Assembly (NCBI RefSeq): GCF_003050865.1
Contig: NZ_QAOK01000002.1
Span: 124,001-188,000, forward strand
From: Nitrosospira multiformis
Lineage (GTDB): Bacteria > Pseudomonadota > Gammaproteobacteria > Burkholderiales > Nitrosomonadaceae
Length of the DNA stretch: 64,000 bases
Reading direction: 5' to 3'
How positions within the stretch are numbered: the first letter of the stretch is position 1; every line of letters begins with the position of its first letter. The notes under the pieces are model-generated. The model worked only from the letters and a program-made list of their open reading frames with translations, did no database searches and had not been told where the DNA came from. The translations under genes and the position numbers were made by a program. Positions 1 through 64,000 of this stretch are shown here, piece by piece.

Positions 1-51
1 TCGGTACTCCTGCGTTATACGGTATGCTCATGCCGCAGCACGCTTATATCA

Positions 52-1105
52 ATGGACTCGTCGAATATGAAAAATTCCATTGCGCTCCTCTTGCACCTCA
101 TCCATCACTATTTCATTTGGGTGATCGTAGCCTCTTATTTTGTTGCTGCGATATTGCCGGCGTTTGGGCTGTGGATTCGTAACGCGGGCTTGGGTCGCGT
201 AGAGGTACTTCATCGGGAGGTTACTTTTTCCCTTCCTCTCGTGATGCTGGCGACACTGCTATTTAACGCCGGTTTAGGGATGAAGATCGAGGAAGTGAGG
301 AACCTGCTGAAAAACCCCTTGGTACTGTTGGGCGAGTATTCGGAAATCTGGCGGTCCCACTGACTTTCATCATCGCCCTAAGCTTCGCAATGAAGCTTTG
401 GCATAACCCCGAAGAGGTCCAGTTGATCCTCGTCGGGCTTGTTTTTGTGGCCGCTATGCCAATTGCTGGTTCCTCAACCGCGTGGACCCAGAATGCCAAC
501 GGGAATCTAGCATTGAGCCTCGGGCTCGTCCTGCTCACGATGTTCCTCAGCCCACTGTTATCGCCGCTTGTCCTCCACGCCGTGGGTTTCATGGCTACAG
601 GTGACTACTCAGAAGATTTGCATGAACTCGCTTCCAACGGAGTCGGGACTTTCCTTGGAACGTGGGTCATCCTCCCTTCGCTGCTCGGTATCCTGACGAA
701 TCGGTTCATTGGAGAGCGACGCATCGAGATGATGAAGCCTTACGTAAAGCTCATAAATTATTGCGTTCTTGTATTGCTTAACTATCCAAATGCCTCGCTC
801 ACCCTGCCAGCGGTAGTGGCGGAACCTGACATCGGCTTTTTGGCGTTGATATTAGTGATCACCATTGCGCTTTGTCTTGTCGCCTTTCTCGGGATACCTG
901 TTGGTCGTATTTTGGGAAGTGAGCGGGATGAATCTCGCTATTGTTTGGCCTCGGAATGAATAATAATGGCTCGGTGCTTGTATTAGCCTCCATGGCAATG
1001 GTCGATCGCCCGCTAATTATGCTGCCCATTATTTTCTATAACCTCGTGCAACACCTTGTGGCTTCGCTGGTTGATTCCGTTTTGTTTCGGCGGCAGATGA
1101 GGTGA
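52..1105 (+). pseudogene. Frameshifted bile acid:sodium symporter-like (BASS) transporter
   Basis: The segment reads as one membrane transporter only if two frame changes are allowed. Residues from 52 give an N-terminal helix set ending near 335; the protein continues in another frame (VFGNLAVPLTFIIALSFAM) through about 940; it ends in a third frame with FGLGMNNNGS and stops at 1103-1105. Family members are single proteins of roughly 300-350 residues with many helices, carrying sodium-coupled organic anions across the inner membrane. Family assignment rests on the helix pattern and the GLGMNNNG-type motif. Two frameshifts argue for a dead gene, although sequencing error cannot be excluded. 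The start at 52 is the first plausible ATG; the window edge lies just upstream. Confidence 0.6.
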
Positions 1106-1296
1106 AAAAGAGATTTGCTCTAGCTTGTGAAAGATTTGGCCGATCAAAAAGCTGCGCAACCGGTGTGCGGAATAGGATATTCTTGTCTCAGCCAGCAGCT
1201 TTTGAGGTTGGACAATGGACTTGTTATATTGATACCTTCCACGTATTGGGGTAGGCGATTCAAAAGTGGTGCGTGCGGTCAGGCCAGAAGGATTCT

Positions 1297-1656
1297 TCAG
1301 CCGAGATCTATACCTTTTTCTCCTCCTTTGGGTCCCCAGAATACCACCCAGGTTCCAAAATCGCTCGAGAAATTCTCGAACCGGTGCTCAACGTTGGCGG
1401 GTACAAAAAGGCAGTCGCCCTCTTTGAATGGATAACGCTCCCCCTCGATCACCAGCTCACCCATTCCCCGATGCACGAAATAGACTTCATCCTGCTCGTG
1501 CGGCGTTTGCGGATCATGCCCGATGGGAGCGTAATATTCGACTGACATGGTGCCATGCGCCAGCGCAATGGCAAAACGTTCTCCCATTGGCCATTCCGCG
1601 GTTACGGGACCGGGAATGCGGGACAGTACTTCTTCAACGGTGGCTTTGATTTTCAA
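1297..1656 (-). CDS. Cupin-domain protein
   Basis: A 119-residue single-domain cupin. The two cupin motifs are visible: HDPQTPHEQDEVYFVHRGMG with its metal-ligand histidines and glutamate, and later GDCLFVPANVEHRFENF with the second histidine. Proteins of this size are usually small beta-barrels binding a divalent metal, acting as sugar or small-acid isomerases, dioxygenases or sensors; the substrate cannot be told from sequence. No signal peptide, so probably cytoplasmic. It stands alone between a broken transporter and a small membrane protein gene, with no operon partner. Confidence 0.75.
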   Translation of the reverse strand: MKIKATVEEVLSRIPGPVTAEWPMGERFAIALAHGTMSVEYYAPIGHDPQTPHEQDEVYFVHRGMGELVIEGERYPFKEGDCLFVPANVEHRFENFSSDFGTWVVFWGPKGGEKGIDLG

Positions 1657-1768
1657 TGAAGACTCCTATCGGAAAAGATCGTTTGTTTATGTCTCGATAC
1701 GAAATATCGCCTGCCCTCATCCCCTGGCGCTGTGAAAGGCAGAACGCATGCAAGAAATGCTATAAACG

Positions 1769-2080
1769 TTATTTGTTAGGAAGAGATTCCTCCGAAGTCT
1801 CGTCCGATATTTCCTGAAATCTGCCTGACAAAGCAGCTAGAAACTCGCTGCGGGAGGTCAGAAACCGGTAAAGCGGATAGGCAAGAACACCAAAGACTGC
1901 ACCCAGAAGCAGACCGGCAAACGGAGCTAAAAAGAGAGCGAGCAGCGCGCGACCGATCCCGCTGCTTTCGAAAGTGAAAAGTGCGTTTAAAGGAGAAAAT
2001 AGCGTATTGGCGCAACAGAACGACAACGAGTTGAATTTTATAAAGGAGATGAAGTCGAGCTGGACTAAGTATCTGTTCAT
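1769..2080 (-). CDS. Small hypothetical membrane protein
   Basis: A 103-residue protein not recognised by family. The ATG at 2080 is preferred over upstream in-frame starts because GAGGA lies a few bases before it on the minus strand. The middle holds a strongly hydrophobic stretch (ALLALFLAPFAGLLLGAVFG) followed by another hydrophobic segment, suggesting one or two membrane helices. The C-terminus is acidic and polar (EISDETSEESLPNK). Nothing in the surroundings points to a function. Confidence 0.45.
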   Translation of the reverse strand: MNRYLVQLDFISFIKFNSLSFCCANTLFSPLNALFTFESSGIGRALLALFLAPFAGLLLGAVFGVLAYPLYRFLTSRSEFLAALSGRFQEISDETSEESLPNK

Positions 2081-2207
2081 AGTGTCCTCACAAGGAAACC
2101 CGCGACACAATTGATTGCCCCAGCAGCAATGTGGATTATCAGGGTTATCGGGATTATCGATTGAGAAAAGATAATACACCGGAACGTCTTCCGATATTCC
2201 TGCGTGA

Positions 2208-2440
2208 TTAAAGTCGGGGGATTCCTGCAGCGCTCAGACGTGGCATCCGAGCCACCCCTGAGACGCTTCGGTGGGTTCCTGCTGCTGGCGACCTTGCCGC
2301 ATCGCTCACTTCACAGGCGAACCGGGCGTGTCCCGCCCTTAAAATGTTGATCGCGCCGACAGCATCGGCGTTTTCCTCGAAACCGCATTCCACACACTCG
2401 AACCTGGCTTGCGTCTGGCGATTACCGGCTGATAAAGGCT
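2208..2440 (-). pseudogene. tnpB: Remnant of IS200/IS605-type TnpB (OrfB)
   Basis: The minus strand encodes only the C-terminal end of a TnpB-type protein: NRQTQARFECVECGFEENAD, then AVGAINILRAGH. This is the second half of the TnpB zinc ribbon plus the closing RuvC-like segment with its aspartate. The rest of the roughly 370-residue protein is absent upstream, and no TnpA lies nearby. A GC-rich stretch at about 2514-2545 (ccccgccctgaaggacgagg) resembles ends seen on such elements. It is a dead scrap of an insertion sequence. Confidence 0.7.
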
Positions 2441-2621
2441 TGGAGGCGTTTCAAGGCTTAATGGCTCTGCTTATAAAGAGTGTTGCAGGACGGCTACGCC
2501 GTCCGTGCTATCCTTCCCCGCCCTGAAGGACGAGGCTTGCCTCGCATCGAGGTCAGTAAATATCGTCCTGTTTCATCAGTTTCCCCCAAGGTTCACTGCT
2601 GAGCTCCTGGGCCAATCCACA

Positions 2622-3017
2622 TCAATGTAACGCTATCGAAGCAATATAATCGCGTTTCGCAGGTTGCGACGCCATCCTGTGGTGAAAAGCAGCTTCGGTA
2701 GCTTTCTCTGCCGCCCGCTTGTATTTTTGCACTAGAGCGGCGTGTGACTGTGAATTCTGCTCGTGTCTTCCGTACGGGTAGCTTTTGTCCTCGTAATACT
2801 GGAGCCGCTTCTCGTGTTCCGCTGCTATTTCCAGGAGTTTCCTGGCTCGGTTTTCATACCGCCTGGCGAGCTCGTCATGGTCGACAAAAGTTCTGATACT
2901 TTGTGCGGCCATGCCCGCATTGCCGTTCCTTGCTTCGAGCATACCGGTCTCGGTGCAAGAGGCCAGCAAGCCCAGCATGGATATGGATGTTAAAAACTTC
3001 CTTATTTCTTTTTCCAT
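2622..3017 (-). CDS. Putative small lipoprotein
   Basis: A 131-residue protein starting at the ATG at 3017, with GGAG about ten bases upstream. The N-terminus is a short basic head (MEKEIRKF), a hydrophobic core and a lipobox-like LLASC, so signal peptidase II processing and lipidation at that cysteine are likely. The mature part is highly charged and probably helical (RYENRARKLLEIAAEHEKRL). Family not recognised. The 5' extension of the frame encodes nothing signal-like and was left out. Confidence 0.55.
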   Translation of the reverse strand: MEKEIRKFLTSISMLGLLASCTETGMLEARNGNAGMAAQSIRTFVDHDELARRYENRARKLLEIAAEHEKRLQYYEDKSYPYGRHEQNSQSHAALVQKYKRAAEKATEAAFHHRMASQPAKRDYIASIALH

Positions 3018-3096
3018 GATAGGTAGACTCCAATCTCCAATGAAATGGATGAAGTGAAGGCCACTCCATCCTGATGCGTCCATGACATTGGAACAT

Positions 3097-3626
3097 TGTA
3101 CTCAGTATTACTATAAATAAAATTCACATGTTTTGATTATTATCATAATAATTTACTTATATATTAGGAACCTTACGTCCCTAACTGTGGTTCTCTCTGG
3201 AATATGCCAAAAAATGATATTCCTGCTTACTTTTGCTGTTCGAGCCTTAACGGAGGCAGAGTGTGAGCGAGCAAGGCCGATCTATCACTAGATCTGGCCT
3301 AGTGATAGATACACGCTGGCGAAATCCCCTCCAAACCCAACCACCGGCCCTACCCCAATAAACAGCACCGTCTCGAGAACACGCAATATATTTCACAACA
3401 CCTGCTTCGCTCCGAGAACAAGCATGACATTTTCATTAACCCTGGCACAATTCCGCCCGAACGAGTCGATAGAAGTTGACCCTCAGCCGTCCGGTGCTAG
3501 ACTAAAGAGAATAGGTGTTCTTGCTGTGGTATTGCAGCCAGATTGCCGAAGCTATTGAGCGTCTGAGTCGGGGAACTACACGGATTGCTCAGCCGATTCC
3601 TCGAATGTTTCTACAGAGAGACCGCT
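3097..3626. other. Intergenic region upstream of lon, with a perfect palindrome
   Basis: About 530 bases without a convincing gene. It is A+T-rich on the left (3100-3180) and holds a perfect 12-base inverted repeat at 3280-3310. The lon promoter must lie in its right part, but no clear -35/-10 pair could be chosen. Confidence 0.5.
3280..3310. repeat. Perfect 12-bp inverted repeat, 7-base loop
   Basis: The arms atctatcactag and ctagtgatagat are exact reverse complements around atctggc. No T-run follows on either strand, so it is not an ordinary intrinsic terminator. It may be a protein-binding site or a remnant end, about 320 bases upstream of lon. Confidence 0.6.
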
Positions 3627-5999
3627 ATGGGAGAGCTTATTGTAGCCAAGCCGGAATTGCCTCAGGACGTGATTGCCCTCATACCCATGCGCAATGTAGT
3701 GCTGTTCCCGCATGTTCTGACTGCAATCACTGTGGGGCGCGCAAAATCTATTGCTGCACTGGAGCATGCGCTCGATCCTAAACGACCGCTCGGCATCATC
3801 CTGCAAAAAGATCCTGCTGTGGATGAGCCGGGGCGGGATGCGCTGTTTAACGTGGGCACCGTGGTGAATGTTGTCCGGCATCTTGCCTCCCCTGACGGGT
3901 TGCGGCATGCCGTCTGCCAGGGACTGAGCCGCTTTTCCATTGAAGAAATGATTGAGGATTATCCGTTTCTCGCCGCCCGTGTGCGGCTTATTATGGAACC
4001 CGATGAGGTATCGACGGAGGCTGAGGCCCTTGCGATGCAGTTGCGGGAGCGTACGGTGGAGATACTCTCTCTGCTGCCCGGTGTACCGGCAGAACTGGCT
4101 CATGCGTTACAGGCTACTCGCGCACCTTCGCATCTGGCTGATATCGCCGCGAGCCTGCTCGATACCGAAGTTGCAGAGAAGCAGATGTTGCTCGAAACGG
4201 TCAGTACGGAGGAGCGGCTGCGCAAGGTGCTTCAGATTTTGTCGCGTCGCATCGAGGTGCTGAGACTATCACAGGAGATTGGTGAGCGGACGAAAGAGCA
4301 TCTGGAAGACCGTGAGCGCAAGTTTCTATTGCGTGAGCAATTGAAGACGATCCAGAAAGAGCTCGGTGAGACGGAGGGGGACGACGAGGAAATAGAGAAG
4401 CTGGATGAAGCGATCGCCGAGGCCGGCATGCCGGAAGAGATCGAGGCGCAAGCCAGAAAGGAATTGCAGCGCTTAAAGCGCATGCCTTCAGCTTCCAGTG
4501 AATATTCGATGCTGCACACTTACCTTGAATGGATGACGGAGCTGCCCTGGAAGCTCCCGGAGGATGCGCCCATCGACCTCGATGTCGCACGCCAGATTCT
4601 CGAACACGATCATTTCGGACTTGAGCGCGTCAAGCAGCGCATTATCGAATTCCTGGCCGTTCAGAAGTTGAAGCCCCAGGGGCGTGCTCCTATCGTGTGT
4701 TTTGTCGGTCCGCCTGGGGTGGGCAAGACTTCGCTCGGCCAGAGCATTGCCCGGGCATTGCAGCGGCCGTTCGTGCGCGTGTCATTGGGCGGCGTGCACG
4801 ACGAGGCGGAAATGCGAGGCCATCGCCGTACCTACATCGGGGCCATGCCGGGTAACATTGTGCAGAGCCTGCGCAAGGCCGGCGCGCGCAACTGTGTAAT
4901 GATGCTCGATGAGGTTGATAAAATGTCTGCCAGTCTCCACGGTGATCCATCGGCAGCCTTGCTTGAGGTGTTGGACCCCGAACAAAATTCCACGTTCCGG
5001 GATAATTACCTGGGTGTACCCTTCGATCTGAGCCGTGTTGTTTTCATCGCTACGGCGAATGTCATTGATAATGTGCCGCCGCCGGTGCGCGACCGGATGG
5101 AGATTATCGACCTTCCGGGCTATACCAGGGAGGAGAAGCTTCAGATCGCGCAGCGTTATCTTGTCGGCCGTCAACGAGAGGCCAACGGGCTGAGCGAGGA
5201 CCAGTGCGAGATAACGGTGGAAGCGCTCGAAGGCATTATCGCTAATTACACCCGTGAGGCGGGGGTGCGGCAACTCGAACGGGAGATCGGGCGGGTCATG
5301 CGGCATGCAGCCATGCGGGTTGCCTCGGATGCGGAGGCCAAGGTGCGCGTGGACGCCGCAGATCTGGATGCTATTCTCGGACCTGCCAAATTCGAGCACG
5401 AGACCGGGCTGCTCACCAGTTTGCCAGGTGTTGCGACGGGACTTGCCTGGACGCCTGTAGGCGGCGACATTCTTTTTATTGAAGCAACGCGGGTGAGCGG
5501 ACGCGGACAACTTATTTTGACCGGGCAGCTTGGCGGTGTAATGAAGGAAAGCGCTCAGGCCGCGCTTACGTTGTTGAAAGGTCGGGCAGACAGTCTTCAC
5601 ATTCCCGAATCCGTATTTGAAGGCATCGATGTGCACGTGCACGTGCCGGCAGGTGCTATCCCTAAAGATGGTCCCAGTGCGGGTGTGGCGATGTTTATAG
5701 CGCTTGCTTCGCTATTTACCAACCGGCCGGTACACCGGGATGCGGCGATGACGGGGGAGATCAGCCTGCGAGGGATGGTGTTGCCGGTGGGAGGTATCAA
5801 GGAGAAGGTGCTTGCCGCCCAGCGCGCGGGCCTGCGCAGGGTGCTGCTGCCTGCACGCAACGAGAAAGACCTGCGCGAGGTGCCTGAAACAACGCGTTCC
5901 ACATTGGAGTTCGTTTTTCTGGAAACAGTGGATGATGCGATTCAAACATCGCTGGGTCAGCGGGTGCGACGTCAGGAGTCGGAGTTCAAGCTTGTTTGA
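3627..5999 (+). CDS. lon: Lon ATP-dependent protease
   Basis: A 790-residue Lon protease, the cytoplasmic homo-oligomeric AAA+ serine protease that degrades misfolded and regulatory proteins. Order of domains: N-terminal substrate domain starting at VIALIPMRNVVLFP, a coiled linker (LREQLKTIQKELGE), AAA+ module with Walker A GPPGVGKTS near residue 361 and Walker B MMLDEVDKM, then the protease domain with catalytic Ser in KDGPSAGVAM (about 684) and Lys in GGIKEKVLAA (about 727). Length is normal for the family. The ATG at 3627 is preferred to the in-frame ATG at 3585 because GAGAG precedes it and homologues begin close to this point. Monocistronic; clpP and clpX are not adjacent. Confidence 0.97.
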   Translation: MGELIVAKPELPQDVIALIPMRNVVLFPHVLTAITVGRAKSIAALEHALDPKRPLGIILQKDPAVDEPGRDALFNVGTVVNVVRHLASPDGLRHAVCQGLSRFSIEEMIEDYPFLAARVRLIMEPDEVSTEAEALAMQLRERTVEILSLLPGVPAELAHALQATRAPSHLADIAASLLDTEVAEKQMLLETVSTEERLRKVLQILSRRIEVLRLSQEIGERTKEHLEDRERKFLLREQLKTIQKELGETEGDDEEIEKLDEAIAEAGMPEEIEAQARKELQRLKRMPSASSEYSMLHTYLEWMTELPWKLPEDAPIDLDVARQILEHDHFGLERVKQRIIEFLAVQKLKPQGRAPIVCFVGPPGVGKTSLGQSIARALQRPFVRVSLGGVHDEAEMRGHRRTYIGAMPGNIVQSLRKAGARNCVMMLDEVDKMSASLHGDPSAALLEVLDPEQNSTFRDNYLGVPFDLSRVVFIATANVIDNVPPPVRDRMEIIDLPGYTREEKLQIAQRYLVGRQREANGLSEDQCEITVEALEGIIANYTREAGVRQLEREIGRVMRHAAMRVASDAEAKVRVDAADLDAILGPAKFEHETGLLTSLPGVATGLAWTPVGGDILFIEATRVSGRGQLILTGQLGGVMKESAQAALTLLKGRADSLHIPESVFEGIDVHVHVPAGAIPKDGPSAGVAMFIALASLFTNRPVHRDAAMTGEISLRGMVLPVGGIKEKVLAAQRAGLRRVLLPARNEKDLREVPETTRSTLEFVFLETVDDAIQTSLGQRVRRQESEFKLV

Positions 6000-6071
6000 G
6001 TGGATGCTCCCCTCTTTGATGGGTACAAGCCCTCCTGATTCATTCGCCCTTCTTTAATCACTTTACGTCGC

Positions 6072-6092
6072 TTATCTCTTATCTCTTATCTC
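6072..6092. repeat. Three tandem copies of a 7-base unit at the dioxygenase stop codon
   Basis: The unit ttatctc is repeated three times without error. The repeat covers the stop codon of the minus-strand dioxygenase gene, so a gain or loss of one unit would shift the reading end and change the C-terminus, which already reads KRDKR. Confidence 0.6.
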
Positions 6093-6822
6093 TTTTCTCC
6101 GTTTTCAGTCCCACATCGAATGTAGTCGCATAACCACCCTCTGCTTCGGTAAGCTTGAGCATCAGTTGTGTTCCACCCTTGAGATAGATGCTGTCATCTT
6201 CATTCCTGGTCCTCTGCTGGTATGAACCCTTTCTCGCATACCCGGCATAGGGGGATTGTGCGTGCACCTTATCGGTAATCGCATCATCGAAATAGAGTTG
6301 GGACGTAAATTCACTACCATGCGTATATCCAGGCTTGGTACGTATCTTGAAATGAATATGAACAGTTCTGCCAGGATACCAGCCAGGATAAATGGTGATA
6401 AAACGCACGCTGCCGTTTCTGTCCGTTACCTGATAGCCGCGAAGGAATTTTTTTCCCACTGTATTGAAATTCCTGTCCTCGACATCAGAATAGATTCCCT
6501 GTGCATCGCAATGCCAGATATCGACTATGGCATTGGCAAGCGGCAGGCACCTGTCTGTACCCTCGTTACCTACCGTGAAAACGCGCATTTCAAGTGCAAG
6601 CGGAAGGCCGTCTTTTACCGAGCCATCGGAAGGATCGGATCGAACGTCTGAACGGTGCAGGCGCTCATCGACGAAATAGGGGCCTTCCGTTTGCTGAGGT
6701 GTTATCACGCATGAAATCATCTTACGGGCTACCTCCTCACTTCCGGCGTTGATGGATGAATTTCGACCCAGCATACTGATTCCGGTTATCCCAAGCAATC
6801 CCAGCAGTTTTCGTCGATTCAT
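6079..6822 (-). CDS. Intradiol ring-cleavage dioxygenase-like protein, probably exported
   Basis: A 247-residue protein of the intradiol dioxygenase family (catechol or protocatechuate 3,4-type), which uses Fe(III) to open aromatic diols. Expected iron ligands are present: Tyr111 in GIYSDV, Tyr149 in YPGWYPGR, and His155 and His157 in VHIHFK. The N-terminus MNRRKLLGLLGITGISML resembles a Tat signal, so the enzyme is probably translocated. ATG at 6822 has GGGGAG upstream. No other aromatic pathway gene is near, so the substrate is unknown; such stand-alone exported members occur in bacteria that do not grow on aromatics. Confidence 0.8.
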   Translation of the reverse strand: MNRRKLLGLLGITGISMLGRNSSINAGSEEVARKMISCVITPQQTEGPYFVDERLHRSDVRSDPSDGSVKDGLPLALEMRVFTVGNEGTDRCLPLANAIVDIWHCDAQGIYSDVEDRNFNTVGKKFLRGYQVTDRNGSVRFITIYPGWYPGRTVHIHFKIRTKPGYTHGSEFTSQLYFDDAITDKVHAQSPYAGYARKGSYQQRTRNEDDSIYLKGGTQLMLKLTEAEGGYATTFDVGLKTEKRDKR

Positions 6823-6948
6823 GCCTGCTCCCCATTTTGTGTTCCTCGATGATGAAGCGCCTGATATGCGATTGGACCGCCCCAAGCTTGGGGGGTTGCC
6901 CGCTTTTGAAGTTCCTGCTGGAAGGACCGAGCCTGCGATATCTCTATG

Positions 6949-7022
6949 AGTCGGCGAGCAAGCAATACAAACGTCATATCCGCGGAAGCCGGTATCCAGC
7001 GACGTTCAAAGCACGCCATTCA
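6949..7022. repeat. Dispersed intergenic repeat, copy 1
   Basis: This stretch matches 52159-52232 over about 70 bases, with tcggcgagcaa and tacaaacgtcat at the start and gccggtat and ttcaaagca further on. It lies between two minus-strand genes. The inner palindrome is imperfect here but perfect in the second copy. Confidence 0.7.
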
Positions 7023-7117
7023 TTGGTTTCGGCTGGATTCCGGTTTACTGGATTCCGGGTGAGGCCCGGAATGACGAGATTCTTGGTATTTTCTGGCCGG
7101 ATCAACAATGCAATATA

Positions 7118-7726
7118 TTACTCGGGCGCGGGATTCCCCTGATTAGACGAGAGTTTGTCCAGCAGGTTGTTCTTCACTGACGGCCATTCATGCTGGAGGA
7201 TCGAATAAACGACAGTATCGCGGATGGAGCCATCGCGCATGATCTGGTGATTGCGCAATATCCCGTCTTGCTTCGCGCCCAGGCGTTCAATTGCGGTCCT
7301 CGAAACCTGGTTGAAAAAATGTGTTCTGAATTCTACCGCTATCGCTTTCTTTTTCTCAAAGACATGCTGGAGCAATAGCAGTTTGCTTTCCGTGTTCACC
7401 CCTGTTTTGCAGACCGATTTCGCATACCAGGTGTAGCCGAGCATGGGGCGCCTGTTTGTTTCATCTACGTTATAGAAACGGGTCGTGCCCACGATTCCGT
7501 CTGTTGCATTGAGCCTCACTGCAAATGCGATGTTTCCTTTTTCAGCATTTTCAATGGCAGTGATCACATAGTTTTCCATCTGCCCGGGCGAGGGTACATT
7601 TGCATACCAGAGCTTCCAGAATTCTCCATCCCTGACCGCATATCGCAAAGGCTCGATGTGATCAGGTGCAAGCGGTTCCAGAGTGACAATCTCACCCTTC
7701 AATACGATACATTCGAGCCAACTCAT
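7118..7726 (-). CDS. GNAT-family N-acetyltransferase
   Basis: A 202-residue protein of the RimJ/RimL-like GNAT type, transferring acetyl from acetyl-CoA to an amine on a protein or small molecule. The typical opening (VTLEPLAPDHIEPL), the central strand AFAVRLNATDGIVGTTRFYN, and IAVEFRTHFFNQVSRTAIER with the characteristic N-x-x-S-x-x-A-x-E pattern are present. No signal or membrane segment. Its stop is 41 bases from nothing of note, and ppa lies upstream on the same strand; a shared transcript is possible. The acceptor cannot be predicted. Confidence 0.85.
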   Translation of the reverse strand: MSWLECIVLKGEIVTLEPLAPDHIEPLRYAVRDGEFWKLWYANVPSPGQMENYVITAIENAEKGNIAFAVRLNATDGIVGTTRFYNVDETNRRPMLGYTWYAKSVCKTGVNTESKLLLLQHVFEKKKAIAVEFRTHFFNQVSRTAIERLGAKQDGILRNHQIMRDGSIRDTVVYSILQHEWPSVKNNLLDKLSSNQGNPAPE

Positions 7727-7767
7727 TTTTTCATGCTGCCTGCTGTTTCCAGTGCTCTTGCCCAGCT

Positions 7768-8316
7768 TTAAAACATTGGTTTTTTGGTAGCCGAGTTATA
7801 GCGGTTCACTCCACTTGTAATTTCCACTTCGGCTTCCATTACCCCTGCCCATCCGGTTATCTTCACCCATTTGCCGGGTTCCAGATCCTTGTAGTGTTCG
7901 AAAAAATGGGCAATCTGTGAACGCGTCAGTTCAGACAAGTCAGTGTGAGATTTCACCGCACGGTAGAGGGCGCACAGTTTGTCGATTGGCACCGCCAGAA
8001 CCTTGGCATCTCCGCCTGCCTCATCGGTCATCTGAAGCATGCCCAGCGGTCGGCACCGTACCACCACTCCTGAGATGAGTGGAACCGGTGAAATCACCAG
8101 AACATCCACAGGATCGCCATCTTCCGAGAGTGTGTGCGGGATATAACCGTAATTACAGGGATAGTGCATGCATGTCGACATGAAGCGGTCAACGAACATT
8201 GCGCCCGTTTCCTTATCCACCTCGTATTTGATGGGATCGGCATTCATGGGTATTTCTATGATGACATTGAAATCGTTCGGCACGTCGCGGCCGGAGCTGA
8301 CTCTGTCAAGATTCAT
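7768..8316 (-). CDS. ppa: Inorganic pyrophosphatase (family I)
   Basis: A 182-residue soluble pyrophosphatase that splits PPi into two phosphates and so drives biosynthetic reactions forward. Family I signatures are visible: [18 protein letters not shown] near the N-terminus, YGYIPHT, and the metal-binding DGDPVDVLV, followed by [15 protein letters not shown]. Length is usual for bacterial enzymes. The divergent hydrolase gene starts 80 bases away; a candidate -10 element for ppa lies in that gap. Confidence 0.96.
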
Positions 8317-8350
8317 TCTTGTTCCTGTTACTGTTGACTGAAAAATCGCT

Positions 8351-8356
8351 ATTATA
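8351..8356 (-). promoter_or_regulatory. Candidate -10 element for ppa
   Basis: On the minus strand this reads TATAAT followed directly by AGCG, about 35 bases upstream of the ppa start. The same TATAATAGCG string precedes aroA and rpsU in this window. No good -35 box is present, so this is a sequence match only. Confidence 0.4.
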
Positions 8357-8395
8357 GCTGTCGGCTCCAGGGATTAACTGCGGATTAAACAATCC

Positions 8396-9223
8396 ATGCG
8401 CATGCTGCTCAGCTTGGTCATCATGGCTGCACTCATCTATGTCGTTTTCGCGGCGCTGATATTCTTCGTCCAGCCCAAACTTGTTTATTACCCTGAAATT
8501 GGACGTGGCATCACGGAAACCCCCCATCATTCAGGACTTGTTTACGAGTCTGTCGAACTGGAAACTGCGGATGGCGAAAGGTTACATGGCTGGTTTGTCC
8601 CGGCACCTGCTGCGAAAGCAACTGTCCTGTTTTTTCACGGGAATGCCGGAAACATTTCACACCGGATCGGCTATTTGTCGATGTTTTACCGGCTTGGATA
8701 TAGCACCTTCATTTTCGATTATCGCGGCTACGGCGAAAGTAGCGGCAAACCGACAGAGCAGGGGACATACCGGGATGCTGTTGCTGCATGGCGGTACATA
8801 ACCGAAAAGAAGGCAATTCCGCCTGCTGATGTTGTGTTGTTCGGGGAATCTTTAGGCGGAGCAATCGCTTCCTGGCTGGCGGCCCGCGAAATACCCGGGG
8901 TACTGGTTCTGGCTTCCGCGTTTACCTCGGTCCCTGACATGGGAGCGCAACTGTATCCCTATCTTCCCATCCGGCGGCTTTCCCGTTTCAAATACAACAC
9001 CCTCGAGCATTTGAAGGATGTGAGCTGTCCCGTATTCGTCGCGCACAGTCCTCAGGATGAAATTGTGCCGTTCAAGCAAGGACAGGCCCTGTACGAGGCA
9101 GCACGCAATCCAAAGCAATTCGTCGAGCTGCAGGGCGGTCACAATGAGGGCTTCATTTACACGAGGGAAGACTGGGCAAATGCTTTGGGTAAATTCATAG
9201 ATGCGAGCCTGGGAAGACGCTGA
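8396..9223 (+). CDS. Membrane-anchored alpha/beta hydrolase
   Basis: A 275-residue serine hydrolase. An N-terminal hydrophobic helix (MLLSLVIMAALIYVVFAALIF) would anchor it in the inner membrane. The fold signatures follow: oxyanion strand FFHGNAGN, DYRGYGESSG, nucleophile elbow GESLGG, the acid in AHSPQDEIVP and the histidine in GGHNEGF. This matches the BEM46/YqkD-like group of esterase-like enzymes with unknown natural substrates. The glycerophosphodiesterase gene begins two bases after its stop, so the two are almost certainly cotranscribed, hinting at a lipid-related role. Confidence 0.85.
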   Translation: MRMLLSLVIMAALIYVVFAALIFFVQPKLVYYPEIGRGITETPHHSGLVYESVELETADGERLHGWFVPAPAAKATVLFFHGNAGNISHRIGYLSMFYRLGYSTFIFDYRGYGESSGKPTEQGTYRDAVAAWRYITEKKAIPPADVVLFGESLGGAIASWLAAREIPGVLVLASAFTSVPDMGAQLYPYLPIRRLSRFKYNTLEHLKDVSCPVFVAHSPQDEIVPFKQGQALYEAARNPKQFVELQGGHNEGFIYTREDWANALGKFIDASLGRR

Positions 9224-9225
9224 AT

Positions 9226-9888
9226 ATGCTGATACTGGCGCATCGTGGTTACCACGCCGCAGTTGCGGAAAATACGCTCGAAGCTTTTGAAGCAGCGATA
9301 ATGGCAGGTGTAAACGGTATCGAGACCGATGTGCGCATGAGCCGGGACGGCGTGCCGGTGCTGGTCCATGACAGGGTAATGGCAACCGGACAGGCAGTGT
9401 CTGATCTTGCTCATCGCGAAATCGAAGGTGTGTTAGGGTACAAAATACCTACCCTGGATGAGGCGCTTGCGCACTTTCCGGACATACTATGGAATATCGA
9501 GATCAAAACCCTGGATCGCTTGTCAACGGTATTCGGTGTTCTGGAAAAGTATCAAACCCGCCATCGTATTATCGTCAGCTCCTTCCGGCATGATCTGATT
9601 GCAATCTGCGCATCGTCATTAAAACTCAATTGTGGGCTGTTGGTCGCACACAGGCCGCAAACCCTCGATTCTCTGTTGGCTGATTCCGATTGTGATGGCA
9701 ACGCCAGGATCAACCATCTGGTTTGGGATTACAATGTGTTGGATCAGGTCTTGTTGGCACAGGCAGCCGCTAGCGGTTTTCGCAACTTCGTTTACGGTCC
9801 GATAACCCGGGCTGAGCATGAGGAATGTCGGCAACTGGGCGTGGATGGGGTGATTACGGATTATCCATTGCTTGTGCAGGGTATATAA
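9226..9888 (+). CDS. Glycerophosphodiester phosphodiesterase
   Basis: A 220-residue GDPD-family enzyme, releasing glycerol 3-phosphate from glycerophosphodiesters left by phospholipid breakdown. The catalytic motif is clear: HRGYHAAVAENT with its histidine, ETDVRMSRDGVPVLVHD with the metal-binding E, D and second histidine, and WNIEIK further on. There is no signal peptide, so it looks like the cytoplasmic UgpQ-like form rather than periplasmic GlpQ. It directly follows the hydrolase gene (2-base gap). Confidence 0.92.
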   Translation: MLILAHRGYHAAVAENTLEAFEAAIMAGVNGIETDVRMSRDGVPVLVHDRVMATGQAVSDLAHREIEGVLGYKIPTLDEALAHFPDILWNIEIKTLDRLSTVFGVLEKYQTRHRIIVSSFRHDLIAICASSLKLNCGLLVAHRPQTLDSLLADSDCDGNARINHLVWDYNVLDQVLLAQAAASGFRNFVYGPITRAEHEECRQLGVDGVITDYPLLVQGI

Positions 9889-9940
9889 ACAGCGGTGCCG
9901 CCAATGCCCAGTTGTTCTCTTGTCACACGGAAATTGAGTG

Positions 9941-10672
9941 ATGCGCCGACGTTTTCTGCAAGCCCTTATGGTCGGAGCCACGGCCATGGCATTGAGTAGA
10001 ACGATTTCAGCGAAGAACAAGGTATTCAGCGTCTTCACGTTTGGGGATTCGATTCTCGACTGCGGGCGTTACAACGAATATGGTGTCCATCCGGGGCAGT
10101 TGATCGTTCGCAACAATGATTTCCTGTTTCCAGAGTTCAAGGGGCGTGACGTCATGTCTCAGTCATCCTCGATAACTGCACTGCTGGACCACCGTGCGCG
10201 TGATGGCGGCGTGGTTAACAATCTCTCCTGGCAGGCGCGAGGTATCAAGGCTCCCGATCCTGCTGTCGCCCTGGTTACAGTAGGTGGCAACGATCTTCTC
10301 ACTGGTCTTGCTGCGGACCGAGGGGAGGGCATCGCGTGCTTCCAACAGCAGTTGGATGCTTTTCTGCAAGCGCTTCCGGTACGGCCAGTTCTGCTGGGCA
10401 CAGTTTACGATCCGACTTTCGGCGATGACTCCCGCAATTTTCTCGCCACCGATGCGCGCATTGCCCGACCCAACTTCAATCGCATCAATGCCGTTATTCG
10501 GCAGCTTGCTCCGCGTTATGGAGAGCTCGTCGATGTGCACCGCCATTTCCTCGCGGGTGACCCGTCCTGGTTTACAGGTACTATCGAGCCAAGCTTGCGC
10601 GGGGCATCAGAGGTGCGTGCTGTGTTTTTGCCTGCAGTGCTAAGAGCATTCCATGCCGCGCAAAATGCTTAG
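9941..10672 (+). CDS. SGNH/GDSL-like hydrolase, probably exported
   Basis: A 243-residue protein with a Tat-like start (MRRRFLQALMVGATAMAL). Block I appears as TFGDSILDCG with the serine nucleophile, and block III as VGGNDLL. The usual block V Asp-x-x-His is not seen; the matching region reads TIEPSLRGASEVRAVF, so the catalytic histidine may be missing or elsewhere. Members act as esterases or lipases on small esters. A GTG three bases upstream is an alternative start. It follows the phosphodiesterase gene by about 50 bases on the same strand and may share its transcript. Confidence 0.7.
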   Translation: MRRRFLQALMVGATAMALSRTISAKNKVFSVFTFGDSILDCGRYNEYGVHPGQLIVRNNDFLFPEFKGRDVMSQSSSITALLDHRARDGGVVNNLSWQARGIKAPDPAVALVTVGGNDLLTGLAADRGEGIACFQQQLDAFLQALPVRPVLLGTVYDPTFGDDSRNFLATDARIARPNFNRINAVIRQLAPRYGELVDVHRHFLAGDPSWFTGTIEPSLRGASEVRAVFLPAVLRAFHAAQNA

Positions 10673-10795
10673 GCTGGAAGGGGATATCAAAAACCATAAG
10701 GTGGCATGAAAAGCAAAAAGAAAATGATAGTCCTAAAATAGACAAGACAAGTAACGATTCCTGTAGCAGAACGTGTATCCATCAGGAGGAAACAG

Positions 10796-11242
10796 ATGGG
10801 CGAGAAGACAAAACCCCACATGGTCGGCATGAACCATGTTGCACTGGAGGTCGGCGATATCGAAGAAGCACTGGCTTTTTATGGCCGCATCTTCACCTTT
10901 AAATTACGAGGACGAGGGCAGGGTGCCGCATTTATCGATATGGGAGACCAGTTCATTGCACTGATGGAAGGGCGATCGCAAAGCCCGGACGATGACAGGC
11001 ATTTCGGCCTGGTGGTCGATGACCGCTCAAATGTGCGCGAACTCGCTGAAGCCGCAGGGGCGACAATACTTGAAGGCGGTTTCCTCGACTTCCTCGACCC
11101 TTGGGGTAATCGCATTCAGGTAGTCGAGTATCGCGATATACAATTTACGAAAATCCCCGCGGTGCTGAAATACATGGAACTGGATCTGGAGAAGAGCCAG
11201 GATGCAAAGGCGGAGCTGCGAAAAAAAGGAATTGAGACGTAA
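10796..11242 (+). CDS. VOC-family (glyoxalase/dioxygenase-like) protein
   Basis: A 148-residue protein with the vicinal oxygen chelate fold. It opens with MNHVALEVGDIEEALAFYGR, the classic first beta-alpha-beta unit with a metal-ligand histidine, and has the second-half signature FLDFLDPWGNRIQVVEY with the closing glutamate. Metal-dependent lyases, dioxygenases and antibiotic-binding proteins share this fold; the reaction cannot be assigned. A strong AGGAGG lies just before the ATG. The C-terminal tail is highly charged. Stand-alone. Confidence 0.8.
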   Translation: MGEKTKPHMVGMNHVALEVGDIEEALAFYGRIFTFKLRGRGQGAAFIDMGDQFIALMEGRSQSPDDDRHFGLVVDDRSNVRELAEAAGATILEGGFLDFLDPWGNRIQVVEYRDIQFTKIPAVLKYMELDLEKSQDAKAELRKKGIET

Positions 11243-11321
11243 ACTTCGATAGCATAGGAGTTCACAGCCGGATGTGCAGGTTCAGCTTATTCCACGGTTC
11301 TCCATGAAGACTCTTCGAAAC

Positions 11322-11549
11322 CTAGAGGATGAAGACGATAAGCTGCCAGCGTGGCGGCCCGAATTCGAAACCGTGGATATGTTCTTCGTGCTCCGGCAGT
11401 AACTGTCCTTTCTTTGCAACAATTTCCTGGCCGCAGCCTATGCACCGATAGATACCACTTACCGATGCACTGGTACCAGGCGCACGCTTAACGTTGAAGT
11501 CAAAATGGTCGCAGCGAATAAGAAAACTGCTATCCTGGTAAACGGCCAT
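11322..11549 (-). CDS. Small putative zinc-binding protein
   Basis: A 75-residue protein beginning at the ATG at 11549. It has CDHFDF near the start and a CIGCGQEI pair, with histidines in LLPEHEEHIHGFEF, so a zinc ribbon-like site is likely. Resembles small uncharacterised proteins occasionally labelled protein L in proteobacteria. Function unknown; no partner gene nearby. Chosen for its motif content rather than for a strong ribosome binding site. Confidence 0.5.
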   Translation of the reverse strand: MAVYQDSSFLIRCDHFDFNVKRAPGTSASVSGIYRCIGCGQEIVAKKGQLLPEHEEHIHGFEFGPPRWQLIVFIL

Positions 11550-11797
11550 AGTGAAACCCGTTAAAAGATTAATAATATCTGGCACATAGTGGATGAATTT
11601 TCAGTTTTATATCAATTTTATTACTTGTCACCCACCTGATTCTGTTCGCTTTAGCACAAATGCGCTTAACACAGCTTAAAGTATCAAAAGATCGATTTTT
11701 GTAAGGCGGATTGCCAATAAAACCCGAAGCGGGACTAACAGTTCAAGGGCAGGGGGAGGGAATATGGAAGGCGCAGCTAGACCGTTTTACTGGAAGT

Positions 11798-11826
11798 AAA
11801 AAAGGCAGCCAAGAGGCTGCCTTTTT
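11798..11826 (-). terminator. Intrinsic terminator after rpmE
   Basis: A perfect stem aaaaaaggcagcc / ggctgcctttttc with a four-base loop. On the minus strand it follows the rpmE stop by about 20 bases and ends in a T-run. It could also work in the plus direction. Confidence 0.88.
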
Positions 11827-11846
11827 CAAAGTTCAGTAACCGGCTA

Positions 11847-12071
11847 TCAAGCCGCGGGTTGCTTTTCCGCTTTCTTGCCGTATTTCTGACGGAACTTCTC
11901 GACACGCCCCGCAGTATCGACGATCTTTTGTTTGCCTGTATAGAACGGATGACAAAGCGAGCAAACTTCGATATGCAGGGGTTTGCCCATGGTAGAGCGG
12001 GTTTGAAAAGTGCTACCGCAACTGCAGGTCACGGTTATTTCCTGATAATCTGGATGAATGTCTGGTTTCAT
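11847..12071 (-). CDS. rpmE: 50S ribosomal protein L31 (zinc type)
   Basis: A 74-residue L31 starting [16 protein letters not shown]. The CSCG and CSLCHPF cysteines mark the zinc-binding form rather than the YkgM form used under zinc starvation. It closes the intersubunit bridge of the ribosome. The frame extends seven codons further upstream, but homologues begin at this ATG. It is followed by a clear terminator and lies downstream of rho on the same strand, a common order in this group. Confidence 0.96.
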
Positions 12072-12214
12072 GAAATGATCCTCAGCTTGCAAATGCTCCC
12101 CGCACGATGCCTGCCTGATTTCGGGGAAAGCCGCGTATTATCCTCCAGTCGGAAACGAGATGCAACAAGGCATTCCGAAAGGCGGAGGTGCCTGATGTTG
12201 GGGATTGAATAATT

Positions 12215-13474
12215 TTAGACCCGCCGCATTGAATCGAAGAAATCCGCGTTGTTCTTCGTCGCCTTGATCTTGTCGAGCAGAAATTCCATTGCTTCCATGT
12301 CATCCATCGGGTAGAGCAGCTTGCGCAGTACCCAGATTTTCTGCAACACATCGGGCTTGATCAGGAGTTCTTCCCGACGGGTACCGGAACGGTTGACGTT
12401 GATGGCGGGATAAATGCGCTTTTCCGCCATGCGCCGGTCAAGATGGATTTCCATGTTGCCGGTGCCCTTGAATTCCTCATAAATCACATCGTCCATGCGC
12501 GAGCCGGTGTCGACCAGAGCGGTGGCAATAATGGTGAGAGAGCCGCCCTCCTCGATATTGCGCGCCGCGCCAAAAAACCGCTTCGGCCGCTGCAGCGCAT
12601 TGGCATCCACACCGCCCGTCAGCACCTTGCCGGAAGCAGGTACCACGGTGTTATAGGCACGCGCAAGCCGGGTGATCGAATCCAGCAGGATTACCACATC
12701 CTTCTTGTGTTCCACCAGCCGTTTGGCTTTTTCGATGACCATATCCGCCACCTGCACATGACGTACAGCCGGCTCATCGAAAGTGGAAGAAATCACTTCG
12801 CCTCTTACCGACCGGATCATCTCGGTCACTTCTTCAGGTCGTTCGTCTATCAGCAGCACCATCAGCATCACATCCGGGTAATTGGCGGCAATAGCGTGGG
12901 CGATGTGCTGAAGCATGACGGTCTTACCCGATTTGGGACTGGCTACCAGGAGACCCCGCTGTCCTTTGCCGATGGGTGCAATCAGATCGATGATACGGCT
13001 GGTAACGTTTTCTTCGGCTTTGATCTCCCGTTCGAGCTGCAGCCGCTCTGTGGGAAAGAGCGGGGTGAGATTTTCAAACAGTATTTTGTGCTTGGAATTT
13101 TCAGGAGGCTCTCCATTGACCTTATCGACCTTGACCAGCGCAAAATAACGCTCCCCATCCTTGGGCGTCCTTATTTCACCCTCTATCGAATCCCCCGTAT
13201 GAAGGTTGAAGCGTCGTATCTGGCTGGGGGAGACATAAATGTCATCCGGACCGGCGAGATATGAGGTGTCGGGAGAACGCAAGAAGCCGAAACCATCCTG
13301 CAGCACTTCCAGAGTGCCTTCGCCGAAAATGCTTTCGCCTTTCCGTGCCTGATTCTTCAATAACGCGAAAATCAGATCCTGTTTCCGTAGCCGGTTGGCG
13401 CCGTCAATTTCATTGGCAATTGCCATCTCCACCAGTTCGGTGACGTGGAAGTTTTTGAGGTCGGATAGATGCAT
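12215..13474 (-). CDS. rho: Transcription termination factor Rho
   Basis: A 419-residue Rho, the hexameric RNA-dependent ATPase that ends transcription at unstructured C-rich RNA. N-terminal helical domain, then the cold-shock-like RNA-binding domain ([20 protein letters not shown]), then the ATPase core with Walker A ASPKSGKT, Walker [15 protein letters not shown] and the R-loop region [18 protein letters not shown]. Length is the family norm. It lies downstream of trxA on the same strand with about 160 bases between; a candidate -10 element sits in that gap. Confidence 0.98.
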
Positions 13475-13615
13475 GAACGGAATCCGTGGGTGAAGAAGAG
13501 GGACGTAAAGAAAGCGTCAGGAAACGTTGGGAAAACCGATGGAGCCGAACGAGAATTCGAAGCGGCGAACGTAATTGAACCGGAAACTAACCGGAAAGTT
13601 TTCGGAATGCGTTAA

Positions 13616-13621
13616 TTATAA
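13616..13621 (-). promoter_or_regulatory. Candidate -10 element for rho
   Basis: On the minus strand this reads TATAAT, about 140 bases upstream of the rho start and just past the trxA stop. The long leader it would give fits the known autogenous control of rho in other bacteria, but no -35 box was identified. Confidence 0.3.
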
Positions 13622-13631
13622 CTTAACAGTT

Positions 13632-13955
13632 TTAGATATGACTGTCAATAAAAGCAGTGAGCTGGGATTTCGATAACGCGCCCACTTTGGTGGCTTCAAT
13701 ATTTCCGTTTTTGAAGAGCATGAGGGTAGGGATACCGCGAATACCATATTTGGGGGGCGTAGCCTGGTTTTCGTCAATATTGAGCTTGGCAACCTTGAGG
13801 CGGTCACCATATTCTTTGGCTACCTCGTCCAGGATGGGCGCTATCATCTTGCACGGTCCACACCATTCTGCCCAATAGTCAACCAGTACAGGTACTGTCG
13901 ATTGCAATACTTCGGTCTCAAAATTTCCGTCAGAAATATGGTGGGTATGACTCAT
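13632..13955 (-). CDS. trxA: Thioredoxin
   Basis: A 107-residue thioredoxin 1-type protein that reduces protein disulfides in the cytoplasm, supplying ribonucleotide reductase and others. The active site WCGPC is at residues 31-35, cis-proline in [11 protein letters not shown], and the buried lysine-aspartate environment is preserved. The ATG at 13955 is preferred over an upstream ATG seven codons away since GGAAAAG precedes it and homologues begin with MSHTHHISD. trxA next to rho is widespread in beta- and gammaproteobacteria. Confidence 0.96.
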
Positions 13956-14287
13956 GTGCTTTTCCAAATCGCTCAAATGAAATATGTACGGCTGACGTCC
14001 AGTTAATTCTGCAAGGGCAGGGATATATTAATGATACTTGCCACATTGTGATACCAGAAGTGGCAGGGACAGATACAAGAATATCAGGAATTATATTTTT
14101 GTTGCTTCGTAGGCCAGCAATTTTCGGCGCTCTGTCATTTTTCAGTATCCTAGCGAAAAAAAACGAGAAAGGGAAGTACCAATTTAAGGGAATCTCGATA
14201 CAAGCAGTCCATTCAACTGGCGGGGGAGCAAAATCGTACAAATTGGCACCGCCCTGCTCACAGCGGAGGCAGCATATTTATTAGAAA
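13956..14287. other. Intergenic region between trxA and glnS
   Basis: About 330 bases with no convincing gene. It should hold the trxA promoter and the end of glnS. A short inverted repeat, tgccac and gtggca separated by about 15 bases, lies near 14039-14064. Nothing else was seen. Confidence 0.5.
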
Positions 14288-15985
14288 TCAACCCGATTTT
14301 CCCCACGAATCACGCAGGGTGACCGCGCGATTGAATACGGGTTTTCCCGGTTTTGTTTCCTTCAGGTCTGCGACAAAGTAGCCATGACGCTCGAATTGAA
14401 AACGTTCTTCCGGTTGCGCTGCCATGAGCGCGGGTTCGACATACGCTGTAAGGACCTTCTTTGAATCCGGATTCAGAAACGCTTTGTAGGCCTGGCCGCC
14501 CGTGTCAGGGTGGGCCTGACTGAACAAGCGATCATAAAGTCGTACTTCGGCTGGTTGCGCATGAGCAGCCGAGAGCCAGTGAATGTTGCCCTTGATCTTG
14601 CGCTTATCGGCTCCGGGCGTGCCGCTCTTGCTGTCCGGGTCATAGGTGCAATGGATTTCCAGGATTTCGCCATTGGCGCTTTTTACAACATCCACGCATT
14701 TTACGATGTAGGCGTACCGCAATCGTACTTCGCCGCCGGGCGACAGGCGGAAATAGCCTTTGGGAGGATTCTCCATGAAGTCGCTGCGCTCGATGTAGAT
14801 CGTTTTCGTCAGGGGTACGATGCGGCTTCTCCATTCCGGCTTTTGCGGATGATTTGGGGCAAGGCACTCTTCCCCGGCATTCTCCGGATAGTTATCGATA
14901 ACGACCTTGAGTGGGTCAAGGATAGCCAGGCGCCGCTGCGCGCGCTCATTCATATCTTCGCGCAGGCAGTCTTCCAGGATGCCCATGTCTATCCATGAAT
15001 CGGCCTTGCTGACGCCGATGCGTTCTGCAAACAGACGGATGGATTCCGGTGTATAGCCACGTCGCCTTACTCCGGCAAGCGTATTCATGCGGGGGTCATC
15101 CCATCCATCCACAAAACCTCCGGTAACCAGTTCGATCAGCTTGCGCTTGCTCATGACGGTGTAGGTGAGATTCAAACGCGCAAATTCGATCTGTTGTGGA
15201 TGACATGGAACGACATCTGCCAATTGATCCAGTACCCAGTCATAGAGGGGACGGTGATCCTCGAATTCCAGCGTGCACAGCGAGTGCGTGATCCTTTCCA
15301 GCGCATCGGATATGCAATGGGTGTAGTCATACATTGGATAAATACACCATTTGTCACCCGTCCGATGATGGCGGACATGGCGAATCCGGTAAATCACGGG
15401 ATCGCGCAGGTTGATATTGGAGGAAGTCATATCAATTCTGGCGCGCAGAACGTGAGCCCCGTCAGGAAACTCGCCAGCCTTCATGCAGCGAAAGAGGCCA
15501 AGATTTTCCTCGATGGAGCGGTCACGATAGGGACTGTTTTGACCTGCCTCCGTAAGCGTGCCTCGCAGCGTGCGGATTTCCTCGGCAGTAAGGCTGTCCA
15601 CGTAGGCTTTACCCTGCTTGATGAGATGTTCGGCAAACTCGTAGAGCTTGTCAAAGTAGTCCGACGCATAGTGCAGGTGCTCGCCCCATTCGAAGCCGAG
15701 CCATCTTACCGCCTCCATTATTGAATCGACATACTCCTGCTCTTCTTTTTCGGGGTTGGTGTCATCGAAGCGCAGATGGCATATTCCGTTATAGTCCCGC
15801 GCCAGACCGAAATTGAGGCAAATGCTTTTGGCATGACCGATGTGGAGGTAACCATTGGGTTCAGGCGGAAAGCGCGTTTCAACCCGTCCATCCCATTTGC
15901 CGGTGCGATTGTCTTCTTCGATGATATTGCGTATGAAATTGGATGTGGACGATGTTACATCGCCAGGCGTAGCTTTTTCGTTCAA
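14288..15985 (-). CDS. glnS: Glutaminyl-tRNA synthetase
   Basis: A 565-residue class I synthetase charging tRNA-Gln. The catalytic signatures are plain: [18 protein letters not shown] with the HIGH motif near residue 50 and VMSKRKL for KMSKS. The C-terminal anticodon-binding beta-barrels follow. Length matches bacterial enzymes. The gene is divergent from birA across about 240 bases. Presence of GlnRS means Gln-tRNA is made directly rather than by the amidotransferase route. Confidence 0.97.
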
Positions 15986-16215
15986 ACTGGACCTCTTGAA
16001 AGGGAATTCCTGCTCGTCTTTTCCGGGAACTCATGGGCAAACGGGAACGCCGGTCCTGCTCTCTCCCGTTCGTTTGTACTTGCCCGGCCACTCATTATAG
16101 TTGAATAACGTATCCAGCCAAATTCGACCAGGTACGCCCACTGATTTTCTTCCTGCATTTCTTCTGCTGTGAGCGAGAATGCGCGTAGCAAAGTTCCATT
16201 TCCATTTATTTGCAC

Positions 16216-17205
16216 TACACTGATTACATGAATCCACTCGCCTTTTCCATTCTCCGGCTGCTGAGCGATAATGAATTTCATTCAGGTCCGGCTATTGCCG
16301 AAGCCTTGGGGGTTTCCCGCGCCAGCGTATCGAACGCACTCCGCGACGTGGATGAAGCCGGATTGACCATCCATAAAATCAAGGGGCGTGGCTACCGCCT
16401 GCTCGACCAGGTGCAATGGCTGGAACGAAATACCATTCTTGACCATCTCGGCGATCAGGCAGACAAGTTCAATCTGGAAATACTCGATACGATCGATTCC
16501 ACAAACAGCCTTTTACTGCATGAGGCGGACAACCGGTTGAGCCTGGGTGAAGGGCTCATTCATGCGGTAGCAGCCGAGCTGCAAACGAAGGGGCGTGGGC
16601 GAAGAGGACGGCAATGGCACTCTGGTCTGGGAGCCGGTCTCGCGTTTTCCGTGCTATGGCGGTTTCAGCAAAGCGCAAGCTTCCTTTCGGGTTTGAGCCT
16701 CGCCATAGGAGTTGCAATAGTACGTGCGCTCGAATCCTCGGGGACACAAGGAGCTGTACTCAAATGGCCAAACGATGTCCTGTTCAATTTCTGTAAACTG
16801 GCAGGCATACTGATAGAACTGCATGGCGATATGCTCGGTCCCACCGTCGCTGTAATCGGCGTAGGCATGAACCTGAAGTTGTCCGACAGCATTCAGGCGC
16901 GGATAGACCAGGGCGCAACGGATATTTTTTCCATCAGTGGAGAAATGCCGGATCGCAATAAATTGCTGGCTGAATTGTTGCTGAATATTGCTCGAGTATT
17001 GAGAGAATTTGAGCAGTCAGGTTTTACGCCATTCAAGGAGGAATGGGTGGATCGCCATGTATGTGAAGGCAAAGCAGTCACCCTCAAGCTACCTGACGGG
17101 TCGGGCCAGGAGGGGCTGGTGCACGGGGTATCGGATAGCGGGTCGCTGTTGCTGCAAACGTCACTGGGTCTTCGCAGTTTCAGCGGCGGCGAGATATCGC
17201 TGCGC
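16216..17205 (+). repeat. birA direct repeat, left copy
   Basis: Begins at tacactgattac, 12 bases before the birA ATG, and ends at gatatcgctgcgc near the birA stop. Matches 33131-34120 without indels; I counted about 22 substitutions, 14 of them in the last 200 bases. Confidence 0.93.
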
Positions 17206-17232
17206 TTGCGAAGGTGGGGGCGGCCTGAATAG
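16228..17232 (+). CDS. birA: Biotin protein ligase / biotin operon repressor, copy 1
   Basis: A 334-residue bifunctional BirA: it makes biotinyl-AMP, transfers biotin to the acetyl-CoA carboxylase carrier protein, and has a DNA-binding head. The N-terminal winged helix contains GPAIAEALGVSRASVSNAL; the ligase domain has the nucleotide and biotin-binding loop TKGRGRRGRQWHSG and KWPNDV; a C-terminal SH3-like domain follows. Homologues start at MNPLAF, so ATG 16228 is used rather than the TTG at 16210. The last eight residues (LRRWGRPE) differ from copy 2, showing that its 3' end comes from the element. It retains the original chromosomal upstream region, divergent from glnS. Confidence 0.95.
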   Translation: MNPLAFSILRLLSDNEFHSGPAIAEALGVSRASVSNALRDVDEAGLTIHKIKGRGYRLLDQVQWLERNTILDHLGDQADKFNLEILDTIDSTNSLLLHEADNRLSLGEGLIHAVAAELQTKGRGRRGRQWHSGLGAGLAFSVLWRFQQSASFLSGLSLAIGVAIVRALESSGTQGAVLKWPNDVLFNFCKLAGILIELHGDMLGPTVAVIGVGMNLKLSDSIQARIDQGATDIFSISGEMPDRNKLLAELLLNIARVLREFEQSGFTPFKEEWVDRHVCEGKAVTLKLPDGSGQEGLVHGVSDSGSLLLQTSLGLRSFSGGEISLRLRRWGRPE

Positions 17233-17341
17233 TGGTAGCTTTATCACCATCAGCGAGGCAATGAACGAATGGAAGGCAATCGGGAATCTTCCAATTTAGC
17301 CATCGAATGAATGGGCAAATGATGGAGGAAAGCATGTAAGT

Positions 17342-17366
17342 CGCCTCATGTAGGTCGCTCATGAGG
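17342..17366. repeat. Inverted repeat between birA copy 1 and the avidin-like gene
   Basis: Arms gcctcatg and catgaggc lie nine bases apart in the convergent gap. It could act as a weak terminator for either side, but no T-run follows. Confidence 0.35.
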
Positions 17367-17432
17367 CTGAACCGAGCACAAATCAGACATCAGAGGGGTA
17401 TAGGTTAGTGAAAGAGCGAACTTTGTAGCTGA

Positions 17433-17804
17433 TTAGGCTTTACGGGTAAAGATATCTGCCTGAACATGAAAAGCTTGCCAAAGGTCACTTGGATATTCTT
17501 CAGCCAAGTTATTATCCGGGTTCTTTCTAATTGTTTTGCTTGAAACATATTGCCATAATGTGTGGATTTTATTATCCAACTCTAGGCGGCCAACCCAGCA
17601 ACAAATGCAATCAATTTCCCCATACGACACGGTAAAGCCGATGAGATTTTCTCTTACATATCCCTTTAATTCGTAAGCTTGTGAGGCATCCGGTTTTCCG
17701 ACAGCTGTCTTATATTGACCTTCAATAAGTCCATTAAGGGGATCAATATGAGAGATATTAAGAATGGATCCGTGTTGATTTTCCCAGATTCCTAAAAAGT
17801 TCAT
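17433..17804 (-). CDS. Avidin/streptavidin-family biotin-binding protein, no signal peptide
   Basis: A 123-residue protein that aligns along its length with streptavidin and avidin. W7-E-N-Q-H-G-S13 matches the first strand; G29-Q-Y-K-T-A-V-G36 matches the second, then GFTV (56-59), C-W70-V-G, HTLW84, W109 and D117-I-F-T-R. Streptavidin ligands N23, S27, Y43, S45, W92, W108, W120 and D128 correspond to N9, S13, Y31, T33, W70, W84, W109 and D117. W79 becomes Y61, and S88 and T90 become Cys66 and Cys68. Biotin binding is inferred. Unlike known secreted avidins it has no leader, so it would stay in the cytoplasm. AGGAGG precedes ATG 17804. It is A+T-rich, convergent with birA copy 1, and follows a small repeat protein gene. 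Confidence 0.82.
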   Translation of the reverse strand: MNFLGIWENQHGSILNISHIDPLNGLIEGQYKTAVGKPDASQAYELKGYVRENLIGFTVSYGEIDCICCWVGRLELDNKIHTLWQYVSSKTIRKNPDNNLAEEYPSDLWQAFHVQADIFTRKA

Positions 17805-17864
17805 CACTCCTCCTGATTAATCAAGAAGACATTTAAAAAAATAAAAATTAAGGATGTTTCTATT

Positions 17865-18122
17865 TTAATGAGGTATTGGAGATAGGCAGCCTAATTCATT
17901 CAATAACTTTCCATCTTTGAAAGAAAGACGCCCTCCATCCAAATATGGGGAGTATATCTGCCCTGTTATTTTGTTTTCCTCAAAGAATTGAATAATTTTT
18001 TCTCGATCTACTCCGATTTTTCCTTCGAAATGAAGGTATTCATTTGTGTTTTCGGAAACCTTCACTTTTCCTGTAAGGTTGTTTTCTGTAAAGAATTTTG
18101 AGATATTTTTTATGTCTGCCAT
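17865..18122 (-). CDS. Small internally duplicated protein upstream of the avidin-like gene
   Basis: An 85-residue protein of unknown family. It consists of two similar halves of about 30 residues: ISKFFTENNLTGKVKV with YLHFEGK, then IIQFFEENKITGQIYS with RLSFKDGK. Each half looks like a helix followed by beta strands. No signal peptide. GGG and AAGG lie upstream of the ATG. It precedes the avidin-like gene by 60 bases on the same strand, so a two-gene unit is plausible, and shares its low G+C content. A role alongside the avidin-like protein is only a guess from position. Confidence 0.6.
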   Translation of the reverse strand: MADIKNISKFFTENNLTGKVKVSENTNEYLHFEGKIGVDREKIIQFFEENKITGQIYSPYLDGGRLSFKDGKLLNELGCLSPIPH

Positions 18123-18230
18123 TGCCCTTTTATCCTTCTTGTTAGGGGGCTATGAATAACAGAAAGAAGTTCCTTCAGGCAATTAAAAAATTCTTTTCAG
18201 TATTAGAAGCATAAACGATTTTTAGCATGA

Positions 18231-19862
18231 TTACTCGGGGAGTGGATAAGATTCAGTTGTACATGATGCTGGCATGAGAGCATTCGTGCTGAATCTGCTA
18301 TCGAATGAAAAAACTGAAGGTGATGGATTATCAAAATCCAAAATAGTCAGGTTAACGGTAGCAACCGTATTTGCTGTGCTCACCTCAAGACTGGGTTGTT
18401 TGTGAATAAAGGTTGTTTGATTCCGCCTTTCAGAAAAAGATGTGGCGGTCCATGGAGCCGTAGGAACTTCCCATAAGATGTCAGTGATTGGAGCGGAAAC
18501 AAATATTTCATTTCCCCGAACGATGCTTACATGAGTTTCGCTTAATTCAACATGCGCTCCTGGAGCTGATCCGTTCCTTACGCTTCCACCTCTAGCAGTA
18601 CAGGTCTTATTCGAAATCAACCGAATCCAATCCAATATTCTGGTTTTCATATCAATTATCAAGGGACGACTGGTGAAAGTAGAGGTGACCCCTTGGCGAA
18701 CAGGATTGCTTTTCCAGAAAAGCTCTACGTTCCCAGTTGGCCACTCTCGTCTTTCTCTTATATTGAGGGTGTTTCCAGCAGAGTCATAAAGGTAAATTCC
18801 GCCTCCATCGTAAGACTGGCCAAATTTATAGTAGCTATTCTCTGGAAATGTGACTTCTTTAAAACACCTGCTTCCTGTAATCTCTCCGGAAGAACCAAAA
18901 GTCATAAGTCCATCCATCTTGAGATCAGGGCCACATATCCTGGCTCCCGCACGAGATCCTTCTAGAAGTTTTGGAAGATACCGATAAAATGGAGCGGGAG
19001 TGGGTGGGGGACAGGGAGCGGCGGGTTCCAGTTTTGAAAATTGCTCATCAATGGAAGTAATGATTTTCTTTTCCGATAGCTTCCCGATATCAAGATAAGC
19101 TTCTGTAAAATTGTGAGAAAAGTTTCGATTTTTCCATTCCGGCGGGGGATATCCGTTGGCAACATTTCCCGATAGAACGGACGAATCAGTTAACTTGAGA
19201 GCTAGGATTACCATATCTTCGACAAGAGTGACATAGGCTGATCTGTCAGCGGGGTCCACTCTCGAATAGGGGACAGCAACCCCCACATTTCCTACAGCGC
19301 TCACCTCTGATGGATTCATCAGGTTAACAATGGAACTTGCCCATAAATTCCCCTGCGAGTGGGGCACCAAGGTAACGATATTCCCCTGATCGATATAAGC
19401 GTCAAGGGTGGAACGCATGTAATTCAGAGTTGCTGCATCTGGGTTATAGCCTTTTACTGATAAATTTGCCCAGTTTATTAGATCATCCTTAATGCCGTCT
19501 GGAAGAGGCTCTAGTCCAGCTAGACCCCTTAAAATAAGGGAGATATTCAGTCCATGCCGCTGCATTGCTGTTTCGAGAAAATCAGCCAGCCCACCGATGC
19601 CATAGAGCACATCCTTTGCTGATGGATTATGCATGTAATAAAAATTGGGGCGAGTCTGTTGCGAACGGCTGAGCCCAAGCCAAGCAAATCTAAGCTTAAG
19701 CATATTGTTTTCGGCCTGAATCTTATTATTTAATACGCCATTTATTGTGAGAATAATGCGTGGAGCTTGGCATCCCTCTGCCCAGGCGTAATCGTTTAGG
19801 AAAAACAATAAGAGGGGAAAAATAGCCGCTCTTTTAAAAAGATAGCTAACTTTACTTGGCAT
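18231..19862 (-). CDS. Secreted serine hydrolase-like protein (lipase-type elbow)
   Basis: A 543-residue protein with an N-terminal signal peptide (FKRAAIFPLLLFFLNDYAWA, cleavage after AWA). Around residue 170 the sequence VTLVPHSQGNLWA matches the nucleophile elbow of alpha/beta hydrolases of the lipase or PGAP1-like kind, in a domain that starts IILTINGVLNN. The C-terminal half is beta-rich and unrecognised. A start four codons upstream (19874) is possible. It is the last gene of a three-gene minus-strand run with the calcium-motif and PEP-CTERM proteins, gaps of 9 and about 30 bases. Substrate unknown. Confidence 0.7.
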   Translation of the reverse strand: MPSKVSYLFKRAAIFPLLLFFLNDYAWAEGCQAPRIILTINGVLNNKIQAENNMLKLRFAWLGLSRSQQTRPNFYYMHNPSAKDVLYGIGGLADFLETAMQRHGLNISLILRGLAGLEPLPDGIKDDLINWANLSVKGYNPDAATLNYMRSTLDAYIDQGNIVTLVPHSQGNLWASSIVNLMNPSEVSAVGNVGVAVPYSRVDPADRSAYVTLVEDMVILALKLTDSSVLSGNVANGYPPPEWKNRNFSHNFTEAYLDIGKLSEKKIITSIDEQFSKLEPAAPCPPPTPAPFYRYLPKLLEGSRAGARICGPDLKMDGLMTFGSSGEITGSRCFKEVTFPENSYYKFGQSYDGGGIYLYDSAGNTLNIRERREWPTGNVELFWKSNPVRQGVTSTFTSRPLIIDMKTRILDWIRLISNKTCTARGGSVRNGSAPGAHVELSETHVSIVRGNEIFVSAPITDILWEVPTAPWTATSFSERRNQTTFIHKQPSLEVSTANTVATVNLTILDFDNPSPSVFSFDSRFSTNALMPASCTTESYPLPE

Positions 19863-19894
19863 GATTTTTATCAATGTAGTAAAGACAGGATCCT

Positions 19895-20749
19895 TTAATT
19901 TGGGAGGCTGCCAGGATCAAAATCACAGGATTCCTCTAAATCATAAGGAAGTGAAAAAATTTGTCCCGCAAGCTGACTATCAAAAGCTGCATAGGCGCGA
20001 TAGCGTTGAATTGTGTTCAAGAAAGCTGCATGTAATTTCTGATTTGCAGTAATACTGGGATCTATGCCCATAATGAAAGCTAGGCAACGTATAGCCCGAT
20101 CTGATTGATCCGCAATTACCCTCGCCGCTTGGAGATTATTAGGTGGAACAGTAAGCATTGCTTGATAGGACTTTGCTATGTTGGTCAAGGCTAGCCGCGT
20201 TTTTTCCGATGACGGATATTCAAGAGCAATATATCGTTGAATATCGTCCCGCACCCCATCTCCGTCTGAATCGATACCTAATAAGGTAGCCTCGCCCGCA
20301 GAGCCAGGATCAGGAGGTAAACTGCCGGCTTTGGGAAGCTCAGCATCAACCTCAAACGATACGTTGAATTTGACCTGTTTTGGGTTACTGAACTTGAGAA
20401 GCGCGCGAACCGATTGTCCAGAAGTCAAGCTGCCATTTGGCAGGGGAATCTGAATATAAGGATGATTTTCCTCGTTTATACCTGCCGCATTTGCAAGCGA
20501 TACCTGGGGCGAGTCGATCGATACGATCAGTTTGAGAGGTTCCAAAAGGGGTGTGGAACTTTCGTTTGAGACGGTAACCGTGGTATCGAAAGTACCGGTT
20601 GAACGGTTCAGTACCAGCCCGCTTTTCTGAACCGTGACTGAACCGGTGACATCCGCGGCATCAGTGTTGTCAGCCAGACTCAGTAGTCCGATCCCGATAA
20701 AGCATATTGCCAGCGCAGGAATCGCCGTAATCCACCGATGCCGCTTCAT
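19895..20749 (-). CDS. Secreted protein with calcium-binding thrombospondin type 3-like motif
   Basis: A 284-residue protein with a signal peptide (AIPALAICFIGIGLLSLADN, cut near TDAA). The first half is an Ig-like beta domain (VTVQKSGLVLNRSTGTFDTT); residues about 160-170 read GIDSDGDGVRDDIQRYI, the calcium-binding DxDxDG motif of thrombospondin type 3 repeats. The C-terminal part is helical and contains cysteines. AGGAG precedes the ATG. It lies 9 bases after the PEP-CTERM gene and just before the hydrolase gene, so the three are likely cotranscribed and secreted together. Confidence 0.65.
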   Translation of the reverse strand: MKRHRWITAIPALAICFIGIGLLSLADNTDAADVTGSVTVQKSGLVLNRSTGTFDTTVTVSNESSTPLLEPLKLIVSIDSPQVSLANAAGINEENHPYIQIPLPNGSLTSGQSVRALLKFSNPKQVKFNVSFEVDAELPKAGSLPPDPGSAGEATLLGIDSDGDGVRDDIQRYIALEYPSSEKTRLALTNIAKSYQAMLTVPPNNLQAARVIADQSDRAIRCLAFIMGIDPSITANQKLHAAFLNTIQRYRAYAAFDSQLAGQIFSLPYDLEESCDFDPGSLPN

Positions 20750-20758
20750 GCATTTCTC

Positions 20759-21382
20759 CTACACTGCTTGTTTGTTGTGTTTCTTATATAGTGTTCCGAC
20801 GCCAAAAAGCGCAAGCCCGGTGATGAAAAGCGTAACCGGATAGGGTTCAGGAATGGGGCTGGCTATTACCGAAAAACCATCGCCCCAATAGATTTCAAGC
20901 CTATTGTCTGACCCGATATTAAGAAGGAAAAGCGCATTTGCGCCTGTGGGATCATTAGTGGTTACAAGCGGCAAACCGGAAGAATCGAGCAAAAAGAAAG
21001 AAAATGCGTCCGGCAGGGAACCTGAATCGGGTAAGTTTTCTGTGCTGTTGAAAACAAAAGAGGTTAGCGATCCCAAGGTTACATTCTGTAAAACTTCATT
21101 GAAGAACTGCGAATCTGAAAAGGTAACAGTGGCTGGGAGGGTGCCTGTTACATTCCCGGTTACAGTTGCAATGCCTAGTGTGCCATCCGTTGAGAAATCG
21201 GAGATGGAAACTGTGTTAAGTGGCGTTCCCCCGTCAATGAAGTCGAATGCGAACTGGCCAGATGTCCCGGAAAGTGGAGCAGTATCGATAGAGAATAAAA
21301 GTGGCGGTGCGGCCCAGGCGGAATGGGCAAGAAAGAGGGAAGAAATAATAATTTGATGCAGATACCCAGTGACGCTTCTCAT
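20759..21382 (-). CDS. PEP-CTERM sorting-domain protein
   Basis: A 207-residue exported protein. An N-terminal signal peptide (SLFLAHSAWAA) is followed by a beta-rich domain, then the tripartite PEP-CTERM tail: PIPEP, the hydrophobic helix VTLFITGLALFGVGTL and the basic end YKKHNKQ. Such tails are recognised by exosortase, which cuts at the PEP site and releases the protein to the surface or matrix of EPS-forming Gram-negative bacteria. This implies exosortase elsewhere in the genome, as is usual in Nitrosospira. AGGAG precedes the ATG. First gene of the three-gene secreted cluster. Confidence 0.85.
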   Translation of the reverse strand: MRSVTGYLHQIIISSLFLAHSAWAAPPLLFSIDTAPLSGTSGQFAFDFIDGGTPLNTVSISDFSTDGTLGIATVTGNVTGTLPATVTFSDSQFFNEVLQNVTLGSLTSFVFNSTENLPDSGSLPDAFSFFLLDSSGLPLVTTNDPTGANALFLLNIGSDNRLEIYWGDGFSVIASPIPEPYPVTLFITGLALFGVGTLYKKHNKQAV

Positions 21383-21512
21383 GAGCTCTCCTGATTCTGC
21401 GAAGGAAGTATTCTGATTATATTGATGAGTTTCAGTAAGTCAACTTTATTGAAAAAAGCATGTAGAAATGGGTACTTAGAGGAAGCTGCCAATATCAATT
21501 GCAACAATGGAG

Positions 21513-21737
21513 ATGAAATTGACAGATTCCCAGACCGCAGATTCTCTGAGATTTTTCCAGCCGAGAGAAAGTAAGCCCTGCGAGCTTAGCGAGTTCGACA
21601 AGCTGGAAGCCGACCGCGAAAGGCTCCTGATCCTGACCGGCATGGCGGCTCCCCTGTATGACCGGACCTTGCGCCAGCAGATCACCGACGCCCTCATTGC
21701 GACCGTGCGGGACATGGAAGCCAGAATGCGGCAATAG
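21513..21737 (+). CDS. Small hypothetical plasmid protein
   Basis: A 74-residue charged protein, MKLTDSQTADSLRFF at the start and TVRDMEARMRQ at the end. Not recognised. The alternative start two codons upstream (21507) is possible. It is followed by a GC-rich hairpin at 21748-21774 and its composition matches the mobilisation region. It probably belongs to the plasmid backbone. Confidence 0.45.
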   Translation: MKLTDSQTADSLRFFQPRESKPCELSEFDKLEADRERLLILTGMAAPLYDRTLRQQITDALIATVRDMEARMRQ

Positions 21738-21747
21738 TCGTAAAGAC

Positions 21748-21774
21748 AAAGGCCAGCTTTGAGGGCTGGCCTTT
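21748..21774 (+). terminator. GC-rich hairpin after the small plasmid gene
   Basis: Arms aaaggccagc and gctggccttt are exact complements. It lies 11 bases past the stop. The T-run is short (ttt), so termination may be weak. Confidence 0.6.
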
Positions 21775-21862
21775 GCGGTGATTTCTCACCCTTGGCGGTC
21801 ATCGCATCCCTGCTGTACCGCCGCATCAGAATACAGGCCGCTTCGCCCGGAATCAACTGCCG

Positions 21863-21919
21863 TTCACCCTTGTTCGTATCCTAGCAGGGAGGTGTCGGAG
21901 GGGCGGCAATGAGCCCCTC
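21863..21919 (+). repeat. Backbone inverted-repeat site, copy A
   Basis: Contains ttcacccttgttcgtatcct and, 17 bases on, aggggcggcaatgagcccct. Both blocks recur in inverted orientation at 29523-29591 with a near-identical spacing region. It lies upstream of the candidate oriT. Confidence 0.7.
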
Positions 21920-22044
21920 TGACTGCCGACCGTAGGGCGGCAGTTTCTCCCGACGCGCCGCGCCGGAAAAACCTCGTGCATAACTCCCTTTGGTGCAGTT
22001 GACCTAGCGTCTGAGTTGAGTGGTACAATTGTAGGTGCAGGGTA

Positions 22045-22101
22045 GCAAGCTATGTTTTTGGTTCCCAAAAACGCTTGCAAGGGGGAGAGACACTCCCCCT
22101 T
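22045..22101. other. oriT: Candidate oriT: two stem-loops upstream of mobC
   Basis: First an inverted repeat, gcaagc-tat-gtttttgg then ccaaaaac-gcttgc with a three-base loop (22045-22078), then a second, aggggga and tccccct (22080-22101). Stem-loops beside a nic site just upstream of the relaxase operon are typical for transfer origins of mobilisable plasmids. The nic position cannot be named from sequence alone. Confidence 0.55.
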
Positions 22102-22228
22102 TGAACCCCCTTTGTACGGCCATTGCCTGGCCGTCCCGGTGCCTTCCACCCTCCCGGAGGCACCGGGAGAAAACGGCGTGCTTGCGTCCCATTGCGTACC
22201 GTCCTGAATAACCGTCAGTCCAGTCCTT

Positions 22229-22561
22229 ATGGCGCGACCAAAAAAACAGCAAACGGAGTCCCGGAGCGAGCGGCTGAATCTTCGCCTGCTCCCGGACGAG
22301 CGGGCCACGATAGAGGCCCGCGCTGCCGCTTCTGGCCTCACCCCCACCGACTACGCTCGCCGCCGCGTCCTTGGAGGCAAGCTTGCCGTTGCTCCGCGCC
22401 GGGCCGACCCCGCCCTGGTGCTGGCCGTGAACCGGGCGGGCGTCAACCTCAACCAGATTGCCCGTGCCCTGAACAGCGGCCTCGGCCATAGCCCGCACGA
22501 GTTGAGCGAGACTCTTGCCCGGCTCAATCAGTTGCTGGACCGGTTGCAGGACGTGGAATGA
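22229..22561 (+). CDS. mobC: Relaxosome accessory protein MobC
   Basis: A 110-residue protein resembling MobC/MbeC-type accessory factors, which bind oriT and help the relaxase open the DNA. The start MARPKKQQTESRSERLNLRL with LLPDERATIEARAAASGLT is a ribbon-helix-helix-like DNA-binding section, and NRAGVNLNQIARALNSG near residues 70-87 is the conserved MobC core. Its stop overlaps the relaxase start by four bases (ATGA), giving translational coupling. The candidate oriT lies about 130 bases upstream. Confidence 0.85.
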   Translation: MARPKKQQTESRSERLNLRLLPDERATIEARAAASGLTPTDYARRRVLGGKLAVAPRRADPALVLAVNRAGVNLNQIARALNSGLGHSPHELSETLARLNQLLDRLQDVE

Positions 22562-24060
22562 CGCCGAACGCCGCGAAGAAAGGTCGCAGCTTCAAGGGCG
22601 CGGTGGCCTACATCATTCACGACCCGGACGGAGCGAAAACAGCCGAGCGGGTACTGTTTACAGAAACACGCAACCTTCGCACGGACGACCCGGAGAAGGC
22701 GGCCAAGGTCATGGCCTATACCGCGCAGCATGCCGCCGAGCTGAAGGAAGCGGCAGGCATCAAGGCCACGGGGCGCAAGACAGACGCGCCGGTCTATCAC
22801 CTGTCCTTGTCCTGGGTGCCAGGCGAAAAGCCCACTCAGACCGAAATGATGGAGGCCGGGACTGCCATACTGGAAAAGCTTGGATATGGGGAGCATGAAG
22901 CCGTTTTTGCCGCGCACGGCGACAAGGCGCACATGCATTTGCATATCATCGTCAGCCGCATCCATCCGGTCACCGGCAAGACCCACAACCCGAAGGACGA
23001 CCAGAATATTCTGCAAGCCTGGGGGCACGAGTATGACAAGGCGCGAGGAATGGAACATCACAGCCCGGAGCGTGCCGCGAAATACGAGAAAGACCCGGAA
23101 AAGAAGGCTGAATACCAGCGTATGGCCGAAGAGGCGCGGCAGCGCAAGGGAGCAGCCAACGGCAACAGCAAACCCCGGGCGGACTGGGAGGCGGCAATTG
23201 GTGCCACCCATCCGAAAAGTCGGAAATATCAGGAGATCAAGGCCGAGTACGCGGAGCGCGTCAAAACCCTCTCGGACGAGGGCCGCTCCCTGGCGTTGCG
23301 CCACAAAGAGGAATGGGCCGAGCTGAAGACCGCGCAGCGGGGGGAGCTTAAAGATCTGGCAAACGATTTCCGGCGCAGCCATGCAACCGAAATCCGGGAG
23401 TTCATGCGGGGCTTGCGTAACGAGCGGGCGGAATTCCGGCGCGAAGAAAAATCCCGTCCGGAACGGCTGGAGCGCGATGCCGGGATTTCCGCGCATACCC
23501 CGGTCGGCCAGCAGGGGGCGGAACATCGGGACAATCTGGCCCGGCTGTTCAATGACCAGGTGTTAAAGCATTCTCGCCCCGCCGCCTTGGCGCGGGAACA
23601 GAAACAGAAAAAGAAGGAATTTTTCGAGCGGCTGGAATTGGGTTACCCCCTGCCGGGCCGCGAACAGAACGGACAGCAGAATATGCATTCCAGGTTCCGC
23701 GAGGCCGCAGGGCCTGATGGACGCCAGCCCAGTTACCGGCAGGAGCGGGCTGCATTGCTGGCCGAGCAGAAAGAAGAACGGGCCGAACTCAAGGAGCAGC
23801 AGCAGGCCGAGCGGGCCGCCCTTCAGCAGAAATGGGCCGAGATGAACGACGACCGGTCGAAGGCATGGGAAGCCTACCGCGAACGCCGGGCCGCGCAGGA
23901 GAAGGAGGAGTCCAGGGATACGGAGCGGGGCAGGACAAGAGGCGATACGGAAAGAGTGGCAGAGTCCGGGCGGATAGATTCAGGCAGGGCCGATTCTGGA
24001 CGTTTCGAGGGACGCAATGATGGCGGAGGGCGCGAGCGGGGCCGGGATTTCGGCGGCTAG
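22558..24060 (+). CDS. mobA: MobA-type relaxase (MOBP)
   Basis: A 500-residue relaxase that nicks oriT and stays covalently attached to the transferred strand. The N-terminal nuclease domain has a candidate tyrosine in FKGAVAYIIHD and the metal-binding triad motif H120-G-D-K-A-H125-M-H127-L-H129, followed by IVSRIHPVTG. After residue 200 the protein is highly charged and coiled (EERAELKEQQQAERAALQQ), as in mobilisation relaxases without a primase domain. G+C-rich, unlike the cargo on its left. Together with MobC and the coupling protein it would allow transfer by a helper plasmid's channel. Confidence 0.9.
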   Translation: MTPNAAKKGRSFKGAVAYIIHDPDGAKTAERVLFTETRNLRTDDPEKAAKVMAYTAQHAAELKEAAGIKATGRKTDAPVYHLSLSWVPGEKPTQTEMMEAGTAILEKLGYGEHEAVFAAHGDKAHMHLHIIVSRIHPVTGKTHNPKDDQNILQAWGHEYDKARGMEHHSPERAAKYEKDPEKKAEYQRMAEEARQRKGAANGNSKPRADWEAAIGATHPKSRKYQEIKAEYAERVKTLSDEGRSLALRHKEEWAELKTAQRGELKDLANDFRRSHATEIREFMRGLRNERAEFRREEKSRPERLERDAGISAHTPVGQQGAEHRDNLARLFNDQVLKHSRPAALAREQKQKKKEFFERLELGYPLPGREQNGQQNMHSRFREAAGPDGRQPSYRQERAALLAEQKEERAELKEQQQAERAALQQKWAEMNDDRSKAWEAYRERRAAQEKEESRDTERGRTRGDTERVAESGRIDSGRADSGRFEGRNDGGGRERGRDFGG

Positions 24061-24155
24061 AACCCAATCCGGGTATGCATATAGGGTATACCCCGATTGC
24101 TCTAGCTCATCTTTGAGGGCATAATATTCCTTAATCGACACCCAAGGGAAAAGCC

Positions 24156-24470
24156 GTGAAATCGCTAAACTTAGCGGCCCTGAGTATCGCGGTATTCATC
24201 TTTGCACTGATAGCGGCAGAGATGATCGTGCCCCTCGACTGGAAACCCTCCATTCTTCTGCGGCAAAGCACCGGCGAGATTCCCTCCAATCCCAAACGGA
24301 CCTTCATGGACGAGGTTGGCCGCATGCGCCAGGCCAAAGCCGAGGCCGCAGAGCTGCACCAGCAAGCCACCGACCTTGCCGCTTCTGTTAACAGAATCGA
24401 GAATGCACGGGTTCAGCTCAATGACCGCATCCGGCAGAAGGTGACCGAACTCAATCGATACCGCCCCTGA
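24156..24470 (+). CDS. Small membrane protein with coiled coil
   Basis: A 104-residue protein with a GTG start (AAGGGAAAAG upstream). One membrane helix (LAALSIAVFIFALIAAEMIV), then PLDWKPS, then a predicted coiled coil (MRQAKAEAAELHQQATDLAA) that would face the periplasm. The AE-x-I-x-P-x-x-WKPS segment recurs in the next gene, so the two are likely diverged duplicates. Position between relaxase and coupling protein suggests a transfer-related role, but no family is recognised. Confidence 0.6.
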   Translation: MKSLNLAALSIAVFIFALIAAEMIVPLDWKPSILLRQSTGEIPSNPKRTFMDEVGRMRQAKAEAAELHQQATDLAASVNRIENARVQLNDRIRQKVTELNRYRP

Positions 24471-24476
24471 TTCATC

Positions 24477-25262
24477 ATGAGCCTGCTACTTGACCCCGAC
24501 AGACTGGGAAGCGAAGCCCGCACAGAATCCAAAAAGCTTTCCGACCAGTTCCACTATTTAAGCTCTCGACCTAAGCCAGAGGAAAAACGGAACTGGGCGT
24601 CATCCCTGAAAGTTTCCGGCCTGTCCGTGGCGGCGCTCGCGGTTTTAATGATCGGGGCCGAGCATATTGCGCCTGCCGGGTGGAAGCCCTCGACCTTCAT
24701 TGGCGCTTTTGGGGGCAAGGTGCAGACGGTCGAAATTCTGGAAAGCATCGATGCTGTACGGGCGCTAACCGCTGTGCAGGAGCAGGAAAGAGCGCGGGGC
24801 ATGCAGGAGGTCGAGCAGCTCCGCGCCGCCCAGGAACGATTGACGCTTGCCTACCGGGTGGAATTCGAACGCGGCAGCGAGCTAATCCGGGCCGGGGCCA
24901 ATGCGCAGCAGCTTCTCGCCAGCGTGATCGAGGCCAAGATGCGGGGGATGGATGGACGGTTCAGAGCGGCAAGCGTCAAGGACAATCTCGGAATCTGGTG
25001 CGACTTTGGTAATATCGCCTTTCAGACCCCGGATTGCGGGCCAGACTTGCGGGCAAGCGCACGGGCAGACCGGGACGCCATGCAAACCGAATTGCTTGAA
25101 AGCTGGATATCCGCCCAGGAGCGGATTGTCGGGATAGCGCAGAGCTGGGCGGCCGGTCTGCTATCGCCCCAGGACCTGATAGCCGAAATGCAGCAAAACA
25201 CTCCCCATCTCTACGCCGCACCGCGCGAGCCTATCCCGCCTAATCCATACCGCACTCCCTGA
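24477..25262 (+). CDS. Membrane-anchored coiled-coil protein of the mobilisation region
   Basis: A 261-residue protein of unknown family starting six bases after the previous stop. A membrane helix (VSGLSVAALAVLMIGAEHI) is followed by APAGWKPSTF, matching the preceding protein, and then a long helical, coiled-coil region (QEQERARGMQEVEQLRAAQE). Two cysteines flank DFGNIAFQTPD. The C-terminus is proline-rich (REPIPPNPYRTP). Its 3' end overlaps the coupling protein gene end-to-end by 23 bases on opposite strands. It may link coupling protein and envelope, by position only. Confidence 0.6.
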   Translation: MSLLLDPDRLGSEARTESKKLSDQFHYLSSRPKPEEKRNWASSLKVSGLSVAALAVLMIGAEHIAPAGWKPSTFIGAFGGKVQTVEILESIDAVRALTAVQEQERARGMQEVEQLRAAQERLTLAYRVEFERGSELIRAGANAQQLLASVIEAKMRGMDGRFRAASVKDNLGIWCDFGNIAFQTPDCGPDLRASARADRDAMQTELLESWISAQERIVGIAQSWAAGLLSPQDLIAEMQQNTPHLYAAPREPIPPNPYRTP

Positions 25263-27147
25263 CCAGGGCGTTAAAGGCGTTCGCCGGTCCCCGGAACGGT
25301 TCCGCCGGGCGTTGCCAGAGGGGCCAGGGAACAAGGCCCTTTTCCGAATCCTTGCGATAGTCCGGCAGGGGTGTGAACAGCCCGGCGAACCAGGGCGAAG
25401 TGTCATAATTTATCCTCAGGCACCACACGGGCCGCCTCCCCTTGATGAGCAGCAGGGACGCGCCGCTTTCGCGGGAGAACTGCAAGGCGATTTCATCGGG
25501 GCGCAGCAGCGGCACCGTATGCAAGCCTTCGCTTGCATTCATGGACTGGGAAGCGCTGCCTGTCCGGCTCTGTTTGTCCGCGACGGAATGGACGACGAGC
25601 TGGGCCGCGCTTGCCTTGTAATCCCGCGAGAAGAGGCCGCCGACCATACGCCCCATGACGTCAGCGGGGGCCGGTTCACCATAGCCTTCGTTACGGTTTT
25701 CCGACTGGGAGGCCACCACCCGGACGACTTCAAACTCCCCGAGGGATTTGGAGGCGTATTCGAGGGTTTCCCGGTCGGAGGCCCCGAAAATCTGCACAAT
25801 TCCAGCATTGGCAAGGAAGGTCTGCCAGTTTGAAGGGTACAGGGACTTGAGCTGGTTCAGGTCTTGCAGAATGGCCCACAGTTTCACGCCAAAGCCCGCT
25901 GCGTAGCCTGCCGCCTTTTCTATGGCAGGCATAGGGCCGAGAGTGAAAAACTCTTCCAGGAGGAACAGGACGGGCGCACCGCAGGCCGGAGGCTTCAGGT
26001 TGCGCTGCATCCGTTCCAGGAATATCCCAATCATGAGGCGCAGCCATCGCCCATGAGTGCCCATGCGCTCAGCCGGGAGGCAAAGATAGATGGTTGCCCC
26101 CTTCTCCGCTTCTTTCAGGATATCCGGCCGGAACGTGGCCCCTGCCCCGGACAATGTATCCCGGAAACGAGGGCCGAGGGTATCGAGGAAGGCGGTATTG
26201 CGCCGGGCGGTCGAGAGGATGGAGCCGCGCTCATTCTGTCCCGTGCCGGCGAGGCTCTCCCCTGCCCCTGCGATCACCCCGTTCAAGGCTTCGTTTCTCC
26301 GCATGGTGTCGAGCAGATACCAGAAGGGTGTGGGACAGTCTTCCTTGAAATCCGGGTCTTCGGCACAGGCCGCGTTCCACCCTGCCCTGTCCCCTTGCAT
26401 GAGGAAATCGCGGAAATCGAAAAGGGTTGGATTCTTCCGGGTTGTTATGAGGTGCAGTATTAGTCCCTTGACGAAATTACGGGCGGTTTCGTCCCAGTGG
26501 GAATCCCTCGGGTCGTGCGACACCACCAGACCTTCGGCCAGCAGCGCGGCATCATCGACCACAAGCGGGGAATCCGCATCGAGCAGCGAAAGCGGATTAA
26601 GCCCGGCCCGCAGGGCGTCCGGCACGTCGGCCACGCCGAAAGGGTCGAGCACATAGACATCCTGCCCCATCCCTTCTGTCCATTCATCCCCAGGGCCGCG
26701 CCGTGCAGCCGTTAGGCTCGCATTTTCGCCCTTCGGGTCGAGGACGACCACGGAGCCTGGATACAGGCATAAATTGGGAATAATGGAGCTACGCCCCTTC
26801 CCCGATCGTGCCCCGGCGACTGTGACCATGTGCCGGTCGTCATCGAGGCCGAGCGGAACGCAATCGGCAACTTGGGCAGTCCGCAGCACATCTTCCAATC
26901 TTTCCACCAGGGCGGCGCGATGCAGAGGCGGTAGGTTGGATTCTTCGATTTTGGTTATGACCTTAGCGGCAGCCGAGTGGAATTCGGCGAGCTTTTTCCA
27001 ATTGTCCGAGTAAGGGATGGCCCCGAGGAACAGGGATGCACCACCTCTGAAGGCCAAACGTTCAACAGCATGCGGAGTTTCCCAATCGGCAGATGAGAGC
27101 GGCACATTATGGTTGCCCTGAAAGGTGCCACGAGGAAGAGAGAGCAT
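25240..27147 (-). CDS. VirD4/TraG-type coupling protein
   Basis: A 635-residue type IV coupling protein, the hexameric ATPase that hands the relaxase-DNA complex to a conjugation channel. Walker A GARSGKGRSS is near residues 112-121, followed by VVVLDPKGEN; Walker B is VLFLLEEFFTLG, then WAILQDLNQLKSLYPSNWQT as in TraG/VirD4 proteins. There is a weak hydrophobic stretch (GASLFLGAI) but no clear pair of N-terminal membrane helices, so it looks like a short or soluble variant. No other type IV secretion gene is present in the element, so a helper channel would be needed. Opposite strand to the mob genes. Confidence 0.88.
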   Translation of the reverse strand: MLSLPRGTFQGNHNVPLSSADWETPHAVERLAFRGGASLFLGAIPYSDNWKKLAEFHSAAAKVITKIEESNLPPLHRAALVERLEDVLRTAQVADCVPLGLDDDRHMVTVAGARSGKGRSSIIPNLCLYPGSVVVLDPKGENASLTAARRGPGDEWTEGMGQDVYVLDPFGVADVPDALRAGLNPLSLLDADSPLVVDDAALLAEGLVVSHDPRDSHWDETARNFVKGLILHLITTRKNPTLFDFRDFLMQGDRAGWNAACAEDPDFKEDCPTPFWYLLDTMRRNEALNGVIAGAGESLAGTGQNERGSILSTARRNTAFLDTLGPRFRDTLSGAGATFRPDILKEAEKGATIYLCLPAERMGTHGRWLRLMIGIFLERMQRNLKPPACGAPVLFLLEEFFTLGPMPAIEKAAGYAAGFGVKLWAILQDLNQLKSLYPSNWQTFLANAGIVQIFGASDRETLEYASKSLGEFEVVRVVASQSENRNEGYGEPAPADVMGRMVGGLFSRDYKASAAQLVVHSVADKQSRTGSASQSMNASEGLHTVPLLRPDEIALQFSRESGASLLLIKGRRPVWCLRINYDTSPWFAGLFTPLPDYRKDSEKGLVPWPLWQRPAEPFRGPANAFNALVRECGMD

Positions 27148-27223
27148 GATTATTTAAAGGCTGTTTTATTTTTACGTAAAGTCATTATCCCATGCCATTC
27201 GTATGTTCTTTTATTTTTGGAAC

Positions 27224-27252
27224 TTGACACCTCCCCTCATTCTGGCATGATT
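27224..27252 (+). promoter_or_regulatory. Candidate promoter of parA overlapping CATG repeats
   Basis: A consensus -35 ttgaca at 27224-27229 is followed 17 bases later by a poor -10 (atgatt) that lies in the first CATG repeats. The overlap would let a repeat-binding protein repress parA. Confidence 0.4.
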
Positions 27253-27329
27253 GCATGAGATCATAAAAACATGTTTGCATGCTATCAATTTTGCATGAAA
27301 ACATGAAAACATAGGAGCATGATTGCATG
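27246..27329 (+). repeat. CATG-rich repeat cluster upstream of parA (candidate parS/operator)
   Basis: Eight CATG tetramers occur in 84 bases, in units such as gcatgattgcatg and aaaacatgtttgcatg. Clusters of the same kind lie at the end of parA and after the next gene. Dense repeats flanking a parA locus usually form the centromere-like site and autoregulatory operator. Confidence 0.65.
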
Positions 27330-27983
27330 CAAACGATTGTTATCAACTCGCAGAAAGGCGGCAGCGGTAAAACAACGCTCTGTGCCCATCTGGCTGTTCA
27401 GGCCGAGCTTTTGGGCGATGGGCCAATCTTCCTGATCGATACGGACCCTCAAGGGACGTTGAGTACATGGCATGAGAAGCGGGAGGCCGAAGTTCCACAA
27501 CGTGCTGATGTTCCTCTGGCTGGCCTCGAAGCGGGTTTGCAGCTATTGCGACAGCATGAGGCCCAATACTGCATCATTGACACCGCGCCTACACGTACGG
27601 ATGAGAATGCCGCCCTCTTTCGTCTGGCTGATATTGTTCTTATGCCAATTCGGCCGAGTCCTTCGGATTTATGGGCAGCAGCGGCTACCGTTGCCCTTCT
27701 CAAGGAGGCCAACATCCCCTTTCTCTTTATCCTGACCCAGGCCAAAGCCAACGCCAGCATTACAGGACAGGCAGCGGCTGCCCTATCCCACTATGGGCCG
27801 GTTGCCGAGACTTTTATTGCAGACCGTATTTCCTATGCGTCTGCAATGACAGACGGGCGCACGGCTATCGAGCTTGCCAGCAAAGGCCCGGCAGCGATGG
27901 AAACTGCTTCACTCTGGAAAAACATAAAAGCATGTTTGCATGCAAGCATGCAAAACTCTGCAAAAGGAAAACGTTATGGCTAA
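27327..27983 (+). CDS. parA: ParA-family partition ATPase
   Basis: A 218-residue small ParA/MipZ-like ATPase (type Ib size, no N-terminal DNA-binding domain) that moves plasmid copies over the nucleoid. Deviant Walker A SQKGGSGKTT at residues 8-17, then FLIDTDPQGT and IIDTAPTRT. AGGAG lies 9 bases before the ATG. The stop overlaps the start of the following small gene by eight bases (ATGGCTAA), a usual layout for parA and its centromere-binding partner. CATG repeats surround the pair and even occupy codons near its 3' end. Confidence 0.9.
   Translation: MQTIVINSQKGGSGKTTLCAHLAVQAELLGDGPIFLIDTDPQGTLSTWHEKREAEVPQRADVPLAGLEAGLQLLRQHEAQYCIIDTAPTRTDENAALFRLADIVLMPIRPSPSDLWAAAATVALLKEANIPFLFILTQAKANASITGQAAAALSHYGPVAETFIADRISYASAMTDGRTAIELASKGPAAMETASLWKNIKACLHASMQNSAKGKRYG
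27932..27954 (+). repeat. CATG repeat cluster inside the 3' end of parA
   Basis: Three CATG tetramers in aagcatgtttgcatgcaagc and adjoining bases. They encode residues such as CLHASMQN, so the repeat overlaps coding sequence. Confidence 0.55.
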
Positions 27984-28239
27984 AGCTGTCATTCTTACCC
28001 CCGATGCGCTAGCCGCGCCACAGATAACACCCAAGGCAGCAACACCGCCCCGTAGTTCCGGACAGGCTAAGCAGCCGCAGAAGGCCGAGCCGAAGGTGGA
28101 GCAGATTCCCCTTCAGGTCCGTATTCCGCGAGAGGAGGCCAGAGCGATCAAGATTGCCGCTGCCGAACGGGAGCAAACCATAAGTGATTTCATGCTTACA
28201 TGTTTTCATGCTTACATGAAAGATGGCAAGCATGCATAA
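27976..28239 (+). CDS. Probable partition partner (ParB-like centromere-binding protein)
   Basis: An 87-residue protein starting MAKAVILTPDALAAP, with AGGA eight bases upstream. Proline- and lysine-rich linker in the middle, then VRIPREEARAIKIAAAEREQ and TISDFML, which looks like a ribbon-helix-helix DNA-binding unit. Overlaps parA by eight bases. Size, position and fold match the small non-ParB centromere-binding proteins that pair with type Ib ParA. Its last codons (MLTCFHAYMKDGKHA) are made from the CATG repeats. Confidence 0.65.
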   Translation: MAKAVILTPDALAAPQITPKAATPPRSSGQAKQPQKAEPKVEQIPLQVRIPREEARAIKIAAAEREQTISDFMLTCFHAYMKDGKHA

Positions 28240-28285
28240 ATAGAAACATGAAAGCATGCATACATGAAAACATGCTTATCTGCTA
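28188..28285 (+). repeat. CATG-rich repeat cluster after the partition genes
   Basis: Nine CATG tetramers in 98 bases (tacatgttttcatgcttaca and variants), beginning within the end of the small partition gene and running towards the replication gene. Forms the third cluster of the locus. Confidence 0.65.
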
Positions 28286-28327
28286 GCCAGGTTGCATAAT
28301 TACCTCCATCAGGGCAGGGTAGGGGGA

Positions 28328-29155
28328 ATGACCAAGAAAAACAAACCACTGGACGAAATGCTCGGCCGTATGAAAAAGAAGCTGGAAGAGCGAGAGCGGA
28401 ATGCCGTCGTTCAGCTTCCGCTATGGCCAGAGCCAAAGCGTGGCGCACCCAATAGCTTTATTCGTTCCGCCCTGTTTGCCGCAATTCAAAGTAAGGATCG
28501 CCAGTACATCAAGGAAGCGGTACTGGCAAGCCAGGACGGCATAACTGTGAAATTCACAGGAGAGCAGCTCAACCAGGCCGATCTTGACGTATGGGAAACC
28601 ATCGTTCACATGGCCCGCGATCAGCCCCTTGGCACATTTTGCAGTTTTACCGCTCATGGGCTTCTAAAAGCCATGGGTATGCCGACCGGCAACAGCCAGC
28701 ACAAGCAGCTCCATTCCACACTCTTGCGCCTTACCGCGTGTGCAGTCGAAGTAACTCACGAGGGGAAAACCTACTTTGGGCCGCTCATTAAATCCGGTGC
28801 GAAAGACGAGCTGACTCGTCATTACGGTATCGAACTGAACAAGGGCATCATCCGGCTCTTCGGCGAAAACCAGTGGACGGCTCTTGACTGGAAACAGCGG
28901 CAGGAATTGCGTGGGCAGCCTCTTGCCCAGGCCCTGCACGCTTTTTACAGCAGCCACCGAGAGCCGTTCGCAGTCAAGCTGGAAACCCTTCAGGCTTACA
29001 CGGGGAGCCGCAACAAGCAAACGGCTAGTTTCAAGCGCCAGGTGCGAACCGCTCTTGGTCAACTCGTCGGGGTGGGATTTCTCTCCTCATACGAATTCGA
29101 GGGCGACCTGGTGCGAGTCCAGCGAACCTCCACGCCTCTTGTAAAACGCGCCTAG
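28328..29155 (+). CDS. trfA: TrfA-like plasmid replication initiator
   Basis: A 275-residue initiator. The segment QLPLWPEPKRGAPNSFIRSA followed by LFAAIQ matches the conserved start of the TrfA core of IncP-type plasmids, and VWETIVHMARDQPLGT and FSAHGLLKAMG-like text follow (here FTAHGLLKAMG). Such proteins are paired winged-helix domains that bind iterons, open the origin and load the helicase. ATG 28328 with AGGGGG close by is used; an upstream TTG is less likely. The iteron array begins one base after its stop, so gene and origin form one replication module. Confidence 0.88.
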   Translation: MTKKNKPLDEMLGRMKKKLEERERNAVVQLPLWPEPKRGAPNSFIRSALFAAIQSKDRQYIKEAVLASQDGITVKFTGEQLNQADLDVWETIVHMARDQPLGTFCSFTAHGLLKAMGMPTGNSQHKQLHSTLLRLTACAVEVTHEGKTYFGPLIKSGAKDELTRHYGIELNKGIIRLFGENQWTALDWKQRQELRGQPLAQALHAFYSSHREPFAVKLETLQAYTGSRNKQTASFKRQVRTALGQLVGVGFLSSYEFEGDLVRVQRTSTPLVKRA

Positions 29156-29434
29156 CACGGCATTCGATGCACAAGGCAGAAGAGAGGAGGGCACGGCATT
29201 CGATGCACATCAACACGGCATCCGATGCATAAAGGCACGGCATTCGATGCACAAGGCACGGCATTCGATGCACACGAATCACGGCATTCGATGCACACGA
29301 ATCACGGCATTCGATGCATTTAGGGATTTCTAATATACTCTTAAAATCAAATACATAAACTCTTTCTCAGGAGATGCTAATCTTCTTTTAATCTTCTTTT
29401 AATATAGGGTAGAAAATGTGCATCGAATGCCGTG
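29156..29434 (+). other. oriV: Iteron-type replication origin (oriV)
   Basis: Seven direct copies of a 17-base unit, cacggcattcgatgcac, start at 29156, 29192, 29214, 29236, 29257, 29280 and 29303; all but the first gap are 21-23 bases, close to two helical turns. An inverted eighth copy lies at 29418-29434. Between them (29320-29415) is an A+T-rich stretch with a doubled atcttcttttaat, a likely melting region. Adjacent to the TrfA-like gene, this is the expected layout of an iteron-controlled origin. A hairpin ggcccccaaagggggcc follows at 29459-29475. Confidence 0.9.
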
Positions 29435-29522
29435 CCTTTTCGAAAAAGGCTCCATCGAGGCCCCCAAAGGGGGCCAGAACACCCCCCATAAAAAGAGTTC
29501 GCTAACGCTCACAACCTCTAAA

Positions 29523-29591
29523 AGGGGCTCATTGCCGCCCCTCTTTGCCCTTAAGGGCAAATTCACCCGCTAGGATACAAACAAGGGTGAA
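29523..29591 (-). repeat. Backbone inverted-repeat site, copy B
   Basis: The reverse complement of this stretch carries ttcacccttgtttgtatcct and aggggcggcaatgagcccct, the same two blocks as copy A at 21863-21919. It also contains a short palindrome tttgcccttaagggcaaa at 29544-29561. Sits between oriV and the toxin-antitoxin genes. Confidence 0.7.
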
Positions 29592-29628
29592 TCTTAAAAA
29601 TTAAGTCCTTATCACTGAGTGCTTTAAA

Positions 29629-29672
29629 TTTCTGTATGATTTCTGTATGATTTCTGTATCGTTTCTATACAG
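29629..29672 (+). promoter_or_regulatory. Tandem 11-base repeats upstream of parDE (candidate operator)
   Basis: Four adjoining 11-base units, tttctgtatga twice, then tttctgtatcg and tttctatacag. They end 12 bases before the parD start, where an antitoxin-toxin complex would repress its own operon. Confidence 0.55.
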
Positions 29673-29684
29673 AGAGAGCAAATA

Positions 29685-29969
29685 ATGCATATCGAATTGG
29701 CAGATGTTGATGAGAAATACATCAAGGACAGCGTCAGAAAGGGTTATTACCGGAGCGAAGCGGAAGCTGTCAGGGATGCAGTACGTAAAATGCGGGAGCA
29801 GGATGAAGCTAAAAGAATGAAGCTTCTGGATGCCTTGCAGCTAGGCATGGATGACATTGAAGCTGGCCAGGTAACTCCCTACACTCCGGATTTTCTTGAT
29901 CAATGCGAGACTCGCGCCCGTCAGAACATAGCTGCGGGAAGAAAGCCCAGTCCTGATGTCACACCCTAA
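29685..29969 (+). CDS. parD: ParD-like antitoxin
   Basis: A 94-residue type II antitoxin. The N-terminal ribbon-helix-helix (MHIELADVDEKYIKDSVRKG, then YYRSEAEAVRDAVRKM) binds the operator, and the acidic C-terminal part wraps the toxin. AGAGAG precedes the ATG. It overlaps the toxin gene by 14 bases. As a plasmid addiction module it would kill or stall cells that lose the element, and in the integrated state it stabilises the island. Confidence 0.88.
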   Translation: MHIELADVDEKYIKDSVRKGYYRSEAEAVRDAVRKMREQDEAKRMKLLDALQLGMDDIEAGQVTPYTPDFLDQCETRARQNIAAGRKPSPDVTP

Positions 29970-30258
29970 GTTTCGCCTGGTATTTGCTGATCTCGCCCAA
30001 CGCGACATTGACGACATTCTGGCTTACACCCTCGAAAACTGGGGAATGGAACAGCTTGAGAAATACAAGATCATGCTGGATACGGCCTTCAAAAAGATCG
30101 AGCAGCATCCTGATATAGGGATGTCCGGATTACTGCCCGGACTTCGGAGATTATCGGCCGGGAGCCATGTCATTTTCTACCGGGTTGATGATACGTCGAT
30201 CAGTGTTATCCGGATTCTGCATGGTCGCATGGATTATTTCCGTCATCTGGACGAATAG
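29956..30258 (+). CDS. parE: ParE-like toxin
   Basis: A 100-residue toxin of the RelE/ParE superfamily: FRLVFADLAQRDIDDILAYT at the start, then LDTAFKKIEQHPDIGMS and the closing strand HVIFYRVDDTSISVIRILHGRMD. ParE members poison DNA gyrase; RelE members cut ribosome-bound mRNA, and the pairing with a ParD-type antitoxin favours ParE. Overlaps parD by 14 bases and looks intact. Confidence 0.88.
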   Translation: MSHPKFRLVFADLAQRDIDDILAYTLENWGMEQLEKYKIMLDTAFKKIEQHPDIGMSGLLPGLRRLSAGSHVIFYRVDDTSISVIRILHGRMDYFRHLDE

Positions 30259-30616
30259 AAAGGGCAGCCCGCTCACATTCTGTCAGCGGGGCGGGCTCTA
30301 GACGCTGCGTGTCCCGGGCCTGTAGTCCCAGCCATCCAGTAACGATCCCTTCTGCATTATCAATGACAGCGTCGGCCATGCGGCCCACGCTGTTTCTTTT
30401 TTTCTCTAAGGCTTTCTAAGGGGCGCTGCCCCTCGCACCACGCAAGGGTAAAGCTTTGCCTCCCGGCAGGGTGTCCCCGGCCTTCCGCGCTGCGCTTGTG
30501 CAGGCGGGTGATCCCCCTCCCTGCCTTCCGCCCTTGCGCTCTGCTACCCCCGGTCTCGCCGACGGGCATGGGTGCATGTGCATGAGCACAGCACCCAGCT
30601 AAAAGGAGAGCAGACC
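30259..30616. other. Intergenic region between parE and the ardC remnant
   Basis: About 360 G+C-rich bases without a supported gene. A hairpin with arms agcccgc and gcgggct (from about 30265) follows parE, and a small palindrome aggggcgctgcccct lies at 30419-30433. A good aggag precedes the ardC start. Confidence 0.5.
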
Positions 30617-31140
30617 ATGAAAAGCGCATCACCCGGCCATTACGTCATAACGGGACCCCATATCAGGGCATCAATATCCTGCTGTTATGGGCCGACGCGA
30701 TAGAGAAGGGGTTCAGCTCCAATATCTGGATGACTACAAACAGGCCGAGAGTATCGAGGCGCATGTCCGCAAGGGCGAACATGGCTCCTTGGTTGTCTAT
30801 GCCGACCGCCTCACCCGAACGGAGAGCAACGAGAAGGGCGAGGAAATTGAGCGGGAAATTCCGTTTATGAAAGGCTATACCATTTTCAATGTTGAGCAGA
30901 TAGAGGATCTTCCCGTGCAGTACAGCGAACTTGTGGCCGAGCTGGGCGCGGCTTTCCTATACGCCGATCTTTTGGCATCACCCCGGAGCTGAGAGAAGAT
31001 CATGCCGCCTACCTGGCGCACTGGCTAAATATCCTGAAGGAAGACAAGCAGGCCATTTTCTCGGCCGCGAGCCATGCTTAGAAAGCCGCCGATTATCTCC
31101 ACGACCTGCAAGGGCAGGGGAGAGAGCTGAAGCCATTTCT
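30617..31140 (+). pseudogene. ardC: Broken ArdC-type antirestriction gene
   Basis: ArdC proteins protect incoming DNA from restriction. Here the start codon has a good aggag, but after MKSAS the text jumps to RHNGTPYQGINILLLWADA in another frame, shifts again at about 30735 into YKQAESIEAHVRKGEHGSLV, continues to the site EIPFMKGYTIFNVEQIEDLP, then jumps to VAELGAAFLYADL. The middle section with the HExxH metal site of the family is deleted. A further shift at about 30976 gives ITPELREDHAAYLAHWLNIL, and an in-frame TAG interrupts before KAADYLHDLQ. It cannot make a working protein. Confidence 0.85.
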
Positions 31141-31148
31141 AAAGAGCA

Positions 31149-31177
31149 GTGCCGGGCCGGAAGGTCCGGCACTTTTT
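31149..31177 (+). terminator. Intrinsic terminator after the ardC remnant
   Basis: Arms gtgccgggcc and ggtccggcac with loop ggaa are followed by ttttt. Strong intrinsic terminator; outlives the dead gene upstream. Confidence 0.85.
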
Positions 31178-31261
31178 CGTTTGTAAAGATTGCACCTCTG
31201 TCTCTTCGGGCCACTACGCCCCATCCATAGAGCTATCTTTTAGATGCAGGAGGCCTATGCT

Positions 31262-32290
31262 CTAACGGCCCCGAAGAGTCGATATTATCGTGGCCACTCC
31301 CACGGCGTAATTGAAAATTTTATCAAAATCAATGTCAGAATCTGATGCCTGATTTTTATTCCCTGAAAACCTTGCCATAAAAAAATCATCTGGTAAAAGA
31401 CTTTTATCCCCTAAGTCTACTGTTGAACGACCTTTAACTGGCTGGCCATCCTTCCACTCTCCAAAAATTTTAATTCCACTTAAAAAGAATAAAGTTCCTT
31501 GCCCTTCGGGTTTGCCATTTTTAAATTCACCACTATATGAGTTGCCGTTCGGCCAAGTATATATTCCGTGCCCCTCGACTTTGCCATTTTTGAACCCGCC
31601 GATATATATGGAGCCGTCCGGCTTGGTATGTTTTCCCTGCCCCTCGAAGGTACCATTTTTGAATTCACCAACATGTTTGGAGCCGTCTGGCCAAGTAAAT
31701 GTTCCCTGCCCTTCGGCTTTGCCATCTTTGAATTCACCAACATGTTTGGCGCCATCTGGCCAAGTAAATGTTCCCTGCCCTTCGGCTTTGCCATTTTTGA
31801 ATTCACCAACATGTTTGGAGCCGTCTGGCCAGGTACGTGTTCCCTGCCCTTCGGCTGTGCCATCTTTGAATTCACCAACATGTTTGGAGCCGTCTGGCCA
31901 GGTACGTGTTCCATGTCCCTCGAAGGTACCATTTTTATATCCACCGATATATGAGGAGCCGTCTGGCCAGGTACATGTCCCCTGCCCCTCGACTTTGCCA
32001 TTTTTGAACCCGCCGGTATATATGGAGCCGTCCGGACCGGTATGTGTTCCCTGTCCCTCGGGTTTGCCATTTTTGAATTCACCAACATGTTTGGCACCAT
32101 TTTGCCAAGTACGTGTTCCATACCCCTCGAAGGTACCATTTTTTATCTCGCCTACGTATGTGCTGCCATCGGGAAAAGAATATGAATTTATTAATTGCCC
32201 GTTAGCTTGTTTATTCACAAATAACGCGAAAAGACAAATAAGAATCCCAAAATACTTATTTGGATAAGAGACATCAATTGTGGAAAACAT
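31262..32290 (-). CDS. MORN-repeat protein
   Basis: A 342-residue protein with a hydrophobic N-terminus (YFGILICLFALFVNKQANG), probably an export signal. It then has about eleven MORN units of 23 residues (69 bp), such as SKHVGEFKNGKAEGQG with TFTWPDG; the units run without gaps from about residue 38 to 290 and are very alike at DNA level. MORN repeats form open beta-sheets that can bind lipids or act as scaffolds. The C-terminus (DSDIDFDKIFNYAVGVATII) is unique. A+T-rich compared with the backbone, so likely cargo. The repeats also give long meaningless frames on the other strand. Confidence 0.85.
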   Translation of the reverse strand: MFSTIDVSYPNKYFGILICLFALFVNKQANGQLINSYSFPDGSTYVGEIKNGTFEGYGTRTWQNGAKHVGEFKNGKPEGQGTHTGPDGSIYTGGFKNGKVEGQGTCTWPDGSSYIGGYKNGTFEGHGTRTWPDGSKHVGEFKDGTAEGQGTRTWPDGSKHVGEFKNGKAEGQGTFTWPDGAKHVGEFKDGKAEGQGTFTWPDGSKHVGEFKNGTFEGQGKHTKPDGSIYIGGFKNGKVEGHGIYTWPNGNSYSGEFKNGKPEGQGTLFFLSGIKIFGEWKDGQPVKGRSTVDLGDKSLLPDDFFMARFSGNKNQASDSDIDFDKIFNYAVGVATIISTLRGR

Positions 32291-32563
32291 AATTGTTCAA
32301 TACCTTTGAAATTAATTGTTGTGCGGGAGTATTAACATAAATAAAGGCATCCAAATTCATATTGGCTAGTTTTATGATGATTATCCAGCAAATAACAGGT
32401 ACTTCACCAATAGTTGCGTTCTCTCAGAAAAGGGAATGTATCCTTCTATACTGATGCAAAATGGTTCCCTTTTGCAGCAATGAAATGAACAATGCCAAGC
32501 CATTGTTTTTTTTATCTTCTAAGTGGTGTAAAAGGGTAGTGCAAAAACAGGAGACTGAAAAAG
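32291..32563. other. Intergenic region upstream of the serine recombinase
   Basis: About 270 A+T-rich bases. An inverted repeat gcaaaa / ttttgc lies at about 32456-32475. This would be the natural place for a recombination site of the recombinase, but no three-part res structure could be made out. Confidence 0.4.
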
Positions 32564-33130
32564 ATGAAAATCGGCTATGCGCGGGTATCCACAGACGACC
32601 AGAATCTTGACCTGCAACTGGACGCTCTGGGCAGGGCAGGGTGTGAGCGGATTTTTACCGATCAAGGGGTCAGCGGGGCCACAATCGAGCGGGAGGGGCT
32701 ATCTCAAGCTATCGCAGCGGTCGGGAAGGGAGACGTGCTGGTGGTCTGGAAACTGGATCGTTTGGGTCGCTCTTTGAGCTTTCTGATTTCGCTAATCGAG
32801 AAACTGCGAAACGAGGGGGCCGGGTTTGAAAGCCTCTCTGACGGGATCGACACGACGACCACCGGAGGGAAGCTGGTATTTCACATCATGGGCGCTCTGG
32901 CTGAGTTCGAGCGGTCATTGATATCCGAGCGTTCAAAGGCGGGGATGCAGGCAGCCAGGCGGCGGGGAAAGCATGTAGGCAGGCCCCTCAAACTGAGCAG
33001 GGAACAGATCCACCATGCTTCGCAGATGGTGCGGGAGGGGCGGGAGACGGTTTCAGGCATGGCAGGACTGTTGAACGTTGACCGGGGCACCCTTCGCCGG
33101 GCGTTGAAGCGTGACAAATATTCTTTGTAG
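32564..33130 (+). CDS. Serine recombinase (resolvase/invertase family)
   Basis: A 188-residue small serine recombinase. The catalytic serine is S9 in GYARVSTDDQNLD, followed by IFTDQGVSGA, VVWKLDRLGRS and the E-helix region MGALAEFERSLISERSKAGM; the C-terminus has a helix-turn-helix (TVSGMAGLLNVDRGTLRRAL). Size fits Tn3 resolvases and Pin/Hin invertases, not the large phage integrases. On a plasmid it would resolve multimers. Its stop codon is the last base before the right birA repeat, so the element's edge is placed exactly at its end. Confidence 0.9.
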   Translation: MKIGYARVSTDDQNLDLQLDALGRAGCERIFTDQGVSGATIEREGLSQAIAAVGKGDVLVVWKLDRLGRSLSFLISLIEKLRNEGAGFESLSDGIDTTTTGGKLVFHIMGALAEFERSLISERSKAGMQAARRRGKHVGRPLKLSREQIHHASQMVREGRETVSGMAGLLNVDRGTLRRALKRDKYSL

Positions 33131-34120
33131 TACACTGATTACATGAATCCACTCACCTTTTCCATTCTCCGGCTGCTGAGCGATAATGAATTTCATTCAG
33201 GTCCGGCTATTGCCGAAGCCTTGGGGGTTTCCCGCGCCAGCGTATCGAACGCACTCCGCGACGTGGATGAAGCCGGATTGACCCTCCATAAAATCAAGGG
33301 GCGTGGCTACCGCCTGCTCGACCAGGTGCAATGGCTGGAACGAAATACCATTCTTGAGCATCTCGGCGATCAGGCAGACAAGTTCAATCTGGAAATACTC
33401 GATACGATCGATTCCACAAACAGCCTTTTACTGCATGAGGCGGACAACCGGTTGAGCCTGGGTGAAGGGCTCATTCATGCGGTAGCGGCCGAGCTGCAAA
33501 CGAAGGGGCGTGGGCGAAGAGGACGGCAATGGCACTCTGGTCTGGGAGTCGGTCTCGCGTTTTCCGTGCTATGGCGGTTTCAGCAGAGCGCAAGCTTCCT
33601 TTCGGGTTTGAGCCTCGCCATAGGAGTTGCAATAGTACGTGCGCTCGAATCCTCGGGGACACAAGGAGCTGTACTCAAATGGCCAAACGATGTCATGTTC
33701 AATTTCTGTAAACTGGCAGGCATACTGATAGAACTGCATGGCGATATGCTCGGTCCCACCGTCGCTGTAATCGGCGTAGGCATGAACCTGAAGTTGTCCG
33801 ACAGCATTCAGGCGCGGATAGACCAGGGCGCAACGGATATTTTTTCCATCAGTGGAGAAATGCCGGATCGCAACAAATTGCTGGCTGAATTGTTGCTGAA
33901 TATTGCTCGAGTATTGAGAGAATTTGAGCAATCGGGTTTTGCGCCGTTCAAGGAGGAATGGGTTGATCATCATGTATGTGAAGGCAAAGCTGTCACCCTT
34001 AAGCTGCCTGACGGGTCGGGCCAGGAGGGGATGGTGCACGGGGTATCGGATAGCGGAGCGTTGTTGCTGCAAACGTCACTGGGTCTTCGCAGTTTCAGCG
34101 GCGGCGAGATATCGCTGCGC
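33131..34120 (+). repeat. birA direct repeat, right copy
   Basis: Same extent as the left copy at 16216-17205. The base before it is the recombinase stop codon; after it the sequence runs aggacagcataaatg into coaX. Confidence 0.93.
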
Positions 34121-34132
34121 AGGACAGCATAA
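33143..34132 (+). CDS. birA: Biotin protein ligase / biotin operon repressor, copy 2
   Basis: A 329-residue BirA differing from copy 1 at about nine residues, all mild (for example A5T, L-to-M and R-to-H changes), plus the C-terminal tail, here LRRTA. All catalytic elements are kept, including TKGRGRRGRQWHSG and KWPNDV, so both copies should be active. Its TAA is immediately followed by the coaX ATG, the ancestral chromosomal arrangement. Upstream lies the element's recombinase gene with only 12 bases between, so expression must come from the element. The ribosome binding site is poor in both copies. Confidence 0.95.
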   Translation: MNPLTFSILRLLSDNEFHSGPAIAEALGVSRASVSNALRDVDEAGLTLHKIKGRGYRLLDQVQWLERNTILEHLGDQADKFNLEILDTIDSTNSLLLHEADNRLSLGEGLIHAVAAELQTKGRGRRGRQWHSGLGVGLAFSVLWRFQQSASFLSGLSLAIGVAIVRALESSGTQGAVLKWPNDVMFNFCKLAGILIELHGDMLGPTVAVIGVGMNLKLSDSIQARIDQGATDIFSISGEMPDRNKLLAELLLNIARVLREFEQSGFAPFKEEWVDHHVCEGKAVTLKLPDGSGQEGMVHGVSDSGALLLQTSLGLRSFSGGEISLRRTA

Positions 34133-34921
34133 ATGAAACCGCTTCTGCTGGCGGTGGATTCCGGCAACACACGCGTGAAATGGGGCCTGCACGATGGCCG
34201 TAACTGGCTCATGCAGGGGGTCGCGGCGCAGGGCGACAAAGCGCGGCTCGAGCGGGAATGGAGGAATCTGCATGAACCTTCACGGGTAGTGATATCCAAT
34301 GTCGCCAACATCCAGACCAAGACCAGCCTGTCGGAGCTACTGGCGCGGTGGAAAGCAGAGCCGCAATGGATTACTGCCGCTCCCTATCAATGCGGTGTCC
34401 GCAACTATTACTCCAACCCTGCGCAGCTTGGCAGTGATCGCTGGGCGGCGCTCGTGGCAGCGTGGGTGCTGGAACGGCAGGGGTGTCTGGTAGTCGATGC
34501 GGGAACTGCCATGACGGTAGATGCTCTTTCCGACACAGGTGAATTTCTCGGGGGAATCATTACCCCTGGCATCGATCTGATGCAGAAGATACCGGTGGAG
34601 AACCTTGGATCACTGGAATCGGGGGACGGAAAATTCTGCGATTATCCTGACAGTACCGCCGATGCGCTCTATAGTGGTGCGTTGCACGCGATGGGGGGCG
34701 CAATAGAACGCATGGCGGCCTTGCTTGCCGGTACCCTCGGTCGCATGCCTGAGTGCATTCTCAGCGGCGGTGCCGCGCAGCAGTTGCAACCCCAGCTTAA
34801 CGTGAACGTAAAAGTAATGGATAATCTCGTTCTGCAAGGCCTGCTGGCCATTGCCCGGGAGACTTCAGAAACAGCTTCGGGAGGAGCCGCGGCTTCCTCG
34901 GAAGATTCCATCGGAAATTGA
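34133..34921 (+). CDS. coaX: Type III pantothenate kinase
   Basis: A 262-residue CoaX, catalysing the first step of coenzyme A synthesis. It opens with LLLAVDSGNTRVKWGL, the ASKHA phosphate-1 motif, and has GSDRWAALVAAW and VVDAGTAMTVDAL with the catalytic aspartate, then LGGIITPGIDLM. This fold replaces the CoaA type in many betaproteobacteria. The ATG abuts the birA copy 2 stop, so translation is probably coupled. The order birA-coaX is common in the group. Confidence 0.95.
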   Translation: MKPLLLAVDSGNTRVKWGLHDGRNWLMQGVAAQGDKARLEREWRNLHEPSRVVISNVANIQTKTSLSELLARWKAEPQWITAAPYQCGVRNYYSNPAQLGSDRWAALVAAWVLERQGCLVVDAGTAMTVDALSDTGEFLGGIITPGIDLMQKIPVENLGSLESGDGKFCDYPDSTADALYSGALHAMGGAIERMAALLAGTLGRMPECILSGGAAQQLQPQLNVNVKVMDNLVLQGLLAIARETSETASGGAAASSEDSIGN

Positions 34922-34954
34922 TCTGCTTTTGCGTCCCGCGGACGTAGACTGGAT

Positions 34955-35653
34955 ATGTCCGTTTTTCAGAACGCAACCTTTTATACTACCGTCAACGAGC
35001 TGCGCGACCTGCCGGTGCCTGTTGGGGTCGAGATAGCCTTCGCCGGTCGCTCGAACGCGGGCAAGTCCAGTGCAATCAATGCTCTGGCAAACCGTAATCG
35101 TCTTGCTTTCGTCAGTAAAACACCGGGACGAACCCAGCATCTGAATTTTTTCCGGCTGGGAAACGACAGATTCCTGGTGGATCTGCCGGGCTATGGTTAT
35201 GCCAAAGTGCCAGCGGAAGTCCGTCGGCATTGGGAGCGCCTCCTCGGCACTTACCTTCAGACGAGGCAATCGCTTCACGGCATGGTGCTTATCATGGATA
35301 TACGGCATCCTTTAACACCGCTGGATCGGCAAATGCTTGCGTGGTTTGCGCCAACGAAGAAAGCGGTGCATGTGCTGCTTACCAAATCGGATAAGCTTAC
35401 GAGGCAGCAGGGGCAGAAAGTTCTCAAAACCGTGCTGGGTTTTTTACATGAATCTTATCCACAATGCAGCGTCCAATTGTTTTCCAGCACAAGCAGAGAA
35501 GGTGTTGAGGAGGCGTCTGCCTTGCTTGATACATGGTTCGGATCAGGGATCGACCTGGAGACCGAGGTGATCGGAGAGGCTCGCGTGCCGGGAAGCAATA
35601 AGGGAAATATGCCGGACGCCAAAAATAAAAAACCCCCGGTTAAAGGGGAATAA
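34955..35653 (+). CDS. engB: Ribosome biogenesis GTPase EngB (YsxC/YihA)
   Basis: A 232-residue TRAFAC GTPase needed for 50S subunit assembly. G1 is [10 protein letters not shown]2 lies in TPGRTQH, G3 is DLPGYG and G4 is LTKSDK. The core ends near residue 205; the remaining tail ([15 protein letters not shown]) is short and lysine/proline-rich and is encoded by the left arm of a hairpin. It follows coaX by 33 bases, making birA-coaX-engB one transcription unit. Confidence 0.95.
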
Positions 35654-35688
35654 AACCGGGGGCAAACTACCTTAATAGGGATTAAGGT
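35632..35688 (+). terminator. Hairpins at the end of engB
   Basis: Arms cccccggtt and aaccggggg enclose the engB stop codon, so the stem begins inside the gene. A second exact inverted repeat, accttaat / attaaggt with loop aggg, follows at 35669-35688. Neither has a long T-run, but together they should reduce read-through into hemB. Confidence 0.65.
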
Positions 35689-35746
35689 ACCCGCTCAGGG
35701 AGGAAAAGCGGGAGACAAATAAACAACGTCTGCCAGTAAGATATAA

Positions 35747-36817
<1,071 letters not shown>

Positions 36818-36884
36818 GCCGGAATAAGGGCTGGAGGAGGACTGAAACAGGACGAACAGGCAGGAAGCAGGAATCGCACGAATT

Positions 36885-39215
36885 CTAATTCGACAGAAAG
36901 TCGTTTATGATGTCTTCCACCGACCTGATCGTGATATCTATCGGATCCTCCTCTTCGGGAGGGAGTTGCTCCTCCATGAAGTATTCCTCCAGCGTCGCGC
37001 CGGTGCCCCTCAGGCCGGTTTCCGGATTGATCCTGGCGGTTGTGATACCACTCGGAGGGGAATAGGAGGCGACCGGTACACCTTTCAACGCCTTGTCCAT
37101 ATAATTCATCCATATGGGGAGTGCCGCCCGACCGCCGGTTTCATTGTCTCCCATCGATTTCGGGTTATCGAAACCGATCCAGGCAATGGCGACCAGATCG
37201 GGCTGATATCCGCAGAACCAGGCGTCGACATAATTACTGGTAGTACCGGTTTTACCAGCCAGATCGTTACGGCCCAACTGTTTTGCTCTGGTGGCGGTTC
37301 CGCGCTGCACCACATCCCGCATCATGCTGGACATGAGAAAGGCATTGCGTGGATCGATAATCTGCTTGGCGTTTTCACCTGCCAGCAGGGGCTTCGGTTG
37401 CTCCACGATATTGCCGTTGACATCCTCTACGCGTTGTATGAGATAGGGGGATATCAGAAATCCGCCGTTGGCGAATGCAGCGTAACCTACCGCCATCTGC
37501 ATCGGGGTGACTGAACCTGCGCCGAGCGCCATCGCAAGGTAGGCTGGGTGTTGCTTGGGATCAAAACCGAAGCGTGCCACGTAATCCTGCGCGTACTGCA
37601 CGTCGATTGCCTGCAGAATGCGAATGGATACCAGATTCTTTGACCTCGCCAGCGCTTCACGCATGCGCAACGGCCCCTCATAGCGGTCCCCGAAATTTCG
37701 AGGATCCCACTGATCGCTCCCGGTCTCTTCAGCCGTAAACGAAAGCGGAGCATCATTGATGACAGTGGCCGGTGTGAAGCCTTTTTCCAGAGACGCGGAA
37801 TAAATGAATGGCTTGAAGCTGGAGCCAGGCTGGCGCCATGCCTGAGTAACATGGTTGAACTGGTTGCGGTTGAAATCAAACCCTCCCACCATGGCCCGGA
37901 TTGCCCCATCGTGGGGATTAATGGCGACCAGTGAAGCCTCTACTTGCGGCAGTTGTGTAATCTCCCAGGCGCCCTTTTCGTTTTTGTGGACACGAATCAG
38001 GGATCCGGGCCGAATAACCTGCTGGTTGGCAGCGGGTTTGGAAGTCAGAAATTGCTGCGCGAATTTGAGCCCGTCGCCCTTGATTTCGATGATCTCGCCG
38101 CCTTTGCGGTACGCCTTGACCCGCTTCGGGTTGGCCTCCAGTGCCACTGCGGCAAGAATGCCATCGCTGTCAGTCACTTCCTGCAAGGCTTCCTCGAGTA
38201 TTTCTTCCCGCTTCAAGTCCCCCGCCGGCAGCTTTATGACTGCTTCCGGACCGCGATAACCGTGCCGGTTGTCATAGTCCAGCACGCCTTGGCGTACCGC
38301 ATTATAAGCGGCTTCCTGGTCGAGAAAACGGATAGTGGTATAGACCTTGTAACCTCTCGTGTACGCATCCTCGTGGTGGCGCTGATACATGGTCTGGCGC
38401 GCCATTTCTGCGACGTAATCCGCCCGCAGAGCGTATTCCTGCGATTCCCGCCTGATTTGCAGAGGTTGTTTTTCCGCTTGTTCGAACTCCTCGTTCGGAA
38501 TGTAGCCCAGATCACGCATGCGCCGGAGCACATATACCTGCCGCGCTCGCGCGCGTTGCGGATTGACGACCGGATTGAAGCGCGAAGGCGCTTTGGGGAG
38601 TCCGGCGAGCATCGCGGCTTCCGCCAGATTGATTCTGTTCAGGCTTTTACCGAAGTAAACCTGCGCGGCAGCGGCAAAACCGTACGAACGCTGACCTAGA
38701 TAAATCTGGTTGAAGTAGAGTTCGAGAATCTGGTCCTTGCTTAAACTGTGTTCGATCTTGAACGCAAGCAGAGCTTCGCTGAATTTACGGTTCAGTGTTT
38801 TTTCCTTTGTCAGGAAAAAATTTCGTGCCACTTGCATTGTGATGGTGCTGGCACCCTGACGCAGGCCGCCGGAGGTGAAATTGGAATAAGCAGCACGCAA
38901 TATGCCAGTGTAGTCTACCCCGCCATGCTGATAAAACCGGTCGTCTTCGGCAGCCAGAATTGCCTGCTTCAGTCGCAGCGGAACTGAATCGATTTTGACA
39001 ACCTGGCGTCGTTCTTCTCCAAACTCGCCGATCAGGATGCCCTCCGCGCTATATACGCGTAACGGTACCTTGGGCCGATAGTCTGTTAAAGCATCGAGCG
39101 AGGGTAAGGCACGGATGGTTACCAATGCTGCGAAACCGAAAACCAGGGCTCCGATGACAACCAATGCAAAAAGCGCGGCCAAAGGGTAAGCCCACCACCG
39201 CCACCGCGCTAGCAT
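36885..39215 (-). CDS. mrcA: Penicillin-binding protein 1A, bifunctional peptidoglycan synthase
   Basis: A 776-residue class A PBP. One N-terminal membrane helix (AALFALVVIGALVFGFAALV), then the GT51 glycosyltransferase with EDDRFYQHGGVD and QGASTITMQVARN, then the PBP1A-specific insert, then the transpeptidase with the active serine in GSSFKPFIY, SKN in ARSKNLVS, and KTGTTSN. It builds and cross-links peptidoglycan in the periplasm. Length is slightly short of the E. coli protein but complete. A hydrophilic acidic tail (EEEDPIDITIRSVED) ends it. Confidence 0.96.
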   Translation of the reverse strand: MLARWRWWAYPLAALFALVVIGALVFGFAALVTIRALPSLDALTDYRPKVPLRVYSAEGILIGEFGEERRQVVKIDSVPLRLKQAILAAEDDRFYQHGGVDYTGILRAAYSNFTSGGLRQGASTITMQVARNFFLTKEKTLNRKFSEALLAFKIEHSLSKDQILELYFNQIYLGQRSYGFAAAAQVYFGKSLNRINLAEAAMLAGLPKAPSRFNPVVNPQRARARQVYVLRRMRDLGYIPNEEFEQAEKQPLQIRRESQEYALRADYVAEMARQTMYQRHHEDAYTRGYKVYTTIRFLDQEAAYNAVRQGVLDYDNRHGYRGPEAVIKLPAGDLKREEILEEALQEVTDSDGILAAVALEANPKRVKAYRKGGEIIEIKGDGLKFAQQFLTSKPAANQQVIRPGSLIRVHKNEKGAWEITQLPQVEASLVAINPHDGAIRAMVGGFDFNRNQFNHVTQAWRQPGSSFKPFIYSASLEKGFTPATVINDAPLSFTAEETGSDQWDPRNFGDRYEGPLRMREALARSKNLVSIRILQAIDVQYAQDYVARFGFDPKQHPAYLAMALGAGSVTPMQMAVGYAAFANGGFLISPYLIQRVEDVNGNIVEQPKPLLAGENAKQIIDPRNAFLMSSMMRDVVQRGTATRAKQLGRNDLAGKTGTTSNYVDAWFCGYQPDLVAIAWIGFDNPKSMGDNETGGRAALPIWMNYMDKALKGVPVASYSPPSGITTARINPETGLRGTGATLEEYFMEEQLPPEEEDPIDITIRSVEDIINDFLSN

Positions 39216-39369
39216 GTGAGTAGGTTCTTGCAGAGGAAGGTTAAGACAGGCATGGGCATTCTATAAAAATAACACTACGTTTTATGTAAGACACAGCAAT
39301 CGCTCGGAGAGCGTTGGCAGGGCATTTTGAAAGATTTTTCGGAAAATGCAAGGCCCGCGATCCAGTTTC

Positions 39370-39759
39370 TTACGAGATGGGGGAAAAAACTGCGGGATTT
39401 TTTGTCAGGGCGACCAGTACGATGTAAATAAATACGAATTGGGCTGCGACACATGCGAATATTTTTGCCTTGCGCGTTTTTCCAAATCTTAGCGCCGTCA
39501 TGCCCAGACCGATATACAGCAGCAGCCCGAGGACCTTGGCGCTGAGCCAGGAGTCATGTATCGGATCCTGTTGAATACGGATAGCCAGTGCAACAGCACT
39601 CGCAAGCAGTACTGTATCCACTATATGCGGTGTAATTTTTACCCAGCGCCGTTTCAAGCCAGCAGTTCCCTGGATCATCCAGATGCTGCGCAATGAAAAC
39701 AAAAGATAGCTTATTATAACGCTGCCGACATGGATCATTTTTATTGCTGCATAACTCAT
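39370..39759 (-). CDS. SirB-family membrane protein
   Basis: A 129-residue membrane protein with four hydrophobic helices (for example IHVGSVIISYLLFSLRS and VLGLLLYIGLGMTALRF). Similar to SirB proteins, originally named from invasion gene regulation but of unknown molecular function. The start at 39759 is preferred since GGGAGG lies just upstream; the longer frame is not credible. It begins two bases after the stop of the next gene upstream, so both are cotranscribed. Confidence 0.75.
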   Translation of the reverse strand: MSYAAIKMIHVGSVIISYLLFSLRSIWMIQGTAGLKRRWVKITPHIVDTVLLASAVALAIRIQQDPIHDSWLSAKVLGLLLYIGLGMTALRFGKTRKAKIFACVAAQFVFIYIVLVALTKNPAVFSPIS

Positions 39760-39761
39760 GC

Positions 39762-40247
39762 CTATCCTCCCTGCAGCATCCAGCCGTGGCTGCCGGCCAC
39801 TGCCCCGGCAACGGTAACGAGACTTAAACTCAGCAATATCCAGTGCATCCGCTGCGCCAGTGCGAAAGCCTTCGCGGGATCGCGTTGAGACATTTTTGCC
39901 TTCTGCCTGCGAAATACCAGGGGCTCCACTATAAACAGCATCAAGGTGAAGATCAGCCACACAGCAACCATGGCGTGCATCCACCAGAAGCGGAGCTCAG
40001 TAAAACGGTGCCAGGCATTGAGAACATGAACCATGTAGAAGCCGCTCAGCCCCACGATTAGTGTGGTCCAGCGCGCCTGCGGAGCAAAGCGGTTTTCGAT
40101 GTGGCTGAAAAATTCCGTCCGCTCGGCTGCGGATTTCATTTTCGCCATAATGGGAAACAGCACTGCTGTCACCATGGCGACACCTCCGATCCACAGCACG
40201 ACTCCCAGCACATGCAGCACTCGGGCAAATGCGAATTCATTCATCAA
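39762..40247 (-). CDS. Integral membrane protein, CopD-like
   Basis: A 161-residue protein with four likely membrane helices. It starts MNEFAFARVLHVLGVVLWIGG, with the His-x-x-G-x-x-x-W pattern of the CopD-like group, and has further conserved histidines in ELRFWWMHAMVAVW and RMHWILLSLS that could bind heme or a metal. Function unknown. Forms a two-gene unit with the SirB-like gene (2-base gap). Confidence 0.65.
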   Translation of the reverse strand: MMNEFAFARVLHVLGVVLWIGGVAMVTAVLFPIMAKMKSAAERTEFFSHIENRFAPQARWTTLIVGLSGFYMVHVLNAWHRFTELRFWWMHAMVAVWLIFTLMLFIVEPLVFRRQKAKMSQRDPAKAFALAQRMHWILLSLSLVTVAGAVAGSHGWMLQGG

Positions 40248-40423
40248 GTTTTCCCTTCGGCTATTCCCGAGCTAAGACTTCCTGTGTAAATATTAAGTTC
40301 TGGCACTGACTGACTGCATTTGTACGCTTTCGATATCCGTTCTGGTATCCTCGAACTTCATGCCGGAGTTCCAGCAATATGCTGGTGAAATATCGAAATC
40401 CGCGGCGTAACGTCCGTGTTGCA

Positions 40424-41836
40424 TCAATCCAGCGCCTGTGCACCGAACGCCTCACAGCCTGCAAGGTCGGATTCGCGGCAGCGGGGAAGTTGTTTCGAGA
40501 GCTCGCGTAATGCAGTCCGCAGACCTTCTTCCAGGACAGGATGATAAAAGGGCATGCGCAGCATCTCATGCACGGTAAGTGAGCGGCCGATCGCCAGTGT
40601 CAGCAGGTGCGCCATGTGCTCCGCATCGGGACTGCACATTTCAGCTCCAAGGAGCCTGCCGCTGACCGGTTCGGCGTAAATGCGCAGAATGCCGTCGTTA
40701 CGTTGCGCCATGCGCGCCCGGCTCTGGCGTTCGAAACGCACCTCTCCTGCCAATGTTCCGCTGGCGAGAGAGGCATGTTTTTTACCGACGATGGCTATGC
40801 CAGGATCGGTAAACACGATCGCAAGTGGTGTGCGACGCTCAAAGCGAATGGGAGCAGGGTGGGTGGCATTGATTCCTGCAATGTGGCCCTCGTCCGCTGC
40901 CTCGTGCAACAGAGGTCTCATGCCGCTCACATCCCCTGCCATGAAAACCGGCAGGTCTGCTATCTGCATGGTATGGGGATCAACAGGGGGCAGCCCTCTT
41001 TCATTCAACTGGATGCCTAGCGTCTCCAGTCCCAGATTCTCGATATTAGGCCTGCGGCCCAGACTGGCAAGAACAGCATCGACCGCGGTTTCCTGTGTCC
41101 CGGCACACACCCGCATATCTCCATCAGCTACCCGGAGATCTGCCTGCTTGCCCAGATGTATCCTGAACTCGTCTGCAAGAAGCTCTGCCGCAACCGCATT
41201 CACTTTCGGATCGCTCAAACCGGCGACGGTGTCGCTTTTACTGAATGCCGTTACCTCGATTCCCAGCCGCGCGAGCGCTTGAGCCATTTCCACGCCCACC
41301 GCCCCCAGGCCTATGACTGCTACACGATCGGGAAGTGTTTTCTGTTCGAATAACGTGTCAGTCGTCAGGATCTGCCTGTCGAGTGCAAGCCAGGGAGAAG
41401 GTACAAACGGTCTGGAGCCAGTGGCAATGATAATGTTCCGAGCGCGCAATTCCTGCCCGTTTACCTCGAGCCTTCCTGTTTCAAGAAGGCGCGCACGCCC
41501 GGAAATAGCTCGCTCTCCCAGCACTTCCGTCGCCTTCAGCGTGCTGCCGACAAAGTCATCCCGCAGTCGACGCACCCGTCGCAGGACAGCTGCAATATCC
41601 GGCGTGAGGCAATCTGCTCCATGGATTCCGAATTCCTCAAAGGAGGTGCGGCGATGGAACGCCTTTGCAGCCTCGATCAGGGCCTTGGAAGGCATGCACC
41701 CGACACGCGCGCAGACTGTCCCCCAGGGACCATCGTTGATAATGGCGAAATTGTCAGTTCGCTTCTTTACTTCCCTGAGAGCGGCCAATCCTGTGGTACC
41801 GGCGCCGATGATAATAACGTCGAAAGTTTCCCTCAC
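40424..41836 (-). CDS. Dihydrolipoyl dehydrogenase-like flavoprotein disulfide reductase
   Basis: A 470-residue class I pyridine nucleotide-disulfide oxidoreductase. FAD-binding GAGTTG near the N-terminus, redox cysteines in GTVCARVGCMPSKALIEAA, NAD-binding GLGAVGVEMAQALARLG, second FAD motif VFMAGDVSG, and C-terminal interface HPVLEEGLRTAL with the catalytic His-Glu. No lipoyl domain and no 2-oxoacid dehydrogenase genes nearby, so it may be a stand-alone reductase related to Lpd, mercuric reductase or soluble transhydrogenase; no extra metal-binding cysteines for mercury are seen at the C-terminus apart from CRESDLAGC. Confidence 0.85.
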   Translation of the reverse strand: MRETFDVIIIGAGTTGLAALREVKKRTDNFAIINDGPWGTVCARVGCMPSKALIEAAKAFHRRTSFEEFGIHGADCLTPDIAAVLRRVRRLRDDFVGSTLKATEVLGERAISGRARLLETGRLEVNGQELRARNIIIATGSRPFVPSPWLALDRQILTTDTLFEQKTLPDRVAVIGLGAVGVEMAQALARLGIEVTAFSKSDTVAGLSDPKVNAVAAELLADEFRIHLGKQADLRVADGDMRVCAGTQETAVDAVLASLGRRPNIENLGLETLGIQLNERGLPPVDPHTMQIADLPVFMAGDVSGMRPLLHEAADEGHIAGINATHPAPIRFERRTPLAIVFTDPGIAIVGKKHASLASGTLAGEVRFERQSRARMAQRNDGILRIYAEPVSGRLLGAEMCSPDAEHMAHLLTLAIGRSLTVHEMLRMPFYHPVLEEGLRTALRELSKQLPRCRESDLAGCEAFGAQALD

Positions 41837-42008
41837 GAGGATTTCCTCTTCATCAGGATGTTGGACGAATTTTCATGTTTTCATGAGATGAGGTGTCCCT
41901 CCTTGACTTGGCAATCGAACTGCGAGAATCATTTATCCAGGATAGCTCCCCTGGCAGTCAGTTGTTCTGGGGGAAGGACGTGCTATTCAGCGGCGCGTTG
42001 TTTAGCAG

Positions 42009-42890
42009 CTATTGTTTACGCCTGTGGGGTGCTGATTCAACCCGGTCAGCCTCTTTTCCGCTTTCCGGTCCGGTCCGTGCCGCCAGCCACTCCCGGGAAA
42101 TCTTCTGTGCCTGCGCCAGTTGCTTGCTGCTTAGCGCGCGCATGACTTCATCCCTGGCTGGCATGGCCTGCTGGACGCCGGCAGCGGCCGCAAGATTCAA
42201 CCATACATAGCTTTGCACATGGTCCGTAGGGAGACCGTATCCATTGCGATAGATGAGGCCCAGCTCATATTGTGCGGGCCCGTAGCCTTGCTCTGCGGCC
42301 AGTTGGAGCCATTTTGCAGCTTCGGCAAAGTCCTGGAGTGCGCCGTTCCCCGTCAGGTACAGCAGCCCGAGCTTATACTGGGAATCCGCGTCTCCGTTAA
42401 TCGCCGCCTCCTGATATAGTCGAACGGTAAAACTATGATCCTCCACGGGATTTAGCGCAGGAGCGGAAGGGGTGATGCTTCCGGACGACTGGTTGATGTC
42501 ATGAGTTCTGCGCGTCCCCAGTGCCGGGCCGAGGAGCGCTTCCTGGCTATTCTGCGGTTTGCTGGCCGCGGGGGTAACAGGATTCTCGGTTCCAGTTTCC
42601 GGGACGGGGTCCGCATAGGGATCAGCCATGTTGTGCTCTATGATCAGCCAGACCGTTGTAATCAGCAATGCGCCGATGAACAGCACTCCCCCCAATGCAA
42701 GAAAGGCATTGGGATTTTTCACCCAAAAGCGCTCCTTACATTCCCGGCAACGTACGGGTCGAAGGAACAGCATACCCAATGTTCGCTCGCCGGGACGCAC
42801 GCGCGAATGGTGCGTTCTTTCGCTCCCGCACTTGATGCATTTTGGGTACATGATATCGGGTAGGGTAGCTGTCCTGCTTGAGGAACTCAT
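42009..42890 (-). CDS. Membrane protein with zinc ribbon and Sel1 repeats
   Basis: A 293-residue protein. At the N-terminus two CxxC pairs (YPKCIKCGSE and VRCRECKERFW) form a probable zinc ribbon facing the cytoplasm; a membrane helix follows (LALGGVLFIGALLITTVWLI); after a linker come Sel1-type repeats (DADSQYKLGLLYLTGNG and YGPAQYELGLIYRNGYG) in the periplasm. Sel1 repeats mediate protein contacts, often in envelope quality control. No neighbour suggests a partner. ATG 42890 is used; a second in-frame ATG lies 13 codons in. Confidence 0.75.
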   Translation of the reverse strand: MSSSSRTATLPDIMYPKCIKCGSERTHHSRVRPGERTLGMLFLRPVRCRECKERFWVKNPNAFLALGGVLFIGALLITTVWLIIEHNMADPYADPVPETGTENPVTPAASKPQNSQEALLGPALGTRRTHDINQSSGSITPSAPALNPVEDHSFTVRLYQEAAINGDADSQYKLGLLYLTGNGALQDFAEAAKWLQLAAEQGYGPAQYELGLIYRNGYGLPTDHVQSYVWLNLAAAAGVQQAMPARDEVMRALSSKQLAQAQKISREWLAARTGPESGKEADRVESAPHRRKQ

Positions 42891-43144
42891 TGCGGTGTTT
42901 GTACCTGTTTTTTTTCCACAAGTCTAAATATTGCCTGTACGGACGTCAACCACCGAAACCGTGGTATCGCGGAGCTGACTCCGCGGAGTTGTTTTTCCGG
43001 AATAGAAAACCCGGCAAGATCGAAGTGCTTCAGCATTTGCAGTCCGACAGTTTTCCGCAACGAAGCCTGAGCCCGGATATTTCACGCATTACGGGATGAT
43101 GGCGAGGTGGTTTGCGAGCAGATTTGCGTAGCCCGCAGCCGGGA

Positions 43145-44062
43145 CTAGATGCCGGCGCCGCCATCGAACACCTCGTTGCGTGTCTGCGCCTGGGAAATGA
43201 CGCTGCCAGGAGGCACGCTGCGGGTGAGCCATACATTCCCGCCAATGGTCGAGCCTCGGCCGATAGTGATGCGTCCCAGGATCGTCGCGCCAGCATATAT
43301 GACGACATCATTTTCGACGATAGGATGACGCAAATTGCCTTTTACCAGAGCCCCATGCTCATCCACTGGAAAGCGCTTGGCGCCGAGGGTGACAGCCTGG
43401 TATAGGCGCACATGTTCGCCGATGATGGCGGTCTCGCCGATAACCACACCCGTCCCATGGTCTATGAAGAAGAATCCGCCGATTTGCGCACCCGGATGGA
43501 TTTCGATGCCGGTGGAAGAATGAGCAATTTCAGAAATCATTCTGGCGATCAATGGCGCGCCCAGCCGGTGCAACTCATGCGCTAGCCTGTAATAGGTAAT
43601 GGCGGTAATTCCGGGATAGCATACCAGAACCTCATCTACGCTTCGTGCAGCCGGGTCTCCTTCATAGGCTGCCTGAATGTCGCTTTCAAGCAAACTGCGT
43701 ATATGCGGTAGCCTTTGGGCAAAGGCTTGCGTAATTCCCGCTGCCCGCTCTCTTTCAGAATTGCCTGTCGCGTCCGCATCACTAGCAAAGCGCAGTTCAC
43801 GGCGCACCTGCACCATCAATTCCCGCAGCGTTACATCGAGCGTGTGGCCCACATAATAATCGACGCTTTCATTGGTGAGATCGGGCATTCCCAGACGATT
43901 GGGAAACAACACGGCTCCCAGTCCATCCGCAATGCCGACCAGCACCTTGCGGGAAGGAAGCTTGGGGGGCCTGTCGCGTCTCTGCCGGTTTTCCAGGGAT
44001 TTGAGCCGCAGTGCGCGCAATTCGGACACTACGCCGCCAATTTCCAGCCCTGTTCGTTTCAA
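43145..44062 (-). CDS. cysE: Serine O-acetyltransferase, EpsC-type
   Basis: A 305-residue enzyme that makes O-acetylserine, the precursor of cysteine. N-terminal helical domain, then the left-handed beta-helix of hexapeptide repeats: IHPGAQIGGFFFIDHGTGVV, IGETAIIGEHVRLYQAVTLG and VVIYAGATILGRITIGRGS. The histidine in IDHGTG is catalytic. Longer N-terminus than E. coli CysE, as in the EpsC group. The cysteine synthase gene lies 58 bases upstream on the same strand, giving a cysK-cysE unit. Confidence 0.94.
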   Translation of the reverse strand: MKRTGLEIGGVVSELRALRLKSLENRQRRDRPPKLPSRKVLVGIADGLGAVLFPNRLGMPDLTNESVDYYVGHTLDVTLRELMVQVRRELRFASDADATGNSERERAAGITQAFAQRLPHIRSLLESDIQAAYEGDPAARSVDEVLVCYPGITAITYYRLAHELHRLGAPLIARMISEIAHSSTGIEIHPGAQIGGFFFIDHGTGVVIGETAIIGEHVRLYQAVTLGAKRFPVDEHGALVKGNLRHPIVENDVVIYAGATILGRITIGRGSTIGGNVWLTRSVPPGSVISQAQTRNEVFDGGAGI

Positions 44063-44120
44063 TCAGAAATACTCCTTCATTTACATTTATTATCACTCAA
44101 CCTGGCTATTCCTGAGCCTC

Positions 44121-45074
44121 CTAAACGTCCTCAAAAAGGTTGGAGCTCAGATAGCGTTCTCCTGAATCGGGCAGAACGACAACAATGGTTTTTCCGGCGC
44201 TTTCCGCTCGCTTCGCATGATTTAACGCGGCTGCAACCGCTGCGCCGCATGAAATCCCCGAAATAATGCCTTCTTCGCGTGCAAGGCGACGTGCATAGTG
44301 AATCGCATCTTCATTGCTGATCTGCTGTACATCATCCACGAGAGAGAGATCCAGATTTGCAGGAATGAACCCTGCGCCAATTCCCGGGATTCGGTGAGGT
44401 CCGGGTTTCAGCGGTTCGCCAGCCCGATGCTGCGTGATCACCGGGCTGGCAGCGGGCTCAACGGCGACCGAGATGATGGACTTTTTCTTCGTCCCCTTTA
44501 TATATCGCGAAACACCGGTAATGGTGCCTCCCGTGCCCACGCCGGCAACAAAAATATCGACTGCCCCGTCGGTATCGTTCCAGATCTCCGGTCCCGTGGT
44601 GCGCTCGTGAACGGCAGGGTTGGCCGGGTTGGAAAATTGCTGAAGCAGGAGGTATCGGCCTGGATCGGAAGCAACGATTTCTTCGGCCTTCGCCACCGCG
44701 CCTTTCATGCCCCGTGCGCCCTCGGTCAGAACCAGTTTTGCCCCGTAAGCGAGAAGCAGCTTGCGGCGTTCCAGACCCATGGTTTCGGGCATGGTCAATG
44801 TCAGTGGTATGCCGCGGGCAGCTGCAACAGAAGCAAGGGCGATGCCCGTATTGCCGCTGGTAGGTTCCACCAGTTCTATTCCGGCACAAAGCAGTCCGCG
44901 ATGCTCCGCGTCTTCGATCATTGCCGCGCCGATACGGCATTTTACAGAATAAGCGGGATTACGGCTTTCGATCTTGGCCAGTACCGTTGCCGGGGCGCCA
45001 TCCGTGACGCGATTAAGCCGGACCAATGGCGTGCGCCCGATGGTCTGGGAATTATCTTTGAACCAGTGCGCCAT
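44121..45074 (-). CDS. cysK: Cysteine synthase A (O-acetylserine sulfhydrylase)
   Basis: A 317-residue PLP enzyme turning O-acetylserine and sulfide into cysteine. The PLP lysine is in [15 protein letters not shown] (usual form NPAGSVKDRIG, with Tyr and Cys replacing Gly and Asp here), the substrate loop is [12 protein letters not shown] and the phosphate loop GTGGTITGV. The ATG at 45074 is taken; a TTG four codons upstream is an alternative. Pairs with the O-acetyltransferase downstream. Confidence 0.93.
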
Positions 45075-45192
45075 TTTCAATGTCAATGCGTCCTTCCATA
45101 CACGGATTGTCCAGGAGATACTGGAGATTCGAGCATGATCTGCTTCCTGGGAGCCAATTGTGCTTATTATTTATTCGGAATTGGAGGTCGAT

Positions 45193-45198
45193 TATAAT
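45193..45198 (+). promoter_or_regulatory. Candidate -10 element for aroA
   Basis: TATAAT followed by AGCGGG, 59 bases upstream of the aroA GTG. Nearly the same string precedes rpsU. The -35 region is weak. Confidence 0.4.
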
Positions 45199-45256
45199 AG
45201 CGGGTTTTATTGCCCAACTGGCTGTTTATCGATGAAGACAATCCCTAAGGCAGCGT

Positions 45257-46621
45257 GTGAACTTTGTTGACTTGCCGGTAGTCGGGCGTGCTCAGGGTAT
45301 CGTTCGCTTGCCTGGCTCAAAGAGCATTTCCAATCGAATTTTGTTACTTGCCGCGCTGTCGGAGGGGGTAACCGATATATGCGACCTGCTGGCTTCCGAT
45401 GATACTGCCCGCATGCTCGATGCGCTTTCCACTCTGGGTGTATCCATCCTTCAGATTGGTAAAGACCATTATCGCGTGCAGGGGGTGGGGAGCCAGTTTC
45501 CCCTTCGTTTTCCTACAACGGAAGCGGACCTGTTTTTAGGGAACGCAGGTACCGTTTTCCGTCCATTGACAGCCGTGCTGGCGCTTGCTCAAGGGCACTA
45601 CTGCCTGTCTGGCGTGCCGCGAATGCATGAACGCCCCATTGGCGATCTGGTCGACGCTCTACGTCAAGTAGGTGCGAATATTACCTATCTCGGGAAGGAA
45701 GGTTTCCCGCCGCTCCAGATCAAACCCGGGCAGATCCATCCTGGAGAAATGACGGTAAGGGGCAATGTATCGAGCCAGTTCCTTACTGCCCTGTTGATGG
45801 TACTGCCTTTCCTGCGAACAGAAATGGATGTATTGCCGGCCATCACTGTGACAGGGGAACTGATTTCGCGACCCTACATCAATCTTACCATCGCCTTGAT
45901 GGCGCGCTTTGGGGTGCAGGTGGAGCGGGAGGACTGGCGACGCTTTACTGTATCCCCAGACCAGCGCTATCGGAGTCCTCGTCAGGTATTCGTCGAGGGT
46001 GATGCGTCCTCCGCCTCCTATTTTCTTGCGGCCGGCGCTATCGGGGGAGGGCCCGTACGCATCGAAGGCATAGGACGTGATAGTGTCCAGGGAGATATTC
46101 GCTTTGCCGAGGCGCTCGAGCAGATGGGAGCCGATATCAGATTTGGCGATAACTGGATCGAAGCAAGCGCTCCCGGATCTGGTAGCCTGCGAGCAATCGA
46201 TCTGGACTGCAACCATATTCCGGATGCAGCGATGACGCTTGCAGTGACAGCCTTGTTCGCGCGGGGAAACACCGTTCTCAGGAATATCGCGAGCTGGCGC
46301 GTAAAGGAAACCGACCGTATTGCAGCCATGGCGCAGGAATTGCGCAAACTCGGCGCAGAAGTGGAGGAAGGGCACGATTTTCTGCAAATCACGCCGCCCG
46401 CCGGGGAACTGACGGCGAATGCGGCTATTGATACCTATGACGATCATCGCATGGCAATGTGCTTTTCTCTCGTGTCTTTTGGCACGCCTGTTCGAATCAA
46501 TGATCCCCAATGTGTCTCAAAGACGTTTCCTGATTATTTCGAAAAATTTGCGGCCATCATCCATGCCGATCCAGCCCAGGGTAAATTCGCCGCCCCGGTC
46601 GATTCTTTTAATATTTTATGA
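45257..46621 (+). CDS. aroA: EPSP synthase (3-phosphoshikimate 1-carboxyvinyltransferase)
   Basis: A 454-residue enzyme of the shikimate pathway. Substrate-binding [20 protein letters not shown] at the start, [16 protein letters not shown] with the LGNAGTxxRPL motif, and [20 protein letters not shown] near the end with the conserved R-x-K-E-(S/T)-DR. GTG start with AAGG upstream. The stop overlaps cmk by four bases (ATGA), so the two are coupled; aroA-cmk-rpsA-ihfB order is conserved widely in proteobacteria. Confidence 0.96.
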
Positions 46622-47307
46622 ACGATAAGAATATTCAGGATATTCCCGTCATCGCGATTGACGGTCCTTCTGCTTCCGGCAAGGGCACCGTAGCGCAACG
46701 GGTCGCCGCAAAACTCGGCTTTCACTATCTGGACAGCGGCGCGCTGTACCGTCTGGCGGCGCTGGCCGCAATGCGATCGGGAATCGAGCTTAAGGATGAG
46801 CATGCGCTGAGTGGAGTCGCTGCACATCTGAATGTCGTTTTTGCAGATGCGGAGATTCGCCTGGACAATGAAAACGTCACGGATGCAATACGTTCGGAAG
46901 AATGCGGCAATGCGGCGTCCAGAATAGCTGCTTATCCTCTCGTTCGCGCGGCGCTGCTGGAACGACAGCGCGCATTCTGCCAGATTCCGGGTCTGGTAGC
47001 CGATGGTCGCGACATGGGATCGGTTGTGTTTCCCACTGCCATTCTCAAAGTATTTCTCACGGCGACTACTGAAACACGTGCTCAGCGGCGTTATAACCAG
47101 TTGATGGAAAAAGGGATGGGTGCTAATATTGCCACCCTTTTGCAGGACATACGGGAGCGTGATGAGCGGGATAGCAATCGCAGCATTGCGCCATTGCAAT
47201 TAGGCACAGGGACACACTTGCTGGATACCACTTCACTCGACATCAACCAGGCGGTTGATCGCGTATTGAGTCTGTACGCTGAAATTTCTGCAAAAGGACC
47301 CATTTGA
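46618..47307 (+). CDS. cmk: Cytidylate kinase
   Basis: A 229-residue CMP/dCMP kinase. P-loop [17 protein letters not shown] at the start, [25 protein letters not shown] and the lid [10 protein letters not shown]. It recycles CMP and feeds CDP-lipid and dCTP synthesis. Coupled to aroA by a four-base overlap. The following rpsA gene is 361 bases away and probably has its own promoter. Confidence 0.95.
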
Positions 47308-47668
47308 GCATGTCGTGTAGAGAGGTTCTATCCGTCAAATCCTATAAGCTTGCCCTCGCTTAGCTTCAAGCGCTCCTGAGTGACAGGAACACGTAAAAAA
47401 TCCATTTCCCGGACCATTTTGTGTTTTTTCACATTCAATCGCATCGAATGCCGGGTAGCTGGATTCAGGATGAATCCAGAGCAGGAAGTGCAGTTGAAGC
47501 CGGATATTTCGAATGTCCGGGCAGTTGAAATGTCGGTAATACGTAATACGAGTGCTGCCATATCGTTATGGGCTTTCAAAAAAAGAGAACCCTCAAGCGC
47601 AGTTATTATTAACCTTAACCCCATGAAAATCTGCCGGTTTTGATGGGACCCACATCAGGGTTTTTACA
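47308..47668. other. Intergenic leader region upstream of rpsA
   Basis: About 360 bases without a supported gene. It contains a perfect small hairpin, ctggattca / tgaatccag with loop gga (47459-47479), and a looser one around gccggatatttcgaatgtccgggc. Likely holds the rpsA promoter and a long leader; S1 synthesis is autoregulated through its leader in E. coli. Confidence 0.5.
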
Positions 47669-49384
47669 ATGGCTACTGTTTCCCCCGCTGTCGATTCTTC
47701 CGAAAGTTTTGCAGCGTTATTTGAAGAAAGCCTTTCCCGTCAGGAAATGCGTATCGGTGAAGTCATCACCGCCCAGGTCGTCCGGGTTGATTACAACATT
47801 GTAGTCGTAAACGCCGGACTCAAATCAGAGAGTTTCATCCCCGTCGACGAATTCAAGAACGACAAGGGCGAAGTTGAAGCCAAGCCTGGCGATTTCGTCA
47901 GCGTCGCCATCGAGGCGCTGGAAGATGGTTATGGCGAAACCCGCCTGTCACGGGACAAAGCGAAGCGCCTTACCGCCTGGCATGATCTGGAAGCTGCGAT
48001 GGAAAACGGCGCGATCGTATCGGGTATCGTGAGCGGCAAGGTCAAGGGTGGATTGACTGCCATGATCAATGGCATTCGCGCCTTTCTGCCCGGCTCGCTG
48101 GTGGATATCCGGCCGGTCAAGGATACGACTCCTTACGAAAACAAGGAGATGGAATTCAAGGTTATCAAACTTGACCGGAAGCGAAACAACGTAGTGGTGT
48201 CTCGCCGCGCAGTGCTGGAAGAAACCCAGGGCGCCGACCGCCAGACGTTGCTCGCCAACCTGACCGAAGGCGCCATCGTCAAGGGTATTGTCAAGAATAT
48301 CACCGATTACGGCGCATTCGTGGATCTGGGAGGTATAGACGGCTTACTGCACATTACCGATCTTGCATGGCGGCGGGTGAAGCATCCCTCCGAGGTCATC
48401 AGCGTGGGTGATGAAGTAACCGCGAAAGTCCTCAAATTCGATCAGGAAAAAAATCGCGTCTCGCTGGGCATGAAGCAATTGACGGAAGACCCGTGGGTAG
48501 GATTGTCACGACGTTATCCTCCCCATACCCGGCTGTTCGGCAAGGTCAGCAATCTTACTGATTACGGTGCGTTTGTTGAAATCGAGCAAGGCATTGAAGG
48601 CCTCGTGCACGTCTCGGAGATGGATTGGACCAACAAGAACGTGTACCCGTCCAAAGTGGTGCAATTGGGCGATGAAGTGGAAGTAATGATTCTTGAGATA
48701 GATGAGGAACGGCGACGCATCTCGCTTGGCATGAAGCAGTGCAAAGTGAATCCGTGGGAAGATTTCGCCATGAATCATCAAAAAGGCGACAAGGTGCGTG
48801 GCCAGATCAAATCCATTACGGATTTCGGCGTCTTTATCGGATTGCAAGGCGGGATAGACGGGCTGGTGCATCTTTCCGATCTTTCCTGGAATCAGCCGGG
48901 CGAAGAAGCCGTGCGCAATTACAAGAAGGGTGACGAGGTCGAGGCAATGGTATTGTCCATCGATGTGGAGCGCGAGCGTATCTCGCTTGGTATCAAGCAA
49001 CTGGAAGGCGATCCCTTCAACAGCTTTGTCTCGGTTCACGACAAGAACAGCATTGTCAAAGGTACGGTAAAGTCGATTGATGCGAAGGGCGCCGTGATTT
49101 CACTCGAGAATGATGTCGAAGGCTACCTGCGCGCCTCAGAGGTGTCGCGCGACCGGGTTGAGGACATTCGCTCTCATTTGAAGGAAGGTGATGTGGTCGA
49201 GGCAATGATTATTAACGTCGATCGCAAGAACCGTGGCATTAATCTTTCCATCAAGGCAAAGGATATGGCAGAGGAATCCGACGCGATGCAGAAGGTGACA
49301 GGTGACGCATCCGCCAGCGCGGGAACCACCAGTCTGGGTGCTTTGCTCAAAGCCAAAATGGATGTTAAGAATACGGAACAATAA
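47669..49384 (+). CDS. rpsA: 30S ribosomal protein S1
   Basis: A 571-residue S1, the mRNA-binding protein of the small subunit. Six S1 (OB-fold) repeats run through the protein; repeats 3-6 show the RNA-binding core plainly, e.g. [40 protein letters not shown] and [20 protein letters not shown]. Length is as in other betaproteobacteria. The ihfB gene follows within 9 bases. Confidence 0.97.
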
Positions 49385-49392
49385 AGGGCGTC

Positions 49393-49677
49393 ATGACAAA
49401 GTCTGAACTGATCGCGAGGCTTGCAGCTCGCCATCCTCAACTGGGAACAAAAGATGCCGAGCTGGCAGTCAAGGTTATACTTGACGCGATGGCGAAGAGT
49501 TTGTCACAAGGACAGCGTATTGAAATTCGCGGATTTGGCAGTTTCGATCTGAACTACCGTCCTCCGCGTGTCGGGCGTAATCCGAAATCGGGAGAAAAAG
49601 TCCGGGTACCGGAAAAATATGTCCCTCATTTCAAGGCAGGAAAGGAAATGAGGGAGCGGGTGGATCAGAAAAACTGA
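49393..49677 (+). CDS. ihfB: Integration host factor beta subunit
   Basis: A 94-residue HU/IHF-family DNA-bending protein, [18 protein letters not shown] at the start. The DNA-intercalating arm is present ([15 protein letters not shown]) after [10 protein letters not shown]. Beta-subunit identity follows from the position after rpsA and the [11 protein letters not shown] text. Works with the alpha subunit in recombination, replication and transcription. A terminator follows. Confidence 0.95.
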
Positions 49678-49707
49678 AAAACGCAAATTGAACGGATGGA
49701 TATAATG

Positions 49708-49739
49708 GCGGCATGATTGAAAGATCATGCCGCTTTTTT
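49708..49739 (+). terminator. Intrinsic terminator after ihfB
   Basis: Arms gcggcatgat and atcatgccgc with a six-base loop, then tttttt. Ends the cmk/rpsA/ihfB transcription unit. Confidence 0.9.
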
Positions 49740-49838
49740 ATGCAGGGGGAACGCGCTCGCCGATTGCGTGCGCGGTGTCGTCCTGGTTTGAGCAATGCTC
49801 CTGATGTCAACGCGAGTTCTTTTTCGGAAAAACTGATC

Positions 49839-50096
49839 ATGCGCTATCTGATATGGTTCCTGCGGATTGTGCTGTTTCTCCTCCTGCTGGGCTTTGCCGT
49901 GAGAAATGTCGAACCGGTAACGCTTTATTATTACTTCGGTTATGAATGGACGGCACCGCTGGTACTGGTAATATTGTTTTTCTTTGCCCTGGGGGTGGCG
50001 CTTGGCGCAGCAGGCTGCCTCGCCATCGTATTCAGGCAAAGACGGCAACTCGCCTCATACCGGAGAAAATATGACGTCCCGGACGCTCATCTGTAA
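49839..50096 (+). CDS. lapA: LapA-domain (DUF1049) inner-membrane protein
   Basis: An 85-residue protein with two membrane helices: [20 protein letters not shown], then [19 protein letters not shown], separated by [16 protein letters not shown], the usual LapA loop. LapA with LapB tunes lipopolysaccharide synthesis through LpxC turnover in enterics. Position after ihfB is conserved. The ATG at 49839 is chosen because the protein then starts like its homologues; longer frames are not supported. lapB is not next to it: pyrF follows directly. Confidence 0.85.
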
Positions 50097-50139
50097 TCCA
50101 CTATACCTTCCTGTGATTTCCGTTCCCGATAAATTGCGT

Positions 50140-50859
50140 ATGAATGATCCCCGTATTATCGTCGCCCTGGATTTTCCGGACTCAATGTCCGCACTCAATC
50201 TTGTAGCCCGCCTGGATCCCTCGCTATGCCGGCTTAAAGTCGGCAAAGAGCTCTTCACCGCTGCCGGGCCGCAGCTGGTGGAAACGATGATGGGTAAAGG
50301 TTTCGAGATCTTCCTCGATCTGAAATTCCACGACATTCCCACAACCGTGGCAAATGCGTGCAGGACAGCCGCAGCCTTGGGAGTGTGGATGATGAACGTG
50401 CATGCGCTGGGTGGAAGAAGAATGCTGGCAGCAGCGCGTGAAGCCGTGACGCCGGGAACAGCCAGGCTCATCGCAGTGACGCTGCTGACCAGCATGGATC
50501 AGAGCGATCTCGATGAGGTGGGTCTGAAGGGCGAACCGCAGGACGTGGTGCAGCGTCTTGCATCGCTTACACGGGATTGCGGCCTGGATGGAGTCGTATG
50601 TTCCGCGCTCGAGGCGTCCAGGCTGAGAAAGGCGATGGGTGCGGATTTCTGTCTGGTAACGCCGGGAATACGGCCAGCCGATAGTTCTCCGGATGAACAG
50701 CGGAGGATATCAACCCCTCGTCAGGCGATTGAGAACGGATCGGATTATCTTGTTATTGGCAGACCTATTACCCAGGCGACTGAACCGGTGGAGATGCTGA
50801 GCCGGCTGAACAAGGATATCGAAGATATCAGGGATGTCAGTCACTTCGACAATTTCTGA
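50140..50859 (+). CDS. pyrF: Orotidine 5'-phosphate decarboxylase
   Basis: A 239-residue enzyme making UMP. It begins [12 protein letters not shown] with the first substrate aspartate; the catalytic Lys-Asp pair lies in [12 protein letters not shown]; phosphate binding in [10 protein letters not shown] and YLVIGRPIT. Start at ATG 50140 fits homologues. It follows lapA with 43 bases between them, often seen in betaproteobacteria. Confidence 0.96.
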
Positions 50860-50921
50860 GAGAGATGAAGCCTGTGCCCAGAATCTGTCGAAGGGCTTGC
50901 TGATTCAGAAAAAATCGTTAT

Positions 50922-51107
50922 CTATTTCGCCCACAAGTCGGATCTGGCCTCGCGCTTTTTCTTTCGGTTTATCTGGCTACCCTCGAAGTCACCCCAGAGT
51001 TTGTTTTTATTTGATTTTGTATGCTTTACCATCCTGGTAGTGGCAGGTTCAAGCCAGTTATCAAATTCGGCAGTATTGAGATCGAAGCCCCTGTATGCAT
51101 TTTTCAT
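50922..51107 (-). CDS. Small hypothetical protein
   Basis: A 61-residue basic protein, MKNAYRGFDLNTAEFDNWLE at the start and a lysine/arginine-rich end. Not recognised. The ATG at 51107 has GGAGA eight bases upstream, the main reason to list it. The same frame stays open upstream as far as a CRECKNC stretch near 51320 without a usual start, so it may be part of a degraded larger gene. Confidence 0.3.
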   Translation of the reverse strand: MKNAYRGFDLNTAEFDNWLEPATTRMVKHTKSNKNKLWGDFEGSQINRKKKREARSDLWAK

Positions 51108-51563
51108 ATACTGTTCTCCACGAAAGAAACTGTCGGATAGAGTAGCAATTACTGAACGTTCTAATCGAGCCTGCCGCAAATCGCAAACCGGAACAGATCC
51201 ATCGGCGCCATCTTTGCGATAAGCGTTAGGGGAATCTTCTACAGTTTGGCTACGGGCCTCTGTTCGCTTTCCCACATAAGTCGGATCGAGCAGGCGCTGA
51301 CAGTTTTTGCACTCGCGACAGATTTTTTCTGCCGGGAAGCACGGGTAGCGTTGTACTCCAAATGAAATGGATGAAAGGCTGGCGAACCGGGCAGAGCGCC
51401 TGGGGTGATGAGAAGCTCTTTTTGTGGTTTGCTATATTCCGACGTTACAAAAAGTCGCATTGACCCTTTGTGAAGGTGGGCGTAGAGTTAGATTCAGGGG
51501 AATGCTTGGATTCGATTTCACTGATTTCAAGCGTATTCCCTCTCTAACGTGGAGGATATCGTT

Positions 51564-52151
51564 ATGTCCGACTATCATCTCCTCCCGGTGCAGCGTCTCA
51601 CGGGCGCTGTACGGGTGGCAACGCCAGTCCAGCCTGCACCGGTAACTCTGACATCACCCGCGCTCGTTGTAATGACCGACTTACGGCATATTCCGGCCGC
51701 TGTAATCGAGCCGGATGTGACCATGGAGTCGGCTAATGCCTATATGATGCTGCGCGGAATACGATCTCTGCTTGTGTTGAATGGGGACAAGCTTCTCGCA
51801 GGCATTATCACCGCGACCGACATTCTGGGGGAAAAACCCCTGCGTTTCATTCAGGAAAGGTGCGTCAAGCACAATGAAATTCTTGTTTCCGACATCATGA
51901 CCTCTTTGGATCGGCTGGAAGCGATTCACATGTCAGAAATCCAGCATGCAAGAGTCGGAAATATTATCGCCAGCCTGTGTGACACCGGTCGGCAGCATAC
52001 CCTCGTAATAGAGAATGGGGTGGATGGCACGCCCACCGTTTGCGGAATTTTTTCCCTGACGCAAATCGAAAAGCAACTCGGGACTATCATTCCTTCAGTG
52101 GAAATTGCCAGGACCTTTACCGAAATAGAGGCGGCGCTCGCGGCAGGCTGA
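51564..52151 (+). CDS. CBS-domain pair protein
   Basis: A 195-residue protein with two CBS motifs: PDVTMESANAYMMLRGIRSL with LLVLNGDKLLAGIITATDIL, and ILVSDIMTSLDRLEAIHM onward to GTPTVCGIFSLTQIEKQLG. CBS pairs bind adenine nucleotides and act as energy sensors. The N-terminal 30 residues are unique. GGAGG lies nine bases before the ATG. No attached effector domain and no partner gene. Confidence 0.8.
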   Translation: MSDYHLLPVQRLTGAVRVATPVQPAPVTLTSPALVVMTDLRHIPAAVIEPDVTMESANAYMMLRGIRSLLVLNGDKLLAGIITATDILGEKPLRFIQERCVKHNEILVSDIMTSLDRLEAIHMSEIQHARVGNIIASLCDTGRQHTLVIENGVDGTPTVCGIFSLTQIEKQLGTIIPSVEIARTFTEIEAALAAG

Positions 52152-52158
52152 TGTCTTA

Positions 52159-52232
52159 TTGATTCGGCGAGCAAACAGTACAAACGTCATACCGGCGAAA
52201 GCCGGTATGACATTCAAAGCAGGCCATTATTT
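52159..52232. repeat. Dispersed intergenic repeat, copy 2, with perfect hairpin
   Basis: Matches 6949-7022. Its core is a perfect hairpin, gtcataccggc / gccggtatgac with a GAAA loop (52186-52211). It lies between two convergent genes and could terminate transcription from both sides. Confidence 0.75.
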
Positions 52233-52255
52233 GTTTGAGCTGAGTTCCGAGGCAC

Positions 52256-52615
52256 TTAACCACCGCATGATGCGCGTTCGATGCGCACGCCTACTTTTTT
52301 TACACCCCGAATCGCGCTGAGTTTCGCCACGCTTACCTTGATCCACGGTGACTTGAATTCGAGCAGGATGGTCTGCGCGATGTGCTCGGCCAAGGCTTCA
52401 AGCAGGGAAAAATGCCTTTCGGAAAGGATCTCCTGAATGCGCTGCACAATAAGGGCATAATCCAGCGCATCCTCGAAATTGTCGGTCTGACAGGCCCGGC
52501 TTGCAGGCAATGCGATCTCCAGATCGAGCTGGATCATCTGCGCAACTTTGAGCTCCCACGGGTAAATTCCAATCAGCGTTTTAACTTTGAGTTCGTGCAG
52601 GAAGATAATATCCAT
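52256..52615 (-). CDS. folB: Dihydroneopterin aldolase
   Basis: A 119-residue FolB that converts dihydroneopterin to 6-hydroxymethyl-dihydropterin in folate synthesis. It starts MDIIFLHELKVKTLIGIYPW, as usual, with SLLEALAEHIAQTIL carrying the catalytic Glu region and VKKVGVRIERASC near the end. Divergent from plsY, with the start codons back to back. This folB/plsY(/tsaD) neighbourhood is common in proteobacteria. Confidence 0.95.
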   Translation of the reverse strand: MDIIFLHELKVKTLIGIYPWELKVAQMIQLDLEIALPASRACQTDNFEDALDYALIVQRIQEILSERHFSLLEALAEHIAQTILLEFKSPWIKVSVAKLSAIRGVKKVGVRIERASCGG

Positions 52616-52701
52616 TGTTAAGCATTAAAGCACCGGCGAGCAACATTGCCGAAGCTGTTTTTCAAGTAGAATCAGCAGGGGATTTTATTCTATTTGCAAA
52701 A

Positions 52702-53310
52702 ATGACGCTGATAGCTTTGGTTCTGCCAGCATATTTGCTGGGCTCGATTTCCTTTGGCGTGCTGGCGAGCCGGTTCTTTCAACTGCCTGATCCGCGCACG
52801 TACGGCTCCGGCAATCCCGGCGCCACGAACGTCCTTCGATCCGGGAAAAAATCCGCAGCGATATTTACATTGCTGGGGGACGCAGGGAAAGGCTGGCTTG
52901 CGGTCGCGCTGGCGGAGTATTATGCACCCTTTTTGGGCCTGGGTAACGAGGCAGTTGCGGCAGCGGCCCTGGCGGTTTTTCTGGGCCACCTGTTTCCCGT
53001 GTTTCTGCATTTCAGGGGTGGGAAGGGAGTGGCGACCGCGCTGGGGATACTGCTGGGATTCAATCCCTGGATGGGATTGCTTGCCGTCACAATCTGGCTC
53101 GCAGTAGCGGTGATCTGGCGTTTTTCATCGCTGGCGGCAATAGCGGCAGCAGGCCTGGCGCCATTCTATGCCTTATTTTTTCTCGGCTTCGAAGCGCGCA
53201 CCCTTGTTGTTTTCATCATGTCCCTGCTGCTCATCTGGCGGCATAAGTCAAATATCGCCGACCTGATCGCTGGCAGGGAATCGCGTATTGGCAAGCGCAA
53301 CATCTCTTGA
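52702..53310 (+). CDS. plsY: Glycerol-3-phosphate acyltransferase PlsY
   Basis: A 202-residue integral membrane enzyme that uses acyl-phosphate to acylate glycerol 3-phosphate, the first step of phospholipid synthesis. Motifs: GSISFGVLASR, GSGNPGATNVLRSGKK, and HLFPVFLHFRGGKGVATALG. About five membrane helices. The start is set at 52702 from homologues, which begin close to LIALVLPAYLLGSI; the open frame reaches back to 52615, opposite the folB start, without similarity. Confidence 0.93.
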   Translation: MTLIALVLPAYLLGSISFGVLASRFFQLPDPRTYGSGNPGATNVLRSGKKSAAIFTLLGDAGKGWLAVALAEYYAPFLGLGNEAVAAAALAVFLGHLFPVFLHFRGGKGVATALGILLGFNPWMGLLAVTIWLAVAVIWRFSSLAAIAAAGLAPFYALFFLGFEARTLVVFIMSLLLIWRHKSNIADLIAGRESRIGKRNIS

Positions 53311-53391
53311 GGGATGCTGCGCAACCCGCCTTCCCGGCTATGTCCGGAGAGCAGAGCAAGCGCGAAAACCGACGGTATCTTCGATTGCATC

Positions 53392-54450
53392 TTATGTGTC
53401 CTGGCCAATTTTTTCCTGCATTTCCAGATCCCAGCGGGCGTTTATCGTAAACCTGCCGAGCTTTAAACTTTCGGTTTCTCCAGATTCCAGGCCAGATTCC
53501 AGGCGCATCGCCCCTGCAAATGCGATCATCGCGCCGTTGTCGGTGCAGAATTCGAGTTTAGGATAATATACCGTAGCGCCAATCGTTTCCGCCCTGCGGT
53601 CGAGATTGCTTCTCAGCTGGCGGTTTGCTCCCACCCCGCCGGCCACCACCAGTTGGGTAAGTCCCGTTTTTGCAAGTGCTGCAAGCGATTTCTCGGTCAG
53701 CACTTCGACCGCTGCCTCCTGGAAAGCCTGTGCGATCGCGCCGCGACTCTGCGATGTCATCTCATGTTTGTTCACCAGTGTCAGCACGGCTGTTTTGAGA
53801 CCACTGAAGCTGAAATTGAAATCGCCGCTGTGGAGCATGGGACGTGGAAGCTCGAAAGGCAAGGATTGGCCTGTCCGGGAAAATTCATCCGCCAGCCGGG
53901 AAAGGGCGGGACCCCCTGGATAACCCAGTCCGAGCAGCTTGGCTGTCTTGTCGAAGGCTTCGCCTGCCGCATCATCCACAGTTTCGCCAAGCAATCGGTA
54001 TTGCCCCAGACCGGTCACTTCCATCAACTGCGTATGGCCGCCCGATACGAGCAGCGCTACGAATGGAAAAGCAGGGGCAGGGTCGGAGAGCAGAGGAGAT
54101 AAAAGATGGCCTTCGAGGTGGTGAATCCCGAGCACGGGAACTTTGAGCGCAAAGCCAAGCGCGGCTGCCACGCTTGCGCCTACGAGCAACGCGCCCGCGA
54201 GCCCCGGACCCCGAGTGTATGCGATGGCATCCAGGTCTTGCAGTGTGAGGCCGGCTTCGGCAAATATCTCCCGGATGAGGGGCAGCAGCCGCCTGATATG
54301 GTCGCGGGAGGCGAGTTCGGGAACCACTCCGCCATATTCCCCGTGCATTTCAGTTTGGGAATATAGGGCATGGCTCAGTAGGCCCTGCCGGGTGTGATAA
54401 AGCGCGACACCCGTTTCGTCGCAGGAGGTTTCAATTCCGAGTACGAGCAA
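53392..54450 (-). CDS. tsaD: tRNA N6-adenosine threonylcarbamoyltransferase
   Basis: A 352-residue TsaD (formerly Gcp), which transfers the threonylcarbamoyl group to A37 of tRNAs reading ANN codons. It starts [18 protein letters not shown]; the metal-binding histidines are in [23 protein letters not shown] and [10 protein letters not shown] are typical ASKHA elements. Divergent from rpsU, the conserved arrangement in beta- and gammaproteobacteria. Convergent with plsY. Confidence 0.96.
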
Positions 54451-54507
54451 TTGAGGTAGAGAGAATCAGATTCTTTACAGGAGTTTTTTAGGAATTGTTA
54501 CTTGTTA

Positions 54508-54513
54508 TATAAT
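54508..54513 (+). promoter_or_regulatory. Candidate -10 element for the rpsU-yqeY-dnaG-rpoD cluster
   Basis: TATAAT followed by AGCGGG, 80 bases upstream of rpsU. Same discriminator as in front of aroA. The -35 position is only T-rich. Confidence 0.45.
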
Positions 54514-54592
54514 AGCGGGCTGTCTATATTTAGACGAAGACGAGTCGTCACTTTTTATTGATCAACATTTTCAGGAAAGGAACCAAATCTTC

Positions 54593-54805
54593 ATGACCAC
54601 TATTAAAGTCAAGGAAAACGAGCCCTTTGAAGTCGCAATGCGCCGCTTTAAGCGCACGATAGAGAAAACAGGCCTGCTTACGGAATTGCGTGCCAGGGAA
54701 TTTTACGAAAAACCGACCGCTGAGCGCAAGCGGAAGCTGGCAGCAGCAGTAAAACGTACCTACAAGCGCCTGCGCAGCCAGTTGCTTCCACCGAAACTTT
54801 ACTAG
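54593..54805 (+). CDS. rpsU: 30S ribosomal protein S21
   Basis: A 70-residue S21, starting [20 protein letters not shown] and ending [19 protein letters not shown] with a short basic tail. First gene of the macromolecular synthesis cluster that couples ribosome, replication priming and the main sigma factor. AGGAAAGG lies just before the ATG. Confidence 0.96.
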
Positions 54806-54865
54806 TTCAAGTCAGTCGAAAAATAAAAGTTATCTGTAAATCTCTGTAAACTCTGTTCGGCCGCC

Positions 54866-55312
54866 GTGAGTCTGAAACAGCAAATAACCGAAGATATGAA
54901 AGCCGCGATGCGAGCGGGCGATGCGCGGCGGCGTGATGCCATCCGGCTGTTGCAGGCTGCGATAAAGCAGCGTGAGGTGGATGAGCGCAAAGAGCTGGAT
55001 GATGCGGCCGTCGTTGCCGTTATCGAAAAAATGCTCAAGCAGCGCAGAGACTCCATTGTCCAATATGAAGCAGCACACCGGCAGGATCTCGCGAATGCAG
55101 AGAAGTATGAAATGGAGGTGCTGCAATCCTACATGCCTCAGGCATTGAGCGATACCGAGGTGGAATGTGCTGTCGCTGAAGCGATTTCCAATGCCGGGGC
55201 CAGGGGACAACAGGATATGGGGCGGGTAATGGCGCTGCTCAAGCCCAGGCTTTCCGGGCGGGCGGATATGAGCAAAGTATCTGCTCTGGTCAAGACCAGA
55301 CTCGCCGTCTGA
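54866..55312 (+). CDS. yqeY: YqeY/GatB-like protein
   Basis: A 148-residue protein of the YqeY family, with homology to the tail domain of the amidotransferase subunit GatB. It starts (GTG) MSLKQQITEDMKAAMRAGDA and has LKQRRDSIVQYEAAHRQDLA, NAEKYEMEVLQSYMPQALS and RGQQDMGRVMALLKPRLSGR. May bind tRNA; the precise role is unknown. Between rpsU and dnaG as in many betaproteobacteria. Confidence 0.92.
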   Translation: MSLKQQITEDMKAAMRAGDARRRDAIRLLQAAIKQREVDERKELDDAAVVAVIEKMLKQRRDSIVQYEAAHRQDLANAEKYEMEVLQSYMPQALSDTEVECAVAEAISNAGARGQQDMGRVMALLKPRLSGRADMSKVSALVKTRLAV

Positions 55313-55460
55313 CATATCGCTTGCGGCCTCATTGAGGTAGCGGACTTCAATTGCAGGTACTGCGTGTATCAAAAGTGGGATGCTCTTTTCTCACAAGTGA
55401 GTTTCAAGTGAGTTTTCTGCCCGCGCTCCACTCTCCATATGCTTGCCTGATCTGTCATAA

Positions 55461-57257
55461 ATGATTTCACAATCATTCATTCAGGAACTGCTCGACCGGA
55501 CAGACATTGTCGATGTCATCGAGCGCGACGTGCCCCTCAGGAGAGCGGGCGCGAACTACAGCGCCTGCTGCCCGTTTCATAGTGAAAAAACCCCCTCCTT
55601 CACGGTAAGCCCCACCAAGCAGTTTTATCATTGTTTCGGTTGCGGCGCCCACGGTAATGCCATTGGTTTCGTGATGGAGTACGGCGGCATGCACTTCGTG
55701 GAGGCTGTGAATGAACTTGCAGCCCGAGTCGGGCTCCAGGTCCCTGCGCAACAAGCTGAAACGGGGCCAGGGTCTCAATCGAATTCTGCACAGGCAAAGC
55801 CGCAAGGAACAGATGGAACAGATGGAACAGAACACTCCCCGGGTGCGTTGCTTGAGGCAATGAAGGTTGCCGCGAGTTTTTACCGGGAGCAACTCAAGCT
55901 TTCGAAAAATGCGATCGACTATCTGAAGCAGCGCGGCCTGACGGGCGCAACCGCTGCGCGTTTTGGCATCGGATATGCTCCCGCAGGCTGGCAGAACCTG
56001 CACGCTCCATTCTCCGGGCAGCCGGAGAATGCCAGGAAACGCCTGCTGGTACAGGCCGGGTTGAGGGTCGAGGGCGACGGGGGCAAGTGTTATGACCGGT
56101 TTCGCGATCGCATCATGTTTCCCATCGTCAATCTCAAAGGGATGATTGTCGGATTTGGTGGCAGAGTGCTGGAGAAGGGGGAGCCCAAGTATCTCAATTC
56201 CCCGGAAACGCCTCTATTTCAGAAAGGCCGCGAACTCTACAATCTCTTTGGCGCCCGGCGTGCGATCCGGGAAGCGGGAAAGGTTATCGTAGTGGAGGGC
56301 TACATGGATGTAGTGGCTCTTTCCCAGCATGGAATCGAATACGCGGTGGCTACCCTGGGCACTGCCACCACGCCTTACCATATCCAGAAGCTGCTGCGGC
56401 AGACGGATAATATCGTCTTTTGCTTTGATGCAGACAGTGCTGGAAAAAAAGCGGCCTGGCGCGCCCTGGAGGACAGCCTCGCACAGCTTGCCGACGGCAA
56501 GAGCATCAGTTTTCTTTTTCTGCCAGAGGGGGAGGATCCTGACAGTTACATCCGCAACCATGGCAGGAGCGCCTTCGAAAAGCTGCTTGAGCAAACATTG
56601 CCCCTATCTGTTTTTCTTTTCAGGGAACTGTCGGCGCGAGCCGACCTCAAAAGTAGCGAGGGCCGTGCCAAGCTGGTGCAGGATGTCAAACCCTTGCTGG
56701 CGCGAATCACTGCACCCGGGCTTGCATTGATGCTGGTGAAGCGATTGACGGAGATCAGTGGTCTGAGCGAACGGGAGTTGGAGAGTATTTTGAAGATCAG
56801 ACGGGTTACCGCTTTTCCGGTCCGCGAAAAGCCTTCCCGTCCGCAGCCTGTTTCTCCCTACGAATGGCTGCTTCAGGTATTGTTGTACCACCCTGTCTAT
56901 ATCCAGAAGCTTGACAGGGAACTGCTTGCGTATGACCAGAAATATGAGAAAGAAGTAGCAGCGTTGGCCGCGCTCGTTGAATTTATCGACGCCCACCCCC
57001 ACATGGGAGAAGGTACGTCGATACCTTTGATGGTTGTTTATTTTCGCGATAGTCCTCATCGGGCGCTCCTTGAGCAGGCGGCAAGCAAAACACTTGGCTG
57101 GGACGGCGAGATCGACCTGGAAGCGGAATTTGCCGGAGCGATGGCGCGATTACATGAGATGAAACGCAAGCAACGCATGGCAGTGCTGCACAATAAATCC
57201 CTGAGCGCCCTTACCCTTGAGGAAAGGCAGGAGCTTCAGCGAATGGCGATGCCGTGA
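55461..57257 (+). CDS. dnaG: DNA primase
   Basis: A 598-residue primase that lays RNA primers at the replication fork. The N-terminal CHC2 zinc finger is in CCPFHSEKTPSFTVSPTKQ followed by FYHCFGCGAHG; the TOPRIM core has VVEGYMDVVALSQHG and CFDADSAGKKAAWRAL; a C-terminal helicase-interaction domain follows. A linker rich in Gln/Thr (about residues 105-130, with repeated DGT) separates zinc finger and core. Belongs to the rpsU-yqeY-dnaG-rpoD cluster. Confidence 0.96.
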   Translation: MISQSFIQELLDRTDIVDVIERDVPLRRAGANYSACCPFHSEKTPSFTVSPTKQFYHCFGCGAHGNAIGFVMEYGGMHFVEAVNELAARVGLQVPAQQAETGPGSQSNSAQAKPQGTDGTDGTEHSPGALLEAMKVAASFYREQLKLSKNAIDYLKQRGLTGATAARFGIGYAPAGWQNLHAPFSGQPENARKRLLVQAGLRVEGDGGKCYDRFRDRIMFPIVNLKGMIVGFGGRVLEKGEPKYLNSPETPLFQKGRELYNLFGARRAIREAGKVIVVEGYMDVVALSQHGIEYAVATLGTATTPYHIQKLLRQTDNIVFCFDADSAGKKAAWRALEDSLAQLADGKSISFLFLPEGEDPDSYIRNHGRSAFEKLLEQTLPLSVFLFRELSARADLKSSEGRAKLVQDVKPLLARITAPGLALMLVKRLTEISGLSERELESILKIRRVTAFPVREKPSRPQPVSPYEWLLQVLLYHPVYIQKLDRELLAYDQKYEKEVAALAALVEFIDAHPHMGEGTSIPLMVVYFRDSPHRALLEQAASKTLGWDGEIDLEAEFAGAMARLHEMKRKQRMAVLHNKSLSALTLEERQELQRMAMP

Positions 57258-57439
57258 AGCAGAACTGCCAGCTGTGGCATGAATGCGAGCATGTTCTGAT
57301 ATAATGGAAAAATTTTACTTTTCAACGGAAAGAACTCGGAAAAGAACGTGGTCAAACCCGGGCACAAGTCCAAGCAGCGGTAAAAGCAAAGACGGCTGTG
57401 TCTGCCGAAGTTTCGGGTCAACCTGAGGGCGAGGTTCGG

Positions 57440-59560
<2,121 letters not shown>

Positions 59561-59617
59561 TCAGCCTTCAGTTATCCAGTTCAATACAGTTCCAGGTTAA
59601 GTTAAAAGTTGCAGAAG

Positions 59618-59694
<77 letters not shown>

Positions 59695-59708
59695 TAAATA
59701 CAAAGGCA

Positions 59709-59738
59709 AAGGCTTACAATTATTATTGTGAGCCTTTT
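59709..59738 (+). terminator. Intrinsic terminator after the tRNA gene
   Basis: Arms aaggcttacaat and attgtgagcctt (one G-U pair) with a four-base loop, then a T-rich tail. Confidence 0.85.
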
Positions 59739-59865
59739 CTTTTTGAGGGGCACTAGAGGGACACTAAGTCGGAAAAAATTGCAGCTACCTTTAGCAAAAA
59801 GAACAGGTTGAATGCCAAAATCGGCATAATGCTTAAACTTCTGCCGGGCCCGCTCGATTGAAGCC

Positions 59866-60735
59866 TTACGCGCCATGACGCAAATGATTCCGGAGGTACT
59901 TGTCAAATAGCCGCTGCACCTCTGTAGTGGGCAAACTATCTTCGGGCAGCTCTTCTCCATGGGACAAGCGATCACGAACGTCTTTCAGCTTACGAAAGGT
60001 CTTTATCTCTTCGGGCTTACTCTCGTCATCGAGAAACATCGAAATGACCGCGAACTTGTCTGCTAGATTGTGCTTTCCTCCCATTACTAACATGATGCGG
60101 TCGAGGTACGCGTGGAGTCCGGGGGCTTGGCTCACCTTCCGCAGTTCCGCTGCGAGAAGCTCATGATAGACAGGAAAGATCTTACCGACCAGGATTTCGA
60201 GTGATGACCAAGCGGCGATGAAGGAGCGATAATTGTCGGTAGCTTGATTGAGCGATTGCGTATAGAGGCGAGCGACTCGTTCGAGGTTGCCAGCCTTCAT
60301 AATAAGCGAAATGTCTTCTGACACTCTCTCAAGTTCAGCTTTGTTCAGGGGAGAGGACACGTACATTCCAACTGATCCTCCCTCGATAGAGAAGGAATGG
60401 ACAATTTCTCCATTGAGGGTAGTTAAGTAGCTGCCTTCCGCAAGGGAGCGGAATTTATAGTCTCTCCTGCCGCCCAACCGCAACGCGGTTAGGACGCCCG
60501 ACATTTGGGGAAGGATGCGTGTGCGCAGCCCCTTTTTGTCGAATGCGTCAAAGCACAGCAGCAAATCGCCAATGGCGCGGGCATCTTGCGGGATCGACGC
60601 GCTGACATCGCCTTTGACCTGGATAACTACTACCCCGTCTGTTCCTGCAGAATCCAGGCGCTGTTTTTCAATCTCCGCAATTTGGTCCGCGAGATTGCGG
60701 TGAAATTCTTCGTCCAGCGGTTCGCGAACAATCAA
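59866..60735 (-). CDS. HEPN-domain-like protein of unknown function
   Basis: About 289 residues if it begins at the TTG at 60735. The N-terminal half (LIVREPLDEEFHRNLADQIA) is an unknown alpha/beta region; the C-terminal half is helical and ends KLKDVRDRLSHGEELPED, with the R-x4-H pattern of HEPN ribonuclease-type domains. No ATG or GTG is present where homologous text begins, and the start abuts the start of the SRAP gene on the other strand (60739), so the 5' end may have been lost in a rearrangement. The open frame extends further upstream only as antisense of the SRAP gene. Confidence 0.6.
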   Translation of the reverse strand: MIVREPLDEEFHRNLADQIAEIEKQRLDSAGTDGVVVIQVKGDVSASIPQDARAIGDLLLCFDAFDKKGLRTRILPQMSGVLTALRLGGRRDYKFRSLAEGSYLTTLNGEIVHSFSIEGGSVGMYVSSPLNKAELERVSEDISLIMKAGNLERVARLYTQSLNQATDNYRSFIAAWSSLEILVGKIFPVYHELLAAELRKVSQAPGLHAYLDRIMLVMGGKHNLADKFAVISMFLDDESKPEEIKTFRKLKDVRDRLSHGEELPEDSLPTTEVQRLFDKYLRNHLRHGA

Positions 60736-60738
60736 GAC

Positions 60739-61440
60739 ATGTGCGGACGTTTTGAGCAATCGGAAACACCCGGATATTACGCCCGAGCCTTGGGCGCGGA
60801 TACGCATGGCCTTGAGTGGCAGGGCGGAGATAACATCCCCAAATACAACGTCAGCCCCGGCAGTTCTCCGCTGATGCTGCACAGGCTGCAGGGAACACTT
60901 CATTCCGATTACGTCATCTGGGGCTACCGCACCCCGAAGGAGGCGGAAGAGAAGAAGCGGCCCTGGATCAATGCCAGGGTGGAGAAAGCGCTGACCGGGC
61001 GCTATTTCCGGCATATGTTCCAGGAGGGGAGGGTCATCATTCCCGGAGGTGGCTGGTTCGAGTGGACACTTGAGCAGGGCAGGAAGCAGCCCTGGTACAT
61101 CACCCGGAAGGACAGGGCGCCCATTTTCATGGCGGGGATCACCAACTTCAGGCCGGGCATCCAGCAGGTCGTTGAAGTCGGATTTGTCATTGTCACCGAA
61201 GACTCGGGCAGCGGTATGGTAGACATCCATGATCGCAGGCCCGTCGTGCTGGAGCCCGAGGATGCCTGGCGCTGGATGGACCCGGAGACACCAGTCGAGG
61301 AAGCGGCCCACATTGCCCAAAGCCGGTCGTTGCCAAGCGAGGAATTCATGTGGTGGCGCGTGAGCCGGGAGGTGAACCGGGCGGATCCGGGTAATAACGG
61401 GAAGCACCTGCTTGCACCGATAAATTGCGAGGGAAATTGA
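60739..61440 (+). CDS. yedK: SOS response-associated peptidase-like (SRAP/YedK) protein
   Basis: A 233-residue SRAP protein. Cys2 in MCGRFEQSE forms the thiazolidine bond to abasic sites in single-stranded DNA; the conserved NVSPGSSP asparagine, WGYRTP, INARVEKAL with the conserved Asn-Ala-Arg, EGRVIIPGGGWFEW with catalytic glutamate, and VDIHDRRPVVL with the active His are all present. It shields abasic sites during replication. Start fixed by the required Met-Cys. Head to head with the HEPN-like gene. Confidence 0.93.
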   Translation: MCGRFEQSETPGYYARALGADTHGLEWQGGDNIPKYNVSPGSSPLMLHRLQGTLHSDYVIWGYRTPKEAEEKKRPWINARVEKALTGRYFRHMFQEGRVIIPGGGWFEWTLEQGRKQPWYITRKDRAPIFMAGITNFRPGIQQVVEVGFVIVTEDSGSGMVDIHDRRPVVLEPEDAWRWMDPETPVEEAAHIAQSRSLPSEEFMWWRVSREVNRADPGNNGKHLLAPINCEGN

Positions 61441-61795
61441 GTGCTCCAGCCCATGAAAAAGCCCTTGCGTGGATTACGATACAAGGGCTGAAATTGCCAC
61501 GCCGTACTCCCGAAGTTACGGTCGCCCCGGCATCAGAAATCGTACCGGGCGGGATGGTTCAATCCTCCAACAGCCTTAAGAAGCTGTACGCAAGAGCTTG
61601 CCGATCAATGTACCAAAAGAGGGTGGCGGTGTAAATCGACCTGCTTATCTACCTGCCTGACTGAGCTTCCTGGCCGGGCACCACCTTCATGAGTTGATCT
61701 GTCCCACTCTCGTATTGTCCGAGCTATCGAACAATGGCAAGTAGCAAGCGGCGCAAATAAAGGTCTCTGATGCTTTTGGGAGAACGTCTGTACAG
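61441..61795. other. Intergenic region between the SRAP and TPR genes
   Basis: About 355 bases without a supported gene. A hairpin with arms agcccttg and caagggct (61460-61489) is followed on the minus strand by TTTTT and may terminate the TPR transcript or act for both genes. The rest holds short open frames of no recognisable kind. Confidence 0.5.
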
Positions 61796-63433
61796 TTACC
61801 TCCCAAGTATCCGCTTAGCCTCGACTATCTCGGAGCGTGGGCCGTCAGCGTGCTTGGTCAACTCAACCAGCTGCTCCGAGTAGTGAACGGCCTTCTGCTC
61901 ATTGCCCGCTCGCTTTGCATTTTGAGCTGCTCCCGCGAGCGCGCGATATCGATTGGGCTGTTGCTCAAGGACTTTTTCGAATTCAGCGAGAGCATCAGCC
62001 GGTTTATGGTCACGTTCAAGTGTCGTCGCCAACATCTCTCGCGCCGGAACGATCGCCCCAGGCGTGACGACGTTCTTTGCACTCGCGTCTTCACGCTCTG
62101 CCGCTCGGCGCAGTATTGCGATACCCTCATCGCGTTTGTCTTGCGCAAAGGCTGCCAGTCCGCGTACTACCTCGGCCTGGATATCGATCTGATCGGCCCA
62201 GTAGTTTAATTTCATAGCCGCCGCTGCATCGCGAAGTTCGATCAACCGCTTCGCCTCGAGGTTTGCCTTAGCCGGCTCTCCACTCATCGCTGAACCAATA
62301 CCGCGGGCGAAGGCATTGACCGCTTCAGCCTGCGGATACTTCTTCCATGGGTAGGTATCCCGGGAATACAACGGCAAATTCGCTGCCTCCTGCCAGGCTC
62401 CGCGTTCAAGTGCGATCCTTGCGGGGATAGCAGCGTACGGATACGCGACCCCAAGCATGTCGATTCCATGTCTCGCTTGCTCTTGCTCCATGACTTTTTG
62501 CGCCGCGAGATCCTGCCCTAACTGCAGGTGGGCATATACCATGTAGTCGGACGCATGATGCCCGTCGTGGGTGATCGAGTCATCAGCCGTTGCGGCAGCA
62601 CGACGGTTTGTATCAATCGACTCTTGCCAAAGGCCTGTGAGGGTGAAGATGTGCGATGGCATGTGCAAGGCGTGAGGCGCGTCCGGGGCAATTTTCGCGT
62701 ACTTCCTCGCAGCGTGGATCCCACTCTTGGCCAACGGTGGATAGTCATAACTGTGAATCAGATAGTGCGCCACTCCAGGATGGTTCGGTTCCCGGGCAAA
62801 GATTGGCTCGAGCAGCTTGGCGGCGTGCAATTGATTGCTATAGGTCTTGTCAGTGGGATCGAAGTTCCTCGAGAGAATGAGCGCATACAACACGGTTGCC
62901 TCACTGTCTTCGGGGTTTCGTTGCGCCAGTTGCGCCATCGCTTTTTCGAAGGCATCAGCCCTTTCTCGATAGTTCGCGTTGTTCAGGCCTTTAAAGAATA
63001 TTTCGAGCGCATCGACATAGTCACGCTCTCGCTGAGTCTTGAGCCCGGCCTTACGCGCGGCATCGAGTAATATCGGCCCCTCAGTCATTGCTTTTTCTGA
63101 CAAGGTGACTGGCCAGGCAAACGAGTTATCGAGAGTCGCGAGTGCTTTTACCCAATGAGCCATGCCACAGGTGGGGTCGGCCTTGAGTACGTCGTCAGCC
63201 GTTGCAATGGCACGCTGCCACTGAAAAGAGTGGTAGTAGGCCATTGCCACATTAAACCTGGCTTGTGCCGCAGCGTTGCACTCCACTTTGAAATGCACAT
63301 CGCCAATCCGGGGTTTATGTGAACCCTCGTCATCCGCTCGCGCAACTTGAGTCAATGCCAGTGCCAAGAGCGTCGATACTAATACTGTAGCGCTTTTCCT
63401 CATGAATTTGATTCCAGCCGCCTTGGGTATCAT
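61796..63433 (-). CDS. Exported TPR-repeat protein
   Basis: A 545-residue protein. A signal peptide lies after a short head (RKSATVLVSTLLALALTQVA, cut near ARA). The mature protein consists of helical TPR-like repeats, such as ARFNVAMAYYHSFQWQRAI, and at the end ADALAEFEKVLEQQPNRYRA. HMPSHIFTLTGLWQESI with conserved histidines resembles a family of uncharacterised TPR proteins. Its ATG overlaps the upstream gene's stop by four bases (ATGA), which fixes the start and shows coupling to the PD40 protein. Confidence 0.75.
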   Translation of the reverse strand: MIPKAAGIKFMRKSATVLVSTLLALALTQVARADDEGSHKPRIGDVHFKVECNAAAQARFNVAMAYYHSFQWQRAIATADDVLKADPTCGMAHWVKALATLDNSFAWPVTLSEKAMTEGPILLDAARKAGLKTQRERDYVDALEIFFKGLNNANYRERADAFEKAMAQLAQRNPEDSEATVLYALILSRNFDPTDKTYSNQLHAAKLLEPIFAREPNHPGVAHYLIHSYDYPPLAKSGIHAARKYAKIAPDAPHALHMPSHIFTLTGLWQESIDTNRRAAATADDSITHDGHHASDYMVYAHLQLGQDLAAQKVMEQEQARHGIDMLGVAYPYAAIPARIALERGAWQEAANLPLYSRDTYPWKKYPQAEAVNAFARGIGSAMSGEPAKANLEAKRLIELRDAAAAMKLNYWADQIDIQAEVVRGLAAFAQDKRDEGIAILRRAAEREDASAKNVVTPGAIVPAREMLATTLERDHKPADALAEFEKVLEQQPNRYRALAGAAQNAKRAGNEQKAVHYSEQLVELTKHADGPRSEIVEAKRILGR

Positions 63434-64000
63434 TTTCTGGTTTTGGCAAGTAAATTAGGTGGTGGCCCAATGGGGTCGAATTTTTTCAATAAGGGAATAT
63501 CCTCTTTGCTTATCCAGCGGATATCCGTATCAAATGTGTTGTGAGGTCCCCAACTGCCGGTAAATTTCTTACCATCAGGCGTGAAAGTCCAACACATTTC
63601 TTCACCTGAGGTATTGATGACATCACCGAGATTGATCGGTTTCTGCCATTCTCCATTGGCATCCTGACGTGAGATCCACATATCGTGCCCACCTCGGGAA
63701 TCCGGATCAACCTGTGTACTGGTGACGACCATGCTTTTGCCATCCTTTGACACCCCGGTCCAGTGCATATGGTCACGCTGTGGAGAATTGATTTTCGCGC
63801 CCAGGCTCACCGGTTTCTGCCACACCCCCTCTTTTTTCTCCACTTTCCAGATATCACTCTCTTGCGTGACTCCCGGCTGGCTGTAATTGAAATAAATCAG
63901 GCTGTCGGAAACAATAATCGGACAATGTTCCTCCCCAGTTGGGGTATTGATACTGGGAAGTTCCGGAACATCGTTCCAGTTTCTGGCCGACTGCCATACA
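63430..64000 (-). CDS. PD40/WD40-like beta-propeller protein, 5' end outside the window
   Basis: The visible 189 residues are the C-terminal part of a protein with PD40-type repeats: INTPTGEEHCPIIVSDSLIY, MHWTGVSKDGKSMVVTS and EEMCWTFTPDGKKFTGSWGP. Such propellers act in the periplasm as binding or peptidase accessory domains; the start and any signal lie beyond 64000. It is coupled to the TPR gene by a four-base overlap, so the two products probably act together. Confidence 0.7.
   Translation of the reverse strand, partial: VWQSARNWNDVPELPSINTPTGEEHCPIIVSDSLIYFNYSQPGVTQESDIWKVEKKEGVWQKPVSLGAKINSPQRDHMHWTGVSKDGKSMVVTSTQVDPDSRGGHDMWISRQDANGEWQKPINLGDVINTSGEEMCWTFTPDGKKFTGSWGPHNTFDTDIRWISKEDIPLLKKFDPIGPPPNLLAKTRK

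Follow-up and report, generated by a model that had tools for sequence, protein, structure and literature searches.

The window, a 64,000-nucleotide stretch of a contig from the soil ammonia oxidizer Nitrosospira multiformis, carries an avidin-family gene within plasmid sequence bounded by two copies of the biotin ligase gene birA. The features of the locus are as follows.

16228 to 17232, plus strand: birA copy A, intact, with the chromosomal 5' flank (glnS side)
17206 to 33120, no strand: integrated plasmid between the birA repeats, a relative of NC_007616
17433 to 17804, minus strand: avidin-family gene of 123 aa (ATG at 17804, stop at 17433), assigned by PF01382 and predicted fold
17865 to 18122, minus strand: 85-aa orphan open reading frame (ORF) immediately preceding the avidin gene; GC 0.34 (avidin 0.39)
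18231 to 19874, minus strand: 547-aa protein of unknown family, plasmid cargo, with a leader-like N terminus by eye
19895 to 20749, minus strand: 284-aa protein of unknown family, plasmid cargo
20759 to 21382, minus strand: PEP-CTERM protein, plasmid cargo (NF038129, E 3.1e-25, over the cut-off)
22229 to 22561, plus strand: MobC/NikA-like mobilisation protein
22558 to 24060, plus strand: relaxase of the MobA/VirD2 type (PF03432, E 7.3e-27)
25240 to 27147, minus strand: type IV secretion system coupling protein, TraG/TraD (PF02534, E 3.7e-52)
27327 to 27983, plus strand: ParA-type ATPase
28292 to 29155, plus strand: plasmid replication initiator TrfA (PF07042, E 3.1e-19)
29685 to 30258, plus strand: ParD/ParE toxin-antitoxin pair
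32564 to 33130, plus strand: serine resolvase of 188 aa, whose stop codon lies 12 bp before birA copy B
33143 to 34132, plus strand: birA copy B, intact, with a plasmid 5' flank (resolvase) and a chromosomal 3' flank (coaX)

The first-pass annotation had placed an avidin gene at 17433 to 17804. These coordinates were right, and the strand is the minus strand, on which the open reading frame spans 17433 to 17807 with its ATG at 17804; on the plus strand, the same frame is interrupted by stops. A strong ribosome site, caggaggagtgATG (AGGAGG; caggaggagtg), precedes the ATG, making the short start at 17804 likely. Promoter-like sites (2, against a mean of 3.1 in shuffles) were not above the shuffled sequences, and there were 2 terminator-like sites against 1.1.

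Assignment to the avidin family, also made at first reading, was upheld by the profile search: Pfam Avidin (PF01382) matched residues 3 to 92 with an E value of 1.1e-15 and 58.5 bits, against a curated cut-off of 24 bits. Searching the PDB with phmmer retrieved wilavidin (6.1e-6), xenavidin (9.1e-6), chicken biotin-binding protein (3.3e-4) and shwanavidin (0.003 to 0.006). The NCBIfam streptavidin model gave only 15.8 bits, far under its cut-off of 300, as expected since this model is an equivalog. The structure predicted from 11 sequences was the eight-stranded barrel that had been anticipated (mean pLDDT 86.9, pTM 0.76), and the best 50 PDB matches listed by Foldseek all belonged to the avidin family, with TM scores by query length of 0.64 to 0.72 for the predicted model. 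The profile match, the phmmer search, the predicted structure and the Foldseek comparison all point the same way, to a gene that encodes a protein with a predicted avidin fold. No viral relatives of this protein were found in two viral-contig scans and phage records, and the literature matches listed included no Nitrosospira avidin and no avidin-birA gene pair.

The biotin contacts named in the first-pass annotation were all found again. In the phmmer alignment to xenavidin, W7, N9, S13, Y31, T33, W70 and W84 were aligned, and a 31-row alignment identified N9, S13, Y31, T33, W70, W84, W109 and D117 as kept or conservative contacts, W109 and D117 being placed by the multiple alignment only. Their streptavidin equivalents, with numbers taken in part from that annotation, are presumably N23, S27, Y43, S45, W92, W108, W120 and D128. 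The three replacements listed there were likewise confirmed: in streptavidin numbers, W79 is replaced by Y61, S88 by C66 and T90 by C68, and these residues stand opposite Trp, Ser and Thr in xenavidin. Eight contact positions are therefore kept or conservative and three are replaced. A third cysteine, C69, which the earlier list did not contain, occupies the T91 position.

We then compared leader-bearing and leaderless avidins at the altered positions. Among the 10 leader-bearing rows, T90 and W92 were each present in 10, S88 in 9 and W79 in 7, compared to 3, 3, 3 and 4, respectively, of the 20 other leaderless rows, bearing in mind that the rows are related and the events hence not independent. 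Cysteine at position 90, as in the window's avidin, occurred in 9/20 of these other leaderless rows. Trp at 120 was more frequent in leaderless rows (10/20) than in leader rows (2/10, with 4 gapped), a count affected by the poor C-terminal alignment columns of the latter. For these counts, three parts of longer ORFs (L080, L081 and L084) were dropped from 34 rows, and one row (L086), whose start the script had put at a TTG lying 45 codons too far upstream, was set by hand to leaderless, its domain starting at an ATG with a ribosome site. In the leaderless clade related to the window's avidin, all 16 rows lacked Tyr at 43, Trp at 79 and Trp at 92. The altered W79, S88, T90 and W92 of most leaderless avidins would suggest, short of proof, weaker and reversible binding in the cytoplasm. 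The window's avidin is intermediate between the two types of pocket, being canonical at 43, 92 and 120 and altered at 79, 88 and 90.

The same replacements could mean that the avidin fold was kept and biotin binding lost, or another ligand bound, an alternative that we consider unlikely but with some chance of being right. In its favor are Tyr at 79 and Cys at 88 and 90 in the window's protein, the uniform losses at 43, 79 and 92 in the related clade, and the doubt expressed in a 2021 survey (PMC8033661) about biotin binding in Metavidins, a group not equated here with the leaderless clade. Against it, the equivalents of N23, S27, Y43, S45 (as Thr), W92, W108, W120 and D128 are all kept. A biotin binder of reduced or reversible affinity, as the Tyr at W79 and the Cys at S88 and T90 would allow, is the function that we regard as most likely.

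No signal peptide was detected in the avidin by our own hydrophobicity and start-codon rule (charge, hydrophobic stretch and start codon), which was used in place of SignalP, and since only four residues separate the upstream stop from the ATG, there is no space for a leader. The missing leader reported at first reading was thereby borne out, and by this rule the protein does not qualify as a secreted avidin. The implication that this is unusual was not supported. When the rule was applied to the 22 avidins sampled from the order and the phylum, it called 12 "no signal" and 10 "signal-like"; after correction of L086, 13 were leaderless and 9 signal-like, the 13 including the window's own avidin and the longer ORFs L080, L081 and L084. 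The survey puts the share of putative bacterial avidins with a signal peptide at about 50% and that of avidin genes held by mobile elements at more than 10% (PMC8033661). Bacterial avidins without a leader, and avidin genes on mobile elements, were thus both known before.

The window's genome was the only one with an avidin match in the genus sample (1/23 genomes) and in the class sample (1/369); the order sample gave 6/399 and the phylum sample 16/398, window's genome included in each case. A scan of genome contigs yielded 10 further relatives in Pseudomonadota, Actinomycetota and Bacteroidota, all leaderless by the rule, one of the two scan patterns having started at the initiator Met and thus favoring leaderless sequences. 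At one locus (L054, 3695 to 5130), a leaderless avidin ORF is followed by an ORF that resembles, by eye, a pepsin-type protease; fusions of avidin with pepsin-type proteases are reported in the survey (PMC8033661).

The location of the gene on a mobile element and next to birA, as first described, was confirmed. The "mobile replicon" proposed appears in the assembly as a plasmid integrated within a contig of 199 kb. The element carries the relaxase, MobC and replication initiator by which mobilizable plasmids are recognized, and an ArdC N-terminal fragment also lies between the birA copies. Comparison of the inter-birA region with a Nitrosospira multiformis plasmid gave 88.9% identity in three pieces amounting to 13% of the query. 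This plasmid 2 (NC_007616), typed in PLSDB as MOBP and conjugative, shares with the element its relaxase, MobC, ParA-type ATPase, replication and resolvase genes; an Abi gene and a restriction-modification pair set it apart from the element, and neither avidin nor birA was found in it. A contig of another genome of the genus (G004 C3) gave matches at plasmid 2 coordinates; this contig and the plasmid relative together point to a Nitrosospira host. In the window's own genome assembly, three other small contigs (G000 C48, C50 and C58, loci L058, L057 and L059) hold genes closely related to the resolvase gene and others that look, by eye, ParA-like.

Taken as one, the avidin gene and the 85-aa ORF have a GC content of 35.9%, against 57.9% for the plasmid backbone and 54% for the chromosome, and are therefore probably of outside origin. 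The 85-aa ORF contains two similar stretches, FFTENNLTGKV and FFEENKITGQI. No relatives of it were found in plasmids, viral contigs, Pfam, NCBIfam or PHROGs, nor in 300 genomes of the order except its own, and we rejected it as a recognizable avidin partner. The 547-aa protein had no Pfam or plasmid match and occurred, among 41 genomes, only in its own; the 284-aa protein had no match in Pfam, NCBIfam or PHROGs. The plasmid part also encodes a MORN-repeat protein (31262 to 32290; 9 stretches by Pfam, GC 0.45). Inverted repeats at 21863 to 21918 and 29523 to 29591 (21/21 and 24/26 bases), about 7.6 kb apart, bracket the mobilisation and replication genes, and both contain TATCCTAGC, which we take to resemble a relaxase nick site.

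We next turned to the two birA genes said to enclose the avidin gene. Both exist, and they are the only PF03099 matches in the genome, but the arrangement is asymmetric, with 200 bp between one copy and the avidin stop and 15.3 kb between the other and its start. The copies are identical at 975 of 1000 bases (16206 to 17205 versus 33121 to 34120), and their products differ at nine amino acids, with 12 silent base differences and 10 in changed codons. The divergence is uneven, identity being 98.3% up to 16800 and 94.1% from 16950, and over 178 bp (16781 to 16958) the copies do not differ at all. Both proteins are intact, and each contains the motifs KGRGRRG and KWPNDV, which we take to be functional in BirA.

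In three relatives (L010, L012 and L013), a single birA is continuous with both flanks. Copy A matches these from the glnS side through birA and ends at 17205, and copy B matches them from the birA start into coaX, at 91 to 94% identity. Plasmid sequence begins after 17205, and the last residues of copy A are therefore altered. By their 3' ends, copy A is nearer to L010 and L013 and copy B to L012, and the relatives thus single out neither copy as the chromosomal one. Two full birA genes were present only in the window's genome among the 23 of the genus, in a scan that was imperfect since two genomes (G004 and G015) gave no match; a second match in G010 was weak (21.5 bits). Among 72,556 plasmid records, 70 had BirA relatives, all below 60% identity, and 11 of the best 40 of these 70 matches listed were on chromosome-like records of more than 2 Mb. 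The repeats are consistent with, and would be best explained by, one crossover in which a birA on the plasmid recombined with that of the chromosome; the plasmid would then have had a birA prior to integration.

Two other origins of the repeats were weighed. A separate birA plasmid and the chromosome could have been joined in assembly via the shared birA. The assembly is a draft and the identical 178 bp could let paths cross, but the 199-kb contig runs on both sides and 25 differences over 1000 bp help to tell the copies apart, making an artefact rather improbable; in either case, the avidin gene would be genuine, as would the plasmid's birA. Alternatively, the serine recombinase could have integrated the element site-specifically at birA, a birA brought by the element restoring the gene; this would agree with a recombinase gene ending 12 bp ahead of copy B. 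We find it quite improbable, since the resolvase is small (188 aa) and has relatives in many genomes of the genus, and a near-identical gene of 1 kb far exceeds an attachment core; moreover, a captured birA-like gene was not seen behind any of the ten resolvase copies whose downstream DNA was compared.

The place of the avidin gene between birA genes had been read as a possible system, and we looked for birA at other avidin loci using copy B as a tblastn query and, in addition, a profile of BirA built from 20 Nitrosospira birA genes. None of 33 other loci had birA in 365 kb of sequence in all, the flanks reaching up to about 6 kb, some shorter at contig ends and one (L092) under 100 bases on one side. 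Two weak profile matches (E 0.005 and 0.008) covered the N-terminal winged-helix part only. We therefore rejected a conserved avidin-birA neighborhood, and the implied system gives way to plasmid integration as the best explanation of the two copies. The arrangement is an instructive trap: plasmid integration can create a suggestive neighborhood.

Taken together, we assign a probability of about 0.6 to a cytoplasmic avidin-fold protein, with reduced or reversible affinity for biotin, that is cargo of a plasmid integrated by crossover at birA. The protein would remain in the cytoplasm; its gene would be low-GC cargo of a Nitrosospira plasmid also bearing birA, whose crossover with the chromosomal birA would have integrated the plasmid with a birA on each side; and the avidin would hold free biotin, or release it on lysis. 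The protein may buffer or sequester biotin inside the cell, or compete with BirA, as first proposed. bioB was found in 23/23 genomes of the genus, 22 of them over the cut-off and including the host; biotin is thus probably made in the host cell, and a tight cytoplasmic trap would likely compete with BirA. For a cell that makes biotin, strong trapping in the cytoplasm should do harm, which counts against our reading, and a weaker, reversible binder is more comfortable given the altered contacts. Also counting against it are the three replaced contacts themselves with the further losses in the related leaderless clade, the relatives' failure to mark either birA copy as chromosomal, the search for a free plasmid carrying birA, which found none, and the draft state of the assembly (85 contigs).

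Release by lysis or a non-classical route, starving neighbors of biotin as proposed for secreted avidins, appears distinctly improbable: same-strand cargo looks exported (the PEP-CTERM protein and, by eye, the leader-like N terminus of the 547-aa protein), but no export signal was found in the avidin. A functional pair, in which the avidin depletes biotin, the extra BirA keeps charging AccB and plasmid carriers are favored, is very unlikely given the 0/33 other loci, the single avidin among the 23 genomes of the genus and birA capture as a recombination site, which explains the arrangement too, even if both BirA copies are intact with their common motifs, birA and avidin would be direct neighbors on the circular plasmid with converging 3' ends 200 bp apart, and no birA was found in plasmid 2 or the first 10 kb of G004 C4.

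In the sections considered here, the survey gives no account of how cells would tolerate a cytoplasmic biotin trap (PMC8033661). With its intermediate pocket and a host that probably makes its own biotin, the window's avidin is a handy test case of whether cytoplasmic avidins bind biotin more weakly. In the tree, it forms an isolated branch beside the 16-row leaderless clade, with support of 92/84, below the starred level. The tree required the leader label to change 2 times, against 8.8 in shuffles, and a single change was seen in only 16% of bootstrap trees; one leaderless row (L005) groups weakly with the leader rows, on a long branch. It is very doubtful, but conceivable, that leaderless avidins form a distinct cytoplasmic branch with a softened pocket (loss of W79, S88, T90 and often W92) holding biotin or another ligand reversibly, one of which the plasmid pairs with birA. 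A mobile element would then carry both a biotin store and a biotin-spending enzyme and could make its host dependent.

By tree path, the nearest row is the avidin of Chitinophaga rupis (L063). The survey refers to the description of this species for a terrestrial Bacteroidetes match, and L063 is probably among its avidins (PMC8033661). Like the window's avidin, this protein and those of Rhizobium, Labrys, Burkholderia, Catenulispora and Kutzneria have the avidin domain from or near residue 1 and no signal peptide by our rule. Y43, W92 and W120 are kept in the window's avidin, and positions 88, 90 and 91 are cysteines; in the leaderless clade, at most 35% identical to it, position 43 is Phe and position 92 is Phe or Tyr. 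The highest identity of all rows, 40%, was to L075, an avidin that is likewise leaderless but has Trp at both 79 and 92.

Two avidins of Burkholderia glumae and Rhizobium are plasmid-borne like the window's and about 31 to 34% identical to it, with no birA in the flanks examined. That of the Rhizobium plasmid (L052) is leaderless, like the window's. That of Burkholderia glumae (L051, 4905 to 5366), unlike it, has a leader; its gene immediately follows one for a type I polyketide synthase and is itself followed by genes for a transporter, a VOC-family protein and methylmalonyl-CoA mutase, an arrangement that recalls the pairing of streptavidin with biotin-pathway antibiotics. The solved avidins wilavidin, xenavidin, shwanavidin and bradavidin, about 22 to 30% identical in Foldseek alignments, have the fold and contact pattern in common with the window's avidin, in which Tyr, Cys and Cys stand at the positions of W79, S88 and T90.
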